NCBI GenBank assembly: GCA_944350425.1 | Contig: CALVOX010000006.1 | Coordinates: 1-64,000, forward strand | Direction: 5' to 3' | Length of the DNA stretch: 64,000 nt | Source: an uncultured Bacilli bacterium | GTDB taxonomy: Bacteria > Bacillota_I > Bacilli_A > RFN20 > CAG-826 | Part shown: positions 1 through 64,000 of the stretch, piece by piece | Layout: each line of letters opens with the position of its first letter | Position numbering within the stretch: the stretch's first letter is position 1 | Notes under the pieces: generated by a model | The model's input: only the letters and a program-made list of their open reading frames with translations | Database searches by the model: none | Told to the model about the DNA's origin: nothing | Translations under genes and position numbers: made by a program

Positions 1-45
1 TTTAATTGTTTTTAAGTCATACATATAAGTTAAGTCTCCCTTAAT

Positions 46-2847
46 TTAATGTCCAACTTTTTGTCCGCATCCCCAAATTATCGAAATAAAAGAGAAAATT
101 ACAATTAACAAAAACATAATTAGAAAAGGAATGTAAGAAAAATATATTGATATTTCAATTTTAAACATTTCATATAAAACCAAAGAGATAAATAAAGATA
201 TTGTTGTTAAAGAAATAGATGAGATTAAATAAGAAATTAACGAGGTTAAGAAATTGTTAAATAAGAAAAATTTAACAATTTCATAGTTAGAAAATCCTAA
301 TAAAGCAAGTATCGCTATTTCCTTTCTCATCTCTAAAAAAGATATAAAGGAATAAATTGAAAATAAAATTATCGAAGAAATTATTGAAAATAAAGAAAAA
401 ATTGTTAGAAATAACACTATATAAGATAATGTATCATCAATTGTTTCATTAATATCATTTAAAGGGGAATAAAATTCATACTCATCTAAGGCTTTATTTA
501 ATGAAGATATTTCTTCATCACTTAATTTTTGATCTAATAAATAAGTAATACTTTCAACATTTAATCTAAAGGAAGATATATTTAGTAAATCTCGAAATAG
601 AGTTAAAGAAAAATCATTATTATGATAAATTTCAGCTTTAGACGAATCGCTAACTCCGCTAATTCTTAATCTTATCGTTTTAAAAGTAGGAACGATTGTT
701 TTGTCATTGTTTATTTTATAATCCACTATTGATGTTAAGTATAAAATTTTATTTATAACATCTTCTTCGTTATTATTGCTTAAAAGTTTCGCTAAGCCAC
801 TAGAAATTGCTATTTCATTATTACTAGTGGGATATCTTCCAACTGTACTTTTATTTAACTTAGAAGAGAACTTAACACTGTTATTATTTTGCTTTAAATA
901 GTTTCCACTAGCTAAACCCTTACCTGTATCTAATGAATACCAATCTTCCAAAGTAAGATTTTTATTATCATCAATTAAAGAGTTAATTTGATCTATATCT
1001 AAAGAAAAAAATGTAGGATTATAAAACCCTGACATTATCGAAGAATAGTTAACATAGCCTCCGCTCGTATTATAGTAATAATCTCGAAAATTAAGTTTCT
1101 CTTCGATGTTTTTTATTAGTTCCATATCAATGCTCTTCTTTAAAGATTGATAAACATAAACTTTATTCGAAGGAATATTATCTAAATGACTTAAAGAAGC
1201 ATAATTCTGATTATACATTGTTTTATCATTATCAAAAATATAAGTTTTATATTCTAATTCTTTACTAATTTCATTTAGCAAAGAAGACGGTTCATCAATT
1301 GTTTCAAAATAATAAATTTTCTTTAAAGTCCAAGGAAACTCTTCTTCTTTATCTAATACATTTGATGAAGGAAATAGCATAACGTCTTCAAATAAATATT
1401 CGTTAAAAAAGAAATTATTCGAATAAACTATCGGATTTTGACTTACTGTAATCCCTCTTAAATTAAGCAAAACTTGATCTTCATAAGTCCAATAGTTATT
1501 TTTAAGGTTTAATAAAATATAACATTCATTTTCTTCAATATAATTTCCTAACGCTTCAAAAGATTGTCTAATACCTATAAAAGATGTTATTTTTATCATC
1601 ATTTCATTAGAAATGCCAATAACCACATCATTATTACCTATTTTATTCAAATTTTTTGGATAAACATGACTTAGATTATTAAAGGTTTCTACATATTGAT
1701 AATTAGCAAAAACATTAGCAGTGTAATCCTCTACAAGCATTTTATCATTGAAAAAATTATTAAAAACAAATTCTAGAATATCTTCATCCGGGAAAAAATC
1801 TGCAATATTATTTAAATAAGTTGCCCCAATTCTTTTCATTTCACTAATATTATTCTTATAAATAGCAGTAATGTCTTCTTTGCTCGCTCCATAATAAGAC
1901 AAAATTTCAGCGTCATCTTCTTTTCTTTTTAATATCAAAGAATTTTCATTAGATAAACCTTCAAAAGTGTCACTTATCATTTTACTTAACCCGTCTTTTA
2001 AAAAGAATGTTAATCCACTTAAAAGTAGAGAAATAGAAAGGTAAGAAATTAAAAAAGATGTTCTGAATTTTTTCGATTTAAAAGTATTCTTAAAATAATT
2101 TATTTTAAAGTAAGCTTTAATCTTATTATTATTTTTCTTTTCTTTTTCTAGCTTAAAAATGTTTGCTTTTGCTTGGTTATTATTTAGTTCTTCATTGATT
2201 ATAGTATCTTGTTCAAGCCTAAGTATAAAATCACTATATTTATAAGCTAAATCAATATTATGAGTTACTACAATAACAAGATAATCTTTTGATAAATTTC
2301 TTAAGATTTCAAAAATATTATTACTATTTTCTTCATCTAAAGCTCCACTTGGTTCATCGGCAAATATAATTTTTGGACTAGTTATTAAACTTCTTGCAAT
2401 TGCAACTCTTTGTTTTTCTCCGCCACTCAAATTTTTAACTAATTTATCTTTTAATTCAATAATCTGAAGTTTAGATAATAAAGAGTCTATTTTTCTTTCA
2501 TTTTTCTTTGATATTTTAAGTAACGATGATTCATTTAAAAGTAAAGCTAAGTTATTTTTGACACTTTGATCTTCAAATAAATTAAAAGATTGATAAATAA
2601 AAGAAACATTATTTAATCGAAAGTTTCTTTTTTTCTTTTCGTTTAATTTCGAAATCTTTTTCCCATGAAATACCACTTCACCTTCACTAGGGCTATCAAT
2701 AGTTGAAATTATATTTAACAATGTAGTTTTCCCTCTACCACTTGGAGCAATAATCGAATATAAGCCATTATCTTTAAAATCATAATTTAAATTTCTAAAG
2801 ATAAATTCATTATTAAACTTTTTACCTAAATTTCTTATTTTTAGCAC
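46..2847 (-). CDS. ABC transporter, fused ATPase and FtsX/MacB-type permease (933 aa)
   Basis: This is probably an exporter or lipoprotein/peptide transporter acting at the membrane; the substrate is unknown. The N-terminal 225 or so residues are an ABC ATPase with Walker A APSGRGKT (34-41), signature LSGGEKQR near 140 and Walker B/D-loop FADEPSGALDEE near 165. One membrane helix follows near 264-284, then about 500 residues of predicted extracytoplasmic domain, then three helices at the C-terminus. That is the MacB/FtsX plan with the ATPase fused to one permease. It starts at GTG (2845-2847), 6-7 nt after a clean AGGAGG, and lies 2 nt after the stop of the next, similarly built gene. The pair is therefore co-transcribed and likely forms a heterodimer. 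The family is clear; the role is inferred. Confidence 0.88.
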   Translation of the reverse strand: MLKIRNLGKKFNNEFIFRNLNYDFKDNGLYSIIAPSGRGKTTLLNIISTIDSPSEGEVVFHGKKISKLNEKKKRNFRLNNVSFIYQSFNLFEDQSVKNNLALLLNESSLLKISKKNERKIDSLLSKLQIIELKDKLVKNLSGGEKQRVAIARSLITSPKIIFADEPSGALDEENSNNIFEILRNLSKDYLVIVVTHNIDLAYKYSDFILRLEQDTIINEELNNNQAKANIFKLEKEKKNNNKIKAYFKINYFKNTFKSKKFRTSFLISYLSISLLLSGLTFFLKDGLSKMISDTFEGLSNENSLILKRKEDDAEILSYYGASKEDITAIYKNNISEMKRIGATYLNNIADFFPDEDILEFVFNNFFNDKMLVEDYTANVFANYQYVETFNNLSHVYPKNLNKIGNNDVVIGISNEMMIKITSFIGIRQSFEALGNYIEENECYILLNLKNNYWTYEDQVLLNLRGITVSQNPIVYSNNFFFNEYLFEDVMLFPSSNVLDKEEEFPWTLKKIYYFETIDEPSSLLNEISKELEYKTYIFDNDKTMYNQNYASLSHLDNIPSNKVYVYQSLKKSIDMELIKNIEEKLNFRDYYYNTSGGYVNYSSIMSGFYNPTFFSLDIDQINSLIDDNKNLTLEDWYSLDTGKGLASGNYLKQNNNSVKFSSKLNKSTVGRYPTSNNEIAISSGLAKLLSNNNEEDVINKILYLTSIVDYKINNDKTIVPTFKTIRLRISGVSDSSKAEIYHNNDFSLTLFRDLLNISSFRLNVESITYLLDQKLSDEEISSLNKALDEYEFYSPLNDINETIDDTLSYIVLFLTIFSLFSIISSIILFSIYSFISFLEMRKEIAILALLGFSNYEIVKFFLFNNFLTSLISYLISSISLTTISLFISLVLYEMFKIEISIYFSYIPFLIMFLLIVIFSFISIIWGCGQKVGH

Positions 2848-2849
2848 AA

Positions 2850-4883
2850 TTATTCCTCCTTTAATTCGTTAGCTAACTTAATACTTTTTTTAGAGATTCT
2901 TAATGGAATTAAAGTCGTACAAATAATTAAAACCATTCCAATTAAGAAAATAATAAGGTTATTAAATATATCGATAGTTATCGTTAAATTTATGAGCAAA
3001 GATGATGAAATAATATTATTTATAAAACCAGTTACTGTACTTAAAATTAATAAAGAAAATATAAAACCAAAAAGCATATTAAGGATATTTTCTAAGATAT
3101 ATATAAAATCTATCGATTTATCATTGCTACCAAGTAAAAGCAAAATCGCTCTTTCTTTTTTACTGACTAGGTAAGAATAAATAGTAAGAAATACGATTAT
3201 AAAAATTGAAGAGAAAACGATTAATATAATGAAAACATCAATTCCAATAAATAAAACATTTGTTAAATCGATAAATGATGTTGACATGGTATAAGCTTCA
3301 TTTGTAATGCTTAAACTGAAATCTTCATATTTTTTAATATCTAAAATATCTATAAAATTATGAAAATAAACTTTATCAATAACAATTAATGAAGAATAAG
3401 AATTAATTTGATCATTAGATTCGCTTCTTTCAAGTAAATCATAATAAGAAATTCGTGCTCCTTCTAATTCCGTAAAATTAGGAGCAAGAGTTAAATTCAA
3501 TATTTGAAATAAATAATTGTAAGAATAGTAAACTCTTGGTGTTTGTAAATAATAAAACTCATCTTTAACTTCTCTTACTTTAAAAGTTAAATCTAATTTT
3601 AAATTCTCCTCTATTTCCCCTTCATAATAATTTGAAAATGCTTCGTATTTATTATTTGAGGTCATTTTTAATTCTTTTCCAATAATATCAGTAAAATTAG
3701 AATGAAAATACTCCTCAACAAACTTACGATTTACTATTACTTCATTGCTTTCGAGATTAAAAAGAGGCGAAAAAACAATATTCTTATACTCATTATCGTT
3801 AAAGTTGACTATGTTATTTGATAAAAAATAATTTAAATTATCGTATATTTCATAATTAATTTCATTCTCTTTCATAAAATCAATTAAGGCATAATCTTGC
3901 GGCTTTTCTTTTTTTGATATCGAAAGCAAAGAACCATTAATCGAACTATTTTTAATTTCACTAACACTAAAAATATTATATCCTTCAAATTGATATATAA
4001 GATTTTTGTTAAAATCATTTAAACTTGTTTTAACCGAAAAGGTAGTAAACATAAAAGTAAAAGCAAAGGCTAATGCCAAAGTTGAAAGAATATTTCTTGT
4101 TATGTTTTTAAAAATATTTCTTTTAAATATCTTACTTAGAAACACGAATTTATTATTTGTTTTCTTAGTATTTAGTTTATTTTTATTATCTTTTTTATAT
4201 TCTTCTATGGAACTATAGACATTATCTAAAGTAAATGTTTTATCATCATTTAAGGTTATTTTTCCATCAGCATATTTATTAACAATAGATTGATCATGAC
4301 TGACAATTAATACTAATTTATCTTTAGATATTAATTTGAGTTCGTCCATAATTATCGATGAATTTTCTTCATCAATAGCTCCAGTTGGCTCATCGGCAAA
4401 AATAATTGGAGGATTATTAATTAATGCTCTAACTAAGGCGACTCTTTGTTTTTCTCCCCCACTTAATAAATCAACTTTTTTATTTATTAATTTTTCTAAT
4501 TTAAATTTATTTAGATAATATTCAAGTTTTTCTTCGTTTTTACACCCTTTTATAGATTTTACTAAATCGATATTTTCCTTTACTGTTATAGACGAAATTA
4601 AATTATAATGTTGAAACATTATCCCAATATCTTCTTTAAAAATATTTTCTTTTTCTTCTAAACTTCTTCTACTTATTCTTTTTTTATTTATATTAATATA
4701 ACCAGAATCTAAATCTTCAAGTCCTTCTAAAAGATTAAGTAAGGTTGATTTACCACTTCCGCTTTTCCCTAAAATAAAAAACATTCCATTATCTGAAAGA
4801 ACAAAAGAAATATTCTTTAAAACATCAAGTTTTCTTTTTTCATCAATCTTAAAACTTTTAGATACATTAAAAACTTCTATCAC
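2850..4883 (-). CDS. ABC transporter, fused ATPase and FtsX/MacB-type permease (partner)
   Basis: This is the second fused ATPase/permease and the first gene of the two-gene operon. The ATPase part has Walker A LGKSGSGKST, signature LSGGEKQRVA and Walker B FADEPTGAIDEE. One helix near residue 265 is followed by an extracytoplasmic domain of about 250 residues and three C-terminal helices. I chose the GTG at 4881-4883 because GAGGGAAT lies just upstream; an in-frame TTG at 4902-4904 gives seven more residues but has no ribosome site. The extracytoplasmic domain is about half the size of its partner's, so the two are not simple duplicates. The substrate cannot be read from the sequence. Confidence 0.87.
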   Translation of the reverse strand: MIEVFNVSKSFKIDEKRKLDVLKNISFVLSDNGMFFILGKSGSGKSTLLNLLEGLEDLDSGYININKKRISRRSLEEKENIFKEDIGIMFQHYNLISSITVKENIDLVKSIKGCKNEEKLEYYLNKFKLEKLINKKVDLLSGGEKQRVALVRALINNPPIIFADEPTGAIDEENSSIIMDELKLISKDKLVLIVSHDQSIVNKYADGKITLNDDKTFTLDNVYSSIEEYKKDNKNKLNTKKTNNKFVFLSKIFKRNIFKNITRNILSTLALAFAFTFMFTTFSVKTSLNDFNKNLIYQFEGYNIFSVSEIKNSSINGSLLSISKKEKPQDYALIDFMKENEINYEIYDNLNYFLSNNIVNFNDNEYKNIVFSPLFNLESNEVIVNRKFVEEYFHSNFTDIIGKELKMTSNNKYEAFSNYYEGEIEENLKLDLTFKVREVKDEFYYLQTPRVYYSYNYLFQILNLTLAPNFTELEGARISYYDLLERSESNDQINSYSSLIVIDKVYFHNFIDILDIKKYEDFSLSITNEAYTMSTSFIDLTNVLFIGIDVFIILIVFSSIFIIVFLTIYSYLVSKKERAILLLLGSNDKSIDFIYILENILNMLFGFIFSLLILSTVTGFINNIISSSLLINLTITIDIFNNLIIFLIGMVLIICTTLIPLRISKKSIKLANELKEE

Positions 4884-4969
4884 AAAAATTCCCTCTATAT
4901 ACAAGAATGTTTTGATCTAGAAAATTTATCCCCCTAAATTTAATTTTTTTTAATAATATTTTTGTTAAT

Positions 4970-4998
4970 AAAAAAATCTAGGCTTAATTTTGCCTAGA
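4970..4998 (-). terminator. Rho-independent terminator
   Basis: Arms TCTAGGC (4977-4983) and GCCTAGA (4992-4998) form a hairpin. On the minus strand it is followed by seven T residues (4976-4970). It lies just after the 47-codon gene at 5016-5159 and separates it from the ABC operon. Confidence 0.85.
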
Positions 4999-5015
4999 CT
5001 TCTTTAATGAGATAT

Positions 5016-5159
5016 TTATTCGATATTAATCGGATAAATATCGTTGAAACGAACATAATCTTCTACAAATTGTTCAAACCCATTTTCATTTCTGTATGGC
5101 TTCGTGTTTTGATGAGAATGATGTCCGCCTCTCATAATATTAATGAGTTTCTTAATCAT
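5016..5159 (-). CDS. Small protein, 47 aa, unknown
   Basis: ATG at 5157-5159 is preceded by AAGGAG with 7 nt spacing, and the frame ends in TAA at 5016-5018. The product is basic and His/Asn-rich at its start (MIKKLINIMRGGHHSHQNTK) and acidic near its end (FVEDYVRFNDIYP). There is no signal peptide or membrane helix. It has its own near-consensus promoter (5242-5269), an untranslated leader of about 75 nt and a good terminator 18 nt after the stop, so it is a monocistronic transcription unit. I do not recognise the family. A regulatory RNA with a short ORF is an alternative. Confidence 0.62.
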   Translation of the reverse strand: MIKKLINIMRGGHHSHQNTKPYRNENGFEQFVEDYVRFNDIYPINIE

Positions 5160-5241
5160 TCTGTTTCTCCTTTTCGTTTAACTTACAAAACATCGGTATG
5201 CTTTGGGTCAGTAACATTACCAGATTTTCGCAAGGTTCTTA

Positions 5242-5269
5242 ATTATATATCAATACCAAATAATGTCAA
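5242..5269 (-). promoter_or_regulatory. Near-consensus sigma-A promoter for the 47-aa gene
   Basis: On the minus strand, -35 TTGACA (5264-5269) and -10 TATAAT (5242-5247) are separated by 16 nt. Both hexamers match consensus exactly, which points to strong transcription of the small gene. Confidence 0.75.
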
Positions 5270-5287
5270 ATTTTATCGCGAATTTAT

Positions 5288-5303
5288 CTTTACACGTGTA
5301 AAG
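5288..5303. promoter_or_regulatory. Perfect 16-bp palindrome, possible operator
   Basis: CTTTACACGTGTAAAG is a perfect palindrome. It lies between the divergent 47-aa gene and the zinc-ribbon gene, 19 bp upstream of the -35 box of the former. The CACGTG core recurs in other intergenic regions of this window. No regulator can be assigned. Confidence 0.4.
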
Positions 5304-5399
5304 CACTTACTTTGATAATACAGAACAAATATCGGATTTTTATTTATTAAGAAATTATTTTAAGTATAATTAAAGTAATAAAAATTTAGGAGATTATTT

Positions 5400-5840
5400 A
5401 TGTTTTGTGGACATTGCGGTAAAGAATTAAAAGAAAATGATAAGTTTTGTCCTAACTGCGGGCATCAAAATCCTTTATATAAGGAAGAACTTGTAATTGG
5501 TGAAGAAAAGAAAGAAGAAACTAACGAAGTTAGTGTCAAAGAGGCTACTCTTACTACTACGGTAGAAGATAAGAAGATTGATAAAAACGAAGATAAAGAT
5601 TCTTTTGCACCACTTGTCTTAGGTATTTTATCTATTTATTTTTCAGAAATTCCTTTCCTTGGATTAATTTTAGCAATAATTGGTTTAGCAATCGACAAAA
5701 CAAAGAAATATAAAGTTCTCAATATTGTTGGTGGAGTTTTATCAATTATCATGATGGTTATTTTGATAATTGCTTTAATATTAGCATTTGTTTTCATTGA
5801 TGAACTAATAACTTATCTTCAAAATAACGGGAGAATTTAA
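5400..5840 (+). CDS. Zinc-ribbon membrane protein, 146 aa
   Basis: The N-terminus is a zinc ribbon, CGHCGKEL...FCPNCG, with two CxxC pairs at residues 3-6 and about 17-20. A charged linker of some 45 residues follows, then two hydrophobic segments near 75-95 and 105-130. The protein is probably cytoplasmic at its N-terminus and membrane-anchored. Proteins of this plan are common in low-GC Gram-positives without a defined function. ATG at 5400 follows AGGAG. A long hairpin follows the stop. The ribbon resembles those of 42816-43277 and 43483-43941, so it belongs to a small paralogous family here. Confidence 0.82.
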   Translation: MFCGHCGKELKENDKFCPNCGHQNPLYKEELVIGEEKKEETNEVSVKEATLTTTVEDKKIDKNEDKDSFAPLVLGILSIYFSEIPFLGLILAIIGLAIDKTKKYKVLNIVGGVLSIIMMVILIIALILAFVFIDELITYLQNNGRI

Positions 5841-5844
5841 AAGT

Positions 5845-5872
5845 AAATGCCATCCAAATTTGGATGGCATTT
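5845..5872. terminator. Bidirectional terminator between convergent genes
   Basis: A perfect 28-bp palindrome (AAATGCCATCCAAA and its complement) lies between the zinc-ribbon gene and pepC. The A/T ends of the stem supply T residues in both directions. Confidence 0.85.
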
Positions 5873-5884
5873 TAAGTTAGATAA

Positions 5885-7240
5885 TTAATCAGCTAAAGTT
5901 CCCATTGGATCCCATGGATCTAGTTCAATAGGTTTTTCATTATAAGCAGCAAGTTCTATTTCATTAAGATATTTTTTCTTAATAACCGCTTGATAGACAA
6001 AGGAATCAAACCAAGAAGATGACATGATGTAGTAACCTTTATTCCCAGGTTCGCTTCCCCAAGAATTTTCTACTTTCCAACGATTAATTTCTTGACCTTC
6101 TTTTTGATTATATCCAGTTAAACACATTGCATGATTCATAACTGAAGCATGGAAATCTAACATGTCAGCTTTATTAAATTTAAGGTCAATATTGAAAGCA
6201 CTTCTATAATCATAAGATAAATCATCCCAAATACCACTTGTACGATCAGCACGGTAGAAAGAAACATCGCTTCCAAACCAAACAATTGAATTATCATCAA
6301 TTTGAGCTTTGATAAGTTCTTTCATTCTATCCATTGTCACATTAAGATGTTTAATAGGTTCACCTTCAACAACATTATTTAAATAAGAGATAGTAAATAC
6401 TTTATTAAATGGTTTATCTTTTGTTGGAGAATTGATTAAAGAAACATATTCATCAATTTCATTTCCGATATATTTATCGAAGAATGATTTTGGTGTTAAA
6501 TCTTTTTCGATATGATATTTATCGTCTTTATCATAATATTCAAAATCAAATTTACTTGGAACAACACCAAAACAATTAACTAAAAGATTATAAATATTAG
6601 ACATATATTTTTCTTTTAGTAAAAGAATTTCTTTGTCTTTTCCATCTTTATGTAATTTTGATGCTTCCGCAGCAAAATTACGGATATAAGAATTAACAAT
6701 GAAATTAGATTCGCTTGTATTTGATGATTGGAAAGTTTCGTTAAGTGCGTTCTTAGGAACTAAACCATACTTTTTAACAAGGTTTCTAAACATATCCCAT
6801 TGTCCACCGTCGCTTACTCCATTACATAAAAGATGCATCAAAACTCTTTCATTTGGTTTTTCATCGATTAAATCAATGATACATGTTAAAAGATAATTTG
6901 ATTTTTCAAGTTTATCATATAAAGCAATATAATTTTGTGAAAGTTCAAAATCTTTTAAATTTAACTTTGAAGCAATAATTTCTCTTAAAACATTAAGCCC
7001 AGCAAAAATCCAGCATCTACCACTAGCTTTCTGATTACAAACAGGGAGAGTTTTAACTTCCTTAGAGAAAATATAAGGAACATCGATATTATTTTTATCA
7101 TCAAAAACAATAGTATTAATGTTATGTTTGCTTAAAGCATGACGAACAATAACATTTTTTGTATCTTTTTGATAATTTTTCTTTAAAGATTTATATAATC
7201 CTTCAGATAAACTTTGTTCTTTACAATCTACATTTTTCAT
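5885..7240 (-). CDS. pepC: Aminopeptidase C (bleomycin hydrolase family, C1B)
   Basis: A cytoplasmic cysteine aminopeptidase that trims N-terminal residues from peptides, typical of Gram-positive peptide catabolism. The catalytic Cys76 lies in KASGRCWIF, His370 in MNHAMCLTGY and Asn392 in VENSWG. The length of 451 aa matches the family (about 440-450). The ATG at 7238-7240 is preceded by AAGGAG. It is the last gene of the minus-strand run from pcrA, 20 nt after gatB, with no terminator visible between them. It ends at the bidirectional hairpin. Confidence 0.96.
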   Translation of the reverse strand: MKNVDCKEQSLSEGLYKSLKKNYQKDTKNVIVRHALSKHNINTIVFDDKNNIDVPYIFSKEVKTLPVCNQKASGRCWIFAGLNVLREIIASKLNLKDFELSQNYIALYDKLEKSNYLLTCIIDLIDEKPNERVLMHLLCNGVSDGGQWDMFRNLVKKYGLVPKNALNETFQSSNTSESNFIVNSYIRNFAAEASKLHKDGKDKEILLLKEKYMSNIYNLLVNCFGVVPSKFDFEYYDKDDKYHIEKDLTPKSFFDKYIGNEIDEYVSLINSPTKDKPFNKVFTISYLNNVVEGEPIKHLNVTMDRMKELIKAQIDDNSIVWFGSDVSFYRADRTSGIWDDLSYDYRSAFNIDLKFNKADMLDFHASVMNHAMCLTGYNQKEGQEINRWKVENSWGSEPGNKGYYIMSSSWFDSFVYQAVIKKKYLNEIELAAYNEKPIELDPWDPMGTLAD

Positions 7241-7260
7241 AATAACTCCTTTTTATGAAA

Positions 7261-8685
7261 CTATTTTAAAAGTTCTTCTTTAATGATTTCATTTGCTAAA
7301 TTAGGTTCAACTTTACCTCTATTTTTCTTCATCAATAATCCCATAACAAAACCTAAAGCTCTTGTTTTACCATTTTTATAATCAGTAGGTAAAGTAGGAT
7401 TTTGAGAAATAATTTCTAATACATCAGCTCTAATCTTATCTTTATCAGTAATTAAAGTTGCACCCATTTCATTTTTTAAAGTAAGAGGGTCTTTATTAGT
7501 TTCAATCATTTTTTGGAAAATATCTTTTCCTTGTTTTGAGTTGATTTCTTTATTGTTTAATATTTCAACAAGTGTAGAAATATTATTAGGTTTAACATTA
7601 AATTCACCAATAGAAATGTTATTTTTATTTAAATAACCTAAAACTTCAGAAATAACAAAGTTTGCTAAAGGTTGATATAATTTTGTATTTTTAGCGGCTT
7701 CATCATAATAATCTGCTAATTCTTTGGAAGAAAGTAAGATTTTAGCATCAACATCGTTTAATTTATAGTCATTCAAGAATCTTTCTAATTTTTGATCATA
7801 TAACTCATTTGATGTTTCAATAGCATGTCTTATAAATTCTTGAGAAAGATGAACAGGTGGAATATTCCCTTCGCTAAAATATTTATAATCAACTGCATCA
7901 GTTTTAACTCTCATTAAGACTGTTTCTTTTTTAGCTTCATCAAATCTTCTTGTTTCTTGAGCAATTTCTTGTCCTTTAATTAATAAAGACGATTGTCTTA
8001 AAATTTCATAATCAATTGCAGCTTCAATATTAGCAGTTGAGTTAAGGTTTTTAATTTCAACTTTAGTACCAAATTTATCGCTTCCAAAAGGTCTAATTGA
8101 GACGTTAACATCACATCTTAATGAACCATTTTCCATCTTACCATCAGAAACATCTAAATAGGTAACAATCTCTTTAATTTTTTCGACATATTTTCTTGCT
8201 TCTTCTCCAGTTCTAATTTCTGGAAGAGAAACAATTTCAACAAGAGGAATTCCAACTCTATTATAATCGAGTAAAGTATAATCAGAATAATGGTGTTGCA
8301 TGGCAGTATCTTCTTCCATATGAAGTCTTTCGATACCGATTTTCTTTTTTTGATCATTAACTTCGATTTCTAAATAACCGTTTTTTCCAATAGGTCTATC
8401 TTGCTGAGTAATTTGATAGCCTTTTGGTAAATCAGCATAGAAGTAATTTTTTCTATCAAAATATAAGGTATCATCAATGCTCATATGCAAAGCATGAGAA
8501 ACTCTAATTGCATTAATAACGCCTTGTTTATTTAATCTTGGGAGAGAACCAGGATAAGCTAAATCTAAATAAGTAATATTTGTATTTGGTTCAGCCTTAA
8601 ATCTTATAGGAGCGCTAGAAAACATCTTAGTTTTTGTTTTCATCTCAACGTGGATTTCTAAACCAATAATTGCTTCGAAATTCAT
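7261..8685 (-). CDS. gatB: Aspartyl/glutamyl-tRNA amidotransferase subunit B
   Basis: GatB activates Glu-tRNA(Gln) or Asp-tRNA(Asn) with ATP and transfers ammonia from GatA to it. The 474-aa product has the GatB N-domain opening (EAIIGLEIHVEMKTKTKMFS), the DLAYPGSLPRLN region, the LRCDVNVSIRP motif and the C-terminal YqeY-like tail (NPTLPTDYKNGKTRALGFVMG). It lies 3 nt after gatA. Because asnS is also in this window, the complex probably serves Gln-tRNA formation in this organism. The stop is TAG. Confidence 0.97.
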   Translation of the reverse strand: MNFEAIIGLEIHVEMKTKTKMFSSAPIRFKAEPNTNITYLDLAYPGSLPRLNKQGVINAIRVSHALHMSIDDTLYFDRKNYFYADLPKGYQITQQDRPIGKNGYLEIEVNDQKKKIGIERLHMEEDTAMQHHYSDYTLLDYNRVGIPLVEIVSLPEIRTGEEARKYVEKIKEIVTYLDVSDGKMENGSLRCDVNVSIRPFGSDKFGTKVEIKNLNSTANIEAAIDYEILRQSSLLIKGQEIAQETRRFDEAKKETVLMRVKTDAVDYKYFSEGNIPPVHLSQEFIRHAIETSNELYDQKLERFLNDYKLNDVDAKILLSSKELADYYDEAAKNTKLYQPLANFVISEVLGYLNKNNISIGEFNVKPNNISTLVEILNNKEINSKQGKDIFQKMIETNKDPLTLKNEMGATLITDKDKIRADVLEIISQNPTLPTDYKNGKTRALGFVMGLLMKKNRGKVEPNLANEIIKEELLK

Positions 8686-8688
8686 AAA

Positions 8689-10170
8689 TTATTTGCCCTC
8701 CTTAATAAATTCATCAATATTTGAAGTTGATAAGCCTTTTAAACCGATAATATCTTCGCTAAGTTTTGCTACTTCAAAACATTTTTTATCAGCAAAGATT
8801 TTTGAAGTAATTGAAAGACCAAAAGGTAGTCCTTCTTTTAAACCGAGAGGAATAGTAATTGAAGGATAACCTCCAAAGTTACCAATAGCTAGGTAGTTAT
8901 CAGCAATTAAATATGTATCATCAAGTGCATCTGAATCTTCATTAACTTTTCTTGCAACCGAAGGAGCTGCCGGTGCAATAAATGCATCATATTCATCTAA
9001 AATCTTATTAAATGTATCGACAATTGCATGTCTTACTCTTTTTGCTTTAAGATAAACTTCTTCTTGGTTTTCTTTCATTAAAGCATAAGAACCTAATATG
9101 AATCTTCTTTTGATAAGTTCGCCAAAACCTTCGTTTCTTGTATTAAACATGACTTCTTGATAGGTTTTTCCTTCCTTTCTATTACCAAATTTAACACCAT
9201 CCAAATTAGCATTATTTGATGTTGCCTCGGCGCTAGAAATAATAATATAAGAAGGATAGATTGCTTTAAGTAAGTTAGAATCAACATTTACATAATCGAC
9301 TTTAACTCCTCTATTTTCTAGTTCTTGAACATAATTTTTAAAAGAATTTAAGATTTTTTCATCTTTAATTGAAGATATAACTTCGCTAATTACAGCAACC
9401 TTTTTAACTTCTTTTTCATCTAAAGGACAAACCTTTGTTCTTTCTTTTAATGATGAAGTGTAATCATTTTCATCATATTTATTTAAAGCGTCAAATAAAA
9501 TAGCCGCATCTTCAACACTTCTAGTAAAGTAACCGATATGGTCTAAAGAAACGGAGAAAGGAAATAAACCAAAACGAGAAATTAAACCATAAGTAGGTTT
9601 ATATCCAACTAATCCGCCATAAGAAGCTGGTTTTCTAATTGAGTCGCCGGTATCACTTCCTAAAGCAAAAGGAACATAGGAAGCTGCAGTAACAATAGCA
9701 GATCCTGAAGATGAACCACCGATTAAATGCATTTTAGTTTTATCAAAAGGGTTATATTGCAAACCTTTATGGCCACTTCTTCCTGAACCTCCCATAGCAA
9801 GTTCATCTAAAGTTGATTTAGCAACCATAATTGCATCTAAAGAATTTAAAATTGAAATAACTGTTGCGTCAAAAGAAGGAACATATCCTTTTAAAATATT
9901 ACTTCCACCAGTTGTTTCTAATCCTTTAGTTGATAAATTATCTTTAGCAATATAAGGAATTCCAAAGAAATAATTATCGCTAGGAACTTCTTTTTTATCG
10001 AGCTCATAAGCTTTCTTTAAAGCTTCATCAAAATTTAAAGCCTCTAAAGCATTAAACTCATCATTCTTACATTTTTCAATAGCTTCTAATACTAATGTTG
10101 AAGGTTTTACTTCTCCTTTTAAAAGAAGATTATGTAATTCAACAATTGATAAATTTAAATAATTATTCAT
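8689..10170 (-). CDS. gatA: Glutamyl-tRNA(Gln) amidotransferase subunit A
   Basis: This is the glutaminase subunit of GatCAB, of the amidase signature family. The Ser-cisSer-Lys triad is visible as Lys76 (YIAKDNLS), the GGSSSGSA serines at 153-155 and Ser177 in GSDTGDSIRKPA. The length of 493 aa is normal. It lies 2 nt after gatC and 3 nt before gatB, so translation is likely coupled through the three genes. Confidence 0.97.
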   Translation of the reverse strand: MNNYLNLSIVELHNLLLKGEVKPSTLVLEAIEKCKNDEFNALEALNFDEALKKAYELDKKEVPSDNYFFGIPYIAKDNLSTKGLETTGGSNILKGYVPSFDATVISILNSLDAIMVAKSTLDELAMGGSGRSGHKGLQYNPFDKTKMHLIGGSSSGSAIVTAASYVPFALGSDTGDSIRKPASYGGLVGYKPTYGLISRFGLFPFSVSLDHIGYFTRSVEDAAILFDALNKYDENDYTSSLKERTKVCPLDEKEVKKVAVISEVISSIKDEKILNSFKNYVQELENRGVKVDYVNVDSNLLKAIYPSYIIISSAEATSNNANLDGVKFGNRKEGKTYQEVMFNTRNEGFGELIKRRFILGSYALMKENQEEVYLKAKRVRHAIVDTFNKILDEYDAFIAPAAPSVARKVNEDSDALDDTYLIADNYLAIGNFGGYPSITIPLGLKEGLPFGLSITSKIFADKKCFEVAKLSEDIIGLKGLSTSNIDEFIKEGK

Positions 10171-10172
10171 AC

Positions 10173-10478
10173 TTAGCCAACCACCTTTGGAAGTTCAATT
10201 TGTCCATCGCGGACTTCTTTAGCATTAGCTAAAACTTCTTCTTTGTTTAATAAAGTTTCTTCTATTACTTCATCATCTCTAAGTAAAGAGAAAGATTCAT
10301 CTACATAAGGAAAAGATAAAGGAGAATAAGAAGATAAATCTTCGATATTATCCATTAATTCGAGTTGTTTAATAATTACATGAAACTCATTTAGCAATGT
10401 TTCATATTGAGAATCTTCCATATCAAACAAAAGTTTCTCGGCTGCAATTTTAAGGGTTTCTTTATTTACTTCTTTCAT
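10173..10478 (-). CDS. gatC: Glutamyl-tRNA(Gln) amidotransferase subunit C
   Basis: A 101-aa helical linker protein that stabilises the GatA-GatB complex. The family pattern is visible: an N-terminal helix (EVNKETLKIAAEKLLFDMED), the hydrophobic middle (MDNIEDLSSYSPLSFPY) and the C-terminal LRDDEVIEETLLNKEEVLANA stretch. It lies directly after ligA and 2 nt before gatA. Confidence 0.94.
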   Translation of the reverse strand: MKEVNKETLKIAAEKLLFDMEDSQYETLLNEFHVIIKQLELMDNIEDLSSYSPLSFPYVDESFSLLRDDEVIEETLLNKEEVLANAKEVRDGQIELPKVVG

Positions 10479-14704
<4,226 letters not shown>

Positions 14705-14713
14705 AGCCTTAAA

Positions 14714-14719
14714 ATTGTA
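14714..14719 (-). promoter_or_regulatory. Possible -10 box immediately before pcrA
   Basis: TACAAT on the minus strand ends 9 nt before the pcrA start codon, which would place the transcription start at or next to the ATG. No good -35 box is seen. Confidence 0.35.
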
Positions 14720-14807
14720 TCAAATTCTAGAGCTATTTTATATTTAAATTATTAACTTTTTTTAGTTGAATTTTAGTAGTTGGAACTTACTAATTTTTGT
14801 AAAAAAT

Positions 14808-15551
14808 CTAAATATTATTTTTAATATAATAAGAAGCAATATCATCTAAAAAACTATCAAAAAACGTAGAATTTTCACTTTCACTAGAATAAGCAATTGT
14901 AAAATAAATTATATTAGTAATAATATCTTTAAAAGATAAAGCTTTTAAATTATCACCATTAAAATTTTCGAGCAAATCAAATTTATCAAAATCACTAATA
15001 ACATAATCTAAATTATCTATAGAAATAATTTCATTCTCATCACCATAAATTAATCTCACTTCCTTATCATCGTTAAAGATTATCGTTGAACTTAAAAGAT
15101 TAATTTCATTATCTTGATCATAGCTAATAAAGTAACTTGTTTCTTTAATATAATCAAATGAAGGAATTTCAAAAATAAGATAATTATTGCTTGGTTCTAT
15201 GTAATTATTATTTACATCTTTAAAATCATTAAAATCAAGATAACTATCACCTCTATCATCACTTCCAGGTTTTCCAGGTTTAGCATCATTAATTCTTCCA
15301 TAATCAAAGAATAATGGTGAAGTTAAACCTAAAACCAAAATTAAGGAAGCAAGGGTAATAGATCCAAATTTAATAAATTTAACTTTATCAAAATAATAGG
15401 TTTTCTTTTTATCAAGTAAGGAGTAATCAATATTAGAAAAAATCTTATTTTCTAAAGAAGAAAGTTCATTAATATCAAATTTATTAGTTTCATTAAATGT
15501 TTGATTAATATTTTCGTCTAATACTTCAAGTATTTTCTTTTTTTGTCTCAT
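14808..15551 (-). CDS. Probable anti-sigma factor, single-pass membrane protein
   Basis: A 247-aa protein with a cytoplasmic N-terminal part of about 70 residues, one membrane helix (IKFGSITLASLILVLGLTSP) and an acidic, Asp/Asn-rich extracytoplasmic domain of about 150 residues. It starts 3 nt after the sigma-factor gene in the same operon. Position and topology are the usual form of a transmembrane anti-sigma factor for an ECF sigma. No zinc-binding HxxxCxxC motif is present, so it is not a ZAS-type anti-sigma. The role is inferred mainly from context. It ends in TAG. Confidence 0.7.
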   Translation of the reverse strand: MRQKKKILEVLDENINQTFNETNKFDINELSSLENKIFSNIDYSLLDKKKTYYFDKVKFIKFGSITLASLILVLGLTSPLFFDYGRINDAKPGKPGSDDRGDSYLDFNDFKDVNNNYIEPSNNYLIFEIPSFDYIKETSYFISYDQDNEINLLSSTIIFNDDKEVRLIYGDENEIISIDNLDYVISDFDKFDLLENFNGDNLKALSFKDIITNIIYFTIAYSSESENSTFFDSFLDDIASYYIKNNI

Positions 15552-15554
15552 AAC

Positions 15555-16094
15555 TTATTTATTTACCCCTTCTTTTAATTTCTTAATTGCACGAAGATAA
15601 ATGCTTTTTATCGTATTTATCGAATTATATTTACCTTTAGATAAAGCAAGTATTTCTTTAAATGTTAAATTTTGATAAATATGTTTAATTACTATTTCTA
15701 ATTCGTTTTTATTAAGTTTACTTAGCTCTTCCTTTATTAATGGCTCTATTTTATAGTCTTCACTTCTAGTTATTTCTTCAATATTTTCAACTTCTATTTT
15801 TTTGGAATATTCTTTTTTATATAAATTTATCTTATTTTTACTTATTGTTAATAGATAGTATTTAATATTTTTTATCTCTTTATTTTTTAATATTTCATTA
15901 AATAAAGTTACAAAAGATTCTTGCGTTAAATCTAAAACATCTTCTTTATTTTTAATATCTAGACTTAGAACATATAAAATAAGACGATAATATGTATCGT
16001 ATATTTTTTTAAATATTAAAGAGATTTCTTTTTGGTTACCTGTTTTTAAAGCTAAGCTTAGCTCTTTTTCAAGATTCATAATTATGGAATACAT
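15555..16094 (-). CDS. ECF-type RNA polymerase sigma factor
   Basis: A 179-aa two-domain sigma factor. Region 2 is IYDTYYRLILYVLSLDIKNK to DLTQESFVTLFNEIL, and region 4 (LSKLNKNELEIVIKHIYQNL to NTIKSIYLRAIKKLKEG) holds the helix-turn-helix. There is no region 1 or 3, as in ECF sigmas. It probably directs transcription of a small regulon in response to a signal sensed by the membrane partner downstream. The start at 16092-16094 and an in-frame ATG five codons later both lack a clear ribosome site. It is divergent from the membrane operon at 16178. Confidence 0.85.
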   Translation of the reverse strand: MYSIIMNLEKELSLALKTGNQKEISLIFKKIYDTYYRLILYVLSLDIKNKEDVLDLTQESFVTLFNEILKNKEIKNIKYYLLTISKNKINLYKKEYSKKIEVENIEEITRSEDYKIEPLIKEELSKLNKNELEIVIKHIYQNLTFKEILALSKGKYNSINTIKSIYLRAIKKLKEGVNK

Positions 16095-16177
16095 TAAATA
16101 AGATTTTATAAATCTTTTTTTGGTGCAAAAAATAAAAAAATATTTTTATTTATTATATCTTAGTTGATAATAAATAA

Positions 16178-17107
16178 GTGAAGCTATTTACATTTAAAAA
16201 AGATTTAAAAACTAGTTTACCTTTAATTGCTTTAATTTCAGTAATTGATGTTCTTTTAATTTTAATTGCTAATTTTATTCCTTTTTCTTATTTTATTATT
16301 ACTTTACTTATTAATATTCCTTCAATTTTAATTAGTATATATATTAAAAAAAGATATTATTTTCTTTATGTTTTTATATCTTTAATCTTAGCTTTTCTTA
16401 CGTCAATCTATGATCTAAGTTTTGTTTTAATATATTTTATTCCAAGTTTAATCTTATCATTCTTCTTTGGTTTATTTATCGATAAAAAATACGATAAATA
16501 TCTACTTATTTTACTTACAACTTCACTTAGTTTTATCTTAGAAATATTTATAAATTATTTATTAAGTATCTTTTTAAATATCGATATTATAAAAATAATA
16601 CTTAATACATTTAATTTAGATGATAAATATCTTTATTTTGCTTATTTATTTATCTATATTTATTCATTAATATCAATTGTATTATCTTTTATCATCTCAA
16701 TATTTATTTTAAATAAAATTAATATACATTATGTTACATCTAAACATTCTTCGTTATATTTATCGTTTATTTCATTAATTATATCGCTTATTAGTTTAAT
16801 ATTAACTTTACTAATAGATAATAAAATCAATCTAAGTTTTATTAACCTAATAGTTTTATTACTTTTAATCTTAAATACTACTTTTATATTAATTAATGAA
16901 ATAAATAAGAAACGATATTATTTTTTATATATATTCTTAGTTTTAGGTATTATAACTTTAATAATCATCTTAATTTTAAATTCATATTTAAAATTAGAAT
17001 TAAGTTTATTAATTTATCTTATTAGTCTAATTCTTGTGATATTACCTTTATCTTATTTAACTAGATATAGTTTTAAATTAATAAAATTAATTTGTAAGAA
17101 CAAGTAA
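16178..17107 (+). CDS. Polytopic membrane protein, unknown (309 aa)
   Basis: Nearly the whole protein is hydrophobic, with about nine or ten predicted helices and short basic loops (KKRYYFLY, DKKYDKYLL). It has a general likeness to DUF2232/YybS-type S-component-like membrane proteins, but I would not assign it. It starts at GTG with a weak GATAAT (16166-16171) six nt upstream and no ribosome site. It is the first of three plus-strand genes and is divergent from the ECF sigma, so it is a candidate target of that sigma. Confidence 0.7.
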   Translation: MKLFTFKKDLKTSLPLIALISVIDVLLILIANFIPFSYFIITLLINIPSILISIYIKKRYYFLYVFISLILAFLTSIYDLSFVLIYFIPSLILSFFFGLFIDKKYDKYLLILLTTSLSFILEIFINYLLSIFLNIDIIKIILNTFNLDDKYLYFAYLFIYIYSLISIVLSFIISIFILNKINIHYVTSKHSSLYLSFISLIISLISLILTLLIDNKINLSFINLIVLLLLILNTTFILINEINKKRYYFLYIFLVLGIITLIIILILNSYLKLELSLLIYLISLILVILPLSYLTRYSFKLIKLICKNK

Positions 17108-17113
17108 TTAATT

Positions 17114-17119
17114 TATAAT
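17114..17119 (+). promoter_or_regulatory. -10 box directly before the 177-aa gene
   Basis: TATAAT lies 6 nt before the ATG at 17126, consistent with a leaderless internal transcript. The -35 region is AT-rich without a clear match. Confidence 0.3.
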
Positions 17120-17125
17120 TATTTC

Positions 17126-17659
17126 ATGACTAGTTTTTTAAAGACTTTTGGTTTAGGAATACTTTATTTTATCTTATTACCATTTTTATTAATTTATCTT
17201 ATATTAATGGGTATTTATCTCTTCTTTAAAAATATTGTATATATATTTTTATATAAGAATAAATCATATAAAGATGACTTATTTACTAAAGAAGATAAAG
17301 CATTTAAGATACTAAAAGGTAATCATTATGCTAATTCTAATTCTTATTTTAAAGATAATGTAACTAAAAATAATGAAGTAGTAACTAAAGAAGAAAAGAA
17401 AGAAAGCGATGGTAAAATAATTTATCAAACAACTAATATTTATATTAGTGATCCTTCTAAAATTAAAGATATGGACAAATATTTTAATAATGGGAATAAA
17501 ATGATTGAAAATAATAATGATGATGAAATACCTTATATCGAAGTAAATAATGTTGAAGAAGACGAAGAAAAACAAACTTCTTCTTATGAAGGACTTTCAT
17601 CTTTAAAAAGAATAAATGCAGAAAGAGATAATTATGAAGATGATGACGATATTAAATAG
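17126..17659 (+). CDS. Membrane-anchored acidic protein, unknown (177 aa)
   Basis: One or two hydrophobic segments at residues 7-40 are followed by a basic stretch and then about 120 hydrophilic residues rich in Asp, Glu, Asn and Lys, likely disordered and cytoplasmic. I recognise no domain. It lies 18 nt after the preceding membrane-protein gene and overlaps the next, so it is part of the same three-gene unit. The stop is TAG. Confidence 0.65.
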   Translation: MTSFLKTFGLGILYFILLPFLLIYLILMGIYLFFKNIVYIFLYKNKSYKDDLFTKEDKAFKILKGNHYANSNSYFKDNVTKNNEVVTKEEKKESDGKIIYQTTNIYISDPSKIKDMDKYFNNGNKMIENNNDDEIPYIEVNNVEEDEEKQTSSYEGLSSLKRINAERDNYEDDDDIK

Positions 17660-18350
17660 TTTATATTTAAATAAATTTTTTGATGTATCATGGAAAGTAC
17701 TACTTGTAATCTTTTTTATCGTTGTAATTGTTTTTATTTTATTTGGTCTAATTGGAATGCTTATTAGATATATTTTAAAAGTCCAATCTAAAGCTGTTGA
17801 TAAAGATATGGCTTATCTTGTTACTTCGAGAGTTTGTGATAATTCTAAAGACTTTAAGAAATTTGCGCATATTAAATCAATGGACCGTTTCTTTAAAGCA
17901 TCTTTATATCCATTTATATTTTTCTTAATTACTTTAATTTTATATCTAGTTTATCACCTTGTTTTTAAAGAACATCCTTGGCTTGAATCAATTTATGATC
18001 GAGAAACTGGTATAGCTTCACTTTTTTATATCTTTGATTTTTCAAATGTAACTTATGTTCCACCACTAGGTTTTGATTTTGATAAGCTTATAATTATTGA
18101 ACCAAGTCCATTTACTGATGAAAGAATATTTAATTACTTTATATTCTTCTTCTTAATTATTGGATTAGTTTGGTATTTAATTAACGTTATGGCTTATATT
18201 GCTAGAAATTATCGTATTTCAAAAATGTCTAAAAAAATATATAGTGCTAATTTAGATAAAATGGATTTATCTTCTTTTTATAATAAAAATATAGTTGATA
18301 CTACTTCTAGTGATGAAAAAGAAGATAAAACTAAAGAAGATATTGATTAA
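17634..18350 (+). CDS. Membrane protein, unknown (about 238 aa)
   Basis: Three or four predicted helices, near residues 20-46, 91-112 and 178-200 counting from the chosen start. Between the second and third is a soluble loop of about 65 residues with an aromatic, Pro-containing segment (FSNVTYVPPLGFDFDK). The C-terminus is acidic. The start is ambiguous among ATGs at 17634, 17640 and 17643; all overlap the end of the previous gene, implying coupled translation. I do not recognise the family. Confidence 0.62.
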   Translation: MKMMTILNSLYLNKFFDVSWKVLLVIFFIVVIVFILFGLIGMLIRYILKVQSKAVDKDMAYLVTSRVCDNSKDFKKFAHIKSMDRFFKASLYPFIFFLITLILYLVYHLVFKEHPWLESIYDRETGIASLFYIFDFSNVTYVPPLGFDFDKLIIIEPSPFTDERIFNYFIFFFLIIGLVWYLINVMAYIARNYRISKMSKKIYSANLDKMDLSSFYNKNIVDTTSSDEKEDKTKEDID

Positions 18351-18396
18351 TTAATAATTATTCAAATATAAATTATTCCAGTTATATATTTTTGAA

Positions 18397-19062
18397 TTAT
18401 AATCCTGAAAACACAAAATCTAAGATAACAGAGCCTTTATTTGTTTGAATTTTCCATTCATTAGGATCAATAATTCCGTTTTTATTCCTGTCTATCTCTG
18501 ATGGTAATGAAGTTTTATATTCAAAATTACCATTCAAATTAAAAGCATCGGTTGAAACAAAATCTATCCCAGAATAAGTCTTATCATATTTAAAATGATA
18601 TTCATGCGATTTATCAATAATATTAAAGCATTGTTCCAAAACGCTTCCAGAAGTAAAAGAAATAGTCAATTTACATATGAGCTTTTCTTCAATATTTTTA
18701 ATAGTAGCGTCACCTATTTCGTAACCATTTCCACTTTTTATAGAAACACCGACACTACTTCCTAAAGTATAATAATCTTTTCCTTCGTTATTTATTAAAT
18801 CAGAGTTTTTTGTATAAAATACTAAACCACCATAGGTGGCAAGATTATCAAAATTAGGTTCTAAATAATAAGTATCAGGAGCATAAATATTCACTTTTCC
18901 AAACTGATAAGCATTTGTTACATTAATCTCGATGTCATCAAGACTTGTACTCGATTCTCCTTCTCCAAATACCCAAATTGAAAAACCTGCTCCTATTATT
19001 GAAATAGAAGAAATTAAAGAAAGTACACTAAATATTAAAGATATTTTATGAATTTTATTCAT
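18397..19062 (-). CDS. Camelysin/TasA-like secreted protein (221 aa)
   Basis: The N-terminus is a signal peptide with the SipW-cognate look (SLISSISIIGAGFSIWVFGEG), matching the signal of 22864-23493 (IAGAGFSAWHFG). The rest is a beta-rich exported domain. Near the C-terminus an EF-hand-like loop, DRNKNGIIDPNEW, suggests calcium binding. It overlaps the end of the signal peptidase gene by 8 nt, so the two are translationally coupled. I infer that it is processed by that peptidase and is part of a surface fibre or matrix. The family resemblance rests mainly on the signal peptide. Confidence 0.68.
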   Translation of the reverse strand: MNKIHKISLIFSVLSLISSISIIGAGFSIWVFGEGESSTSLDDIEINVTNAYQFGKVNIYAPDTYYLEPNFDNLATYGGLVFYTKNSDLINNEGKDYYTLGSSVGVSIKSGNGYEIGDATIKNIEEKLICKLTISFTSGSVLEQCFNIIDKSHEYHFKYDKTYSGIDFVSTDAFNLNGNFEYKTSLPSEIDRNKNGIIDPNEWKIQTNKGSVILDFVFSGL

Positions 19063-19996
19063 CTTTATTTTCTTCCTTACTCTCTAAAATATGAGATTCT
19101 TTTAACTTGATGATTAACTTCAAATCTTTATTTAAAGTATTCTCATCTGCAAGTAATAAGAGTCTAGTTTTATATTCATTATTAATCATTTCTTCAGCAT
19201 ATGTTGCTAAGAATAAGAAAATAGCAGCACCTAAAATTGCAATGATACCAATATTTGATTTTATGTAAGTTAAAGTTACACCTAAACCATAATTTTGATA
19301 TCCATTATATTTACCAATAAAATCATCAAACATTAATTCTTTTTCGTAGTTTAAAGAAGATGGATTCGAATCTCCTTGTAAACGATAAATTGTTTCACCT
19401 TTATCATTTTCTTTTATTTCTACAACTCTATGAACGATAACTATATCGTCATGTTTATAAGCTAAAATATCGTATAACTCAATATCATCTTCACTGTTAA
19501 TTTTATCAATACCAATTAATGAATATTGAGTTATTTGATCATTTAAATCATATGTAAGTAAATAATCATTATCTTCATTCTTTTCTTCCATTGAAGAAGT
19601 AAGAATTGTCATATATGTTGTATTTCCAATAAATAAGTTATCGTTATTAATTCTATAAGTTAAACCTGTAATAAATATAGCAAGTAAAAAAGCAATAATT
19701 ACCCCACTAACTACATCCATGATGATATGTAATTTTGAAGTAATACTTTTTTCTCTAGCAATTACATCTTTATATGTAATTAGGTTTTCATTCCTACTTA
19801 AATTTTTCTTATTAGTTTTATATAAAGTCGAAGTAATTTCATCATTTAATTCTTTATCTTCAAAGCCATATTTAATTTGTTTTTTCTTATAAAAAGAATA
19901 AAGAAAGAATAAGAAACAAAAAACAATTACTAAACCTAATATTACAAGTATAGAAATTACTAAAGCAATAACACCTAATCTAGATTGTCCATTCAT
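19055..19996 (-). CDS. sipW: Signal peptidase I, SipW/ER type
   Basis: A membrane serine protease that removes signal peptides. The catalytic serine is in TILTSSME, the histidine that replaces lysine in the SipW/ER class is in DIVIVHRVVEI, and YRLQGDSNPSS is the conserved box E. Helices lie near residues 8-34, 92-114 and 245-265. At 313 aa it is longer than Bacillus SipW (190 aa), with an N-terminal extension carrying an extra helix. The ribosome site is strong (AAGGAGG). It is flanked by genes for a secreted giant protein and a TasA-like protein, its likely substrates. Confidence 0.9.
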   Translation of the reverse strand: MNGQSRLGVIALVISILVILGLVIVFCFLFFLYSFYKKKQIKYGFEDKELNDEITSTLYKTNKKNLSRNENLITYKDVIAREKSITSKLHIIMDVVSGVIIAFLLAIFITGLTYRINNDNLFIGNTTYMTILTSSMEEKNEDNDYLLTYDLNDQITQYSLIGIDKINSEDDIELYDILAYKHDDIVIVHRVVEIKENDKGETIYRLQGDSNPSSLNYEKELMFDDFIGKYNGYQNYGLGVTLTYIKSNIGIIAILGAAIFLFLATYAEEMINNEYKTRLLLLADENTLNKDLKLIIKLKESHILESKEENKDE

Positions 19997-20016
19997 TCTT
20001 TCTTCCTCCTTACTTA

Positions 20017-22743
20017 TTAATTATTAGTATTAACTTCATCTGTTATATAGAATATGTAAGATTTACGTATTCTAAAGTTATCCAAAGATTTAGTTATTTC
20101 CCATTCACTTCCAACATGTTTAATTTCAAATAAATCCATACCAGTAACGTGATCTCTAACATAATAAGCTTTACTAGTATCCTTTGATGCAAGGTATTTA
20201 TTTATCATATCGTGGAAACTAATTTCATCATTAGAAGAAATGCCCAAAGCAGCTCCTGGTGTCCCTAAATCAGTTTGTTCAGCATAAGAACCAATAGTTG
20301 TTCTTCTTTCCCAAAGTTTCTGACTTTCATCCATATCAACATATCCGTCGTCATCTGTATCTCGTTGATCTGCGGTAAAGATGTAAATAGGAATATTTGA
20401 ATGACGATAGGCATATAACTTATAAGTATGATTAACTCTATCGTGGTAAAGTAAGAAGTCATATTTACCTAAGTAAACAGAATTTCTAGGAACATAAATT
20501 CTTTGATTTACCGTATATGTAACATCATTAATTGTTATATTTTTACCAGCTTCAACTAAATCAAAATAATAAGAAGCATCTATAAATATATCATCATAGA
20601 AAACTTCACCATTTTCCGAATTAAAAACCATAGCTTCTAAACTAGAAACGGATGAGTCTTCATTTAACTTTAAATCATTTTCACTTGTTTCAACAAAATT
20701 TATTTCAGACTGATATTTTTCATATAATCTAATTTGAAATGCAGATTCTAACAACGAAGAATAATTTGTAAAGTCGACGTTTCTTAATAAAACTAAATCG
20801 TCGTTACTAATTGTTTTTAAATTTCCTGTATCAATTCGCAATTTATCAGTCAAAATATCTGTAATAACAGAATTATCATAAATATCATTTCCAAATCTAA
20901 TCCCAGAAGTTGATAAATTATCTGCAAAACATACATTATCTTCGAATCTTAGCATAGATAATGAGGTACGATAATTTGAACTTGTTTGAGTGGAAATATT
21001 TTGATCAATATTCAAATTATCTATAAATTTCGACTCTGTAACTTTTTCAATTGCCACTAAAGCCTTTGAATGTAAAGAAGTGTTATCCGAGATAGAAACT
21101 GGACTAGTAACTAAAAAATCTATCTTTTTATTAATTAAAGATGAAATGCTATTATTTTCTATGCTTGTTAAAAGATAGTTATATAATACATTACCACTAC
21201 TATATTTCTCGAAATCAAGCTTAAAACTTCCATATAAGCTTGGTTCAAGTAAGAAAATATAGAAATTATAAACACCTTCACCATAATTATTAAGAATCGG
21301 GTACCTAAAATCACTATTTTCTATCAAAGGAAAAAAATTATGCCAAGTTCCGGACCACCATCCTGAACCTCTTTGATCAATACCATCACAATAAATACTT
21401 AAAGATTGAATATCGTTTAATTTTAACTCAAGATTTTTTATTGAAGCTATAACAACTGGAGGAACATTATCAAACCATAATGGTGGATCTTCTTCTTCCC
21501 CAAATACTTCTTCATATAAAAAGTATTGTTCTTCACTATAAAGTCTTTCATTTAAAGAGTCGCTATTATATTCAAACTTTAGTCTTATGGCATCCCTACC
21601 TCCAGTTCTAGCATCCTCATAATTAGGATGATCATTTACTTGGGCGGCATAATTTTTCCCGTTACTAAAAATAGGATAAAGTCTAATGACACCATTTTCA
21701 TCAGCGTAAGAAGAAAGATCATTCATAATATCAAATGTGGATGTAGTTAAATCCGCAGCCGTAAAAGAATCTTTCATATAATTAGGTTCATTAGTATTTG
21801 ATAAATTTGTTAAACTTCTGGCTGTAAAAGTATTATAACTATTAAAATATCCCCATCCTGCAAAAGCAAAATTATACCAAGTTTGTTCCATAGGAGAACT
21901 ATCACCCATATCAGTAAAAGGAATTAAATTCATTTCATCATAAACATAAGATGGTAAATAATCGGTAACCTCTATTTTGATTGGTAAATATCTTCCAGAA
22001 TGATACTCAAGATTTGGCCAATAACCTAACCTATCATTTCTAAAACGATAATGGTTATAAACCGTTCCTCTATTCCAATTTTCCCTATAAGATTGCAGTG
22101 CACTATCTAGATTTTCCACATTAGGATTAGCTGGTTTAACCGTATTAGTATTATAGTTATAATAAGCCTTACTTCCAATATCTGTTTGAAATATAACCCA
22201 AGATGCCCAATATTCATTAATTTTATCAGGGTTAAAACCATTATCAAATGAATGCACATAAGAATCTTTGTTGTTGTATAAGTTTCTTACACTATAAACT
22301 GAATTAGAAACATAATCAAAGTAGCCTTCATCGCCACTTTGATTATTCAAAATATATTTAGAATTACTTACATGATTATTATAAGGATTAGACAAACTAC
22401 CGTCTCCATTTTCTTCATCATAAGTATATTCAACATAACCGAAAACATCTTCTGGTTTAACATTAGATGGATTTACTTCATATTCATATCCTATTTGAGC
22501 ATATAAAGTAGATGGAAAGAAATAGATAGTATATTCTTTTGAACTATCATCTTTACCACCGGTATAGTTTTCTTTTATATCATCTATACCATTATTTGCA
22601 CTACCATTACCAATGGTAGTGTCATTAATATTAGAAGGTGTATTAAAATAAAAATATGATAAAGCAAAAGAAGGTACTAATACTATTAAAGCTAGTACCA
22701 TAATAAATATAGATAATATTCTTCGTTTATTACTTTTAAACAT
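20017..22743 (-). CDS. Large secreted surface protein (908 aa), unknown
   Basis: A basic N-terminus and hydrophobic segment (residues 8-32, IFIMVLALIVLVPSFALSYF) form a signal peptide or anchor. The mature part is rich in Tyr, Asn, Ser and Asp, as in surface proteins. Near the C-terminus, DTDDDGYVDMDE is a DxDxDG calcium-binding loop. There is no LPXTG sorting motif or C-terminal helix. It lies 20 nt before the signal peptidase gene in one operon. It is probably a structural or adhesive component of the surface layer made with the TasA-like proteins. Confidence 0.72.
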   Translation of the reverse strand: MFKSNKRRILSIFIMVLALIVLVPSFALSYFYFNTPSNINDTTIGNGSANNGIDDIKENYTGGKDDSSKEYTIYFFPSTLYAQIGYEYEVNPSNVKPEDVFGYVEYTYDEENGDGSLSNPYNNHVSNSKYILNNQSGDEGYFDYVSNSVYSVRNLYNNKDSYVHSFDNGFNPDKINEYWASWVIFQTDIGSKAYYNYNTNTVKPANPNVENLDSALQSYRENWNRGTVYNHYRFRNDRLGYWPNLEYHSGRYLPIKIEVTDYLPSYVYDEMNLIPFTDMGDSSPMEQTWYNFAFAGWGYFNSYNTFTARSLTNLSNTNEPNYMKDSFTAADLTTSTFDIMNDLSSYADENGVIRLYPIFSNGKNYAAQVNDHPNYEDARTGGRDAIRLKFEYNSDSLNERLYSEEQYFLYEEVFGEEEDPPLWFDNVPPVVIASIKNLELKLNDIQSLSIYCDGIDQRGSGWWSGTWHNFFPLIENSDFRYPILNNYGEGVYNFYIFLLEPSLYGSFKLDFEKYSSGNVLYNYLLTSIENNSISSLINKKIDFLVTSPVSISDNTSLHSKALVAIEKVTESKFIDNLNIDQNISTQTSSNYRTSLSMLRFEDNVCFADNLSTSGIRFGNDIYDNSVITDILTDKLRIDTGNLKTISNDDLVLLRNVDFTNYSSLLESAFQIRLYEKYQSEINFVETSENDLKLNEDSSVSSLEAMVFNSENGEVFYDDIFIDASYYFDLVEAGKNITINDVTYTVNQRIYVPRNSVYLGKYDFLLYHDRVNHTYKLYAYRHSNIPIYIFTADQRDTDDDGYVDMDESQKLWERRTTIGSYAEQTDLGTPGAALGISSNDEISFHDMINKYLASKDTSKAYYVRDHVTGMDLFEIKHVGSEWEITKSLDNFRIRKSYIFYITDEVNTNN

Positions 22744-22789
22744 ATAACAAAACCTATTAAATAATATTTATTTAATATATATCTAATAG

Positions 22790-22819
22790 TATGGATAAAG
22801 GGGTAGAATTTTATCCATA
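22790..22819 (-). terminator. Hairpin between the TasA-like gene and the 908-aa gene
   Basis: Arms TATGGATAAA (22790-22799) and TTTATCCATA (22810-22819) make a perfect 10-bp stem. It lies after the 218-aa-type gene and before the 908-aa gene. No strong T run follows, so it may be a partial terminator or an mRNA-stabilising hairpin. Confidence 0.45.
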
Positions 22820-22863
22820 TCAATTAGACCAAAGTAAGAATAAGAATAGATGAGGAGAATCTA

Positions 22864-23493
22864 TTAATTAGCAGTAACAGAGATATCAATAGTCATTGAA
22901 GAACCTGTTAAAGCGGTTTTCATAGTTTTCCATTGGGCATATGTTGTAGGTTTTTTTCCAGCAGCATAGTCAAGTAAATAATTGTGAACACCATTATTTA
23001 AAGTAAATGTAAAATCCTCGCCGGATGTAAAACTTACATCATTTAAAGTTAATGTAATTGATGTATCAGTAGGACTACTTGTGGTAGTTAATCCAGTATA
23101 AATCTTGCTCAAATTTGATAAATTAAAATCAAGATATTCGTTAAGTCTCGCATCAAGAGTTACTGTAATTTCAAAATCTAAAGTTGTAAAGTTAGCATGT
23201 TCACCTTCAGTAGTAACATCTAAAACTAAGTTAGTATCTGATGTGTCATTAGTAAAATTAATACCTTCATTAAAAGCTTCAGGTGTTTCTTGATCTAAAC
23301 TTAAAGTTGTAGGTTTAGTGGTTGCTGTAACTGAAACGCTATATTCTGTAGCATCTTCTACAAATGTATTGACAGTTGCTGAATCAGTGTCAGTTGTATC
23401 CGTACCAAAATGCCATGCACTAAAACCAGCTCCTGCAATAACTGCTGCTGATAATACTGGTAAGATTGTCATCAATAATTTTCTTTTTAGCAT
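22864..23493 (-). CDS. TasA/camelysin-like secreted protein (209 aa)
   Basis: A SipW-type signal (MLKRKLLMTILPVLSAAVIA then GAGFSAWHFG) is followed by a Thr/Ser/Val-rich, nearly Cys-free beta domain (VSVTATTKPTTLSLDQ, TSSPTDTSITLTLNDVSF), as in TasA, CalY and related fibre proteins. I chose the ATG at 23491-23493 because GGGAGA lies 7 nt upstream; an in-frame start nine codons earlier has none. It is probably an abundant extracellular fibre or matrix protein. Its upstream region has a nine-G tract inside the likely promoter, suggesting phase-variable expression. Confidence 0.75.
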   Translation of the reverse strand: MLKRKLLMTILPVLSAAVIAGAGFSAWHFGTDTTDTDSATVNTFVEDATEYSVSVTATTKPTTLSLDQETPEAFNEGINFTNDTSDTNLVLDVTTEGEHANFTTLDFEITVTLDARLNEYLDFNLSNLSKIYTGLTTTSSPTDTSITLTLNDVSFTSGEDFTFTLNNGVHNYLLDYAAGKKPTTYAQWKTMKTALTGSSMTIDISVTAN

Positions 23494-23530
23494 ATAAAAT
23501 CTCCCTAATAATTTATACAAAAAAATTTAG

Positions 23531-23566
23531 TGTATTGATTTTACAATACAATACCCCCCCCCGCAA
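23531..23566 (-). promoter_or_regulatory. Promoter of the TasA-like gene with a G9 tract in the spacer
   Basis: On the minus strand a possible -35 TTGCGG (23561-23566) and -10 TAAAAT (23538-23543) are exactly 17 nt apart. The spacer includes most of a run of nine G (23554-23562). The -10 box is also the loop of an inverted repeat, TGTATTG and CAATACA (23531-23537, 23544-23550), a possible operator. Changes in G number would alter the spacing. The promoter assignment is by inspection only. Confidence 0.5.
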
Positions 23567-23705
23567 GTTTTCGCAGGCTTTTTGCTAATAAGTGACAATT
23601 TTAAAGCATAAGTATTATTATATTTTTATTTTTTTGTCACAAAAATCCCATTATTTAAATGTGTAATTATTAAATATATTAAAAACAATTGAAACTTAAT
23701 AAGGA

Positions 23706-23939
23706 TTAAATCGATATAAATGCCATTACAACTAAATATAAAATATAAATAAATAGCAATACGGAAAGAATTACAAAAGTTAAGAATACTTTAAAGTTCT
23801 TCTTATAGTTAATAGCTTTTTCTTTCCTAATCGTTTGATATTCTACTTTCTTTTGAGTAGTTCTTCTTTTAGGTTTAGTAATTTCATCTTGATATGTATT
23901 TTCAACATTCTTTTTTCTTTTCTTAACTTCGTTTTCCAT
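23706..23939 (-). CDS. Small basic membrane protein (77 aa)
   Basis: The N-terminal 45 residues are highly basic (VKKRKKNVENTYQDE, KPKRRTTQKK). One long hydrophobic helix (FLTFVILSVLLFIYILYLVV) ends the protein, so the N-terminus is expected to be cytoplasmic. I recognise no family. It lies upstream of the surface-protein locus on the same strand, separated by the G9-containing intergenic region. Confidence 0.5.
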   Translation of the reverse strand: MENEVKKRKKNVENTYQDEITKPKRRTTQKKVEYQTIRKEKAINYKKNFKVFLTFVILSVLLFIYILYLVVMAFISI

Positions 23940-24005
23940 AATTACTATAAATGTTACCTTAATTTAATGTTTTTATCTAGATTATATTAATAAAGATTAT
24001 TTTTC

Positions 24006-24149
24006 TTATTTTATTAAACCATCGATTTTTAATACTAGATAAAGAAATAAAGTAAAAGCATATATGAATAAAATTATAAGTCTAGTACTTAGAGCATATG
24101 ACAATACATAAAAAATTAAGCTATATATTCTTAATTTTTCTGATAACAT
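24006..24149 (-). CDS. Possible small hydrophobic protein (47 aa)
   Basis: An open frame from ATG at 24147-24149 to TAA at 24006-24008 encodes a mostly hydrophobic peptide (YSLIFYVLSYALSTRLIILF). There is no clear ribosome site, and AT-rich DNA produces such frames by chance. An inverted repeat (24111-24120, 24130-24139) lies inside it, which could instead mark an RNA hairpin. The rest of this intergenic stretch shows nothing else. Confidence 0.22.
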   Translation of the reverse strand: MLSEKLRIYSLIFYVLSYALSTRLIILFIYAFTLFLYLVLKIDGLIK

Positions 24150-24227
24150 TTACTCAAGTGGAAACTAATCAAATCGATAATTATTGATAAATCTATAAAA
24201 TAAGAGATAAATTGTTAAATAATTTTA

Positions 24228-25133
24228 TTACTTATTTTTCTTTATATTATTTAAATAAGCTTCTAAATAAGAAGTAAAAGCTTTTTTAAACTTATTATTT
24301 AAAATAACATAATCTTTTGATGATATTCTTAATAAAGGATAAAATAATTCGTTTTCACTATTTCCTTTTACTTCAAATATAAGTCCATCTACTTTACCTT
24401 TATTTTCATAATATTTAATAAATTTATCTAATACATTCTTATTTTTACATTTAACTCTTAATAGATAAGTTTTATCTTGATGAAGATAAAACTTAATACC
24501 ATAATTATTTAGTCTATCTTGTATTTTATTTAATAAGTTATTATCTAGATTAAACTTTTCTATATACTTAATATTATCTATATAATTTACATCATATACT
24601 TTAACTTTATTATCTTTTAAATCTAATCCAATTAAATAATAAGTATGATTAGTATATAAAACTTTATATGGATTAATATCTATATTATCTTCTATATCTT
24701 TATATTTAAAAGATATACCTACTTTATCATTAATTGAAGTAACTACTTCAATTAATTTATTTAAAGTATTACTAGTTATTTCGTTATCACCTTCAATAAT
24801 ATTATATTTAATGATATTAGGTATATCTTTTAAATATTCCCCTAACTTTTTATTATGTTTAGAAGATAATACTAATGCTAGAGCAATATTCGGAACAAGT
24901 AAACTTGATGGTTCTAATTTATCGAATAAACGATATCCTCCATTAAGTCCTCTTTTAGTATCAATATAAAATTTAGCTAGATTTAAATCATCGATATATC
25001 TTCTTACTTGTCTAGCACATTTCTTATCTAAATCTAGATAATCTAAAATTTCATCTAGACCAATAAATCTTCTAGAATCATAGTTTTTGTTTAAATAATA
25101 GAGTATTTCTAATTCTTGAGATAACTTTGACAC
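24228..25133 (-). CDS. WYL-domain transcriptional regulator
   Basis: A 301-aa protein with an N-terminal winged helix (RRFIGLDEILDYLDLDKKCA through RQVRRYIDDLNL) and a central WYL-type ligand-sensing domain (NPYKVLYTNHTYYLIGLDL). WYL regulators often control defence or DNA-damage genes. It starts at GTG (25131-25133) after AAAGGAAT. It is divergent from the nuclease-like gene at 25211 with only 77 bp between them, so it probably controls that gene and perhaps the whole 24-31 kb cluster. Confidence 0.82.
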   Translation of the reverse strand: MSKLSQELEILYYLNKNYDSRRFIGLDEILDYLDLDKKCARQVRRYIDDLNLAKFYIDTKRGLNGGYRLFDKLEPSSLLVPNIALALVLSSKHNKKLGEYLKDIPNIIKYNIIEGDNEITSNTLNKLIEVVTSINDKVGISFKYKDIEDNIDINPYKVLYTNHTYYLIGLDLKDNKVKVYDVNYIDNIKYIEKFNLDNNLLNKIQDRLNNYGIKFYLHQDKTYLLRVKCKNKNVLDKFIKYYENKGKVDGLIFEVKGNSENELFYPLLRISSKDYVILNNKFKKAFTSYLEAYLNNIKKNK

Positions 25134-25210
25134 TTAACTTTTATTCCTTTCTTTTATTTTATAAGTTTTAATGTTAAAATAAACCTAAATTTTAAATCGT
25201 TAATACTATT

Positions 25211-26110
25211 ATGGCTAAAAAGATCGATTACGAAAAAATTATAATAAACCGAATAGATGCTATTTTTAAAAAAGGATCTAAATTAAACTCAGTTAAAAAC
25301 GCAACTATTGAAGATCTTTATGATTTATTAAGTAAAAATAAAGTTGATCCTTCAAAACACAAGCCAGCCAAATATTCAATCCTACAAAATCTCTTTTCAG
25401 AATATGTTTACCAAACATTTTTCCTAAACAATAAACATTCATTTGATGAAATTAAGCCTTTACCCATAACATTAGAAAATTGTATTCCAAATACTCATAG
25501 TAACAAATATGAGATAAATCCAAAAAACGAAAAACAACAATGTATATATTTAGTAAATAATAAAGAATTAAATGAAAAGAATTTACTTTTTAGTTTTAAA
25601 AATAAATCAATTAAACCTTTATATTTTGAAGCTCCTATTAGTTCTAGATATCGTCGTAAATCTAATGTTGATTTAATTACTCTTGATAGAGACATTAATC
25701 AATTAATATTAAATGAGTATAAAATACCTTCATCTAAAGAAAATTTATTTAGAGCAGTAAGTGAAATATTAACTTATGCGCATTGGTTAGATATCTTTAA
25801 TTCTGGATATTATTTGGAAGAATCTAGAAAATATTTTAAAGACTACAAAATAGATTCTTTAGCATTAGGAGTAATTGTTCCGCTAGATCAATATAAATTT
25901 GGTCATCGTTATGCTTATGAATTAATCGAAAAATATAAATTTAGATGTTTTACATTTAATGAAGATAATGATAGATATAAGATTATTGAATTAAGTAAAG
26001 AAGAAACTAATAACTATAAAGAAATAGCACTTAGAAATAACGAAACTCTTTATAAATACTCTAATTTAATAGCAAATTTAGTTAATGGTAAACTTAATAA
26101 TCAAGAGTAA
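25211..26110 (+). CDS. Putative PD-(D/E)XK-fold nuclease (299 aa)
   Basis: I recognise no named family. The segment 150-190 has the pattern of a PD-(D/E)XK core: Asp154 in SNVDLITLDRD, then Glu169-x-Lys171 in LILNEYKI, then a helix rich in Glu and aromatic residues (RAVSEILTYAHWLD). The protein is soluble. ATG at 25211 has no obvious ribosome site. It diverges from the WYL regulator, and its last 17 bp overlap the end of the opposing 305-aa gene. Nuclease activity is an inference from the motif alone. Confidence 0.55.
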   Translation: MAKKIDYEKIIINRIDAIFKKGSKLNSVKNATIEDLYDLLSKNKVDPSKHKPAKYSILQNLFSEYVYQTFFLNNKHSFDEIKPLPITLENCIPNTHSNKYEINPKNEKQQCIYLVNNKELNEKNLLFSFKNKSIKPLYFEAPISSRYRRKSNVDLITLDRDINQLILNEYKIPSSKENLFRAVSEILTYAHWLDIFNSGYYLEESRKYFKDYKIDSLALGVIVPLDQYKFGHRYAYELIEKYKFRCFTFNEDNDRYKIIELSKEETNNYKEIALRNNETLYKYSNLIANLVNGKLNNQE

Positions 26111-27011
26111 CATAATGTTCATCATAGCAAAATTTAACTTTCTTATTCTTTAAGTTATATTCATTAATTATTTCTTCTTTTATCTTAGCTTTATTTAAAG
26201 ATTTATCGATATAAATAAGGTAAATCTTATTTAAATTATCAAATAATACTCTCCCTCTAGGATAATAACTATATTCCCCATATTTATTTAAAGTATTAAA
26301 AAATAACATATGTCCCATATTAGAATCAAAATAAAGTAATTTAACATTAAACGATTCTACTTTTTCTTTATAAGCATAAACTTTAGAATCTATATAAAAG
26401 AATGGACCTACAAAACTACCTTCTTCTTTTATTAAAGTATTAAAGAATATATCTTCATAATGTATTTTAAAATAAGCTAGATAATATATATTATTAAATA
26501 ATTTAGTAGAATCACTTAATTTAGATAAATTCTTTATATTTAATATCTCTTCTTTAAGATATTTAGATAAATTAAAATTATAAATGGTTAATTTTAATTT
26601 ATCTAAATCATTTATTAACTTTATAGCTTTATCATAATTTAAATTATTATTAGATTTGATTAAATAACTAAGTAATTTAGGTTTACTAGTAATAATGCTA
26701 TTTATCCCATATTCTTTAATATCTTTTAATATTAATTTCTTAGAGTGAAACTTAGAATTTACTAAATTTAAAATTAATATAAATTCATTAATATTTTTAG
26801 GTTTAACTAAATTAACTAGATTATATAAATCATTAAAGTTATTAAAGTAACATCCTTGTAATGAAGGAAGATAATAAGCATAATCAAATTCTTTGATAAT
26901 GTAAGATATAATCTCATTATCAAAGAATTTAATATCACTTAAATTGATATTAGTTAATTTAGCTAATTCTTTTATTCTTTCATCATATTTATTACTTAAT
27001 TTATTAGCCAT
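26094..27011 (-). CDS. PolC-fingers-like domain fused to a PRGRV/DEHY domain (305 aa)
   Basis: Residues 1-195 align well by eye with residues 1-192 of the 866-aa PolC-like protein of the same operon (for example IKELAKLTNINLSD against IEKIAGLCNADLSI, and YLAYFKIHYEDIFFNTLI against TLMYFKMNYRNVFNKVIF). Both follow the C-terminal fingers region of PolC, which ends in a YFKVHYP-type motif. Residues 200-305 are a separate domain with PRGRV (251-255) and DEHY (297-300), resembling small uncharacterised Firmicute proteins I recall with the same two motifs. It starts 1 nt after the stop of the 318-aa gene. The function is unknown. Confidence 0.6.
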   Translation of the reverse strand: MANKLSNKYDERIKELAKLTNINLSDIKFFDNEIISYIIKEFDYAYYLPSLQGCYFNNFNDLYNLVNLVKPKNINEFILILNLVNSKFHSKKLILKDIKEYGINSIITSKPKLLSYLIKSNNNLNYDKAIKLINDLDKLKLTIYNFNLSKYLKEEILNIKNLSKLSDSTKLFNNIYYLAYFKIHYEDIFFNTLIKEEGSFVGPFFYIDSKVYAYKEKVESFNVKLLYFDSNMGHMLFFNTLNKYGEYSYYPRGRVLFDNLNKIYLIYIDKSLNKAKIKEEIINEYNLKNKKVKFCYDEHYVTLDY

Positions 27012-27012
27012 A

Positions 27013-27969
27013 TTACTTCATTAGTTCTAAGAATCTATATCCATTAATCACATTATTAGAACATGCACTTTCTTCACTTCTACCATCTATTTTAATAAAT
27101 AAACTTAATTCAATATTATTCTTTTTTAAATAATCTATCTTAGTTTCTAGATAATTAAATACATGATAAGTTTCTTTAACTACATTAACTAAATGAGATT
27201 TAAGATCTAAGTTATTTAATATATATTTTAATGGTGGAAAAGAGTAAAAATAGATTAAATTCTTCTTTTTAGATGATTTATAATCAGTGATTGCCATTAA
27301 ATGAGTTAAAAGTTGTTTAATATAAAAGTAAGTTTTTTGTTCAACATTACTTCCTTTATCTTTATAAAGTTTATCTAATTCAAAATAAGTGTATGGATTA
27401 ATATTAAAATTACATTGATCTATTTTTAATTCTTTTATTAACTCTTTCTTTCCATATGTTAATCTTAAGTCAAATTCATGCTTATCAAAATACTCATGGC
27501 ATTTACATTCAAAGAAATATAATTCTTTTTCTCCTTCCATAAATGCATCAATATAACTATTTTTATTTAGTTCTTTTATTTTTAATGCTTTTTCATAAGT
27601 ATTTGAGTTATTAAGTAACTTATCACCGCCTTTTAAAAAATAATTAAAACCTAGCTTATCTAAATAATTTTTGTTTCTTAGAGAATAGAAACAAAAATTA
27701 GAACTTGATCCAATTGAAAGAAATTTAGGTGGTCTTACTCCTTTACTTATTAATTCTTCTCCCCCACCTTTTAAATATGCGAAATAAGCATTTTGGTAGT
27801 TATTTAAATCTATATAAAATCTACCATTTTTATCTAAAAATTCATCTTTAAAATAATTAGAATATCTACCACTTCTAAATTCATTTGAAACATCTTTATT
27901 TCTTTTTTCGAGCTCTTCTTTAATATAAATTTCTTTTAATAAATTATCATAATCTTTCTTAGTAAACAT
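27013..27969 (-). CDS. Putative PD-(D/E)XK restriction-type nuclease (318 aa)
   Basis: The core NSYIDAFMEGEKELYFFECK has the order Asp141, Glu154-x-Lys156 on two predicted beta strands, the classic PD-(D/E)XK arrangement; Glu127 on the preceding helix may be the first acidic residue. The general plan (SNFCFYSLRN before the core and a long helical tail) recalls the PGN_0703-like putative restriction endonucleases. No methyltransferase gene is nearby. It has a strong ribosome site (AAGGAG) and is translated just ahead of the 305-aa gene. Catalysis is inferred. Confidence 0.62.
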   Translation of the reverse strand: MFTKKDYDNLLKEIYIKEELEKRNKDVSNEFRSGRYSNYFKDEFLDKNGRFYIDLNNYQNAYFAYLKGGGEELISKGVRPPKFLSIGSSSNFCFYSLRNKNYLDKLGFNYFLKGGDKLLNNSNTYEKALKIKELNKNSYIDAFMEGEKELYFFECKCHEYFDKHEFDLRLTYGKKELIKELKIDQCNFNINPYTYFELDKLYKDKGSNVEQKTYFYIKQLLTHLMAITDYKSSKKKNLIYFYSFPPLKYILNNLDLKSHLVNVVKETYHVFNYLETKIDYLKKNNIELSLFIKIDGRSEESACSNNVINGYRFLELMK

Positions 27970-28073
27970 AACTTCTCCTTATAAAGATAATAAATCAATA
28001 ATTAAATCTAGCAAGATAGAAACATTGTTACAAAAATTAGTAGTTGATGAAATATAGTTTCTAGGAATTCTAT

Positions 28074-28490
28074 TTATAACACAAGAAAATTGTCTCTTTT
28101 TGGTGCTACAAATTCTCCTTCAACATATTCTCCAGTTAACCAATTTACAATTCCATTTTTATAAATAATCCACATATCTTCATCTCTAGAGATTCCTGAA
28201 TTTAAAGCCATTATTCAATCATTTTCTTTATCTAAACCAACCCAAAATAAAGGATTTAAATAATTCATTGCTATACATTCAAAAGAATAAATATTCCTAG
28301 TTAATATTTCTAATCGTTTTAATGTTTCTTTATTAACAAAATCAATGTTATTTTCTAGTTCTATTCTTTTAAAAATAGGGAGTCCATTAATTGTATCTCC
28401 AGTAAAAGCTAAATTATCATATAAGTCATATCTAATATCTTTAGCATAGATTGAATAATAATCTATAAAGTTATCACTTCTAATTTCCAT
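28074..28490 (-). pseudogene. Small soluble protein interrupted by one in-frame TGA (91 + 45 codons)
   Basis: The first part runs from ATG 28488-28490 (after AGGGGAA) for 91 codons to TGA at 28215-28217. The reading frame continues without shift: one codon later comes an ATG (28209-28211) and 45 more codons to TAA (28074-28076). The joined product reads smoothly across the stop (GLDKEND-x-IMALNSGISRDE), as if a TGG tryptophan had mutated. It could be a recent nonsense mutation, a readthrough site, or two coupled small genes. I recognise no family. It lies between the PolC-like gene and the nuclease gene. Confidence 0.55.
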
Positions 28491-28521
28491 AAATTCCCCT
28501 TACTACTAAAAGTATTAAGCA

Positions 28522-31122
28522 CTATTGCTGACATAAAAACGAACAATAAACAAAAATAAATACAATTATTAAGTTCTTAACGACAGTTGATTTTCCAAGA
28601 AGGTATTCTATATTAATAAAATATTCAATATAGTCTTTAGGAACATTAAACTTACGTAAAATCCCTTTATCTTCTTTACCTCTTCCTGTGTATATGTAGA
28701 ATGTAATTCTTTTAGACTGATCAGCATCCTTAATAAACTTAAGCAAGAAAATAAATAAATCTTCTCTAGATGAAATAATATCCTTTATATTTAAAACTCC
28801 ATTATTTAAATAACGCTTTTTTAATAAATCTATATATTTACTAGAAGAAGAGCTAAATAATATTCCATAAACTCTTACTAAATCAGAGAAACTATTTATT
28901 TTAACTAACTTTAATATTTCTTTTATCTCTAAATTATTTACTAGATTTAAGCTTCTTAGTTTCTTATCTTTTATTTTATTATTTAAAAAATCTTCACTAT
29001 TAAAGAAAGAGAGAACTTTTTTATCATTTAAATTAATGCTAGAAAGAATTAAGTTATTTTTATTTAATAAATCACTAACTTCATCCATTATTTTAGAAGT
29101 TTTAAAAGAAATTATAGGAAAAATCCACTTCAAATACCTATTAGTAAAATAAGTAACTTCATTTATTAAAGGAGTAAACTCATAAATATTGACATCCTTT
29201 GGAACAATAATAAACGAATTTTCAAATTCATTAATTTTAGATAAATTTAAATCATTATAATCTTCTTTTAATCTTATAATCTTATTATCGTTAAATGTTT
29301 CTTTTAAGACTTTATAGGCTTTATCGATCAATTTAGAATTTATACTTATTTTAATATCAATATTAAACTTTCCATCTAAATGATTTAAATTATAGTAAGT
29401 AAATAAATCATTATCTTCTAAAGAAAATATAGTTAAAGGATCAATATTACTTATACCAAGTAAATAATAAGTAAAAAGAATATTACTTTGATTAGTTAGA
29501 TATATTATTCCTTCTTCATTTAATTTATTGAAGAAGGAATAATAATAAAGTAATGTAGAACATAAATCATATTTATTATTTAATGTATCTATCTCTTTAA
29601 ATACTATTTCTTTTATCTTTTCATATAATTCTAGATTATATTTTTCTTTAACCTTTAAATCACATATCTCTTTTAATCTCTCTTTAGAATTATTTATTTT
29701 AATTAAAGAATATGGTCTAGGTAAAAAGTTAAAACTATTATTATCAATTAAAGAAACTAACTTATTAGGATTAATTAAAATATACTCATATAATTTTTCT
29801 TTATCTTCAATAAATAAAGAAAGAGAATCACATAATTCTTTAGTATTTAAGTATCTCGTTTTATATTCGTTGTCTTCTTTAGTGTTAATGTTAAAACAAT
29901 TAGATAATACTTCTTTAACTATATTACTCTCATTAAGTTTAAAATAAGGATTTGATGTTCCAATAATTATCTTTTTAGATTCTTCTCCTATTTTTACTAC
30001 TATATTTACTATTTCTTTCAATTCATTTAAATCCAATTTAGGAAGATTTAATAAGGAATAATTTGAAAGAGGTTCAATTTCGATATAATCATAAAAATTA
30101 ATTCTTTCTTTTAATGTTTCATAATCTTTATTTAAAGCTAAATAAAATAGTTCGCTTTCAAAACAAGGTGAACCAATAAATATATCTTTTCGATACTTAT
30201 TAATTTGATCAAAAGTTACATAAAACTTATCGTTAATTATTTTAGCTTTACTTATAAGTTCATAGAGGTTTCTTACTCCTAATTTAGTTCTAGGAAGAAA
30301 AGAAACTTTATAAATTTGAGTGTTATCATTTCTAACATTAAGTTCTATGCCTTGAATAAATTTTTTTAGTCCGTATCTTATTTTTATAGAATTTAAAATA
30401 TCTAGATTATATAAATGCGAATCATTGCAAATAACAAGAACATCAATATTATCTCTTTCTTTTATTGAATCTATACATTTTTCAAGTGTTTCATAAGATC
30501 TTACTTCATGATAAAAATGTGAATTTATTTCAACTCTATTTAAATCTTTAAAAATAACTTTATTAAAAACATTTCTATAGTTCATCTTAAAATACATTAA
30601 AGTAATAATATCTTTATATAGATTTAATAAATACTCTTCACTTTTTATTTCTTTTAAATTTTTAATTAGATTGATAAGAAATTTATCTTCAACATATGAT
30701 TCTAATATAAATATATCTTTTCTAAATAGATGTGGTACTTGATTAATAATAAATATAGCATCATCTTTATCTATTTCGAAACCAATTAAAAGATTAACTA
30801 AACTTTCATTACTCAAAGTAAGATAACCGTAATTATTAAAGACTTCAATTAAGTAACTTAAATCTTCATTCCCAAAAAAAGTTAATTCATTTAAAGCTAA
30901 AATAGAGAGAAATTCTTCTTTTGTTTTTGGTTTAAACTCATTAATTAATTTATATAATCGGCTTAATTTATGATTATAAATTCCATATAAATCAAATGTC
31001 TTATCTTTTAATATGTATGATAATATTGTTTCTTCATTAATGTTAATTATTGATAAGTCGGCATTACATAAACCTGCTATTTTCTCTATTTTTTCTTGAT
31101 AATTTACAAAATTTTTATCCAT
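28522..31122 (-). CDS. Degenerate PolC-like protein with duplicated fingers domain (866 aa)
   Basis: By eye this follows DNA polymerase III PolC from the PHP domain to the end, but in an altered order. Residues 1-192 resemble the PolC C-terminal fingers, 196-455 a PHP domain without the inserted exonuclease (RTKLGVRNLYELISKAKIIN, DIFIGSPC, FYDYIEIEPL), 456-690 the palm (SFIIVPKDVNIYEFTPL), and 690-866 the fingers again. Active-site features are lost. The glycine-rich GSRGSVGSS loop is TNQSNILFT (543-551), the paired aspartates are NID (587-589), the third aspartate is absent, and the PHP HxH is NSH. It has a good GGAGG site and heads a four-gene operon. It is probably a non-catalytic DNA- or polymerase-binding factor. 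Confidence 0.7.
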   Translation of the reverse strand: MDKNFVNYQEKIEKIAGLCNADLSIININEETILSYILKDKTFDLYGIYNHKLSRLYKLINEFKPKTKEEFLSILALNELTFFGNEDLSYLIEVFNNYGYLTLSNESLVNLLIGFEIDKDDAIFIINQVPHLFRKDIFILESYVEDKFLINLIKNLKEIKSEEYLLNLYKDIITLMYFKMNYRNVFNKVIFKDLNRVEINSHFYHEVRSYETLEKCIDSIKERDNIDVLVICNDSHLYNLDILNSIKIRYGLKKFIQGIELNVRNDNTQIYKVSFLPRTKLGVRNLYELISKAKIINDKFYVTFDQINKYRKDIFIGSPCFESELFYLALNKDYETLKERINFYDYIEIEPLSNYSLLNLPKLDLNELKEIVNIVVKIGEESKKIIIGTSNPYFKLNESNIVKEVLSNCFNINTKEDNEYKTRYLNTKELCDSLSLFIEDKEKLYEYILINPNKLVSLIDNNSFNFLPRPYSLIKINNSKERLKEICDLKVKEKYNLELYEKIKEIVFKEIDTLNNKYDLCSTLLYYYSFFNKLNEEGIIYLTNQSNILFTYYLLGISNIDPLTIFSLEDNDLFTYYNLNHLDGKFNIDIKISINSKLIDKAYKVLKETFNDNKIIRLKEDYNDLNLSKINEFENSFIIVPKDVNIYEFTPLINEVTYFTNRYLKWIFPIISFKTSKIMDEVSDLLNKNNLILSSINLNDKKVLSFFNSEDFLNNKIKDKKLRSLNLVNNLEIKEILKLVKINSFSDLVRVYGILFSSSSSKYIDLLKKRYLNNGVLNIKDIISSREDLFIFLLKFIKDADQSKRITFYIYTGRGKEDKGILRKFNVPKDYIEYFINIEYLLGKSTVVKNLIIVFIFVYCSFLCQQ

Positions 31123-31316
31123 TTAATCTAGCCTCCAAATATTTATATTAATTATAAAAATTATTTAAGGACATAAAATGGAACAATTTAAAAAATATAA
31201 ATTTACTATTAAGTCTTATCTTTTAATTAACCGATACTATAAATTACTTTGCGTATAGCCGGTATTTATGATAAAAACAACTTTGCGCTTTGGACAAAAA
31301 GTTATATGATATATTT

Positions 31317-32702
31317 ATGGAATTACAAAGAGAAATTTATCAAAAACTAAAAGATTGGAAGAATTCATCCAACGGGAAAACAGCATTGCTTATCGAAGGA
31401 GCCAGACGTGTTGGAAAAACAACAATTGTTAAAAAATTCGCTGAAGAAAACTATAAATCATATATCTTGCTGGATTTCAATGTTGTTAGTAATAAACTAA
31501 AAAATAGTTTTCAAAATAATCTTGGAAATTTAGATCTTTTATATCAAGATATAAGTTTAGAGAAAAATACTGAATTATTTCCAAGACATACTTTAATTAT
31601 TTTTGACGAAATCCAAGCATTTCCTAGAGCTAGAGAAGCAATTAAATATCTAGTTCAAGATGGAAGATACGATTTGATTGAAACTGGCTCTTTAATTTCA
31701 ATAAAAGAAAATGTCTCTACAATCACAATTCCAAGTGAAGAAGAAAAAATAAAAATGTATCCTCTTAATTTTGAAGAATTTATGCTCGCAAAAAACGAAA
31801 AAATACTTCTTTCACATATTAAAGATTGTTTTGAAAAGAAAATAAAGTTAGATAGATTTTACCATAATAAAGCCATGCGTATTTTTTATGAATATCTCTT
31901 AGTTGGCGGGATGCCACAAAGCGTAACAGAATATTTAGAAAATAATCTAAGTTTTTACAAAAGCGATAAAGCAAAACGAGATATTTTATCTCTTTACGAA
32001 GATGACATCAAAAAATCTAGACAGAAATATAGTTCTAAAGTTGAGGCTATCTTTTCGCATATTCCTAGTAATCTTTCAACTCACGAAAAGAAACTAAAAC
32101 TTAATACTTTTGACCAAAATGGTAAATTTTCTAACTATGATGAATCATTATATTGGCTAGGAGACTCTATGATTTGTAATCTATGCTATAAAACAAACGA
32201 CCCTAACGTTGGACTTTCGCTAACTTTAAATGATAAAGAAGTTAAATGCTATTTGGGTGATACTGGTTTGCTATTCAGCCAGGCTTTTAATGAAAACCAA
32301 ATAAAAACTGATAATTTATATAATGCAATTATTAGTGGTAAATTATCAATTAATAAAGGGATGTTACTTGAAAATTATGTTGCTCAAGCTTTAACTTCTA
32401 TGAGTAAAAAATTATTTTTTTATACACACTATAGTAATGAAAAACATAGAAATGATATAGAAATTGACTTTCTAATATCAAACGAAGTGAAAACAAACTT
32501 GAAAATAATACCAATTGAAGTTAAATCTAGCACAAATTACACCACTACCTCTCTAGATAAATTTAAAGAAAAATTTAAAAATAGAGTTTATTATTCTATT
32601 ATAATTCATCCAAAAGAATTTAGTATCGACCACGAAAATAAAACAATTAAGATTCCACCATATATGGTTCCATTTATTGATTCAAATTACTTTGATGAAT
32701 AA
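31317..32702 (+). CDS. AAA_14/DUF4143 family ATPase (461 aa)
   Basis: An AAA+ domain with Walker A EGARRVGKTT and Walker B LIIFDEIQ is followed by the DUF4143 domain. That domain ends in a PD-(D/E)XK-like core (NDIEIDFLI then IIPIEVKSS). Such proteins are abundant in small-genome anaerobes and archaea and have no settled function. I prefer ATG 31317 because the family usually begins with an ELxRxIYxKLxxWK segment; an in-frame TTG at 31290 would add nine residues. Neither has a clear ribosome site. Two copies of ACTTTGCG precede it (about 31249 and 31280). Confidence 0.85.
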   Translation: MELQREIYQKLKDWKNSSNGKTALLIEGARRVGKTTIVKKFAEENYKSYILLDFNVVSNKLKNSFQNNLGNLDLLYQDISLEKNTELFPRHTLIIFDEIQAFPRAREAIKYLVQDGRYDLIETGSLISIKENVSTITIPSEEEKIKMYPLNFEEFMLAKNEKILLSHIKDCFEKKIKLDRFYHNKAMRIFYEYLLVGGMPQSVTEYLENNLSFYKSDKAKRDILSLYEDDIKKSRQKYSSKVEAIFSHIPSNLSTHEKKLKLNTFDQNGKFSNYDESLYWLGDSMICNLCYKTNDPNVGLSLTLNDKEVKCYLGDTGLLFSQAFNENQIKTDNLYNAIISGKLSINKGMLLENYVAQALTSMSKKLFFYTHYSNEKHRNDIEIDFLISNEVKTNLKIIPIEVKSSTNYTTTSLDKFKEKFKNRVYYSIIIHPKEFSIDHENKTIKIPPYMVPFIDSNYFDE

Positions 32703-32787
32703 AACTAAACAAAAACTTCAATAAAGATCTTTAAATTGTTTATTAAAGAAACAAAAACTTCTGTTTCAAAAAGTTACTCCCACATAA

Positions 32788-33045
32788 TTAATCATTTTTT
32801 AAACCATTAATAAGTTCAATTTTTGTATCAACTTTTGAAAGAAATGCCTTTCTGATTAATGAAGCTTTGGTTTCATAAATACCATCTTTAAATTTTGCAT
32901 TAACTGTCATCATTGGAGCTCCAAGAACAAATTCATTTCCCTTGTCTTTAAGAATTGCAATATTACCAACACTAGCTCCCATAAATCCTTTTTTAAAAGC
33001 TAAAATTGCTTCTGCATCAGTCATTGAATATGAAAATTTTGCTAT
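32788..33045 (-). CDS. Small unknown protein (85 aa) with an apparent ATA start
   Basis: A perfect AGGAGG (33055-33060) is followed 9 nt later by ATA (33043-33045) where the start should be. The frame continues AKFSYSMTDAEAILAFKKGF and ends at TAA 32788. The open frame extends upstream to a GTG at 33103-33105, but then the ribosome site would be translated as Arg-Arg. It may use a rare ATA start, or be a gene whose ATG has decayed; an internal ATG eight codons on lacks a site. The protein is soluble and mixed alpha/beta in look. I do not recognise it. Confidence 0.45.
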   Translation of the reverse strand: MAKFSYSMTDAEAILAFKKGFMGASVGNIAILKDKGNEFVLGAPMMTVNAKFKDGIYETKASLIRKAFLSKVDTKIELINGLKND

Positions 33046-33255
33046 TTGATTAATCCTCCTAAAAATAAGATACCCCCATTCAAAAATCAAGCACTTTCTG
33101 GGCACATTGTTCTTACTTGTCTACAAAACTTCTCTTTTTAATTTTCGAAGTGACTAGTCATCCAATAATAGTATTGACATTTTAAAGTATGCCTAATTTT
33201 TATGATTAAATATCCAGACTTTTCTTGTCTTTAACAATTCACGTTATTCTTTTAA

Positions 33256-33302
33256 TTAAAAAAATGAAAATGCCTTTAAGAACACTCATTCTTAAAGGCA
33301 TT
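33256..33302 (-). terminator. Terminator after asnS
   Basis: Perfect 14-bp arms, AATGCCTTTAAGAA (33269-33282) and its complement (33289-33302). On the minus strand they are followed by TTTTCATTTTTTT. This is a strong rho-independent terminator for asnS. Confidence 0.88.
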
Positions 33303-33328
33303 GATAATATTATAACTAAAAAGGTAAG

Positions 33329-34708
33329 TTAGTATTTAATTGATCCTGGACAACGAGGATAAGGTTGAACATCACGGATATTAGATAAACCTGTCATATA
33401 CATTAAGAGTCGATCAAATCCTAAACCAAATCCAGAATGGATGCATCCGCCATATTTTCTAAGTTTTAAATACCAATCAAGTATTTCAACATTACCTTGA
33501 ACGATCATTCTTTCTTTTAATTTATCGTAATCTTCTTCTCTTTGTGATCCACCACATATTTCTCCAACACCAGGAACAAGTAAATCACATGCAGCTACTG
33601 TCTTATTATCAGGATTTAATTTCATATAGAAAGATTTAATTTCCTTAGGATAATCAATTAAGAACATTGGTCCTTTAGCAATAACTTCAGTTAAATATCT
33701 TTCGTGTTCACTTTGCAAATCCATACCCCATTCGATATTGTTATATTCAAACTTATGACCTTCTTCTTTTGCTTTTTTAAGAAGTTCAATACCTTCGGTA
33801 TAAGTCATAACTTTAAATTTAGAATTAACAATATGTTTCATTTTATCTAAAACACCTTTTTCGATCATAGTATTGAAAAAGTCCATTTCATCTTTACAGT
33901 TATCAAGAACATAAGAAATGATATATTTAATAAATTCTTCAATTAATACCATATCATCTTCTAAATCTGCAAAAGCAATTTCTGGTTCAATCATCCAAAA
34001 TTCACTTGCATGTCTTGAAGTATTTGAATGTTCTGCTCTAAATGTAGGACCAAAAGTATATGTATCTCTAAAAGCTAAAGCAAAAGGTTCAACATGAAGT
34101 TGTCCAGAAACAGTTAAAGAAGCATTGGCATTAAAAAATTCGGTTGGATTTTTTAAATCTTCAACTACTTTAAAAGATTGTCCTGCACCTTCTGCATCAT
34201 TAGTAGTAATAATAGGTGTATGAACATACATAAATCCTCTTTCTTGGAAAAATTTATGAATAGCATAAGCTAAAGCATTTCTTACTCTAAAAAGAGCATT
34301 AAAAGTATTAGCTCTAGGTCTAAGATAAGCGATATCTCTTAAAAACTCAAAAGAATGTCTTTTCTTTTGTAAAGGATAATCATCTGCTACATCACCTAAA
34401 ATAGTTATTTCATCAACACTTATTTCAAATGGTTGCTTATTAGTTGGAGTAAGTTTAATCTTACCTTTAACACTAATTGCACTAGCATATTTTATATGAG
34501 AGAAATTATTGTAATTAGGATTATCAGATGTATAAACAAGTTGAATATTTTTAAAAGTAGTCCCGTCATTGAATTCAATAAATCCAACAGAACCATTGTC
34601 TCTGTTTCCTCTTACCCAACCTTCTAAAAATACTTCTAAACCATCTTGTAGTTCACCTTTTGCTAAAAGAGTAAATAACTTTTTAGTAATAATCATTTTT
34701 CTTTCCAT
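33329..34708 (-). CDS. asnS: Asparaginyl-tRNA synthetase
   Basis: A class IIb aminoacyl-tRNA synthetase charging tRNA(Asn). The N-terminal OB-fold anticodon-binding domain (VFLEGWVRGNRDNGSVGFIE) is followed by the catalytic domain with motif 2 (FRAEHSNTSRHASEFWMIEPE, without the Asp-type sequence) and motif 3 (GFGLGFDRLLMYMTGL). The end, RDVQPYPRCPG, is typical of AsnRS. The length of 459 aa is normal. ATG 34706 is used here; an ATG four codons later is possible. The leader contains a large inverted repeat. Confidence 0.96.
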   Translation of the reverse strand: MERKMIITKKLFTLLAKGELQDGLEVFLEGWVRGNRDNGSVGFIEFNDGTTFKNIQLVYTSDNPNYNNFSHIKYASAISVKGKIKLTPTNKQPFEISVDEITILGDVADDYPLQKKRHSFEFLRDIAYLRPRANTFNALFRVRNALAYAIHKFFQERGFMYVHTPIITTNDAEGAGQSFKVVEDLKNPTEFFNANASLTVSGQLHVEPFALAFRDTYTFGPTFRAEHSNTSRHASEFWMIEPEIAFADLEDDMVLIEEFIKYIISYVLDNCKDEMDFFNTMIEKGVLDKMKHIVNSKFKVMTYTEGIELLKKAKEEGHKFEYNNIEWGMDLQSEHERYLTEVIAKGPMFLIDYPKEIKSFYMKLNPDNKTVAACDLLVPGVGEICGGSQREEDYDKLKERMIVQGNVEILDWYLKLRKYGGCIHSGFGLGFDRLLMYMTGLSNIRDVQPYPRCPGSIKY

Positions 34709-34736
34709 AATTACAATTAACTCCTAATCAATAAAT

Positions 34737-34819
34737 ATAAAAATTACTATTTTCTTGTTTAAATAGCCTTATAATTCTAATTTCTATTTAGATTTTTTAC
34801 AAGAGAATAGTAATTTTAT
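34737..34819 (-). promoter_or_regulatory. Long inverted repeat in the asnS leader
   Basis: Arms at about 34737-34758 and 34799-34819 pair over some 20 bp with one mismatch and one bulge (minus-strand outer arm ATTACTATTCTCTTGT). TAAATAG and CTATTTA pair inside the loop. The hairpin lies about 30 nt before the asnS start. It could be an attenuator, a leader structure or a decayed element. I see no T-box sequence. Confidence 0.45.
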
Positions 34820-34972
34820 AGAACTAATATTATTAACTTATTTTTTTATTCTAAAACGTTTGAAATTCGAAATTAACAATCTTATCATTCTATTCTAATC
34901 ATGCTTTCAATTCTTTTACTATTAACTTTAAAATTCGTTATCTTAAATTTAAAAACAATATTTGATTGTTAA

Positions 34973-35443
34973 TTAATTTAAGTAATTAAAACCCAAAATA
35001 TATTCGATTGATTTAACAACTGAGTCATTTATAAGAGAAGATTCATAAGCTTCTTCTAAAGATACAAACTTAGATTCATCAATATCATAAACTTCAGGAA
35101 CTTTACTGCTAAAAGTCAATGTTACTTCACCCAAAGTTATATTAGTTTCTACTGCTGGGAATCCATAACCATCAACTAATAAAGAAACTACTGCGACTTC
35201 ATTGTTATTAACAACGTAATTACCATAATAATCTAGTATTCTAACCTTATCAAAAATTGATAAATCTTTATCAAAATTATAATCACCCCAATATTGAGAA
35301 ATATAATCTTCTTTCATCTTTAAAATATCGCCAATAGTAATACCGTTAATAATTTCACTATCTTTATTAAAATCATTTGTTTCGTTTCCACACGAACTAA
35401 GTAGAAGCGCTAAACCAAAAATACCTAATAATCTTAATTTCAT
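34973..35443 (-). CDS. Lipoprotein, unknown (156 aa)
   Basis: The signal peptide MKLRLLGIFGLALLLSSC ends in a lipobox with Cys18. The mature domain is acidic and beta-rich, with no recognised family. ATG 35441-35443 follows GGAGG; an upstream in-frame start would add seven residues without a ribosome site. It is probably surface-anchored. It stands alone between asnS and the tsaD fragment; 35444-35705 shows only a small GCTAC/GTAGC hairpin near 35625-35641. Confidence 0.78.
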   Translation of the reverse strand: MKLRLLGIFGLALLLSSCGNETNDFNKDSEIINGITIGDILKMKEDYISQYWGDYNFDKDLSIFDKVRILDYYGNYVVNNNEVAVVSLLVDGYGFPAVETNITLGEVTLTFSSKVPEVYDIDESKFVSLEEAYESSLINDSVVKSIEYILGFNYLN

Positions 35444-35705
35444 AATTTTCCTCCGCTTATACATTCTATAAAGAATTCTGACATGAAATTTAATAAATTT
35501 CCGAAGTTCCTAATTTAAAACCAACAAGAATAAAATCGATCAATTATTAAACAGATACTTCTTCCTTTATATTTATTATAATAAATCAAATTGTTTTTAA
35601 TAAAAGTTCTTTATAATAGCATCGTGCTACAAAAAGTAGCATCATTAAAAAGTTTGATAAATATCGATTTTTTAATTAATTTCGATTATTTTAAGATATA
35701 TTCAA

Positions 35706-36354
35706 TTAAAATTTATTGTCATCTTCAATTTTCCAAGAAGAGTCAACACCAATACTTAAATCGGTAAATAATTCTTTTTTATATAAATATTCACCAACTT
35801 TGCAAATCATAGCAGCATTATTGGTAGTTGCCCATAAAGGTGGAATAACAACTTTTATATCAGAATCATTAAATTTTTCTTTAATTTTACTTCTTAAATA
35901 GGAGTTTGCACTTACTCCACCAGCTAAAACTATTTCTTTAACTTTATATAAAGTTGTCGCTCTAACTACTCTATCCATTATTTCTTTTATGGCTACATCT
36001 TGGAAAGATTTAGCCATATTTGGAACATTAATCTCATGTCCTAACATCTTTTCTTTATTTACTAAATTAATTTTCTGTAGTTTTAAGTCCAGAATAAGAA
36101 ACATTTAAAGAATTATCTTTTAATGGCTCGGGAAGTTTATAGGTATGTTCTCCTTCTTTTGCAAGTTTATGAATTGCAACTCCTCCTGGATAAGGTAAAC
36201 CTAAAACTCTAGCAACTTTATCATAACTTTCACCAATTGCATCATCAATTGTTTCGCCAATTATTTCAAAAGATAAATGCTCTTTAATATAAACAAACTC
36301 AGTATTTCCACCACTAACTACTACAATTAAAGAAGGAAAAATATAGTCCACCGC
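35706..36354 (-). pseudogene. Decayed 3' fragment of a second tsaD copy
   Basis: The fragment corresponds to residues about 134-344 of the intact tsaD at 37890-38924. It begins near FPSLIVVVSGGNTE (intact: FPCLAVVVSGGNTE). A frameshift follows SYSGLKT: one frame ends LKTTEN-stop and the other resumes with INLVNKEKMLGHE and reads to the native C-terminus (SWKIEDDNKF). Protein identity to the intact copy is high by eye, but substitutions are spread along it, so it is not very recent. The ATPase gene 36367-37743 lies between the two copies. Confidence 0.88.
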
Positions 36355-36366
36355 TAATACTAATAA

Positions 36367-37743
36367 TTAATAAGAAAAATTATCTTCTTTAATATCTTTT
36401 AGTAAAAAGGAAACATAGTAAAAAGGAATCGTTAATATTTTATTAACTTCATCGAAACCAAAATTATTAGAAGAAATTTTTATTGCTATATCAGCCTTAT
36501 TATGGATTCTAAATTCATTTAAAGAATTTAACCTATCTCTTCCTTTCTTTACTTCAATTGGAATAACTCTATTTCCAATATTAATTATAAATTCAAATTC
36601 ACTATTTCTTTTTCCTTTCCAATAAAATAGATTAAGCCCAGCAGCAATTAGTTCATTTGCAACAAAATTTTCATAGTAAATTCCAGATAAAGAATTGTTT
36701 TTATCAAATAAAAAGGATCTTGCATTTAATTCGCTTTGATAAGTAAAAATGCCCATATCTCCTAAATATAATCTCATTAAAGAGCTTTCTTCTTGAATTA
36801 ATGGTGTAGTTACTATTTCTTTTAATTGAAATGATTGATTAACAATTTTTGCTAATACAAGCCAAGCAACAGGGTTAGCCATATCTTTCCATCTTGCACC
36901 TTCTTCAATTAATGAAAACTTAAAGTTTTTGTTTTCTTTATTTAACTGTTTATAGATATTTTTAAAGATAAGTTTGCTTCTTACAATTGATTCAGGTGAA
37001 GCTTGATAAAGTTCCATATCACCAAGATAGTTGTCATAAATTTCTTTAATAATAGGAATAACTTGTTTATAAACACCAACTCTATCGTCTTTATGACTAA
37101 TAAAATAATCGTCAACTTCTGGTAAACCACCAACAAAAAGATAATCATTTACGATATCTAATAATCTAAGATGAATTGTATTGTCTAAAGGCGTTTTCTT
37201 TTTATAGCTTTCTTTAACAAAATTATAAGTATTTTCGTTGTAATTAAGCAAAAATTCATCAAAAGTTAATGGATACATTTTAAGTTGGTTGATTTTACCA
37301 ACAGGAAAAAGAAATTTAGGTGAATTACTATCTAAACCTCGTTTATGACTTTCTCTAAAAATCTTTATTCGCAATAATGATCCTGAAACTATTACTGGAA
37401 TATCTCTTCTTTGTTCACAAAAATGTTTTAACATTTTAACTAATGGTAAACATTCCTGAACCTCATCGAAAAACAATAAATGATTTTTATCAGCCTTAAA
37501 ATCATATCTAATTTCAATATAATCCAAAACGTCTTTTAAATTATTTTTGCTAAATACAAAATCGACAAATTCTTTATCGTCCGAACAATCTATTTTAAGA
37601 TATCTGTTTTTAAAATAAACCTTAGCAAAAAGTTCTTCGACTAAAAAAGACTTTCCAACTTGCCTTGCACCCCATAAAATTAGAGGCTTTCTATATTCTG
37701 AATCTTTCCAGGCTATTAATTCATCTAAATATTTTCTCTTCAT
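36367..37743 (-). CDS. AAA_14/DUF4143 family ATPase (458 aa)
   Basis: Walker A GARQVGKS and Walker B LLFFDEVQ are followed by the DUF4143 part. Its end has a PD-(D/E)XK-like core (NSEFEFIINIGNRVIPIEVKKG). It differs in detail from the copies at 31317 and 50226, so these are separate family members and not fresh duplicates. ATG 37741-37743 has no ribosome site. Upstream are four 33-bp repeats. The gene separates intact tsaD from the tsaD 3' fragment, which suggests that it arrived by insertion with duplication of its target. Confidence 0.85.
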   Translation of the reverse strand: MKRKYLDELIAWKDSEYRKPLILWGARQVGKSFLVEELFAKVYFKNRYLKIDCSDDKEFVDFVFSKNNLKDVLDYIEIRYDFKADKNHLLFFDEVQECLPLVKMLKHFCEQRRDIPVIVSGSLLRIKIFRESHKRGLDSNSPKFLFPVGKINQLKMYPLTFDEFLLNYNENTYNFVKESYKKKTPLDNTIHLRLLDIVNDYLFVGGLPEVDDYFISHKDDRVGVYKQVIPIIKEIYDNYLGDMELYQASPESIVRSKLIFKNIYKQLNKENKNFKFSLIEEGARWKDMANPVAWLVLAKIVNQSFQLKEIVTTPLIQEESSLMRLYLGDMGIFTYQSELNARSFLFDKNNSLSGIYYENFVANELIAAGLNLFYWKGKRNSEFEFIINIGNRVIPIEVKKGRDRLNSLNEFRIHNKADIAIKISSNNFGFDEVNKILTIPFYYVSFLLKDIKEDNFSY

Positions 37744-37758
37744 ATTAAAATTATGGGA

Positions 37759-37890
37759 TTAATAGAACATTATTGTAAGTTATTTTTTAAATTAATAGAA
37801 CATTTTTCCAACTTATTTAGGTAATTAATAGAACATTATTGCAAGTTATTTTTTTAGTTAAAAGAACGTTTTTGTAAATTTTATGTTAAT
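37759..37890. repeat. Four tandem 33-bp direct repeats
   Basis: Units start at 37759, 37792, 37825 and 37858, exactly 33 bp apart. Each begins TTAATAGAACATT or a close variant (last unit TTAAAAGAACGTT), then a middle of the form TTGTAAGTTATTT. The array runs from 16 bp before the ATPase start to the first base of the tsaD stop codon. There are no spacers, so it is not a CRISPR. It may be an operator, an iteron-like site or the junction of an inserted element. Confidence 0.85.
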
Positions 37891-38924
37891 TAAAACTTAT
37901 CGTAATCTTCAATTTTCCAAGATGGATCAACACCTATACTTAAATCAGTAAATAATCCTTTTTTATAAAGATATTCGCCAACTTTACAAATCATAGCAGC
38001 ATTATCTGTTGTTGCCCATAATGGTGGAATAACAACTTTTATAGGTGTATTTTCAAATTCTTTAACAATTTCGCTTCTTAAATATGAATTTGCACTTACT
38101 CCACCTGCTAAAACTATTTCTTTTACATCATACATTTTAGAAGCTCTAATAACTCTATCTATAATTTCTTTTATAGCAACATCTTGGAAAGATTTAGCCA
38201 TATTTGGAACATTAATTTCATGTCCTAACATCTTTTCTTTATTTACTAAATTAATTACTGCAGTTTTTAATCCAGAATAAGATACATTTAACGAATTATC
38301 TTTTAATGGTTCAGGAAGTTTATAAGTATGTTCTCCTTCTTTTGCTAGTTTATCAATTGCTACTCCTCCTGGATAAGGTAAACCTAAAACTCTAGCAACT
38401 TTATCATAACTCTCACCAATTGCATCATCGATTGTTTCACCAATTATTTCAAAAGAAAGATGTTCTTTCATATAAACTAGCTCAGTATTTCCACCACTCA
38501 CTACAACCGCTAAACAAGGGAAAAGTAATGGTTCAATAAATTCATTAGCATATATATGCCCAGCTAAATGATGTACTGGTATTAAAGGTTTTTTATAGAT
38601 TAAAGCTAAGGTTTTAGCAGCTTGTAAGCCTACATGAAGCGCTCCAATTAAACCTGGGCCACGTGTAAAAGCAATAGCGCTAACTTCTTCCATTGTTACA
38701 CCTGATTTCTTTAAAGCTTCATCTAAAACAACAGCAATATTTTCTAAATGTAATCTTGAGGCAATTTCAGGCATTACCCCACCATATTTTTGATGTACGT
38801 CAATTTGAGAAGAAATTACGTTAGCTTTAAGCTCGCCATTAATTGTTATTGCAATAGCTGTTTCATCACAAGAAGATTCTATACCAAGAATTATTAAATC
38901 TTTATTTTGTTCCATATTACTCAT
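37890..38924 (-). CDS. tsaD: tRNA N6-adenosine threonylcarbamoyltransferase
   Basis: The catalytic subunit for t6A37 modification of ANN-decoding tRNAs, working with TsaB and TsaE. ILGIESSCDETA opens the fold. The metal-binding histidines are His119 and His123 in VHHLAGHIYANE, and VVVSGGNTEL and VLAGGVSANSYLR are conserved. The length of 344 aa is standard. Its start overlaps the end of rimI by 8 nt. It is the last gene of tsaE-tsaB-rimI-tsaD. Confidence 0.97.
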   Translation of the reverse strand: MSNMEQNKDLIILGIESSCDETAIAITINGELKANVISSQIDVHQKYGGVMPEIASRLHLENIAVVLDEALKKSGVTMEEVSAIAFTRGPGLIGALHVGLQAAKTLALIYKKPLIPVHHLAGHIYANEFIEPLLFPCLAVVVSGGNTELVYMKEHLSFEIIGETIDDAIGESYDKVARVLGLPYPGGVAIDKLAKEGEHTYKLPEPLKDNSLNVSYSGLKTAVINLVNKEKMLGHEINVPNMAKSFQDVAIKEIIDRVIRASKMYDVKEIVLAGGVSANSYLRSEIVKEFENTPIKVVIPPLWATTDNAAMICKVGEYLYKKGLFTDLSIGVDPSWKIEDYDKF

Positions 38925-39393
38925 TTAAATCCTTTACCATATATATTGCATCTTCTCCATCTTCATAATAAGATGGTTTAATTGTTATCTCTTTAAGTCC
39001 TACCTTATGATACAAAGAGATAGCACTAAGATTAGATTTTCTTACTTCTAAAGTAAGAAAAAGTAATTTAGTATGATCATCTTTATCTTCATATTCTTTT
39101 AGTATTTTAATTGTTTCACTTAATAAATAAGTACCTAAACCTTTATTTCGATATGAATCTAATATAACTATTTTAAAGATTGTAGAAGAATCAAAAGTAA
39201 TCCAATAATCGATATAGCCAACTACTTTATTAAGTGAATTTTTAAGTATTAAAAAGTTTGATACTGGATTTTCGTATATCTCATAATCAATATCTTTCTC
39301 TTTTAAAGTATCAAAGGTAGATGTTTCTTCAACATTTTTAATACCTTCTATATCACTTGAATTAGATTTATTTAATTTAGAAATGCTAAACAT
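38917..39393 (-). CDS. rimI: GNAT acetyltransferase, RimI-like
   Basis: A 158-aa acetyltransferase of the RimI type (ribosomal protein N-alpha acetylation), assigned from its position between tsaB and tsaD, as in many Bacillota. The acetyl-CoA motif A is visible as IVILDSYRNKGLGTYLLSE, and motif B as LEVRKSNLSAISLYHKVGL. The N-terminal 25 residues are slightly longer than in typical RimI. The substrate is inferred. Confidence 0.86.
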   Translation of the reverse strand: MFSISKLNKSNSSDIEGIKNVEETSTFDTLKEKDIDYEIYENPVSNFLILKNSLNKVVGYIDYWITFDSSTIFKIVILDSYRNKGLGTYLLSETIKILKEYEDKDDHTKLLFLTLEVRKSNLSAISLYHKVGLKEITIKPSYYEDGEDAIYMVKDLNE

Positions 39394-39403
39394 AAATTAA
39401 TAA

Positions 39404-40024
39404 TTAATCTTTTAAATATATTGCTTTTAAAGTAAGAATATTACTAACTTTATTCTTTTCGTCTTTTAAATAAAGCATATTATTAAGTAAATCTAAAGAT
39501 GATAGATTTAGATAATTAATTTTATCTAAATCTAATTTAAGATAAGATATATCTCCACTTACTTTATATATCTTATTATCATTTATTAACTGAATAACTT
39601 CCTCATTAGTTAATACTTTATCTTCTAATAAAGTCACTTTATTAGAAGAATATATTCCAATGTATGATCTAGAACTTCTAGCATTCATTAAACATATTGT
39701 ATTTATATCTTCTTCTTTTGAATCAATTAGTATTTCTAAAGATGATAAAGTATATACAGGAATATTTAAAATATAACCATATATTTTAGCAATAGTTAAA
39801 GCAATTCTAAGTCCAGTATAACTTCCAGGACCTTTAGTTACGATTATTTCATTTACATTTTTTGGATCAACATTATTTCTAGTAAATATATTATTTATTT
39901 CATTAATCATATATTCACTTTGTCTTTGCCATGCTTCGTAAATAATATAATCAATTATTTTATTATCTTTTGCTAAACCTACTACTAATAGTTTATTAGA
40001 TGAATCAAGTAATAATGTAATCAT
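39404..40024 (-). CDS. tsaB: tRNA threonylcarbamoyladenosine biosynthesis protein TsaB
   Basis: A partner of TsaD in t6A synthesis; an ASKHA-fold protein without catalytic metal site. MITLLLDSSNKLLVVGL opens it, and GPGSYTGLRIALTIAK is the signature. The length of 206 aa is normal. It lies between tsaE and rimI on the same strand. Confidence 0.94.
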   Translation of the reverse strand: MITLLLDSSNKLLVVGLAKDNKIIDYIIYEAWQRQSEYMINEINNIFTRNNVDPKNVNEIIVTKGPGSYTGLRIALTIAKIYGYILNIPVYTLSSLEILIDSKEEDINTICLMNARSSRSYIGIYSSNKVTLLEDKVLTNEEVIQLINDNKIYKVSGDISYLKLDLDKINYLNLSSLDLLNNMLYLKDEKNKVSNILTLKAIYLKD

Positions 40025-40047
40025 ATAATATCTTCTTCTTTCTTATT

Positions 40048-40539
40048 TTATTTATCAAACTTGTTACGAAGTTTGATAAATAAATCATTAAACTTCGTAT
40101 CGTTATATGTTTCTAATTTAAATAATCTAACATTAGTATCTTTATTAATTGTAATTGTAATATTTAATGATTCTTCAAAATTTAAGAATTCATTAATATA
40201 GATTGGCCATTCAATTACTGCTAAGCCGTCTCCTTCAATTACTTCTTCTAATCCAATATTTTTATTTTCTTTTGGTACACCTTCAAGTCGATATGCATCA
40301 ATATGATATAGATTTAACCCATTTTTATTAAAATAACACTTTAATATATTAAAGGTTGGCGAATTAATATCTTCTTTAACACCTATAGTTTTCCCTATTT
40401 CTTTAGTTAAGGTAGTTTTTCCAGCACCTAAATCACCACTAAGAGTAATAACTTCCCCTACAAAAGCTTCTTCCCCAATAAGTTTTCCTATCTCGTTTGT
40501 TACTTCTAAACTATCGCTTTTTATTGAAATTTCTAACAT
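40048..40539 (-). CDS. tsaE: tRNA t6A biosynthesis ATPase TsaE
   Basis: A small P-loop ATPase needed for turnover of the TsaBD complex. Walker A is GDLGAGKTT (35-43); NSPTFNILKCY and YHIDAYRLE are family motifs and VIEWP is the Walker B region. The length of 163 aa is standard. It is the first gene of the t6A operon, 109 nt after the DUF402 gene; that gap carries a TACCACGTGATAA motif near 40610. Confidence 0.95.
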   Translation of the reverse strand: MLEISIKSDSLEVTNEIGKLIGEEAFVGEVITLSGDLGAGKTTLTKEIGKTIGVKEDINSPTFNILKCYFNKNGLNLYHIDAYRLEGVPKENKNIGLEEVIEGDGLAVIEWPIYINEFLNFEESLNITITINKDTNVRLFKLETYNDTKFNDLFIKLRNKFDK

Positions 40540-40648
40540 ATTATTTCTTCTTTCTACTAATTTATTACTAATTAAATACTATGTTTCCACGCAAGTTTTC
40601 ACGAATCTTACCACGTGATAACCTAATTTTACCTTGTTTCTCATTTAT

Positions 40649-41200
40649 TTAATTTTCTTTTATATTCCTTATTTTCTTAAAATTAGAATAATATTCTAAG
40701 ATTTTGCTATCGTCGAATGGAAATACTCTTTTTTTCATCTCTTTTTCAATTTTAAAAATGTTATATCTTAGAATTTTGTTAATATCTTCTCCATAACCAT
40801 AACGTTTACGGTTAAAATCATACTCTTTTACATCAATAAGTCTAATCTTATTATTTGGATATAACTTCATATCTAAATCATAATCGACATATTTAATAAA
40901 TTTCGAATCAACAATATAAGGCGATGCAAGATTAACGTAATATGTTATTCCGTTATTTTTTAGCATAGCTATAATATTTTTCCATTCATGTTTAAAAAAG
41001 ATCATAACTGCACTTTCTTTGGTATACCATACCCTAAAATCATGCTCAATTACTTTTGTTTTATAAGAAACTAAGACTATATAATCTTCATTATCTTCGA
41101 CACAAAAAGGTGAATCCCAAATTCTATGCATTCTACCATCATGTTTATAACCTTGTACTTCTACATAAGTATTTAATAACTTCGAATTAGAACTAGGCAT
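40649..41200 (-). CDS. DUF402 protein, probable nucleoside tri/diphosphatase (Ntdp-like)
   Basis: A 183-aa protein with the DUF402 barrel. YKHDGRMHRIWDSPF near the start, WYTKESAVMIFFKHEWKNII in the middle and the acidic NLASPYIVDSKFIKYVDYDLD segment are hallmarks, the last providing metal ligands. Members in Staphylococcus hydrolyse nucleoside tri- and diphosphates; the same activity is likely but inferred. A near-perfect ribosome site (AAAGGAGGTGAT) precedes ATG 41198-41200. Confidence 0.85.
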   Translation of the reverse strand: MPSSNSKLLNTYVEVQGYKHDGRMHRIWDSPFCVEDNEDYIVLVSYKTKVIEHDFRVWYTKESAVMIFFKHEWKNIIAMLKNNGITYYVNLASPYIVDSKFIKYVDYDLDMKLYPNNKIRLIDVKEYDFNRKRYGYGEDINKILRYNIFKIEKEMKKRVFPFDDSKILEYYSNFKKIRNIKEN

Positions 41201-41224
41201 ATTAAAATCACCTCCTTTGGTCTA

Positions 41225-42352
41225 TTAATCATGAATTTTTTTTGAAGATATTGCTTTAAAAATATCTAAAACTTTTTCTAAATCTTCTTTTGACTTAATA
41301 ATACGTTTTAAATTAAATCCTTCTTTAGGATCACTAGGAACACTAATAAATGAATCTTCATAATCTATACCAATATATAAAGAAGAACCATTAATTGAAA
41401 TAATTACATCATATATTGTTTTATCGATTCTAAAACGCTTAATTAAAGAAATAATTTTTTGATCAATTACATCTTTATATTTAGGATCAGAAATATAATA
41501 AACATATTTGTCGTTATTAGTTACCTCGACTAACCCTTCTAAATCATCGACTGGAAAAGTATAATCATTTTTACCTTTAAGTTGAAATAAAACTCTAACT
41601 TCTTTAGGAACATTAATTAAAGGTAAAACAAACATTCTTCCTAAAAAGTGAGGTATTTGTCTATTTTTTTGTACTACTGAAGCAGCACAATCAAACGCAA
41701 TTAATGGATAACCTTCATAAGTTGTATTAATAACATTAATAGACTTAAATCCCTTAATATCTTTGAATATACGAGAATTGAAAAATGCTTCTTTTTTATC
41801 AGCAATAGCTTCAACTTTTAAATCTAAGAATTTAGGTTCTTCATAAATTACGCTATTAGTTTGATTAATAACAAAGGAAATATATTCGTTTCCTACTTTT
41901 TCTACCTTTTTTCTTTGTAGTCTCATAAAGACATAAGCAATAATAGCAACTACAATTGCTATACCTATAACTAGATAAGGTAACCAAGTTAAATTAGAAT
42001 CTTCATCAGTTTTGAAAAGACTAAGGAAGATTAAAGCTCCAACAATACAAACTAACATTACACCAAGCATAATGTAGTTCATCATCTTAATCTTCTTACT
42101 AGCTTTATTAAATTCTTCTTTTTTCTTATCAATTCTATCAATTAAATATGAATAACGATCATCTTTAGATAATTCTTTAGATTTTTCTTCTAAAATTTTG
42201 TCTTCCTCTTCTTCACTTATTTGAGGTTCATTATCTAAAGCTTCATTCTCTTTATTACCATCAATATTATCTTCATTAGCTTTTTCTTCTTCAAGTTTAA
42301 GAGCTAATTCTTGTTCAATTTCAGTTTGAGTTTTCTCTTTTTTAAAGCCCAT
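41225..42352 (-). CDS. Membrane protein with two central helices, DUF3137-like (375 aa)
   Basis: The N-terminal 85 residues are acidic and probably coiled or disordered. Two helices (YIMLGVMLVCIVGALIFLSL and LPYLVIGIAIVVAIIAYVFM) follow, then a soluble domain of about 225 residues (IFKDIKGFKSINVINTTYEG, YDVIISINGSSLYIGIDYED). The layout of a helical hairpin before a soluble domain recalls DUF3137 proteins. The function is unknown. It lies 24 nt upstream of the DUF402 gene. Confidence 0.65.
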   Translation of the reverse strand: MGFKKEKTQTEIEQELALKLEEEKANEDNIDGNKENEALDNEPQISEEEEDKILEEKSKELSKDDRYSYLIDRIDKKKEEFNKASKKIKMMNYIMLGVMLVCIVGALIFLSLFKTDEDSNLTWLPYLVIGIAIVVAIIAYVFMRLQRKKVEKVGNEYISFVINQTNSVIYEEPKFLDLKVEAIADKKEAFFNSRIFKDIKGFKSINVINTTYEGYPLIAFDCAASVVQKNRQIPHFLGRMFVLPLINVPKEVRVLFQLKGKNDYTFPVDDLEGLVEVTNNDKYVYYISDPKYKDVIDQKIISLIKRFRIDKTIYDVIISINGSSLYIGIDYEDSFISVPSDPKEGFNLKRIIKSKEDLEKVLDIFKAISSKKIHD

Positions 42353-42428
42353 AAAAAAATATTCCTTTCTTTAGGCTATTATTATAATAAATTGATAACA
42401 AAAAATCATTGTGTTTATAATCTAATAA

Positions 42429-42731
42429 TTAATTATCTTTAGCACAAAGCATAAATATTCCAGATATACCATATCCAAAGAAGATAGATAAAATTCCAAA
42501 CACTAATAAATCTTTTTTATTCTTAGAATTTTCTATTTGTAGATATGACGTCAAGCAAAACATAAAAGAAAGAATAGATAAGCCAAATAAAACTATAGCT
42601 AATGGGTTATAAGTAAAAATAAATCCAAACAAAGTAACCATAAAAAACAAACTAGCAATCATCGATAAAATTAAACATACCTTTGCTAGAATTAATAAAA
42701 CTTGTTTGTTAAATTTTCTTTCTTTTTCCAT
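42429..42731 (-). CDS. Small membrane protein related to the zinc-ribbon family, ribbon missing (100 aa)
   Basis: Three or four hydrophobic helices with the same layout and similar residues as the membrane part of the neighbour at 43483-43941 (here VCLILSMIASLFFMVTLFGF and IFMLCAKDN; there VLLILNLVFASISAF and ILMLTCKDK). The zinc ribbon is absent, so this looks like a paralogue that lost or never had it. It is a minus-strand gene next to another paralogue. Confidence 0.6.
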   Translation of the reverse strand: MEKERKFNKQVLLILAKVCLILSMIASLFFMVTLFGFIFTYNPLAIVLFGLSILSFMFCLTSYLQIENSKNKKDLLVFGILSIFFGYGISGIFMLCAKDN

Positions 42732-42815
42732 ATTTTTTAGTTTTATAACTAAGTTTTAGTTAATTATTTCGTTTAAAGCAATTATGAGAATTTTATAAGT
42801 TTTGGATTTAAAAAA

Positions 42816-43277
42816 TTATTTCTCTTTATGTTTTAACGAAAGCATTAAACATCCAGCAATTAAACCAAAGATATTTCCACAAATTAAATTTAGTATAATA
42901 AGGAATATTGCTATAACAATAAGATCACTACCACTTTTTGCTACACCTAATTTTTTTATCCCTAAACCATTAATAAAAAAGCCAAGCATAATAATAAATG
43001 GTAAGAAAATTAATTTAAAAGATACATACATAATGCAAAGCCCAGAAGCAGGAAAAGTTAAGAACGAGGTAGCAATACCGATATATAAGAGTATTTTTAT
43101 AGTTTTATATAGAGCACTTGTTTTATCTATACTACTTTTATCAGCAATATTATTTGGATGTATCACACTTTGGTTAACTGTAAAATCATTAACCGGACTA
43201 TCGTCTTGCATTTTTCCACAATATGGACAAAATTTTGTTCCATTATCTATTTCTTTACCACAGTACTTACAAAACAT
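42816..43277 (-). CDS. Zinc-ribbon membrane protein (153 aa)
   Basis: MFCKYCGKEIDNGTKFCPYCGK forms the two-CxxC ribbon. A linker and three or four hydrophobic helices follow, ending in GCLMLSLKHKEK. I chose ATG 43275-43277 because AAAGGTG lies upstream; the earlier in-frame GTG falls inside that ribosome site. It is divergent from its paralogue at 43483, 205 bp away. The function is unknown. Confidence 0.8.
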   Translation of the reverse strand: MFCKYCGKEIDNGTKFCPYCGKMQDDSPVNDFTVNQSVIHPNNIADKSSIDKTSALYKTIKILLYIGIATSFLTFPASGLCIMYVSFKLIFLPFIIMLGFFINGLGIKKLGVAKSGSDLIVIAIFLIILNLICGNIFGLIAGCLMLSLKHKEK

Positions 43278-43410
43278 ATTTTTCACCTTTAATAAATAAA
43301 TTTTAGCATCATTTCACAATAATTAGAACTACTCTTATAGTTATAAACTATTTTTTATATAAAAAGATTATTAGGTCAATTATTTATAGAATTCTTCATT
43401 ATTTCTTACG

Positions 43411-43454
43411 ATTGACAGTTTGTCATTGACAAAAACATATGATAAGTTCATTAT
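43411..43454 (+). promoter_or_regulatory. Promoter/operator region of the zinc-ribbon gene
   Basis: Two TTGACA hexamers (43411-43416, 43425-43430) and two short palindromes, TGACAgttTGTCA (43412-43424) and GATAAgttcaTTATC (43440-43454), precede the gene. The second -35 with a weak CATTAT 17 nt later is a possible promoter. The palindromes may bind a regulator. Confidence 0.35.
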
Positions 43455-43482
43455 CAAATTAGTTTTCTTAGGAGGTATTTTT

Positions 43483-43941
43483 ATGTTTTGTAGACATTGT
43501 GGAAAAGAGATACAAGAAGGGACAAAATTTTGTCCATATTGCGGTAAAATGCAAGAAGAAGAAACTAGTGCTACTTCAGCATCTGAACAAGTAGATGCAT
43601 CATTTATTAACTCAGTTACAATAGAAGAAAAATTAGATAGAAGTCAAGGCACTCTAACCGCAGCAAGAGTTCTTTTAATACTTAATCTCGTTTTTGCTTC
43701 TATTTCTGCATTTACATTCATTATAGCTAGTTTCTTTACTTATGGACTTGCACTTGTTTATCTTTTATTTTTACTTTTACCAATTATTTTTAACGCTATT
43801 AGTTTGCATAAAATTAAAACAGCAAATAAAGCTAGAGATTTAATGGCAATGGCTATTTGTGACATTATTTTTTCTGGAATATTAGGCATTGTTGCTGGAA
43901 TCTTAATGCTTACTTGTAAAGATAAAAAAGTACAAAATTAA
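43483..43941 (+). CDS. Zinc-ribbon membrane protein (152 aa)
   Basis: The ribbon MFCRHCGKEIQEGTKFCPYC is nearly identical to that of 42816-43277. A short linker and about four hydrophobic helices follow, ending LTCKDKK. AGGAGG lies 8 nt before ATG 43483, so the longer in-frame extension is not used. It is divergent from its paralogue. It may sense or recruit something at the membrane, but no function is known. Confidence 0.82.
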   Translation: MFCRHCGKEIQEGTKFCPYCGKMQEEETSATSASEQVDASFINSVTIEEKLDRSQGTLTAARVLLILNLVFASISAFTFIIASFFTYGLALVYLLFLLLPIIFNAISLHKIKTANKARDLMAMAICDIIFSGILGIVAGILMLTCKDKKVQN

Positions 43942-44089
43942 TAAATCTAAAATATAAAAAACTCCGATTAGAATATTGTTGTTAAGACAATAAATTTTTA
44001 TACTACATGTTAATTAATAAATATAATTTATATTTTAATATACTTTGAATTTCTAATATTTAGTAATTTTAATTTAAGAAAAAAATGTC

Positions 44090-44095
44090 TATAAT
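44090..44095 (+). promoter_or_regulatory. -10 box directly before the ZIP transporter gene
   Basis: TATAAT ends 9 nt before ATG 44105, with a weak TTTAAT 16 nt upstream. There is no ribosome site, so a leaderless transcript is likely. Confidence 0.4.
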
Positions 44096-44104
44096 TTTAA
44101 AATT

Positions 44105-44923
44105 ATGAACGTAATTACTTATTCAATTGTTATACTTTTAACTCCATTTCTAGCGACTACTCTAGGTAGCGCATTAGTTTATTTATTTAGAAAGAAAATC
44201 AGTAATAGATTAAATCAATTGTTTAATGGGTTTGCCGCAGGAGTAATGCTTGCAGCAGCTATTTTTGGTTTGATCATTCCTTCAATGGAATCTGAAGTTA
44301 CTTATATGCCACCAATTTTAGTAGCAGTTATAGGATTCTTATTAGGTATTGGTTTACTTTTGTTAATCGATAAATTAGTACCTCATATGCATGCTCAAAC
44401 TAAGTTAGAAGAAGGTGTTAAGACAGCTAAATTATCTCGAGCTAATAAGATGTTTTTAGCCGTTACTATTCATAACATTCCTGAAGGATTAAGTGTTGGG
44501 GTAGCTCTTGGTGTTGCTTTAGCTAATTTCAATGCTGATCCTAATTTAGAATTATTTACTGCTATATCAGGTGCTTTAATGATTTCTATTGGTATTGCTA
44601 TTCAAAACGTTCCAGAAGGTGCAGCTATAGCTCTACCTTTAAAAGAAACAACAAATTCTTCTCATAAAGCATTTTTATATGGCACTTTTTCAGGACTTGT
44701 TGAACCTTTATCTGCATTAATAGGAGTATTTTTAGCATATTACATTTCTTATTTAATGCCATGGGCTCTTTCTTTTGCTGGTGGATGTATGATCTATGTT
44801 ATTATTGACGATTTAATTCCAAACGCTTCAAGTAATGATGAAAATAAAAACTCACATATTGGATTACTATCTTTTGTTGTTGGTTTTGTAATAATGATGA
44901 TTCTTGAAGCTACTTTAGGATAA
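44105..44923 (+). CDS. ZIP-family divalent metal transporter
   Basis: A membrane importer for zinc or a related metal. It has eight predicted helices, with the two ZIP signature helices HNIPEGLSVGVALGVALANF and QNVPEGAAIALPLK supplying the metal-binding His, Asn and Glu. The length of 272 aa matches GufA/ZupT-like members. A His-containing loop (KLVPHMHAQTK) precedes them. A TATAAT box lies 9 nt upstream and no ribosome site is seen. A strong bidirectional terminator follows. Confidence 0.9.
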   Translation: MNVITYSIVILLTPFLATTLGSALVYLFRKKISNRLNQLFNGFAAGVMLAAAIFGLIIPSMESEVTYMPPILVAVIGFLLGIGLLLLIDKLVPHMHAQTKLEEGVKTAKLSRANKMFLAVTIHNIPEGLSVGVALGVALANFNADPNLELFTAISGALMISIGIAIQNVPEGAAIALPLKETTNSSHKAFLYGTFSGLVEPLSALIGVFLAYYISYLMPWALSFAGGCMIYVIIDDLIPNASSNDENKNSHIGLLSFVVGFVIMMILEATLG

Positions 44924-44991
44924 ATTTTAAATTATTTCTATATTGTAACAATTAAACATAGTTTGAAAATTGTTATTGAATAATGTAGTAT

Positions 44992-45020
44992 GAATATGGT
45001 ATTAAAGATATACCATATTC
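44992..45020. terminator. Hairpin after the ZIP gene
   Basis: Arms GAATATGGTAT (44992-45002) and ATACCATATTC (45010-45020) form a perfect 11-bp stem directly beside a second, longer hairpin. Confidence 0.5.
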
Positions 45021-45021
45021 C

Positions 45022-45069
45022 CAAAATTAAAAGCTGTTCTAGGATTCTCCTAAACAGCTTTTAATTTTG
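45022..45069. terminator. Bidirectional terminator between the ZIP and thiT genes
   Basis: Perfect 17-bp arms CAAAATTAAAAGCTGTT (45022-45038) and complement (45053-45069), with TAGGA/TCCTA pairing further inside. The A/T ends provide T-tracts in both directions between these convergent genes. Confidence 0.88.
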
Positions 45070-45086
45070 TTATATGAAGATAAAAA

Positions 45087-46157
45087 CTAATTCTCTTGTG
45101 TTAATAGATTAAGTTTTCTTAAATGTTTAGTTTCGTAACGTTTATTAAGTCTAGCAATAACAGGAACTAAGGCTAAACCAAGAATTAAACAAGATAATGC
45201 ACTTAATCCAACATAAGGTAAGTTATAACTTAATGCATAAGCTAAAGTTGCATCGTATAAGATGATTGAAGATAAAGAACCACCAATCATTCTAACAACA
45301 AATGACAAGATTTGACCTAAGATTAATGAAATAATTAATGCGATTTGATCATTATAAAGAAGCCCTTTTTCATTCCTTTTATCAAAGTTAATTCTCTTGA
45401 ATAAATCATAGAATAAGCCTGGAGCACTATAGAATGAGAAAGCAATTAAGTAATCAAATGGATAAGTCATAATTCCATATCCATCAAGTAAGTTAGTAAT
45501 TAAACCAAAGAAGATTGATGAAGAAATAAATCCTTTAATAAAACCAAATCTTAATCCGATTAAGATTAAAGGGAAAGCACTAACATTTACACTTCCTCCA
45601 TCTGCTCCAACACTAATTTTAATTTTATCTAAAACAATTGATAAAGCTAATAAAATAGAGATTTCAGCAATTTCTTTAGTTGTAAATGCTTTTTCTTTCT
45701 TTGTGTAATTAGAAACAATAATAATAAATAAGATTACACTAATAACTAAATAAATAATTGTAAATATTTCTTCTACTTTAAAGTCTCCACTATAAGTATA
45801 ACCAACATAAGGGGAGACGTAAGTAATAAGAATATAAGATAAAGATGCAATTAAGAAAGTAACTAAATCGACAATTGTTAAGATATTACATACTTTCTTG
45901 TTTTTATCACTTATTAATGCTGTTGGAATAAAAACAACAAGTGAAATAATTAAAAATACAAATGAAAGTATTCCAAATACATTATGATCATTAAATATTA
46001 ATTGACTTAATGTAACATTGATACTTTCTTCTTCCCCTTCAACAATGAATCCTGGAATAAACATCGAGAATATTAGAAGTAAGAACAAGAATATACCAAT
46101 ACCTAAAATATAGAACTTATTATAGGATTTTTTCTCTTCTATAACTTGATTTTCCAT
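45087..46157 (-). CDS. thiT: ThiT-like thiamine transporter S component, N-terminally extended
   Basis: The C-terminal half is an ECF S component of the ThiT/YuaJ type: EIAEISILLALSIVLDKIKI, then GGSVNVSAFPLILIGLRFG, then the loop GYGIMTYPFDYLIAF. ThiT is normally about 190 aa; here 150 or more extra residues at the N-terminus add about four helices. I chose ATG 46155-46157 because AGGGAGG lies just upstream. A TPP riboswitch and terminator in the leader support thiamine as substrate. The energising ECF genes are not in the window. The stop is TAG. Confidence 0.88.
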   Translation of the reverse strand: MENQVIEEKKSYNKFYILGIGIFLFLLLIFSMFIPGFIVEGEEESINVTLSQLIFNDHNVFGILSFVFLIISLVVFIPTALISDKNKKVCNILTIVDLVTFLIASLSYILITYVSPYVGYTYSGDFKVEEIFTIIYLVISVILFIIIVSNYTKKEKAFTTKEIAEISILLALSIVLDKIKISVGADGGSVNVSAFPLILIGLRFGFIKGFISSSIFFGLITNLLDGYGIMTYPFDYLIAFSFYSAPGLFYDLFKRINFDKRNEKGLLYNDQIALIISLILGQILSFVVRMIGGSLSSIILYDATLAYALSYNLPYVGLSALSCLILGLALVPVIARLNKRYETKHLRKLNLLTQEN

Positions 46158-46176
46158 AAAACCTCCCTTAAACAAG

Positions 46177-46202
46177 AAAAAAACCTAGAATACAATTCTA
46201 GG
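46177..46202 (-). terminator. Riboswitch-controlled terminator of thiT
   Basis: Arms CCTAGAAT and ATTCTAGG (46184-46191, 46195-46202), followed on the minus strand by seven T. It lies directly before the thiT ribosome site, about 180 nt after the aptamer. Confidence 0.85.
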
Positions 46203-46247
46203 TCAAGGGATTAAAATAGAACTTTATAAAGCAATAATTTATTTATA

Positions 46248-46352
46248 TTAGATATATTTTTTATATCCTAACCTTTTGTTTCGACTTACCCCTTTACTTC
46301 TCCTATTTCTAAGATATTTAAATAAGATAACCAAACAAACTATTAGAATCAT
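46248..46352 (-). other. Possible 34-codon leader ORF inside the thiT expression platform
   Basis: ATG 46350-46352 to TAA 46248-46250 encodes a short peptide with a hydrophobic start and basic end (MILIVCLVILFKYLRNRRSK). It fills most of the space between aptamer and terminator. The ribosome site is weak, and it may be chance. Confidence 0.2.
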
Positions 46353-46384
46353 TTATACCTATATAAATAAATTCTCTTCTCGTT

Positions 46385-46482
46385 AGTTAATCACCTACGC
46401 TAGAATTACCTAGATCAGGTTAATAGGTCAAAAGTTAAATTCCTTTTTTCTCAGCCGGATATAACTACCAGCTCCCTTTTAA
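46385..46482 (-). promoter_or_regulatory. TPP riboswitch aptamer (THI element)
   Basis: On the minus strand the conserved blocks appear in order: GGGAGCTGG, GGCTGAGA, GACCTATTAACCTGATCTAG and TAGCGTAGG. These are the P2/P3 and P4/P5 sequences that bind thiamine pyrophosphate. Bound TPP would favour the terminator at 46177-46202 and shut off thiT. Confidence 0.95.
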
Positions 46483-46490
46483 CTGGCTTT

Positions 46491-46519
46491 ATTATATATG
46501 CCCATTTTACTTCTGACAA
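46491..46519 (-). promoter_or_regulatory. Promoter of the thiT riboswitch transcript
   Basis: -35 TTGTCA (46514-46519) and -10 TATAAT (46491-46496) with a 17-nt spacer. Transcription would start just before the aptamer. Confidence 0.75.
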
Positions 46520-46593
46520 GCAAAATGCTCACTTTTTACAATTTATTTAAAATTCTATTTAATTGCTATATATTTCACAACAACAAATTACAT

Positions 46594-46734
46594 CTAGAAG
46601 TAAAGAAGTTATTTAGAAGTTTCTTAGAAGTAAATTTCTTTAATTTTTTTAAATATCTCAAAAAAATGTAATTTTTATTGATTTTTTGACTAGAAGTAGT
46701 AGAATTTATCTAGAAGTAATTTAGAAGTAAATTG
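46594..46734 (+). repeat. Six TAGAAGTAA motifs in two triplets
   Basis: Copies of TAGAAGTAA or a one- to two-base variant start at 46595, 46614, 46625, 46691, 46711 and 46722. The spacings are 19, 11, 66, 20 and 11, so a three-copy block of about 45 bp is present twice, 96-97 bp apart. The second block overlaps the likely promoter (TTGACT near 46686) and ends beside the ribosome site. This looks like an operator array for the AlbA_2 gene. Apart from this array, the thiT promoter and the riboswitch, I see nothing else in 46158-46744. Confidence 0.8.
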
Positions 46735-46744
46735 GAGGTTTTAT

Positions 46745-48187
46745 ATGAAAGAACTTGCTTTACCTAAATTTGAATCCAAGACAGTAGAGTTCAAACAATT
46801 CTTAAATGATGGAGAAAAATCTTTAACACGGTTAAAAACAGTTGATGCTTTTGCTAATACAAACGGTGGATCTTTATACGTCGGTGTTAAAGATCAAACT
46901 TATGAGCCTATTGGCTTATCTAAAGAAATTGTTGATTCCCAAGTTCAATTGTTTATCAGGGAAGTTAAAGAACATATTACTCCACTTCCTACATATAATT
47001 TTGAATACTTAGAAATACCAAACAAAACCGATTCTTTTATTATTAAAATTAACATTCTAAGAGAAAAAAATATTTTTTATTTAAAATATAATGGATTTTT
47101 TACAGTTTATCTTAGAGACGAGGGTAGAAACTATCCTGCAACTCCAGAAAAAATTGAATTTTTATTTGCCAATAAAGCCTCGATACCTTATGACTTGCAA
47201 ATTACTGATGTTAAATATGATGAAAGAGATTTTACAAAACTCCACAACAAATACAGAGAAATACATAAGATAGAATTAACCTTTAAAACACTTCTAAATA
47301 TAGGCTTTGTTAATAAGGATGGTTTTTTAGCTAGAGGAGCTTTGATTTTTAAAGACAATTATAGAGGAGAAGCTACTCTTGCAGTCTGTAATTTGTGGAA
47401 AGGAATCAATAAAGGCATTGATGATTATGAAACTAGTGGGGATTTAAACGGAAATATTTTTGATAATATCGAAAGAATCCTTAGTTTCGTTCAAGAAAAC
47501 AACAAAATTGTTGAAGTAAAACTTCCAACATCTAGACTTAGTATCCCATCATACCCGACAAGATCTGTCTTTGAAAGTGTGGTAAATGCATATGCACACA
47601 AAAACTATTATTATTCAGAATCCTTTATTCAAATTAATCTTTATTTTGATAGATTAGAAATTGTTTCTCCTGGTTCGTTATTAGATCAAGATATCGATTT
47701 AAAAAGAGAAACCAACATCTCCTCAATTCTCCCTACAAGAAGAAACCAGTTAATATGCGAAGTTTTATCTCTTTGTAACTACATGGAAAAAAGAGGCAGC
47801 GGATTTGAAAAAATTACTGAAGACTATAAAAATTATAGCGGAAGTAAAAAGCCTTACATCGATTCAGATTCAACAAGATTTATAATTACACTTCCTAATT
47901 TAAACACCGAAACAGGCGTAATTGATGAAAATACTAAGAATTTATTAGCTAAATCTAAAGATAATTCGATTCAAACAAGTAAAAAGGATGAGCAAATACT
48001 TGGATATTGTTACTATAAAGAAAGAACATTACGTGAAATTGCTTCGTTATTAAATATCGAACCATCTTCTTATTTAAGAAACGAAATTATCGGGAATTTA
48101 ATAAAGAATAACTTGTTATACCAAAACAAAAATAACAAAGCTATAACCTACTTAACAAATAAATCTTTAGCTGAACTAAAAGATTAA
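46745..48187 (+). CDS. AlbA_2/Schlafen-like putative DNA-binding protein with HATPase and winged-helix parts
   Basis: The N-terminal AlbA_2 (divergent AAA_4/SLFN) domain is marked by ESKTVEFKQFL, VDAFANTNGGSLYVGVKD and VYLRDEGRNYPATPEKIEFL. The middle has the HATPase_c_4 region (VVNAYAHKNYYYSESFIQIN, EKRGSGFEKITEDY). The C-terminus is a winged helix (YKERTLREIASLLNIEPSSY). These proteins are annotated as RecG-like or transcriptional regulators; some Schlafen-like relatives act in defence. GGAGG precedes ATG 46745. Autoregulation through the TAGAAGTAA array is likely. Confidence 0.85.
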   Translation: MKELALPKFESKTVEFKQFLNDGEKSLTRLKTVDAFANTNGGSLYVGVKDQTYEPIGLSKEIVDSQVQLFIREVKEHITPLPTYNFEYLEIPNKTDSFIIKINILREKNIFYLKYNGFFTVYLRDEGRNYPATPEKIEFLFANKASIPYDLQITDVKYDERDFTKLHNKYREIHKIELTFKTLLNIGFVNKDGFLARGALIFKDNYRGEATLAVCNLWKGINKGIDDYETSGDLNGNIFDNIERILSFVQENNKIVEVKLPTSRLSIPSYPTRSVFESVVNAYAHKNYYYSESFIQINLYFDRLEIVSPGSLLDQDIDLKRETNISSILPTRRNQLICEVLSLCNYMEKRGSGFEKITEDYKNYSGSKKPYIDSDSTRFIITLPNLNTETGVIDENTKNLLAKSKDNSIQTSKKDEQILGYCYYKERTLREIASLLNIEPSSYLRNEIIGNLIKNNLLYQNKNNKAITYLTNKSLAELKD

Positions 48188-48190
48188 AAA

Positions 48191-48682
48191 TTATTCTGCA
48201 AACATATCAGAGATTTTTTCAAAATCTTCGTTAGAAATTTTGCCTTCAACTTCTTCTTTTTTTACTAATCTAAAATGTTCATATTTAAAAGAAGGTGAAA
48301 CCATACATCCTACTAAAGTAAAGTTCTCTCCTTTACATCTAGAACCAAAAATATGTCCTTTCTTGACTAAATATTGAACTAATTTATTACCATTATTTAG
48401 TCCGATTTCAACATAATTGATTTTACATCCATTATAAACATCAATATCAACAATTAAACAATTGTCTCCGCCTTGGTAATACCAAAGTTCATCTTCTTTT
48501 AAATCATGTAAATGAGAAATATCATCTTTACCTAATAAAAATATAATTGATGAGTATAAATATTGATCACTATCTTTATATTTAATATCTCCATGGACTG
48601 TTTCTTTAAAATATCCTCCTTCAATATGAGGAATTAGCTTCAAATCTTTGATAACTTCTTCTTTTTTCATATCTTTAATCAT
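48191..48682 (-). CDS. DUF985 cupin-fold protein
   Basis: A 163-aa protein of the DUF985/cupin_5 family. LKLIPHIEGGYFKETVH opens it, LHDLKEDELWYYQGGD is the double-stranded beta-helix centre and LVGCMVSPSFKYEHF follows. Homologues resemble RmlC-like cupins and have no established reaction. The start may be ATG 48680 or the ATG four codons later. It converges on the AlbA_2 gene with 3 bp between the stops. Confidence 0.88.
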   Translation of the reverse strand: MIKDMKKEEVIKDLKLIPHIEGGYFKETVHGDIKYKDSDQYLYSSIIFLLGKDDISHLHDLKEDELWYYQGGDNCLIVDIDVYNGCKINYVEIGLNNGNKLVQYLVKKGHIFGSRCKGENFTLVGCMVSPSFKYEHFRLVKKEEVEGKISNEDFEKISDMFAE

Positions 48683-48804
48683 ATAAAAATCTGAAAAGAG
48701 ATGAAAGTTAAGAAGTTATTAAAATTAAAAGCACAAAATATTTCCACGTGGTAATATTTTTTTGATGATTGCAATTATAAACAATAATTTATTGTCACGT
48801 GAGA

Positions 48805-49494
48805 TTATAATTTACAATTAAATAAGGAATTATTCGACCAATTTATCTCCTTAAGACCATGTTCTTTTAAATACTCATTTGTTCTTACAAAGATATTAGT
48901 ATTAAAGAATCCACCTTTATTAGCTCCTAAAGGTGAAGGATGAGGTGCTTCGATAATTAATCTATTCTTATTCGCAATATATTTTTCATATCCTTTAGCT
49001 TTATTACCAAGAAGAATAAAAACAATGTTATTATCAACTTTATCGATATATTCCATTATATCTTTAAATAATAACTTATATTCTTTAATATCATGACTTA
49101 AAGGTTCTTTTTCTCTTACACTTAATATCGGATTAATTAAAAATACTCCTTGTTTTGCTAAATAAGTTAGATCACCATCATTAAAATTCATATATAAAGA
49201 ATTATTAAATTCAATACATAGTTCTTTATATATATTGATTAATGATGGTGGCAATTTATGGTTATAAGGTTTAATAGAAAAAGCAAGTCCCATAGCTTGA
49301 TCTTTATTAAAGTATGGGTCTTGCCCAATAATAACTACTTTTATTTTATTAATATCACATAATTTAAAAGCATTTAATAAATCTTTTCTTTCAGGATAAA
49401 TTACATAATTAGAATATTCTTTATCTAAAAATGCTTTTAAAGAAATAAAATAATCTTTAGTTTTTATATAATTAAAAAATTCTTCCCGGCTCAT
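48805..49494 (-). CDS. ung: Uracil-DNA glycosylase, family 1
   Basis: It removes uracil from DNA to start base excision repair. The water-activating Asp59 lies in VVIIGQDPYF and the C-terminal HPSPLGANKGGF loop is intact. The length of 229 aa is standard. There is no ribosome site; TATAAT (49505-49510) ends 10 nt before the ATG, so the mRNA is probably leaderless. It is divergent from the peroxidase gene. Confidence 0.96.
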   Translation of the reverse strand: MSREEFFNYIKTKDYFISLKAFLDKEYSNYVIYPERKDLLNAFKLCDINKIKVVIIGQDPYFNKDQAMGLAFSIKPYNHKLPPSLINIYKELCIEFNNSLYMNFNDGDLTYLAKQGVFLINPILSVREKEPLSHDIKEYKLLFKDIMEYIDKVDNNIVFILLGNKAKGYEKYIANKNRLIIEAPHPSPLGANKGGFFNTNIFVRTNEYLKEHGLKEINWSNNSLFNCKL

Positions 49495-49504
49495 ATTAAG
49501 TTAA

Positions 49505-49510
49505 ATTATA
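49505..49510 (-). promoter_or_regulatory. -10 box directly before ung
   Basis: TATAAT on the minus strand, 10 nt before the ung start codon, consistent with a leaderless transcript. Confidence 0.45.
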
Positions 49511-49609
49511 CCTTACTTATTATTTATAAGCATATTAATAAATATTAGTTACAAATAATGATAAAATAAAATAGTTAAAGAATTAATTTAACTTAAGGAG
49601 AATATAAAC

Positions 49610-50155
49610 ATGAATATATATGATTTCAAAGTATTAGATAAAAATAATAAGGAAGTAAGTTTAAGTGAATTTAAAGGTAAAACATTATTAATTTTTAATA
49701 GTGCGACTCATTGTGGATTTACTCCTACTTTAGATGAATTAGAAAAGTTATATGAAAAATATCATTCTAAAGGTTTAGAACTTTTAGAATTTCCATGTAA
49801 CCAATTTAAAGAACAAGCTCCTGAATCAATTGGTGAAATTGATCATATTTGTTCGTTAAAGTTTAATACTAAATATCTTAGATTTAATAAAGTCGATGTT
49901 AATGGTGAAAATGCTTCCCCTTTATTTAAATATTTAGAAGAAAATACTACTTTTGAAGGCTTTGATCCTAAACATGAACTTACACCAATATTAAATGATT
50001 TAATGAAAGAAATGGGAAACGATAAAGATAAACATTCAATTAAATGGAACTTTACTAAATTCTTAATTTCAAAAGAAGGTAATATCTTTAAAAGATATGA
50101 ACCAACTACTCCTATTTCAGAAATCGATAAAGATTTAGATGAATTATTAAAATAA
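49610..50155 (+). CDS. Glutathione peroxidase-family thiol peroxidase
   Basis: It reduces hydrogen peroxide or lipid peroxides, in bacteria usually with thioredoxin. Cys35 in SATHCGFTP is the peroxidatic residue; FPCNQF supplies the conserved Gln65, and IKWNFTKFLI contains the Trp. There is no selenocysteine. At 181 aa it is slightly longer than the 157-160 aa norm because of an inserted segment around 115-135. AAGGAG precedes the ATG. A strong terminator follows. Confidence 0.93.
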   Translation: MNIYDFKVLDKNNKEVSLSEFKGKTLLIFNSATHCGFTPTLDELEKLYEKYHSKGLELLEFPCNQFKEQAPESIGEIDHICSLKFNTKYLRFNKVDVNGENASPLFKYLEENTTFEGFDPKHELTPILNDLMKEMGNDKDKHSIKWNFTKFLISKEGNIFKRYEPTTPISEIDKDLDELLK

Positions 50156-50180
50156 TATAGATTAAATTAAGTAAATCCTT

Positions 50181-50219
50181 ACAACTACATATTTCTACTT
50201 AATATGTAGTTGTTTTTTT
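50181..50219 (+). terminator. Terminator after the peroxidase gene
   Basis: Perfect 12-bp arms ACAACTACATAT (50181-50192) and complement (50202-50213), followed by seven T. Confidence 0.9.
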
Positions 50220-50225
50220 ATTATC

Positions 50226-50900
50226 CTAAATAGATGAAATAGGGATAGCATAAATTTTATCATCAATTGTATAGATTGAACTAGTATTACAAATAACGAA
50301 AGAATTTCCTAATTCATAATTAGAATTAGAAAGTCTAGCAAAACTTTTTTCATCTTTTTTAGAATAATCATAGCCTGATTTACATTCAATAAGATTTAAA
50401 ACACCTCCATCTAAAATAACTAAATCAATTTCGTTTTGATTTTTATCTCTATAGTAATAAAAATTCTCAACTATGCCATTATTTTTATATGATTTACGTA
50501 ATTCATTAACAATATAAGTTTCAACAAATCTTCCTTTAAAAAATGAATGACTAAGAATTTGATCATTAGTAATTCTAGCAAGGTAACAAGCAAGTCCTGT
50601 ATCATTAAAATAAATTTTAGGTCTTCTAACTATTCTTTTTATTACTGAAACTTCATTATATGGTCTTAATAAATAAATAATGTTACTAGCAAGTAAAATA
50701 TTTAACCAACTTTTTATAGTTTCAAAATCAACTTCCACTAATTTAGCAATCTTTTCATAAACTAGTTCTTCGCCAGTAAAAGCAGCTAATATTTCCATAC
50801 ATAAAGTTGTTTTTCCAACTTGCCTAGTACCAGTAATCAAAGTAATTGGTTTAAATTTTAAGCTTTTTAGTACTTCTTTTTTAATCGTTCTATTAATCAT
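50226..50900 (-). pseudogene. AAA_14/DUF4143 ATPase with a large in-frame internal deletion (224 aa)
   Basis: Walker A (TGTRQVGKTT) is present, but within about 12 residues the sequence jumps from MEILAAFTG to the late DUF4143 part (YEKIAKLVEVDFETIKSWLN). Walker B and the lid region, roughly 190 residues in intact relatives, are missing. The C-terminal core with NEIDLVIL and LNLIECKSG remains. With no Walker B it cannot be a working ATPase. It could be a pseudogene or a small protein that keeps the DUF4143 nuclease-like half. The stop is TAG. Confidence 0.8.
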
Positions 50901-51150
50901 ATTATCACCATTGATATTATACTTTAGAAAAATCCCGAGTCTAACTCGCGATTTTACTTAAAACGAAATTTTCAAGGTATGATTTAGCCTCTTAAAAAAG
51001 CTTTACAGACGAAAATTAATTTAAAAGTTTCCGCGTGTTACCGTAAAATATCGACTATTATCAATTAAAGTATATTAAATAAACAATTTATTGATAATTT
51101 AATCATAGAAGACTATGATATTTAACCGTTAGACTAAACGAGGTAAATTT

Positions 51151-52452
51151 ATGATTGCCACTTATGTAATTAGTGCACTTACGATTATTGCAATGACTCT
51201 ATCTTTCTTCCTTTTCCCTAGAATAAAGATTAGAAGCAAGAAAATAGATACTTATTGGTTAATTACATTACTAGGGGCAATCTTAATATTATTAACTCAT
51301 ATTTCTACTGATGGAGATATTTTAAAATTATTTATCGAAAATAACTCCACTAATCCATTTAAAATCATAGTTTTATTTTTATCTTTAACATTTATATCTA
51401 AATTCTTAGATAGTGTTGGGTTATTTGACTATTTAGCAACTAGAGTTGGCCGAATTGGAAATGGTAATCAATTTATTTTATTTACTGTTTTCTACTTTTT
51501 AATATCTTTTCTTACAATTTTAACAAATAACGACATAATAATTATTGTCACACCAATTATTATTTATTTTGCTAGAGCATGTAAAACTAAGGCTTTACCT
51601 TATTTAATGATGGTATGTTTTGTTTTAAATACATTATCTACAACATTTTTAACTACAAATGTTTCTAATTTATATTTAGGATCATTCTTTGATATAACTT
51701 ATTTTGATTATTTAAAGAAATTAACACCTGTTTCTTTAATTTTAATGCTAGTTTTATATGTAATTTTAATTTTAGTATTTTATAAAGATTTAAAAATAAA
51801 AATAGATACTAATGTTGAAAAGAAACCTATTAAAAATAAATTCTTACTTATAGTAGGTTTAACTTCTTTAGCTTTAACAACAATTCTTTTAATTCTTTCA
51901 AGCTTTATAAATATTGAAATGTATATAATTACTCTAGTTTTTGCTTTACTAGATTTAATTATTGCAATAATTTATACATTTTCATTTAAAAAAGAAAAAG
52001 AATACTTTATTAAACCTTTAAAGTCACTACCTTATGAATTTATTCCATTTTTAGTTTCAATGTTTATTATTATTTCTTCTTTAAATGAAACTCCACTTCT
52101 TTCAAGCGTTTCTTCTTTAATTGAATCAACAAATAATCCTACTTTAGAAACATATATTTATGGTATTTCTAGTGCTTTAGCAGCAAATTTAGTAAATAAT
52201 GTTCCTATGTCACTTCTTTATGGAGATATATTAAACTATTCATCAATTATTGATTTAAATAGTGTCTATGCAACTATTCTTTCTTCTAATCTATGTGCTT
52301 TAATTACACCTTGTGGAGCATTATCATCTTTAATGTTTATTCGAATTTGTAAGGAAAATAACGAAAAAATATCATATTTGACTTATTTTAAATATGCTCC
52401 AATAGGTTTAATTTTACTTGTTATTGGTATAAGTTTAATCTTCTTATTTTAA
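51151..52452 (+). CDS. ArsB/NhaD-superfamily ion transporter
   Basis: A 433-aa membrane protein with 11-12 helices. FLTILTNNDIIIIVTPIIIY and SALAANLVNNVPMSLLYG are the two inverted re-entrant signature regions of the ArsB/NhaD (ion transporter) superfamily. The substrate could be arsenite, sodium or an organic anion; no arsenic genes are adjacent. ACGAGG precedes ATG 51151. The 250-bp region upstream shows no strong promoter by eye. Confidence 0.82.
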   Translation: MIATYVISALTIIAMTLSFFLFPRIKIRSKKIDTYWLITLLGAILILLTHISTDGDILKLFIENNSTNPFKIIVLFLSLTFISKFLDSVGLFDYLATRVGRIGNGNQFILFTVFYFLISFLTILTNNDIIIIVTPIIIYFARACKTKALPYLMMVCFVLNTLSTTFLTTNVSNLYLGSFFDITYFDYLKKLTPVSLILMLVLYVILILVFYKDLKIKIDTNVEKKPIKNKFLLIVGLTSLALTTILLILSSFINIEMYIITLVFALLDLIIAIIYTFSFKKEKEYFIKPLKSLPYEFIPFLVSMFIIISSLNETPLLSSVSSLIESTNNPTLETYIYGISSALAANLVNNVPMSLLYGDILNYSSIIDLNSVYATILSSNLCALITPCGALSSLMFIRICKENNEKISYLTYFKYAPIGLILLVIGISLIFLF

Positions 52453-53391
52453 TTAAATTGAACTAAGAACATAACTTAATTTAGTGTCTGTTTTAATAAC
52501 AAAATGTGTATCAGCCTTTATAAAATAAGACTTAAATTTAGATACTTTTTTATCATTTATAAACCCTTCTCCATCAATAATTGTTGCTAAAACAAAAGAA
52601 TTTGAATAAAGATACTCTTTTGATTCATCTTTATTTAAGTTTGATAAAATAACATTAAAATATTTAGTTGTTATTTCATCATTACTTGTTAAATCAATTG
52701 AACTAATATCTAATTTATTAAAATTTATAACATCTAATGCTTTAGTTAAATGTAATTCTCTTTTTTTACCGTTTTTATCAACTCTATTAAAGTCATAAAT
52801 TCGATATGTTAAAAAAGAAGATTCTTGTATTTCAAGTAAAGTAATACCTTTACCAATAGCATGAATTGTTCCAGGTTTTGCTAAAAATATATCATCTTTT
52901 TTAACATAAACTTTATTTAAATTATCTAATAAAGTATTGTTATTAACTGAACTTAAAAATTCTTCTTTAGTTAAATCTTTATTTAACCCTAAATATAAAT
53001 AAGAATTAGGATTAGAATCTAAAATAATCCACATTTCTTCTTTACCTAAAGAATTTTCATGTTTTAAAGCATAATCATCACTTGGATGAACTTGAATAGA
53101 TAAAGAATCATTTGAATCTATTAATTTAATTAAAAGAGGGAAAAATATCTTATTATTAAATTTAAAGTTATTTATATTTTTCCCTAAATCTAAAGAAATA
53201 ACTTCATTTCTAAGTTCTACTTCTTTACCTTCTTTATTTATAAATTTAGAAGGTCCTTCATCTAAAAAAGATAACTCCCAAGATTCACTTATTTTTTCAT
53301 ATTTATTATCTAAATCTTTATATTTTTTAAGTTTAAATCCACCCCAAAGATATTCTTTAATTGATGGGATTAATTCAATTATTTCTTCCAT
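52453..53391 (-). CDS. manA: Mannose-6-phosphate isomerase, class I
   Basis: A zinc enzyme interconverting mannose 6-phosphate and fructose 6-phosphate. QVHPSDDYALKHE carries the Gln and His metal ligands, KEEMW the Glu, and KPGTIHAIGKGITLLEIQ the last His. The length of 312 aa is typical of the short Bacillota form. It is the last gene of the transporter operon, 14 nt after the phosphomutase gene, linking imported sugar to glycolysis. Confidence 0.95.
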   Translation of the reverse strand: MEEIIELIPSIKEYLWGGFKLKKYKDLDNKYEKISESWELSFLDEGPSKFINKEGKEVELRNEVISLDLGKNINNFKFNNKIFFPLLIKLIDSNDSLSIQVHPSDDYALKHENSLGKEEMWIILDSNPNSYLYLGLNKDLTKEEFLSSVNNNTLLDNLNKVYVKKDDIFLAKPGTIHAIGKGITLLEIQESSFLTYRIYDFNRVDKNGKKRELHLTKALDVINFNKLDISSIDLTSNDEITTKYFNVILSNLNKDESKEYLYSNSFVLATIIDGEGFINDKKVSKFKSYFIKADTHFVIKTDTKLSYVLSSI

Positions 53392-53405
53392 ATTTTATAC
53401 CTAAT

Positions 53406-55169
53406 TTATTTAATTATTACGTTAAATAATTCTTTAAATTTGTTAATTAAATTATTAGATTCTTCCTCACTTTTTGAACTTACTTCAATGTAACATTTAA
53501 GTTTAGGTTCAGTTCCACTAGGTCTAATCATAAATCTGGTATTATTTTTAAAATTAATAATTAATACATCGGATTTAGGTAAACTAAGATCTTTAATTTC
53601 GTTATTAATATTAATTTCTTTCGATAATAAATAATCTTCTTTAGATTTAACTTCTTCTTTTAATAAGTTAGATAACTCATTTAAATTTAATTCTCTAAGA
53701 TTATTCATTATCTTTTTCATCTTATTCATTCCATCTTCTCCTAAGAAATTATGAGTAAGTAAGATGTTTTTATAGTAACCATATTCTTTATAAATTAAAT
53801 CTAACTTATCAACTAAATCTAAACCTAGTTCTTTATAAAAATAAGTCATTTCACTAATTAAAATAGAAGCATTTATACTATCTTTATCTCTAATATCAGT
53901 GTTAGTTAAATATCCATAAGATTCTTCAAAACCTATTAAATACGAATCTAACTTATTATTTAATTCTAAGTTATTTATTTCTTCTCCAATAAACTTAAAA
54001 CCAGTTAATACTGTTTTAAGTTTAATGTTATATTTAAAACATATCTTATCTACTAACGAAGTAGAAACAATACTTCTAACTACTATTTTATCTTTAAAAT
54101 AAGATATATCTTTATGTAAGTAATTCAAGTTATATTCAATAATAAAGTTTAATAGTAATAATGCTATTTCATTACCACTAGGAAGATAGATCTTATTTTC
54201 TTTAGTTTTAATAACTACTCCACATCTATCTGCATCTGGATCTGTTGCAATAAGGATACTAGCATCAAACTTATTTAAGTAAGATATACCTAAACTTAAT
54301 GCTTCTTTTAGTTCAGGATTAGGTTTAGGACAAGTAGTAAAATTAGGATCACTTTCTTCTTGTTCTTTTACGATAATAATATTATTAAATCCATCTTCTT
54401 TTAAGGCTTTTGGAACATATTTTCTTCCTGTACCATTTAATGGTGTATAAATTATTTTTAGTTCATCTTTATTACATTTATCTTTTAAAATAGAAGAATT
54501 AAGATTAGATTTAATAAATTCTTCACTTATATCATCATCAACATATGTAATTAAAGAGTTATTGATGTAGTTTTTAGATGTATGTTTTTTAAAATCTAAA
54601 AATGTATCTACTTCATTTATTTTTTTAATTATTTCACTAGCTTCATTTAATGTTATTTGATAAGCATTTTCATTATATACTTTATAACCATTATATTCTC
54701 TAGGATTATGAGAAGCAGTAATCATTACTCCGGCTTTTGCTCTAAGTCTTCTTATAGCAAAAGAAACAAGTGGAGTAGGTGAAATCTCTTTAAATAAATA
54801 TACTTTTATTTTATTAGAGGCAAAAACTCTAGCACTTACTTCACTAAATTCTTTAGAATTAAACCTTGAATCATATCCAATAACTACTTTAATATCATCT
54901 TTATTATCTTTAAATTTCTCTAATAAATATAAAGCTAAACCTTCACTTGCTCTATAGATATTATAAACATTAAGTCTAGAAGAACCTAAATCCATTATTC
55001 CTCTAAGTCCTCCTGTTCCAAAACTTAAATCTTTATAAAATAAATCATTAATCTTAGATTCATCTTTAATACTTTTTAGTTTTAAATAATCTTCGTTATT
55101 AATATCTTTTAATGATTTTAACCAATATTCATATCTATCTCTAGTTTCTTTTTCCATATGTTTTACCAT
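53406..55169 (-). CDS. Phosphoglucomutase/phosphomannomutase
   Basis: It moves phosphate between C1 and C6 of glucose or mannose. The phosphoserine is Ser153 in TASHNPREYNG, the metal loop is DPDADRCG near 311, the sugar loop is GFEESYGY and the phosphate-binding loop is RPSGTEPKLK. The length of 587 aa matches PgcA-type enzymes. ATG 55167 is used; an ATG four codons later is equally plausible. A 15-bp hairpin separates it from the ABC ATPase gene upstream. Confidence 0.95.
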   Translation of the reverse strand: MVKHMEKETRDRYEYWLKSLKDINNEDYLKLKSIKDESKINDLFYKDLSFGTGGLRGIMDLGSSRLNVYNIYRASEGLALYLLEKFKDNKDDIKVVIGYDSRFNSKEFSEVSARVFASNKIKVYLFKEISPTPLVSFAIRRLRAKAGVMITASHNPREYNGYKVYNENAYQITLNEASEIIKKINEVDTFLDFKKHTSKNYINNSLITYVDDDISEEFIKSNLNSSILKDKCNKDELKIIYTPLNGTGRKYVPKALKEDGFNNIIIVKEQEESDPNFTTCPKPNPELKEALSLGISYLNKFDASILIATDPDADRCGVVIKTKENKIYLPSGNEIALLLLNFIIEYNLNYLHKDISYFKDKIVVRSIVSTSLVDKICFKYNIKLKTVLTGFKFIGEEINNLELNNKLDSYLIGFEESYGYLTNTDIRDKDSINASILISEMTYFYKELGLDLVDKLDLIYKEYGYYKNILLTHNFLGEDGMNKMKKIMNNLRELNLNELSNLLKEEVKSKEDYLLSKEININNEIKDLSLPKSDVLIINFKNNTRFMIRPSGTEPKLKCYIEVSSKSEEESNNLINKFKELFNVIIK

Positions 55170-55175
55170 AATTTT

Positions 55176-55208
55176 AAATATAGGGCATTATCATAATGCC
55201 CTATATTT
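55176..55208 (-). terminator. Hairpin between the ABC ATPase and phosphomutase genes
   Basis: Perfect 15-bp arms AAATATAGGGCATTA (55176-55190) and complement (55194-55208). The following T run is weak, so readthrough into the phosphomutase gene is likely. Confidence 0.65.
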
Positions 55209-55221
55209 ATTTAACTAAATA

Positions 55222-57237
55222 TTATTCACCTATAAACTTTAAACTACCTTGAGAAAGAAGTTTTCCACTCTTTCTATCAAATAGAAGTATTTCTTTTCCA
55301 ATAAAGTTAAACTTACAATTAGAGCCAACTTTATAATCAACACCACCAAATATAACTCCAGTTAAAATAAATTCATTTAATCTAATTTTAACTGTTGTTT
55401 CCATACCTGAAGGTAATGCATTATAAATTTCTCCATTAATTGCTCCATTATCATTTAATGAAATAAATTCTGGTCTAATTCCAATAACATATTCGTTATC
55501 TTCAATTATTCTTTCTTCATCAGAAGTAAGAGTTCCACTAACTTTAGAAATTGTGAATTTGAAATTAACATCTTTATTCCCTTTTTCAACATACTTCTTG
55601 TTTTCTTTTAAAGATTTATTCTTTTCTTCAATCTCTTTAAATTCTTCATCTCTTTCTTCTTTTAATTTAGCTAAATCTAAATCTTGAGTAGGAATAAATT
55701 CAAACTTTAATCCATCAAGCATTGTTAAGTTAATCTTCTTATCTTCTTTTTGATCAACTAAAGCTTCGATGAAGTTAATAGCAGGTGAACCAACGAAATC
55801 AGCAACAAAAATATTATTTGGTTTTTTATAAACATCAAGAGGTGCATCATATTGTTGTAAAACACCATTGTTAATCAAACAAATCTTTGTAGCTAAAGTC
55901 ATAGCTTCTAATTGGTCGTGAGTAACATAAACGAATGTTGAACCAGTTTCTAAATGAAGACGTTTAAGTTCTCCTCTCATTTCAAGTCTTAATTTAGCAT
56001 CAAGGTTAGATAATGGTTCATCCATAAATAAGACTTTTGGTCCTGGAGCTAAGGTTCTAGCAATAGCAACTCTTTGTTGTTGACCACCACTAAGTTCACT
56101 AGGATATCTTTCCATGAATTCACCAATTTTAACAACACGAGAGACATGTCTAACTTTAAGATCGATTTCTTCATCGCTTAATTTTCTATATTTCAATAAG
56201 TGAACTTTTTTGCCATCCCAGTTCTTGTTATCAAAATCGATTGATGGAATCTTTTCGCCTTTTTCATTAAGATGGAAATTATTATTTAAATAACCGTTTT
56301 TAACTCTTTCAAGAGCGATATTATAGTTATTTAATTCTTCTTTTGCTAATTCTACTTGTTCTTCTTCGTTTTTATCTTTAATAGATAAAGCGAAATCAAG
56401 AAGATTTTTAGCTGTTTTTTGAGAAACATTAGTTTTTCTCATGATGAGTTTTAAAGGTTTTTCGCCTTCTTTAGAAGCTAAATCTAAATAAGATAATAAT
56501 TTCTTATAATCTTTAATTACATCATAAGACAACTTTAAAGCAATATAATCTTCAGCAAGTTCTGGCTCGCTCATAACATAGCCATCTTTATTTAAGTCAA
56601 TGCCTTTTTCTTCGTATTTATGTGTAATGTTTTCCAAGGCTTTTTCTTTTTGAGCAATTTTTTCTTTTGCTAAAGTCTCAGCTTCTGAAGGTTCTTTTTC
56701 TTCTAAATGAAGATCAAAAATTTCTTTAGCAGTAAAATTAGAAACTTTAAAGTAATCAATAATTGAAATTAAAGTTCTTCTTTTATCGACTTTATCTTTC
56801 TTATCTATATTTTGTTTAACTAATTCAACAACCTTTTTTGGATTAGATAAAACTAATATATCGTTTTTAATTTTAGTAAATTCAGAATCAACAACTGGAA
56901 GGAATTCTTTTAAATTTTGTAAGCCAAATTCGATGTTCTTTTGAACAGTCATATGTGGCCAAAGAGCATAGTTTTGGAATAAGAAACCAACATGTCTTTT
57001 GCTAGCAGGAACATTAATTCCTAAATCACTATCAAAGACAGGGATACCGTTAATTAAAATTTTTCCGCTTGTTGGTGTTTCAAGTCCAGCAATCATACGT
57101 AATGTGGTTGTTTTACCACAACCAGATGGACCAAGTAATGTAATAAATGAATAATCATCAATGTGAAGATTTAAATTATCAACTGCGTAGAAATCTCCCC
57201 ATCTTTTTGTAACATTAATTAAATCAATTGTAGGCAT
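55222..57237 (-). CDS. ABC transporter ATP-binding protein (MalK/PotA type) with a ~245-residue insertion
   Basis: The ATPase of the importer. Walker A is GPSGCGKTT (36-44), Q-loop Gln88 in FLFQNYALWPHM, signature ELSGGQQQRVA (381-391), Walker B VLFMDEPLSNLDAKLR and VTHDQLEA. A regulatory TOBE domain ends the protein (IGIRPEFISL). The distance from Gln88 to LSGGQ is 294 residues against a usual 45-50. The insertion, about 111-355, is helical and charged and includes an EF-hand-like DLNKDGY (214-220). A second insertion of about 60 residues, coiled-coil-like, sits in the C-terminal domain. Oversized ATPases of this class are also known in mycoplasmas. Confidence 0.92.
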   Translation of the reverse strand: MPTIDLINVTKRWGDFYAVDNLNLHIDDYSFITLLGPSGCGKTTTLRMIAGLETPTSGKILINGIPVFDSDLGINVPASKRHVGFLFQNYALWPHMTVQKNIEFGLQNLKEFLPVVDSEFTKIKNDILVLSNPKKVVELVKQNIDKKDKVDKRRTLISIIDYFKVSNFTAKEIFDLHLEEKEPSEAETLAKEKIAQKEKALENITHKYEEKGIDLNKDGYVMSEPELAEDYIALKLSYDVIKDYKKLLSYLDLASKEGEKPLKLIMRKTNVSQKTAKNLLDFALSIKDKNEEEQVELAKEELNNYNIALERVKNGYLNNNFHLNEKGEKIPSIDFDNKNWDGKKVHLLKYRKLSDEEIDLKVRHVSRVVKIGEFMERYPSELSGGQQQRVAIARTLAPGPKVLFMDEPLSNLDAKLRLEMRGELKRLHLETGSTFVYVTHDQLEAMTLATKICLINNGVLQQYDAPLDVYKKPNNIFVADFVGSPAINFIEALVDQKEDKKINLTMLDGLKFEFIPTQDLDLAKLKEERDEEFKEIEEKNKSLKENKKYVEKGNKDVNFKFTISKVSGTLTSDEERIIEDNEYVIGIRPEFISLNDNGAINGEIYNALPSGMETTVKIRLNEFILTGVIFGGVDYKVGSNCKFNFIGKEILLFDRKSGKLLSQGSLKFIGE

Positions 57238-57239
57238 AA

Positions 57240-59066
57240 CTAACCTCCGATACCTTTATCTAAACTTGCTCCTGTAACTTTATTAATTAACCAGTTAAAG
57301 ATTAAAATTACGACAACAAGAATTAAGTTTGCACCATTTTCGAGAGCTGGAAGACCAGTTTCTTCGAGTTGGAACATAAGTGTTGTAAGAATCATTCCAG
57401 TTGGAGCGATAAATACGAACAATGAAAGTTCTCTCATGCAGCTAATAAATGGTAATAAATAGCCACTTAAGAAACTTGATTTTTGAATTGGGAAGACAAT
57501 TCTAAGCATTCTCTTCCACCAAGGAATATTTTGAATCATTGCAGCTTCTTCAATTTCACCACTAAGTTGAAGCATAGCATTTAAGCTACTTCTACTTGCA
57601 AATGGAATATATTTTAATACCCCAACGATAACACATAATAAGAATGGCATTGCATATAGCCAAGAAATATTAAGTGAAACCATGAAGAAGATAGCTGAAA
57701 TAGAAATTGAAGGTAATAAGTAAGGTAAGAATGCTAAAGCATTAACACCTTGAGCAAGGACAGATTTTCTTTTCTTAGAAACTGCATAGCCAATAAGAAG
57801 ACCAAATGTACCAGCAAATAAAGCACAAACTACTGAAAGTAAAATTGATCCGCCTAAAGCTTGCCAAATTTGAGGAGTATAGAATATACCTTTATAACCG
57901 TTTCTTAATACTTCAGTCGAAGTCCACCATTTCGTTGTAAATCCAATTGAATAGTCACCACTATTTGGTAATAATGATTCGAAAATAAACGAAACCATTG
58001 GGCCAATACAGAAGAATAAAACTAAAATCGATAAGATAACAGCAACAATCCATTTACCAACCTTGCCAAGATTATTCTTACTAACTTGTCCAGATTTACC
58101 ACTAACTGTTGTATATTGTTTTCTATTACCAGTCGAAACTTGATTAATAGTAAGAATGATTACACCAATTAAGATAAGAATGATAGATATAATTGAACCC
58201 ATGCCAGCTTGAGAGGAGAATTTTCCTCCTTGAAGCATAACTTGAAGTTCAGTCGCTAATACCTCAAAGTTAATTGGTTTTCCAAGAGTAACGGCAACTG
58301 GATAAGAAGACATTGCACTTGAGAAAACAAGTAAAACTGTTGATAAAATAGCAGGTTTTACAATTGGGATTGTAATTCTGGTAAATATTTTCCAACGAGG
58401 AATATTTAAAATAGTTGCTGCTTCTTCTAAGTTAGCATCCATATTTCTTAAGATGCCACCTATTAAAATATAAGCAAATGGTGCATAGTGTAAACCTAAA
58501 ACTAAAGAGATAGAGAAAGGCCCATAAACTAACCATTCAGGAGAAGCAAATCCAGTCAAAGCTTGAAGTTCACCAACATAGCCTGCAGTACAATTAGTTG
58601 AAATGAAGAAATTCTTCCAGAATAAGGCTAATGTCCATTGAGGCATGATGTAAGGGAAAATAAAGACTGTAGATATAAACTTTTTAAATGGCATGTTGGT
58701 TCTTGTAACTAAGAATGCAACTACTCCACCAAATATAATTGAAAAGATACATGCAAGAACTGAAACAAGTAATGAATTTCCAAGTGGTTTATAGAAATAG
58801 CCAACACTTGTATCACTTGCAAATAATTCTTTCCAGTGATATAAAGTCCAAGAACCTACTGGTAAACCAGCAGCACCAGATTCCATTAAGTGAATAGTAA
58901 ATGCATCAATAATTACATAAATCATTGGAATTAAAGTTAAAATCAATAACATTATTCCAAAGATAATAAGAATTGAATTAGCTGGAACACCAAAGAATGT
59001 TAAGCCTTTATTAACACCTTTTTTAACTTTTAGCTTGAAGGAGTTTAAATTCATTGTGTTTTCCAT
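57240..59066 (-). CDS. ABC importer permease, two fused transmembrane domains (608 aa)
   Basis: About 12 helices. Each half has its own EAA loop for ATPase contact: LEEAATILNIPRWKIFTRIT and IEEAAMIQNIPWWKRMLRIV. Fused permeases of this shape are found in the FbpB/AfuB/ThiP-like group. AAGGAG precedes the ATG. It ends 2 nt before the ATPase gene. A hairpin separates it from the binding-protein gene upstream. The stop is TAG. Confidence 0.93.
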   Translation of the reverse strand: MENTMNLNSFKLKVKKGVNKGLTFFGVPANSILIIFGIMLLILTLIPMIYVIIDAFTIHLMESGAAGLPVGSWTLYHWKELFASDTSVGYFYKPLGNSLLVSVLACIFSIIFGGVVAFLVTRTNMPFKKFISTVFIFPYIMPQWTLALFWKNFFISTNCTAGYVGELQALTGFASPEWLVYGPFSISLVLGLHYAPFAYILIGGILRNMDANLEEAATILNIPRWKIFTRITIPIVKPAILSTVLLVFSSAMSSYPVAVTLGKPINFEVLATELQVMLQGGKFSSQAGMGSIISIILILIGVIILTINQVSTGNRKQYTTVSGKSGQVSKNNLGKVGKWIVAVILSILVLFFCIGPMVSFIFESLLPNSGDYSIGFTTKWWTSTEVLRNGYKGIFYTPQIWQALGGSILLSVVCALFAGTFGLLIGYAVSKKRKSVLAQGVNALAFLPYLLPSISISAIFFMVSLNISWLYAMPFLLCVIVGVLKYIPFASRSSLNAMLQLSGEIEEAAMIQNIPWWKRMLRIVFPIQKSSFLSGYLLPFISCMRELSLFVFIAPTGMILTTLMFQLEETGLPALENGANLILVVVILIFNWLINKVTGASLDKGIGG

Positions 59067-59095
59067 TTTTTACGCTCCTTAATAATAAAAATTTC

Positions 59096-59125
59096 GTAGT
59101 TAGGGTTGTTTTCAACCCTAACTAC
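59096..59125 (-). terminator. Intra-operon hairpin between binding protein and permease
   Basis: Perfect 13-bp arms GTAGTTAGGGTTG (59096-59108) and complement (59113-59125), followed on the minus strand by GAAATTTTTATT. It is likely a partial terminator or 3' stabiliser that lets the binding protein be made in excess. Confidence 0.7.
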
Positions 59126-59151
59126 TTATATTAAATAATAATTATGAAGGA

Positions 59152-60516
59152 CTATTTATTAGCGATAACTTGTCTAATAAAGCTATCAACATTATTATAT
59201 TCACCAACAATATATGCTGGATTTTCAATAACTACATTAGCTTGATCTTCCCACCAAGAAGAAGCAGGATCGTTTAAGCAAGAGAATACATTTTCAGCAT
59301 TATCATCTTGTGTCCAAGTATAATCACTACCTAATGTACCATGTCCATATTTAGTTCTATCAACATTAATTGATGGCATTGAAGGATAGTCACCAATATC
59401 AACGGCCCATGCACTATATCCTTCTTTAGTTGTTGAAAGGAAGTTAATAAATGCACAAGATGTCCAAGGATGTGCACTATAAGGCATAACTTGGAGATAG
59501 TGTTTATACATAAATCCACCAAACCCTTTTACTTTTGAAGCACCTTGAGTTGCTCCATCAGTTGTATCTTTTCCAAGAGCTGCAATAGTAATATCTTTCT
59601 TTGTAATAGCTGCTGTTTCTTGAATGGAAGCTATCTTAGAATAAACAATCCAACCAAATCCGCCTTGGTCTTTCATAAATGCGTCTCTAGCAGCACCATC
59701 ATCGGCATAGAAGATAGCGTTCTTTAAGAAGCCTTCGATAAATGCATAAGCATATTTTTGATCACCATATTTTTCATAAGGTGTTAAGTCTAAATCTTTA
59801 TTATCATTAGTTGGGTCATTAAATGCTTCTTCAAGTACAGAACACCATTCATCACCAGTTAACATAATTAACCAGTCTCTGTTAACGTTTTCGTTATCTG
59901 GAGACATTGTATGAATTCTTGCTCCATCAACTGTAACATCCCAAACGTTATCTAATACAACATCAGCACCACTTCCACCGTTATTAACCATCCAAGTTTT
60001 CATATTATATTGTAAAGAGAATGGGTTTGAGTTTAAGTCTTTATTTGTTTCAGGATCATCATTCCATTCTTTTGGAACATAATTTAAGAAGTATCCTGTA
60101 TTAATACCTAAATTTTGTAATTGATAACCATCTTGGACTAAAGCAGCATCGTAGCCATCACTTATTCCAGCTTCGATTTCACCACAAAGTGTTAGATAAA
60201 TTTCACCATCAACTGCTGTATCAGTTGTAATGGTCATATTAGCACAATCAGGCTTATATTTAGAAAGTTCAGCTTTAAATGCATCGATTGCATTTTTAAA
60301 TCTTGAAGATGTTCCGATGAATTTTAATGTTCCACCGCCAATTTCTTCAGCAGCTTTCTTCATTAATTCATCTCTACTTAAAGTTTGAGCTTCGGCAATT
60401 ATTTCCTTATTTGTTTCTTTGATTTGTTCAACGCCTGAATTGCCACCGCATCCTGTCATAGTACATGCACAGAGCATTGCAGCGCTAACAGTTAATAAAT
60501 TTCTAATTTTTTTCAT
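59152..60516 (-). CDS. ABC transporter substrate-binding lipoprotein (454 aa)
   Basis: A surface lipoprotein that captures the substrate. The signal peptide ends in a lipobox (TMTGC, Cys23). The mature protein is a two-lobed periplasmic-binding fold of the iron/AfuA-like class (GGTLKFIGTSSRFKNAIDAF, AALVQDGYQLQNLGI, WTSCAFINFLSTTKEGY). Its sequence does not settle the ligand. The cre site and downstream phosphomutase and ManA suggest a sugar or hexose phosphate rather than iron. It is the first gene of the operon. The stop is TAG. Confidence 0.9.
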   Translation of the reverse strand: MKKIRNLLTVSAAMLCACTMTGCGGNSGVEQIKETNKEIIAEAQTLSRDELMKKAAEEIGGGTLKFIGTSSRFKNAIDAFKAELSKYKPDCANMTITTDTAVDGEIYLTLCGEIEAGISDGYDAALVQDGYQLQNLGINTGYFLNYVPKEWNDDPETNKDLNSNPFSLQYNMKTWMVNNGGSGADVVLDNVWDVTVDGARIHTMSPDNENVNRDWLIMLTGDEWCSVLEEAFNDPTNDNKDLDLTPYEKYGDQKYAYAFIEGFLKNAIFYADDGAARDAFMKDQGGFGWIVYSKIASIQETAAITKKDITIAALGKDTTDGATQGASKVKGFGGFMYKHYLQVMPYSAHPWTSCAFINFLSTTKEGYSAWAVDIGDYPSMPSINVDRTKYGHGTLGSDYTWTQDDNAENVFSCLNDPASSWWEDQANVVIENPAYIVGEYNNVDSFIRQVIANK

Positions 60517-60557
60517 GAATTATTTCCTCCATTTAGAAATTTGATTTGATACTTTAA

Positions 60558-60585
60558 ATTATAATTGTAAGCGCTTACAATTCAA
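60558..60585 (-). promoter_or_regulatory. Promoter with a perfect cre box in the spacer
   Basis: -35 TTGAAT (60580-60585) and -10 TATAAT (60558-60563) are 16 nt apart. The spacer is filled by the palindrome TGTAAGCGCTTACA (60566-60579), which matches the CcpA cre consensus TGWNANCGNTNWCA at every position. A LacI-family protein bound there would block RNA polymerase, so the operon is expected to be catabolite-repressed or sugar-induced. Confidence 0.82.
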
Positions 60586-60682
60586 GTAAAATTTTTTACA
60601 ATTTAATTTTTCTGCTAATTAAAAATGACTATTTTATCGATAACCATCGACATTAATTTAATTTATACAATTGTAAAGAAAT

Positions 60683-62350
60683 TTAAAAATAAATTAGAAA
60701 TTCTGCACCTTTATCAAGTTCAGAAATGACTTTTATGTCTAAGTCATAATAGTTACAAATATATTTAACAATAGATAAACCTAAACCTGTTCCACCATTT
60801 TGCTTACTTCTTGCTTTATCGACTCTAAAAAACCTTTCAAATATTCTTTGTTGGTTCTCTTTTGATATACCAATACCATTATCTTTAATCGAAACAAATT
60901 TATTTTTATTATCGATTTTAATCCAAATGCTTCCACGTGGTAAATTATATCTTACACTATTCTCAATTAAATTCTTGAAAAGGTTATAAAAATCATCAGG
61001 ATTCATTTTAATGATCATTTTTGAATATAACTTATGAACAACTATTTCTTTTTCTTTTATTTGATCATCAAGCATTGAAACAATCTTATCAATTTCTTCG
61101 CTAACATCAATCTTTTCAATCGTTCTTAAATTATTGTTTTCTAAAGATGAGAGTTCTAACATTTCAATGATAAGCTTATTCATTCTTTCACCCTCTTTAA
61201 TAGTTCTTTCGTTTGCGATAACAAGTTCGTCTTTAGTTGTTAATAATCCATCTTTAATTAATTCTTGGAAACCTAAAATAGATGTTAGAGGAGATTTTAA
61301 CTCATGGGCAGCATTAGCGAAGAAATCTCTTTTCATTTTTTCGGAATTATAAGATTCAGTAATATCCAAAATTAAAATTGAAACAGATATTTTATTAGGA
61401 TTATTCTCAAGAGCTTCTGAAATTGGATTAATAATAAATTCATATATACGACCATTAATCTCTTTATTAAAAATCATTTTTCTAAAAGTAGAGAAAACAA
61501 TTCTACTATTAGTAGAAAGTTCTTTTGGTAAATCTTCATCTAGTAATCGATGAATATTTTTATCAAAATTCAATATTTCACGAGCTTTCTGATTAGAGAT
61601 AACTACTTCATGATTAACATTTAATACTAAAATACCTTGCTCAATAGAGTTCAAAATAAAATCTAACTTCTTCTCGCTTAAGAAATTATTTTGTAATTCT
61701 AAATCGAGTTTTCTTCTAGTATCTTTTAAAATATTAGCTAAATTTTCAACATCATTATCGTATTCGACCATAGTATCAATTTTAGCAATGCTTCTAAGTT
61801 TTCTAACTTGGTGTTTAAGATATTGGGTTTCGTTTTTACTCTTTCGATAATCAATAAACCAATAGGTATATAAAGAAATAAAAGTTAATGAAGGTATAAT
61901 TATACTAAGTGTTTCAAGAGTTAAATAAGTATCAGTAATCGAGGTTACTGATACTAAGTAAAGGTTAGTATCGTCATTATAGGAAATATAAGCAAAACCT
62001 TGATTTGCTAATAAGCTTTTATCATTCATTGATATTACTTGATTTACATTTATTGAAAAATAAGTTAAATCTTTAGAAGAATAATTATCTTTTAATGATG
62101 TAACAAACATATTATTGTCTAATGAAAATATAAGTAATTCATAGTTATGAAAATTAGATGAAATAAATTCTACATATGAAGTAGCATTATCTTCATTTAT
62201 TTTAGTATTAATATTATCACTTAAACTAATTATATTATTTTTAATTCGATTTTCTTCTTGAAAAAAAGGAACTAATAAACTTATTAAAGATATTACTGTA
62301 ATAAAAAAATTAAGGAAAAATAAAATGATAATTCGACGTGATTTTAACAT
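60683..62350 (-). CDS. Sensor histidine kinase, PhoR/WalK-like
   Basis: A 555-aa membrane kinase. Helices lie near 7-27 and 140-162 with an extracytoplasmic sensor of about 110 residues between them. A PAS-like domain (LNSIEQGILVLNVNHEVVIS) precedes HisKA with the phospho-acceptor in FFANAAHELKSPLTSI. The ATPase domain has the N box NLIENSVRYNLP, G1 DNGIGI and G2 GGTGLGLSIVK. Its ATG overlaps the stop of the response regulator by 1 nt (TAATG). The signal is unknown; phosphate or envelope stress is typical of the class. Confidence 0.93.
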   Translation of the reverse strand: MLKSRRIIILFFLNFFITVISLISLLVPFFQEENRIKNNIISLSDNINTKINEDNATSYVEFISSNFHNYELLIFSLDNNMFVTSLKDNYSSKDLTYFSINVNQVISMNDKSLLANQGFAYISYNDDTNLYLVSVTSITDTYLTLETLSIIIPSLTFISLYTYWFIDYRKSKNETQYLKHQVRKLRSIAKIDTMVEYDNDVENLANILKDTRRKLDLELQNNFLSEKKLDFILNSIEQGILVLNVNHEVVISNQKAREILNFDKNIHRLLDEDLPKELSTNSRIVFSTFRKMIFNKEINGRIYEFIINPISEALENNPNKISVSILILDITESYNSEKMKRDFFANAAHELKSPLTSILGFQELIKDGLLTTKDELVIANERTIKEGERMNKLIIEMLELSSLENNNLRTIEKIDVSEEIDKIVSMLDDQIKEKEIVVHKLYSKMIIKMNPDDFYNLFKNLIENSVRYNLPRGSIWIKIDNKNKFVSIKDNGIGISKENQQRIFERFFRVDKARSKQNGGTGLGLSIVKYICNYYDLDIKVISELDKGAEFLIYF

Positions 62351-63021
62351 TATTCTATTTTATAACCATTCCCATAGATAGATACAATAAATGTTTTATT
62401 TTCATCAAGAATCTTTTCTCTAATTGATTTAATATGCATATCGATAGTTCTAGAAGAATTACTTTTATCATCTTTCCCCCAAATAACTTTAAAAAGTTCA
62501 TCTCGAGAAACAACTTTACCTCGATTTAAAAATAAATATTTTAAAATCTTAAATTCATTATTAGTTAAATCTATTTTATTATCATAACGATAAAATTCTT
62601 CATTTTTTTGATCTAAAGTGTATTCTCTAATCTTAATTTTAAATTTAGAAGCTAAAAACTTACGGTAATTAACATTAACTCTCGAGATTAATTCTTTAAT
62701 ATTAAATGGTTTAACCATATAATCATCAGCACCAGTATTTAATAAACTTATCTTATCTTCAATTAATGATTTAGCACTTAAAATAATTACTGGAATATCT
62801 AAAGAATACTTTCTTATTTCTTTTAATACTTCTTCTCCTTGAATTCCTGGTAGCATTAAATCTAGAAGAACTAAGTTAGGTTTAATCTTATTAAATTCTT
62901 CTAAAAAACTTTCTCCTGTATCAAAAGTTTTAACATTAAAATCAGACTTAGTTAAAGCAATAGAAATGATAGTAGCAATTTCTTCATCATCTTCGATTGA
63001 ATAGATTAGATAATCGTTCAT
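62350..63021 (-). CDS. Response regulator, OmpR/PhoB family
   Basis: A 223-aa two-domain regulator. The receiver has Asp11/Asp12, phospho-acceptor Asp54 in LVLLDLMLPG, Ser/Thr in VIILSAKS and Lys in VKPF. The C-terminal winged helix has LTNNEFKILKYLFLNRGKVV and SRTIDMHIKSIREKI. It is co-translated with the kinase. Its target genes are not evident; the adjacent sugar-uptake operon is one possibility. Confidence 0.95.
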   Translation of the reverse strand: MNDYLIYSIEDDEEIATIISIALTKSDFNVKTFDTGESFLEEFNKIKPNLVLLDLMLPGIQGEEVLKEIRKYSLDIPVIILSAKSLIEDKISLLNTGADDYMVKPFNIKELISRVNVNYRKFLASKFKIKIREYTLDQKNEEFYRYDNKIDLTNNEFKILKYLFLNRGKVVSRDELFKVIWGKDDKSNSSRTIDMHIKSIREKILDENKTFIVSIYGNGYKIE

Positions 63022-63087
63022 ATAAACTATTTTACTATCATTTTTAAACTTATTTAAAGGAATTCTTAAAATAATGGTTAAATTAAA

Positions 63088-64000
63088 CTATAAATCTAAC
63101 TTTTTTATTACTTCTTTTAAAGATAGATAAGATTCATTTAATTTTCGTTCTTCTTCTTTACTTAATTCTAAAGGTATAGGTGAGATTAAACCATCTTTGC
63201 CTACTAAAGAAGGTAAAGATAAGGCAACATCATCCATATTGTATTCATCATCAATATATGAAGATATTGGAAGTATTGCTTTTTCGTCATTAATAATAGC
63301 TTCAACTATTCTTTTAGTAGATAAAGCAATTCCATAATATGTTGCTCTTTTCTTATTTATTATTTCGTAAGCACTATTTTTAACATCAAAAGCTATTTTA
63401 GATGTTTCATAATCATGGTCAAAAAATCCTCTAAGTTCGCAGAACTTATGTAAAGGGATTCCACTCACATTAGCGCTACTCCATAAAACTATCTCACTAT
63501 CACCATGTTCTCCAACAATAAAAGCATGAATTGACCTAGAATCAACATTTAAATGTTCACCTAATTTATATTTTAATCTTGCACTATCTAATACCGTTCC
63601 ACTTCCAATAACTCTTTCTTTTGGGAAAGAAGATAGTTTAATAGAAACATAAGTTAAAATATCAACTGGATTAGAAACAATAAGTAATATTCCTTTATAA
63701 TTTCTATTTTTAATTTCAGGAATAATTGATTTGAATATTGCTACATTTTTATTTACTAAATCTAGTCTAGTCTCCCCTTCTTTTTGAGCAGCTCCAGCAG
63801 TAATAATAATGATTTTAGCATCCATTATATCATCATAACTTCCAGAAACTATTTTCATTGGTCTAAGAAAAGGTAAACCATGGGAAATATCTAGTGCTTC
63901 CCCTTCGGCTTTATCAACATTTGAATCTACTAACACTATTTCATTAAATAATTTAGATAAAGCTAGAGTATAAGCAATAGAAGCTCCAACATTACCTAAT
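63088..64000 (-). CDS. ldh: L-lactate dehydrogenase (5' end beyond window)
   Basis: It reduces pyruvate to L-lactate with NADH. The frame is open to the right edge, where GNVGASIAYTLA is the dinucleotide-binding loop; the true start lies outside. LVDSNVDKAEGEALDISHG gives the adenine-binding acid, IIITAGAAQKEGETRLDLV the active-site loop with Gln/Arg, VSNPVDILTYV and GSGTVLDSARL are conserved, and IVGEHGDSE has the catalytic His. Gln in the loop indicates lactate, not malate, dehydrogenase. It ends in TAG. The organism is therefore likely fermentative. Confidence 0.95.
   Translation of the reverse strand, partial: LGNVGASIAYTLALSKLFNEIVLVDSNVDKAEGEALDISHGLPFLRPMKIVSGSYDDIMDAKIIIITAGAAQKEGETRLDLVNKNVAIFKSIIPEIKNRNYKGILLIVSNPVDILTYVSIKLSSFPKERVIGSGTVLDSARLKYKLGEHLNVDSRSIHAFIVGEHGDSEIVLWSSANVSGIPLHKFCELRGFFDHDYETSKIAFDVKNSAYEIINKKRATYYGIALSTKRIVEAIINDEKAILPISSYIDDEYNMDDVALSLPSLVGKDGLISPIPLELSKEEERKLNESYLSLKEVIKKLDL

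Follow-up and report, generated by a model that had tools for sequence, protein, structure and literature searches.

An apparently polymerase-dead, domain-shuffled PolC relative in a recurrent WYL and nuclease-like gene cassette of Bacilli

The genes of the cassette

The window analysed here, a stretch of 64,000 nucleotides from a contig of an uncultured Bacilli bacterium (CALVOX010000006.1), contains a small gene cassette that encodes, besides a WYL-domain regulator and a nuclease-like protein, two proteins related to PolC, P0001 and P0002. Some of the genes are compared below with their orthologues in a genome of a second species, G023. The features are as follows.

18351..33328, unstranded: insertion of about 15 kb that holds the cassette (comparison with four congeners)
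24228..25133, minus strand: P0005, WYL-domain transcription regulator (Pfam WYL, 1.2e-5; PADLOC WYL, 3e-10)
25211..26110, plus strand: P0004, 299-aa protein, within the cassette in the window and in G023
26094..27011, minus strand: P0002, PolC-fingers-like domain and a C-terminal domain of about 105 aa (profiles; structure model with pLDDT 76 and a Foldseek match to PolC)
27013..27969, minus strand: P0003, PD-(D/E)xK nuclease-like protein (E72, D141 and E154-C-K156 invariant in the alignment)
28074..28490, minus strand: broken gene of the F153 family with in-frame TGA codons (comparison with G023)
28522..31122, minus strand: P0001, PolC-derived, apparently polymerase-dead protein of 866 aa (PolC HMM, E 7e-53; HHalign probability 99.9)
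31132..31136, minus strand: GGAGG ribosome-binding site, read in the sequence, 9 nt upstream of the ATG of P0001

The plus strand of the P0001 interval is interrupted by stop codons throughout, and the open reading frame is that of the minus strand. Its 866 uninterrupted codons and the position of GGAGG agree with the preliminary description of the gene as an open frame with a good ribosome site. In P0003, a putative nuclease, the PD-(D/E)xK motif is invariant across the family alignment; the protein matches no Pfam family, and its homologue in G080 is recognised by the Cas4 model of PADLOC (E 3e-5). P0004 is encoded on the opposite strand inside the cassette and is kept in both species with a dN/dS of 0.34. 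Its candidacy as a relative of the P0003 nuclease was ruled out by HHalign, and HHalign comparison with the other cassette proteins revealed no relationship. A gene divergent from P0001 (31290-32702) encodes an AAA_14/DUF4143 ATPase that PADLOC assigns to PDC-S01 (E 3.5e-102); it is intact in the window and divided into two ORFs in G023. P0001, P0002 and P0003 match no defence system catalogued in PADLOC.

P0001 is a homologue of PolC

The claim that the 866-aa product follows PolC through the PHP, palm and fingers regions is borne out by profile searches. An HMM built from the PolC proteins of related genomes matches P0001 with E 7e-53; the match falls into two segments, one from residue 267 to 541 and the other from 689 to 848. 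HHalign aligns P0001 with PolC colinearly over residues 270-852 (probability 99.9, E 1.6e-36). The NCBIfam PolC models also match, PRK00448 with E 6e-37 and a second one with E 7e-34, although the score of 126.7 bits misses the curated PolC cut-off of 873. Among PolC chains of known structure, 9qpc is matched with 1.5e-23 and 3f2b with 8e-21. In Pfam the PHP and fingers regions fall slightly under the cut-off and the palm is unmatched, as expected because the palm is broken. By these comparisons P0001 is a true PolC homologue, far beyond what chance would produce. It is 28% identical to the PolC of its own genome, which encodes an intact PolC and an intact DnaE elsewhere. The place of P0001 in a tree of PolC proteins is unsupported (44%), and its branch has a length of 3.2 compared with about 0.2 for the PolCs. 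A structure model of P0001 is poor (pLDDT 46.5); PolC was represented in its input alignment by the post-exonuclease part only, and because of these PolC rows the structural matches of the model to PolC are not independent evidence.

Missing domains and a broken palm

The arrangement of P0001, from its N-terminus to its C-terminus, is as follows.

30547..31122, minus strand: residues 1-192, additional fingers-like domain at the N-terminus (HHalign with the fingers of PolC, E 7.5e-14)
30328..30546, minus strand: residues 193-265, degenerate first half of PHP with no exonuclease after it (alignment by eye with the PolC of the same genome)
29500..30324, minus strand: residues 267-541, latter half of PHP, the thumb and the first part of the palm (PolC HMM segment 1, 129.7 bits)
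29470..29496, minus strand: TNQSNILFT, residues 543-551, replacing the GSRGSVGSS loop (HHalign and a second alignment)
29350..29364, minus strand: N587-I-D-I-K591, replacing the PDID aspartate pair (alignments; register ambiguous by two residues)
29107..29109, minus strand: S672 in place of the third palm aspartate, FDFHSIHDN (HHalign)
28579..29058, minus strand: residues 689-848, truncated C-terminal fingers (PolC HMM segment 2, E 6e-15)

Aligned by eye, residues 196-262 look like the first half of PHP in degraded form, with NSH and NDS in place of the HLH and TDH of PolC. The match to PolC resumes at residue 267, at a point that in PolC follows the exonuclease, and the exonuclease insert is absent, as had been proposed. 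The 866 residues likewise hold no sequence for the OB domain, the zinc cluster or the HhH C-terminus.

The palm has lost its catalytic signature. The glycine-rich triphosphate loop is gone, TNQSNILFT occupying the site of GSRGSVGSS, and no aspartate aligns with the third palm aspartate, for which HHalign places S672 and the second alignment likewise offers no Asp. Both losses had been read correctly from the sequence alone. The statement that P0001 lacks the aspartate pair needs a slight correction. F-N587-I-D589-I-K591-I aligns with PDIDLNF of PolC, and depending on the register the pair corresponds to D589/K591 or to N587/D589, so that one aspartate is kept, be it the first or the second, and never both; "lacks" is slightly overstated because up to one aspartate of the pair is retained. 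After alignment the palm triad is not intact, and P0001 is apparently a non-catalytic, polymerase-dead protein. That P0001 is an ordinary, active PolC-type DNA polymerase III is scarcely credible, since the triad is broken and the zinc cluster, exonuclease, OB and HhH domains are absent.

Fingers domains at both ends and in P0002

The preliminary description had also placed a copy of the fingers domain at the N-terminus of P0001 (residues 1-192), and this arrangement is upheld by two kinds of search. A small alignment of the N-domain family matches PolC fingers with a probability of 98 and E 7.5e-14 (HHalign), and in the reverse direction profiles of P0002-like proteins find the fingers of ordinary PolC proteins in many genomes across the class, with E values down to 1e-12. 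Going by these matches, P0001 has a diverged second copy of the fingers in residues 1-192. The C-terminal fingers domain stops short at "FPKAHA", and an unrelated hydrophobic tail ends the protein.

Residues 1-192 of P0001 share 28% identity with the N-domain of P0002. The predicted structure of P0002 (pLDDT 76), whose alignment contained no PolC, has C-family polymerases as its top five Foldseek matches, PolC being the first, with an E value of 2e-3 at best. The model thus lends independent support to a PolC fingers fold in P0002. The C-terminal domain of P0002 (26094-26400) has the conserved pattern GPFFYI..YPRGRV..D.HY and no Pfam name; domains of this type, of about 105 aa, are also found apart from PolC pieces (L082, L093).

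A recurrent cassette with fragments of PolC

Among 144 relatives a single orthologue of P0001 was found, in G023; it is 93% identical and of equal length, and this form of the protein is known only from the window and G023. The cassette is more widespread. Traced with profiles built from the N-domain, from P0002-like proteins and from the nuclease-like P0003, PolC-derived proteins occur in 11 loci (the window, G023, G067, G075, G080, G177, G196, G228, G239, L088 and L089). Ten of these loci contain the WYL regulator, the exception, G067, being cut by the end of the contig. The PD-(D/E)xK nuclease-like protein is likewise present in 10 of the 11, and its diverse versions form one superfamily according to HHalign. 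In the remaining locus, G075, its slot between the WYL gene and the F153 gene holds a different protein of 250 aa (L053:4760-5512; DLFIEGDDYVLIGEGKW), possibly an unrelated nuclease.

The PolC-derived content varies from locus to locus. G080, where the P0002-like copy is truncated, and G177 contain only fingers. A palm remnant, fingers and a C-terminal domain are combined in proteins of 467 aa in G075 and G239 and of 446 aa in G067; the G075 protein matches the Pfam palm model with E 7e-12, and G239 has in addition a separate HhH piece of 214 aa (HHH_6, E 5e-8). Palm-fingers proteins of 495 or 496 aa in G196, L088 and L089 match PolC with E 3e-38 to 6e-40. By eye, the counterpart of PDIDLNF reads PRFDLCI in the 467-aa proteins and YSIEFRV or YSIDFRV in the 495/496-aa proteins, and inspection by eye of the PolC-derived proteins of the 11 loci revealed no intact palm.

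The cassette is rare: of 279 genomes of the order, 14 have a member of the nuclease family, and of 392 genomes sampled across the phylum, 3 do. The linkage of this family to PolC pieces is strong and not absolute, since members in G037, G106 and G223 occur without them. A recurrent cassette composed of WYL, nuclease-like and PolC-fragment genes, along with other cargo, is well supported. P0001 is not a lone oddity; it is one of a small number of PolC-derived fragments that comprise a palm remnant, fingers or HhH, and it shares with P0002 both a fingers domain and a place in the recurrent cassette, a setting that the preliminary description had missed.

Acquisition of the cassette

In four congeners the genes found at 16.2-18.35 kb of the window adjoin asnS or are separated from it by a single gene. 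About 15 kb (18.35-33.33 kb) has therefore been inserted in the window genome. Of 26 genomes of the genus, 3 carry the WYL gene, which in one of them is a relict. The GC content of the cassette is 20.5% compared with 25-27% around it, and dS between the window and G023 is 0.04-0.09 in the cassette compared with 0.35-0.38 in the flanking asnS and tsaD. The cassette of L088 adjoins genes that by eye resemble those of tails and holins. The cassette is a rare, horizontally acquired, accessory element of Bacilli.

Two further observations concern the surroundings. The 15-kb insertion also encodes a large protein of secreted type and a TasA-like surface protein (20017-23520), which are more diverged from G023 than the cassette (79% DNA identity for the TasA-like gene). 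Farther along, two tsaD-like fragments (35706-36351 and 36367-37743) lie beside a gene for an ATPase of the AAA_14/DUF4143 type and next to an intact tsaD (37890-38924); they look like the remains of a further tsaD copy that was broken up.

Constraint or decay

Comparison of the orthologues in the window and G023 by the Nei-Gojobori method yielded a dN/dS of 0.63 for P0001 (CI 0.42-1.08), and of 0.15-0.34 for P0002, P0003, P0004 and P0005. Within P0001, dN peaks in the N-domain and the degenerate PHP. The 92 substitutions are distributed almost evenly over the three codon positions (30/25/37). This spread and the dN/dS value would suit a once-useful PolC-derived protein that drifts and is still open by chance. 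Such decay is visible nearby: the adjoining F153 gene carries an in-frame TGA in both genomes, at different codons, which suggests that it was broken independently in the window and in G023, the AAA_14 gene is split in G023, and relict copies occur in G002 and G015. Against decay, P0001 has acquired no indel and no stop codon, where 4.7 stops are expected in a simulation with the observed substitution spectrum (P=0.006); the same neutral simulation predicts 70.5 amino acid changes, of which 63 are observed (P 0.04), and a good ribosome-binding site precedes the gene. P0001 is under weak constraint, and decay is a real rival explanation, which we regard as rather unlikely.

The preliminary description held that a non-catalytic polymerase relative retained as a full frame implies a new role. 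In favour of this view are the broken palm, the intact PolC and DnaE encoded elsewhere and the preservation of the frame in a second species; "implies" is too strong because the upper bound of dN/dS is 1.08, another cassette gene close by is broken, and P0001 may itself still be degenerating.

Possible function of the PolC-derived proteins

The context of the cassette suggests that broken-up parts of a polymerase have been reused, perhaps against phages. In the explanation that we prefer, with a probability of about 0.4, P0001 is a domain-shuffled, dead descendant of PolC in a WYL-regulated nuclease cassette, its parts recognising primer-template DNA or the replisome, and its role is probably defensive. 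The WYL protein would hold the cassette at a low level as long as there is no DNA damage or infection. The PolC-derived proteins, through their fingers and in P0001 also through the PHP/thumb scaffold, would bind primer-template DNA or proteins of the replisome, and this binding might direct the nuclease to DNA in active replication, probably of foreign origin, where proteins of the P0003 type would act. Retention of the fingers and of the PHP/thumb scaffold points to binding of this kind, and the linkage of WYL and nuclease-like genes, their sporadic distribution and their mobility suggest a role in defence against phages or plasmids. Several observations speak against this explanation: the weak constraint on P0001, a branch about ten times longer than those of PolC, the restriction of the P0001 form to two genomes, the poor structure model, the members of the nuclease family that occur without PolC pieces, and the lack of a match of the PolC-derived proteins to a known defence system. 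The earlier suggestion that P0001 binds a primer end, the clamp or an invading replisome gained no evidence from the analysis; the search of P0001 for a clamp-binding motif produced none that convinces, the sole clamp-like string being QSNILF (residue 545) inside the degenerated loop. A more far-reaching version, according to which this is a new defence cassette whose catalysis-stripped C-family pieces sense or target and steer a PD-(D/E)xK nuclease to replicating foreign DNA, is tentative and perhaps doubtful.

P0001 could also be a decoy, an imitation of PolC that binds or senses phage factors aimed at the host polymerase while the nuclease or another partner acts. It resembles the host PolC across most of the fold, lacks the catalytic palm and evolves fast, with its long branch and with dN highest in the N-domain and degenerate PHP. 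However, an identity of 28% to the PolC of its own genome is poor for a mimic of a binding surface, the sister cassettes carry only fingers or HhH pieces, and a literature search brought up no phage inhibitor of PolC; we consider a decoy unlikely. As a poison of replication, P0001 would act as a dominant-negative subunit of the replisome, in competition with PolC as soon as repression by the WYL protein is lifted, and would cause abortive infection. The polymerase architecture kept without catalysis and the linkage to a WYL regulator would fit, but P0001 lacks both terminal regions of PolC as well as a convincing clamp motif, and we consider this role quite improbable. Finally, an ordinary extra copy of PolC or a replicative polymerase of a phage or plasmid, which the clear homology to PolC might suggest, is scarcely credible in view of the broken triad and the lost zinc cluster, exonuclease, OB and HhH domains, all the more as tblastn of phage and plasmid collections gave only PolC-like matches of 24-37% identity over about one-third of P0001 or less and a scan of viral contigs with P0001 found no relative.

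If the cassette works as proposed in the preferred explanation, the replicase itself would have been taken apart into modules for recognition. It would then offer a direct route to what the parts of PolC recognise apart from catalysis.

Comparison with known systems

In the Y family, dead polymerases are known to serve as accessory proteins. To our knowledge, no palm-dead branch of the replicative C family has been described, and the open-access literature yielded no description of PolC-derived proteins in defence cassettes. The accessible parts of a 2026 survey of polymerases in more than 3000 bacteria report inactive members of the Y and X families and inactive PHP and exonuclease domains, and describe no palm-dead C-family group (PMC12926913).

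With PolC (PDB 3f2b, 9qpc), the replicative DNA polymerase III alpha of Bacillota, P0001 shares the order PHP-thumb-palm-fingers over residues 267-848. It differs from PolC in lacking the OB domain, the exonuclease, the zinc cluster and the HhH/C-terminus, in its broken palm and in its extra N-terminal fingers. Genes for WYL regulators are found next to phage defence systems of diverse kinds (PMC9122601), and in the loci regulated by BrxR (PMC9122601) and by the CBASS regulator (PMC9122588) a WYL protein is encoded beside a compact, sporadic and mobile set of genes, as it is here. Unlike the BREX and CBASS loci, the cassette of P0001 has PolC-derived proteins as its core, and a defensive role is what we infer from the likeness of the setting. 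ImuB and other inactive Y-family polymerases (PMC12926913) resemble P0001 in that a catalytically dead polymerase has become an accessory of a gene module. ImuB, however, belongs to the Y family and has DnaE2 and RecA-like proteins as partners, whereas the partners of P0001 are a WYL regulator and a nuclease-like protein.
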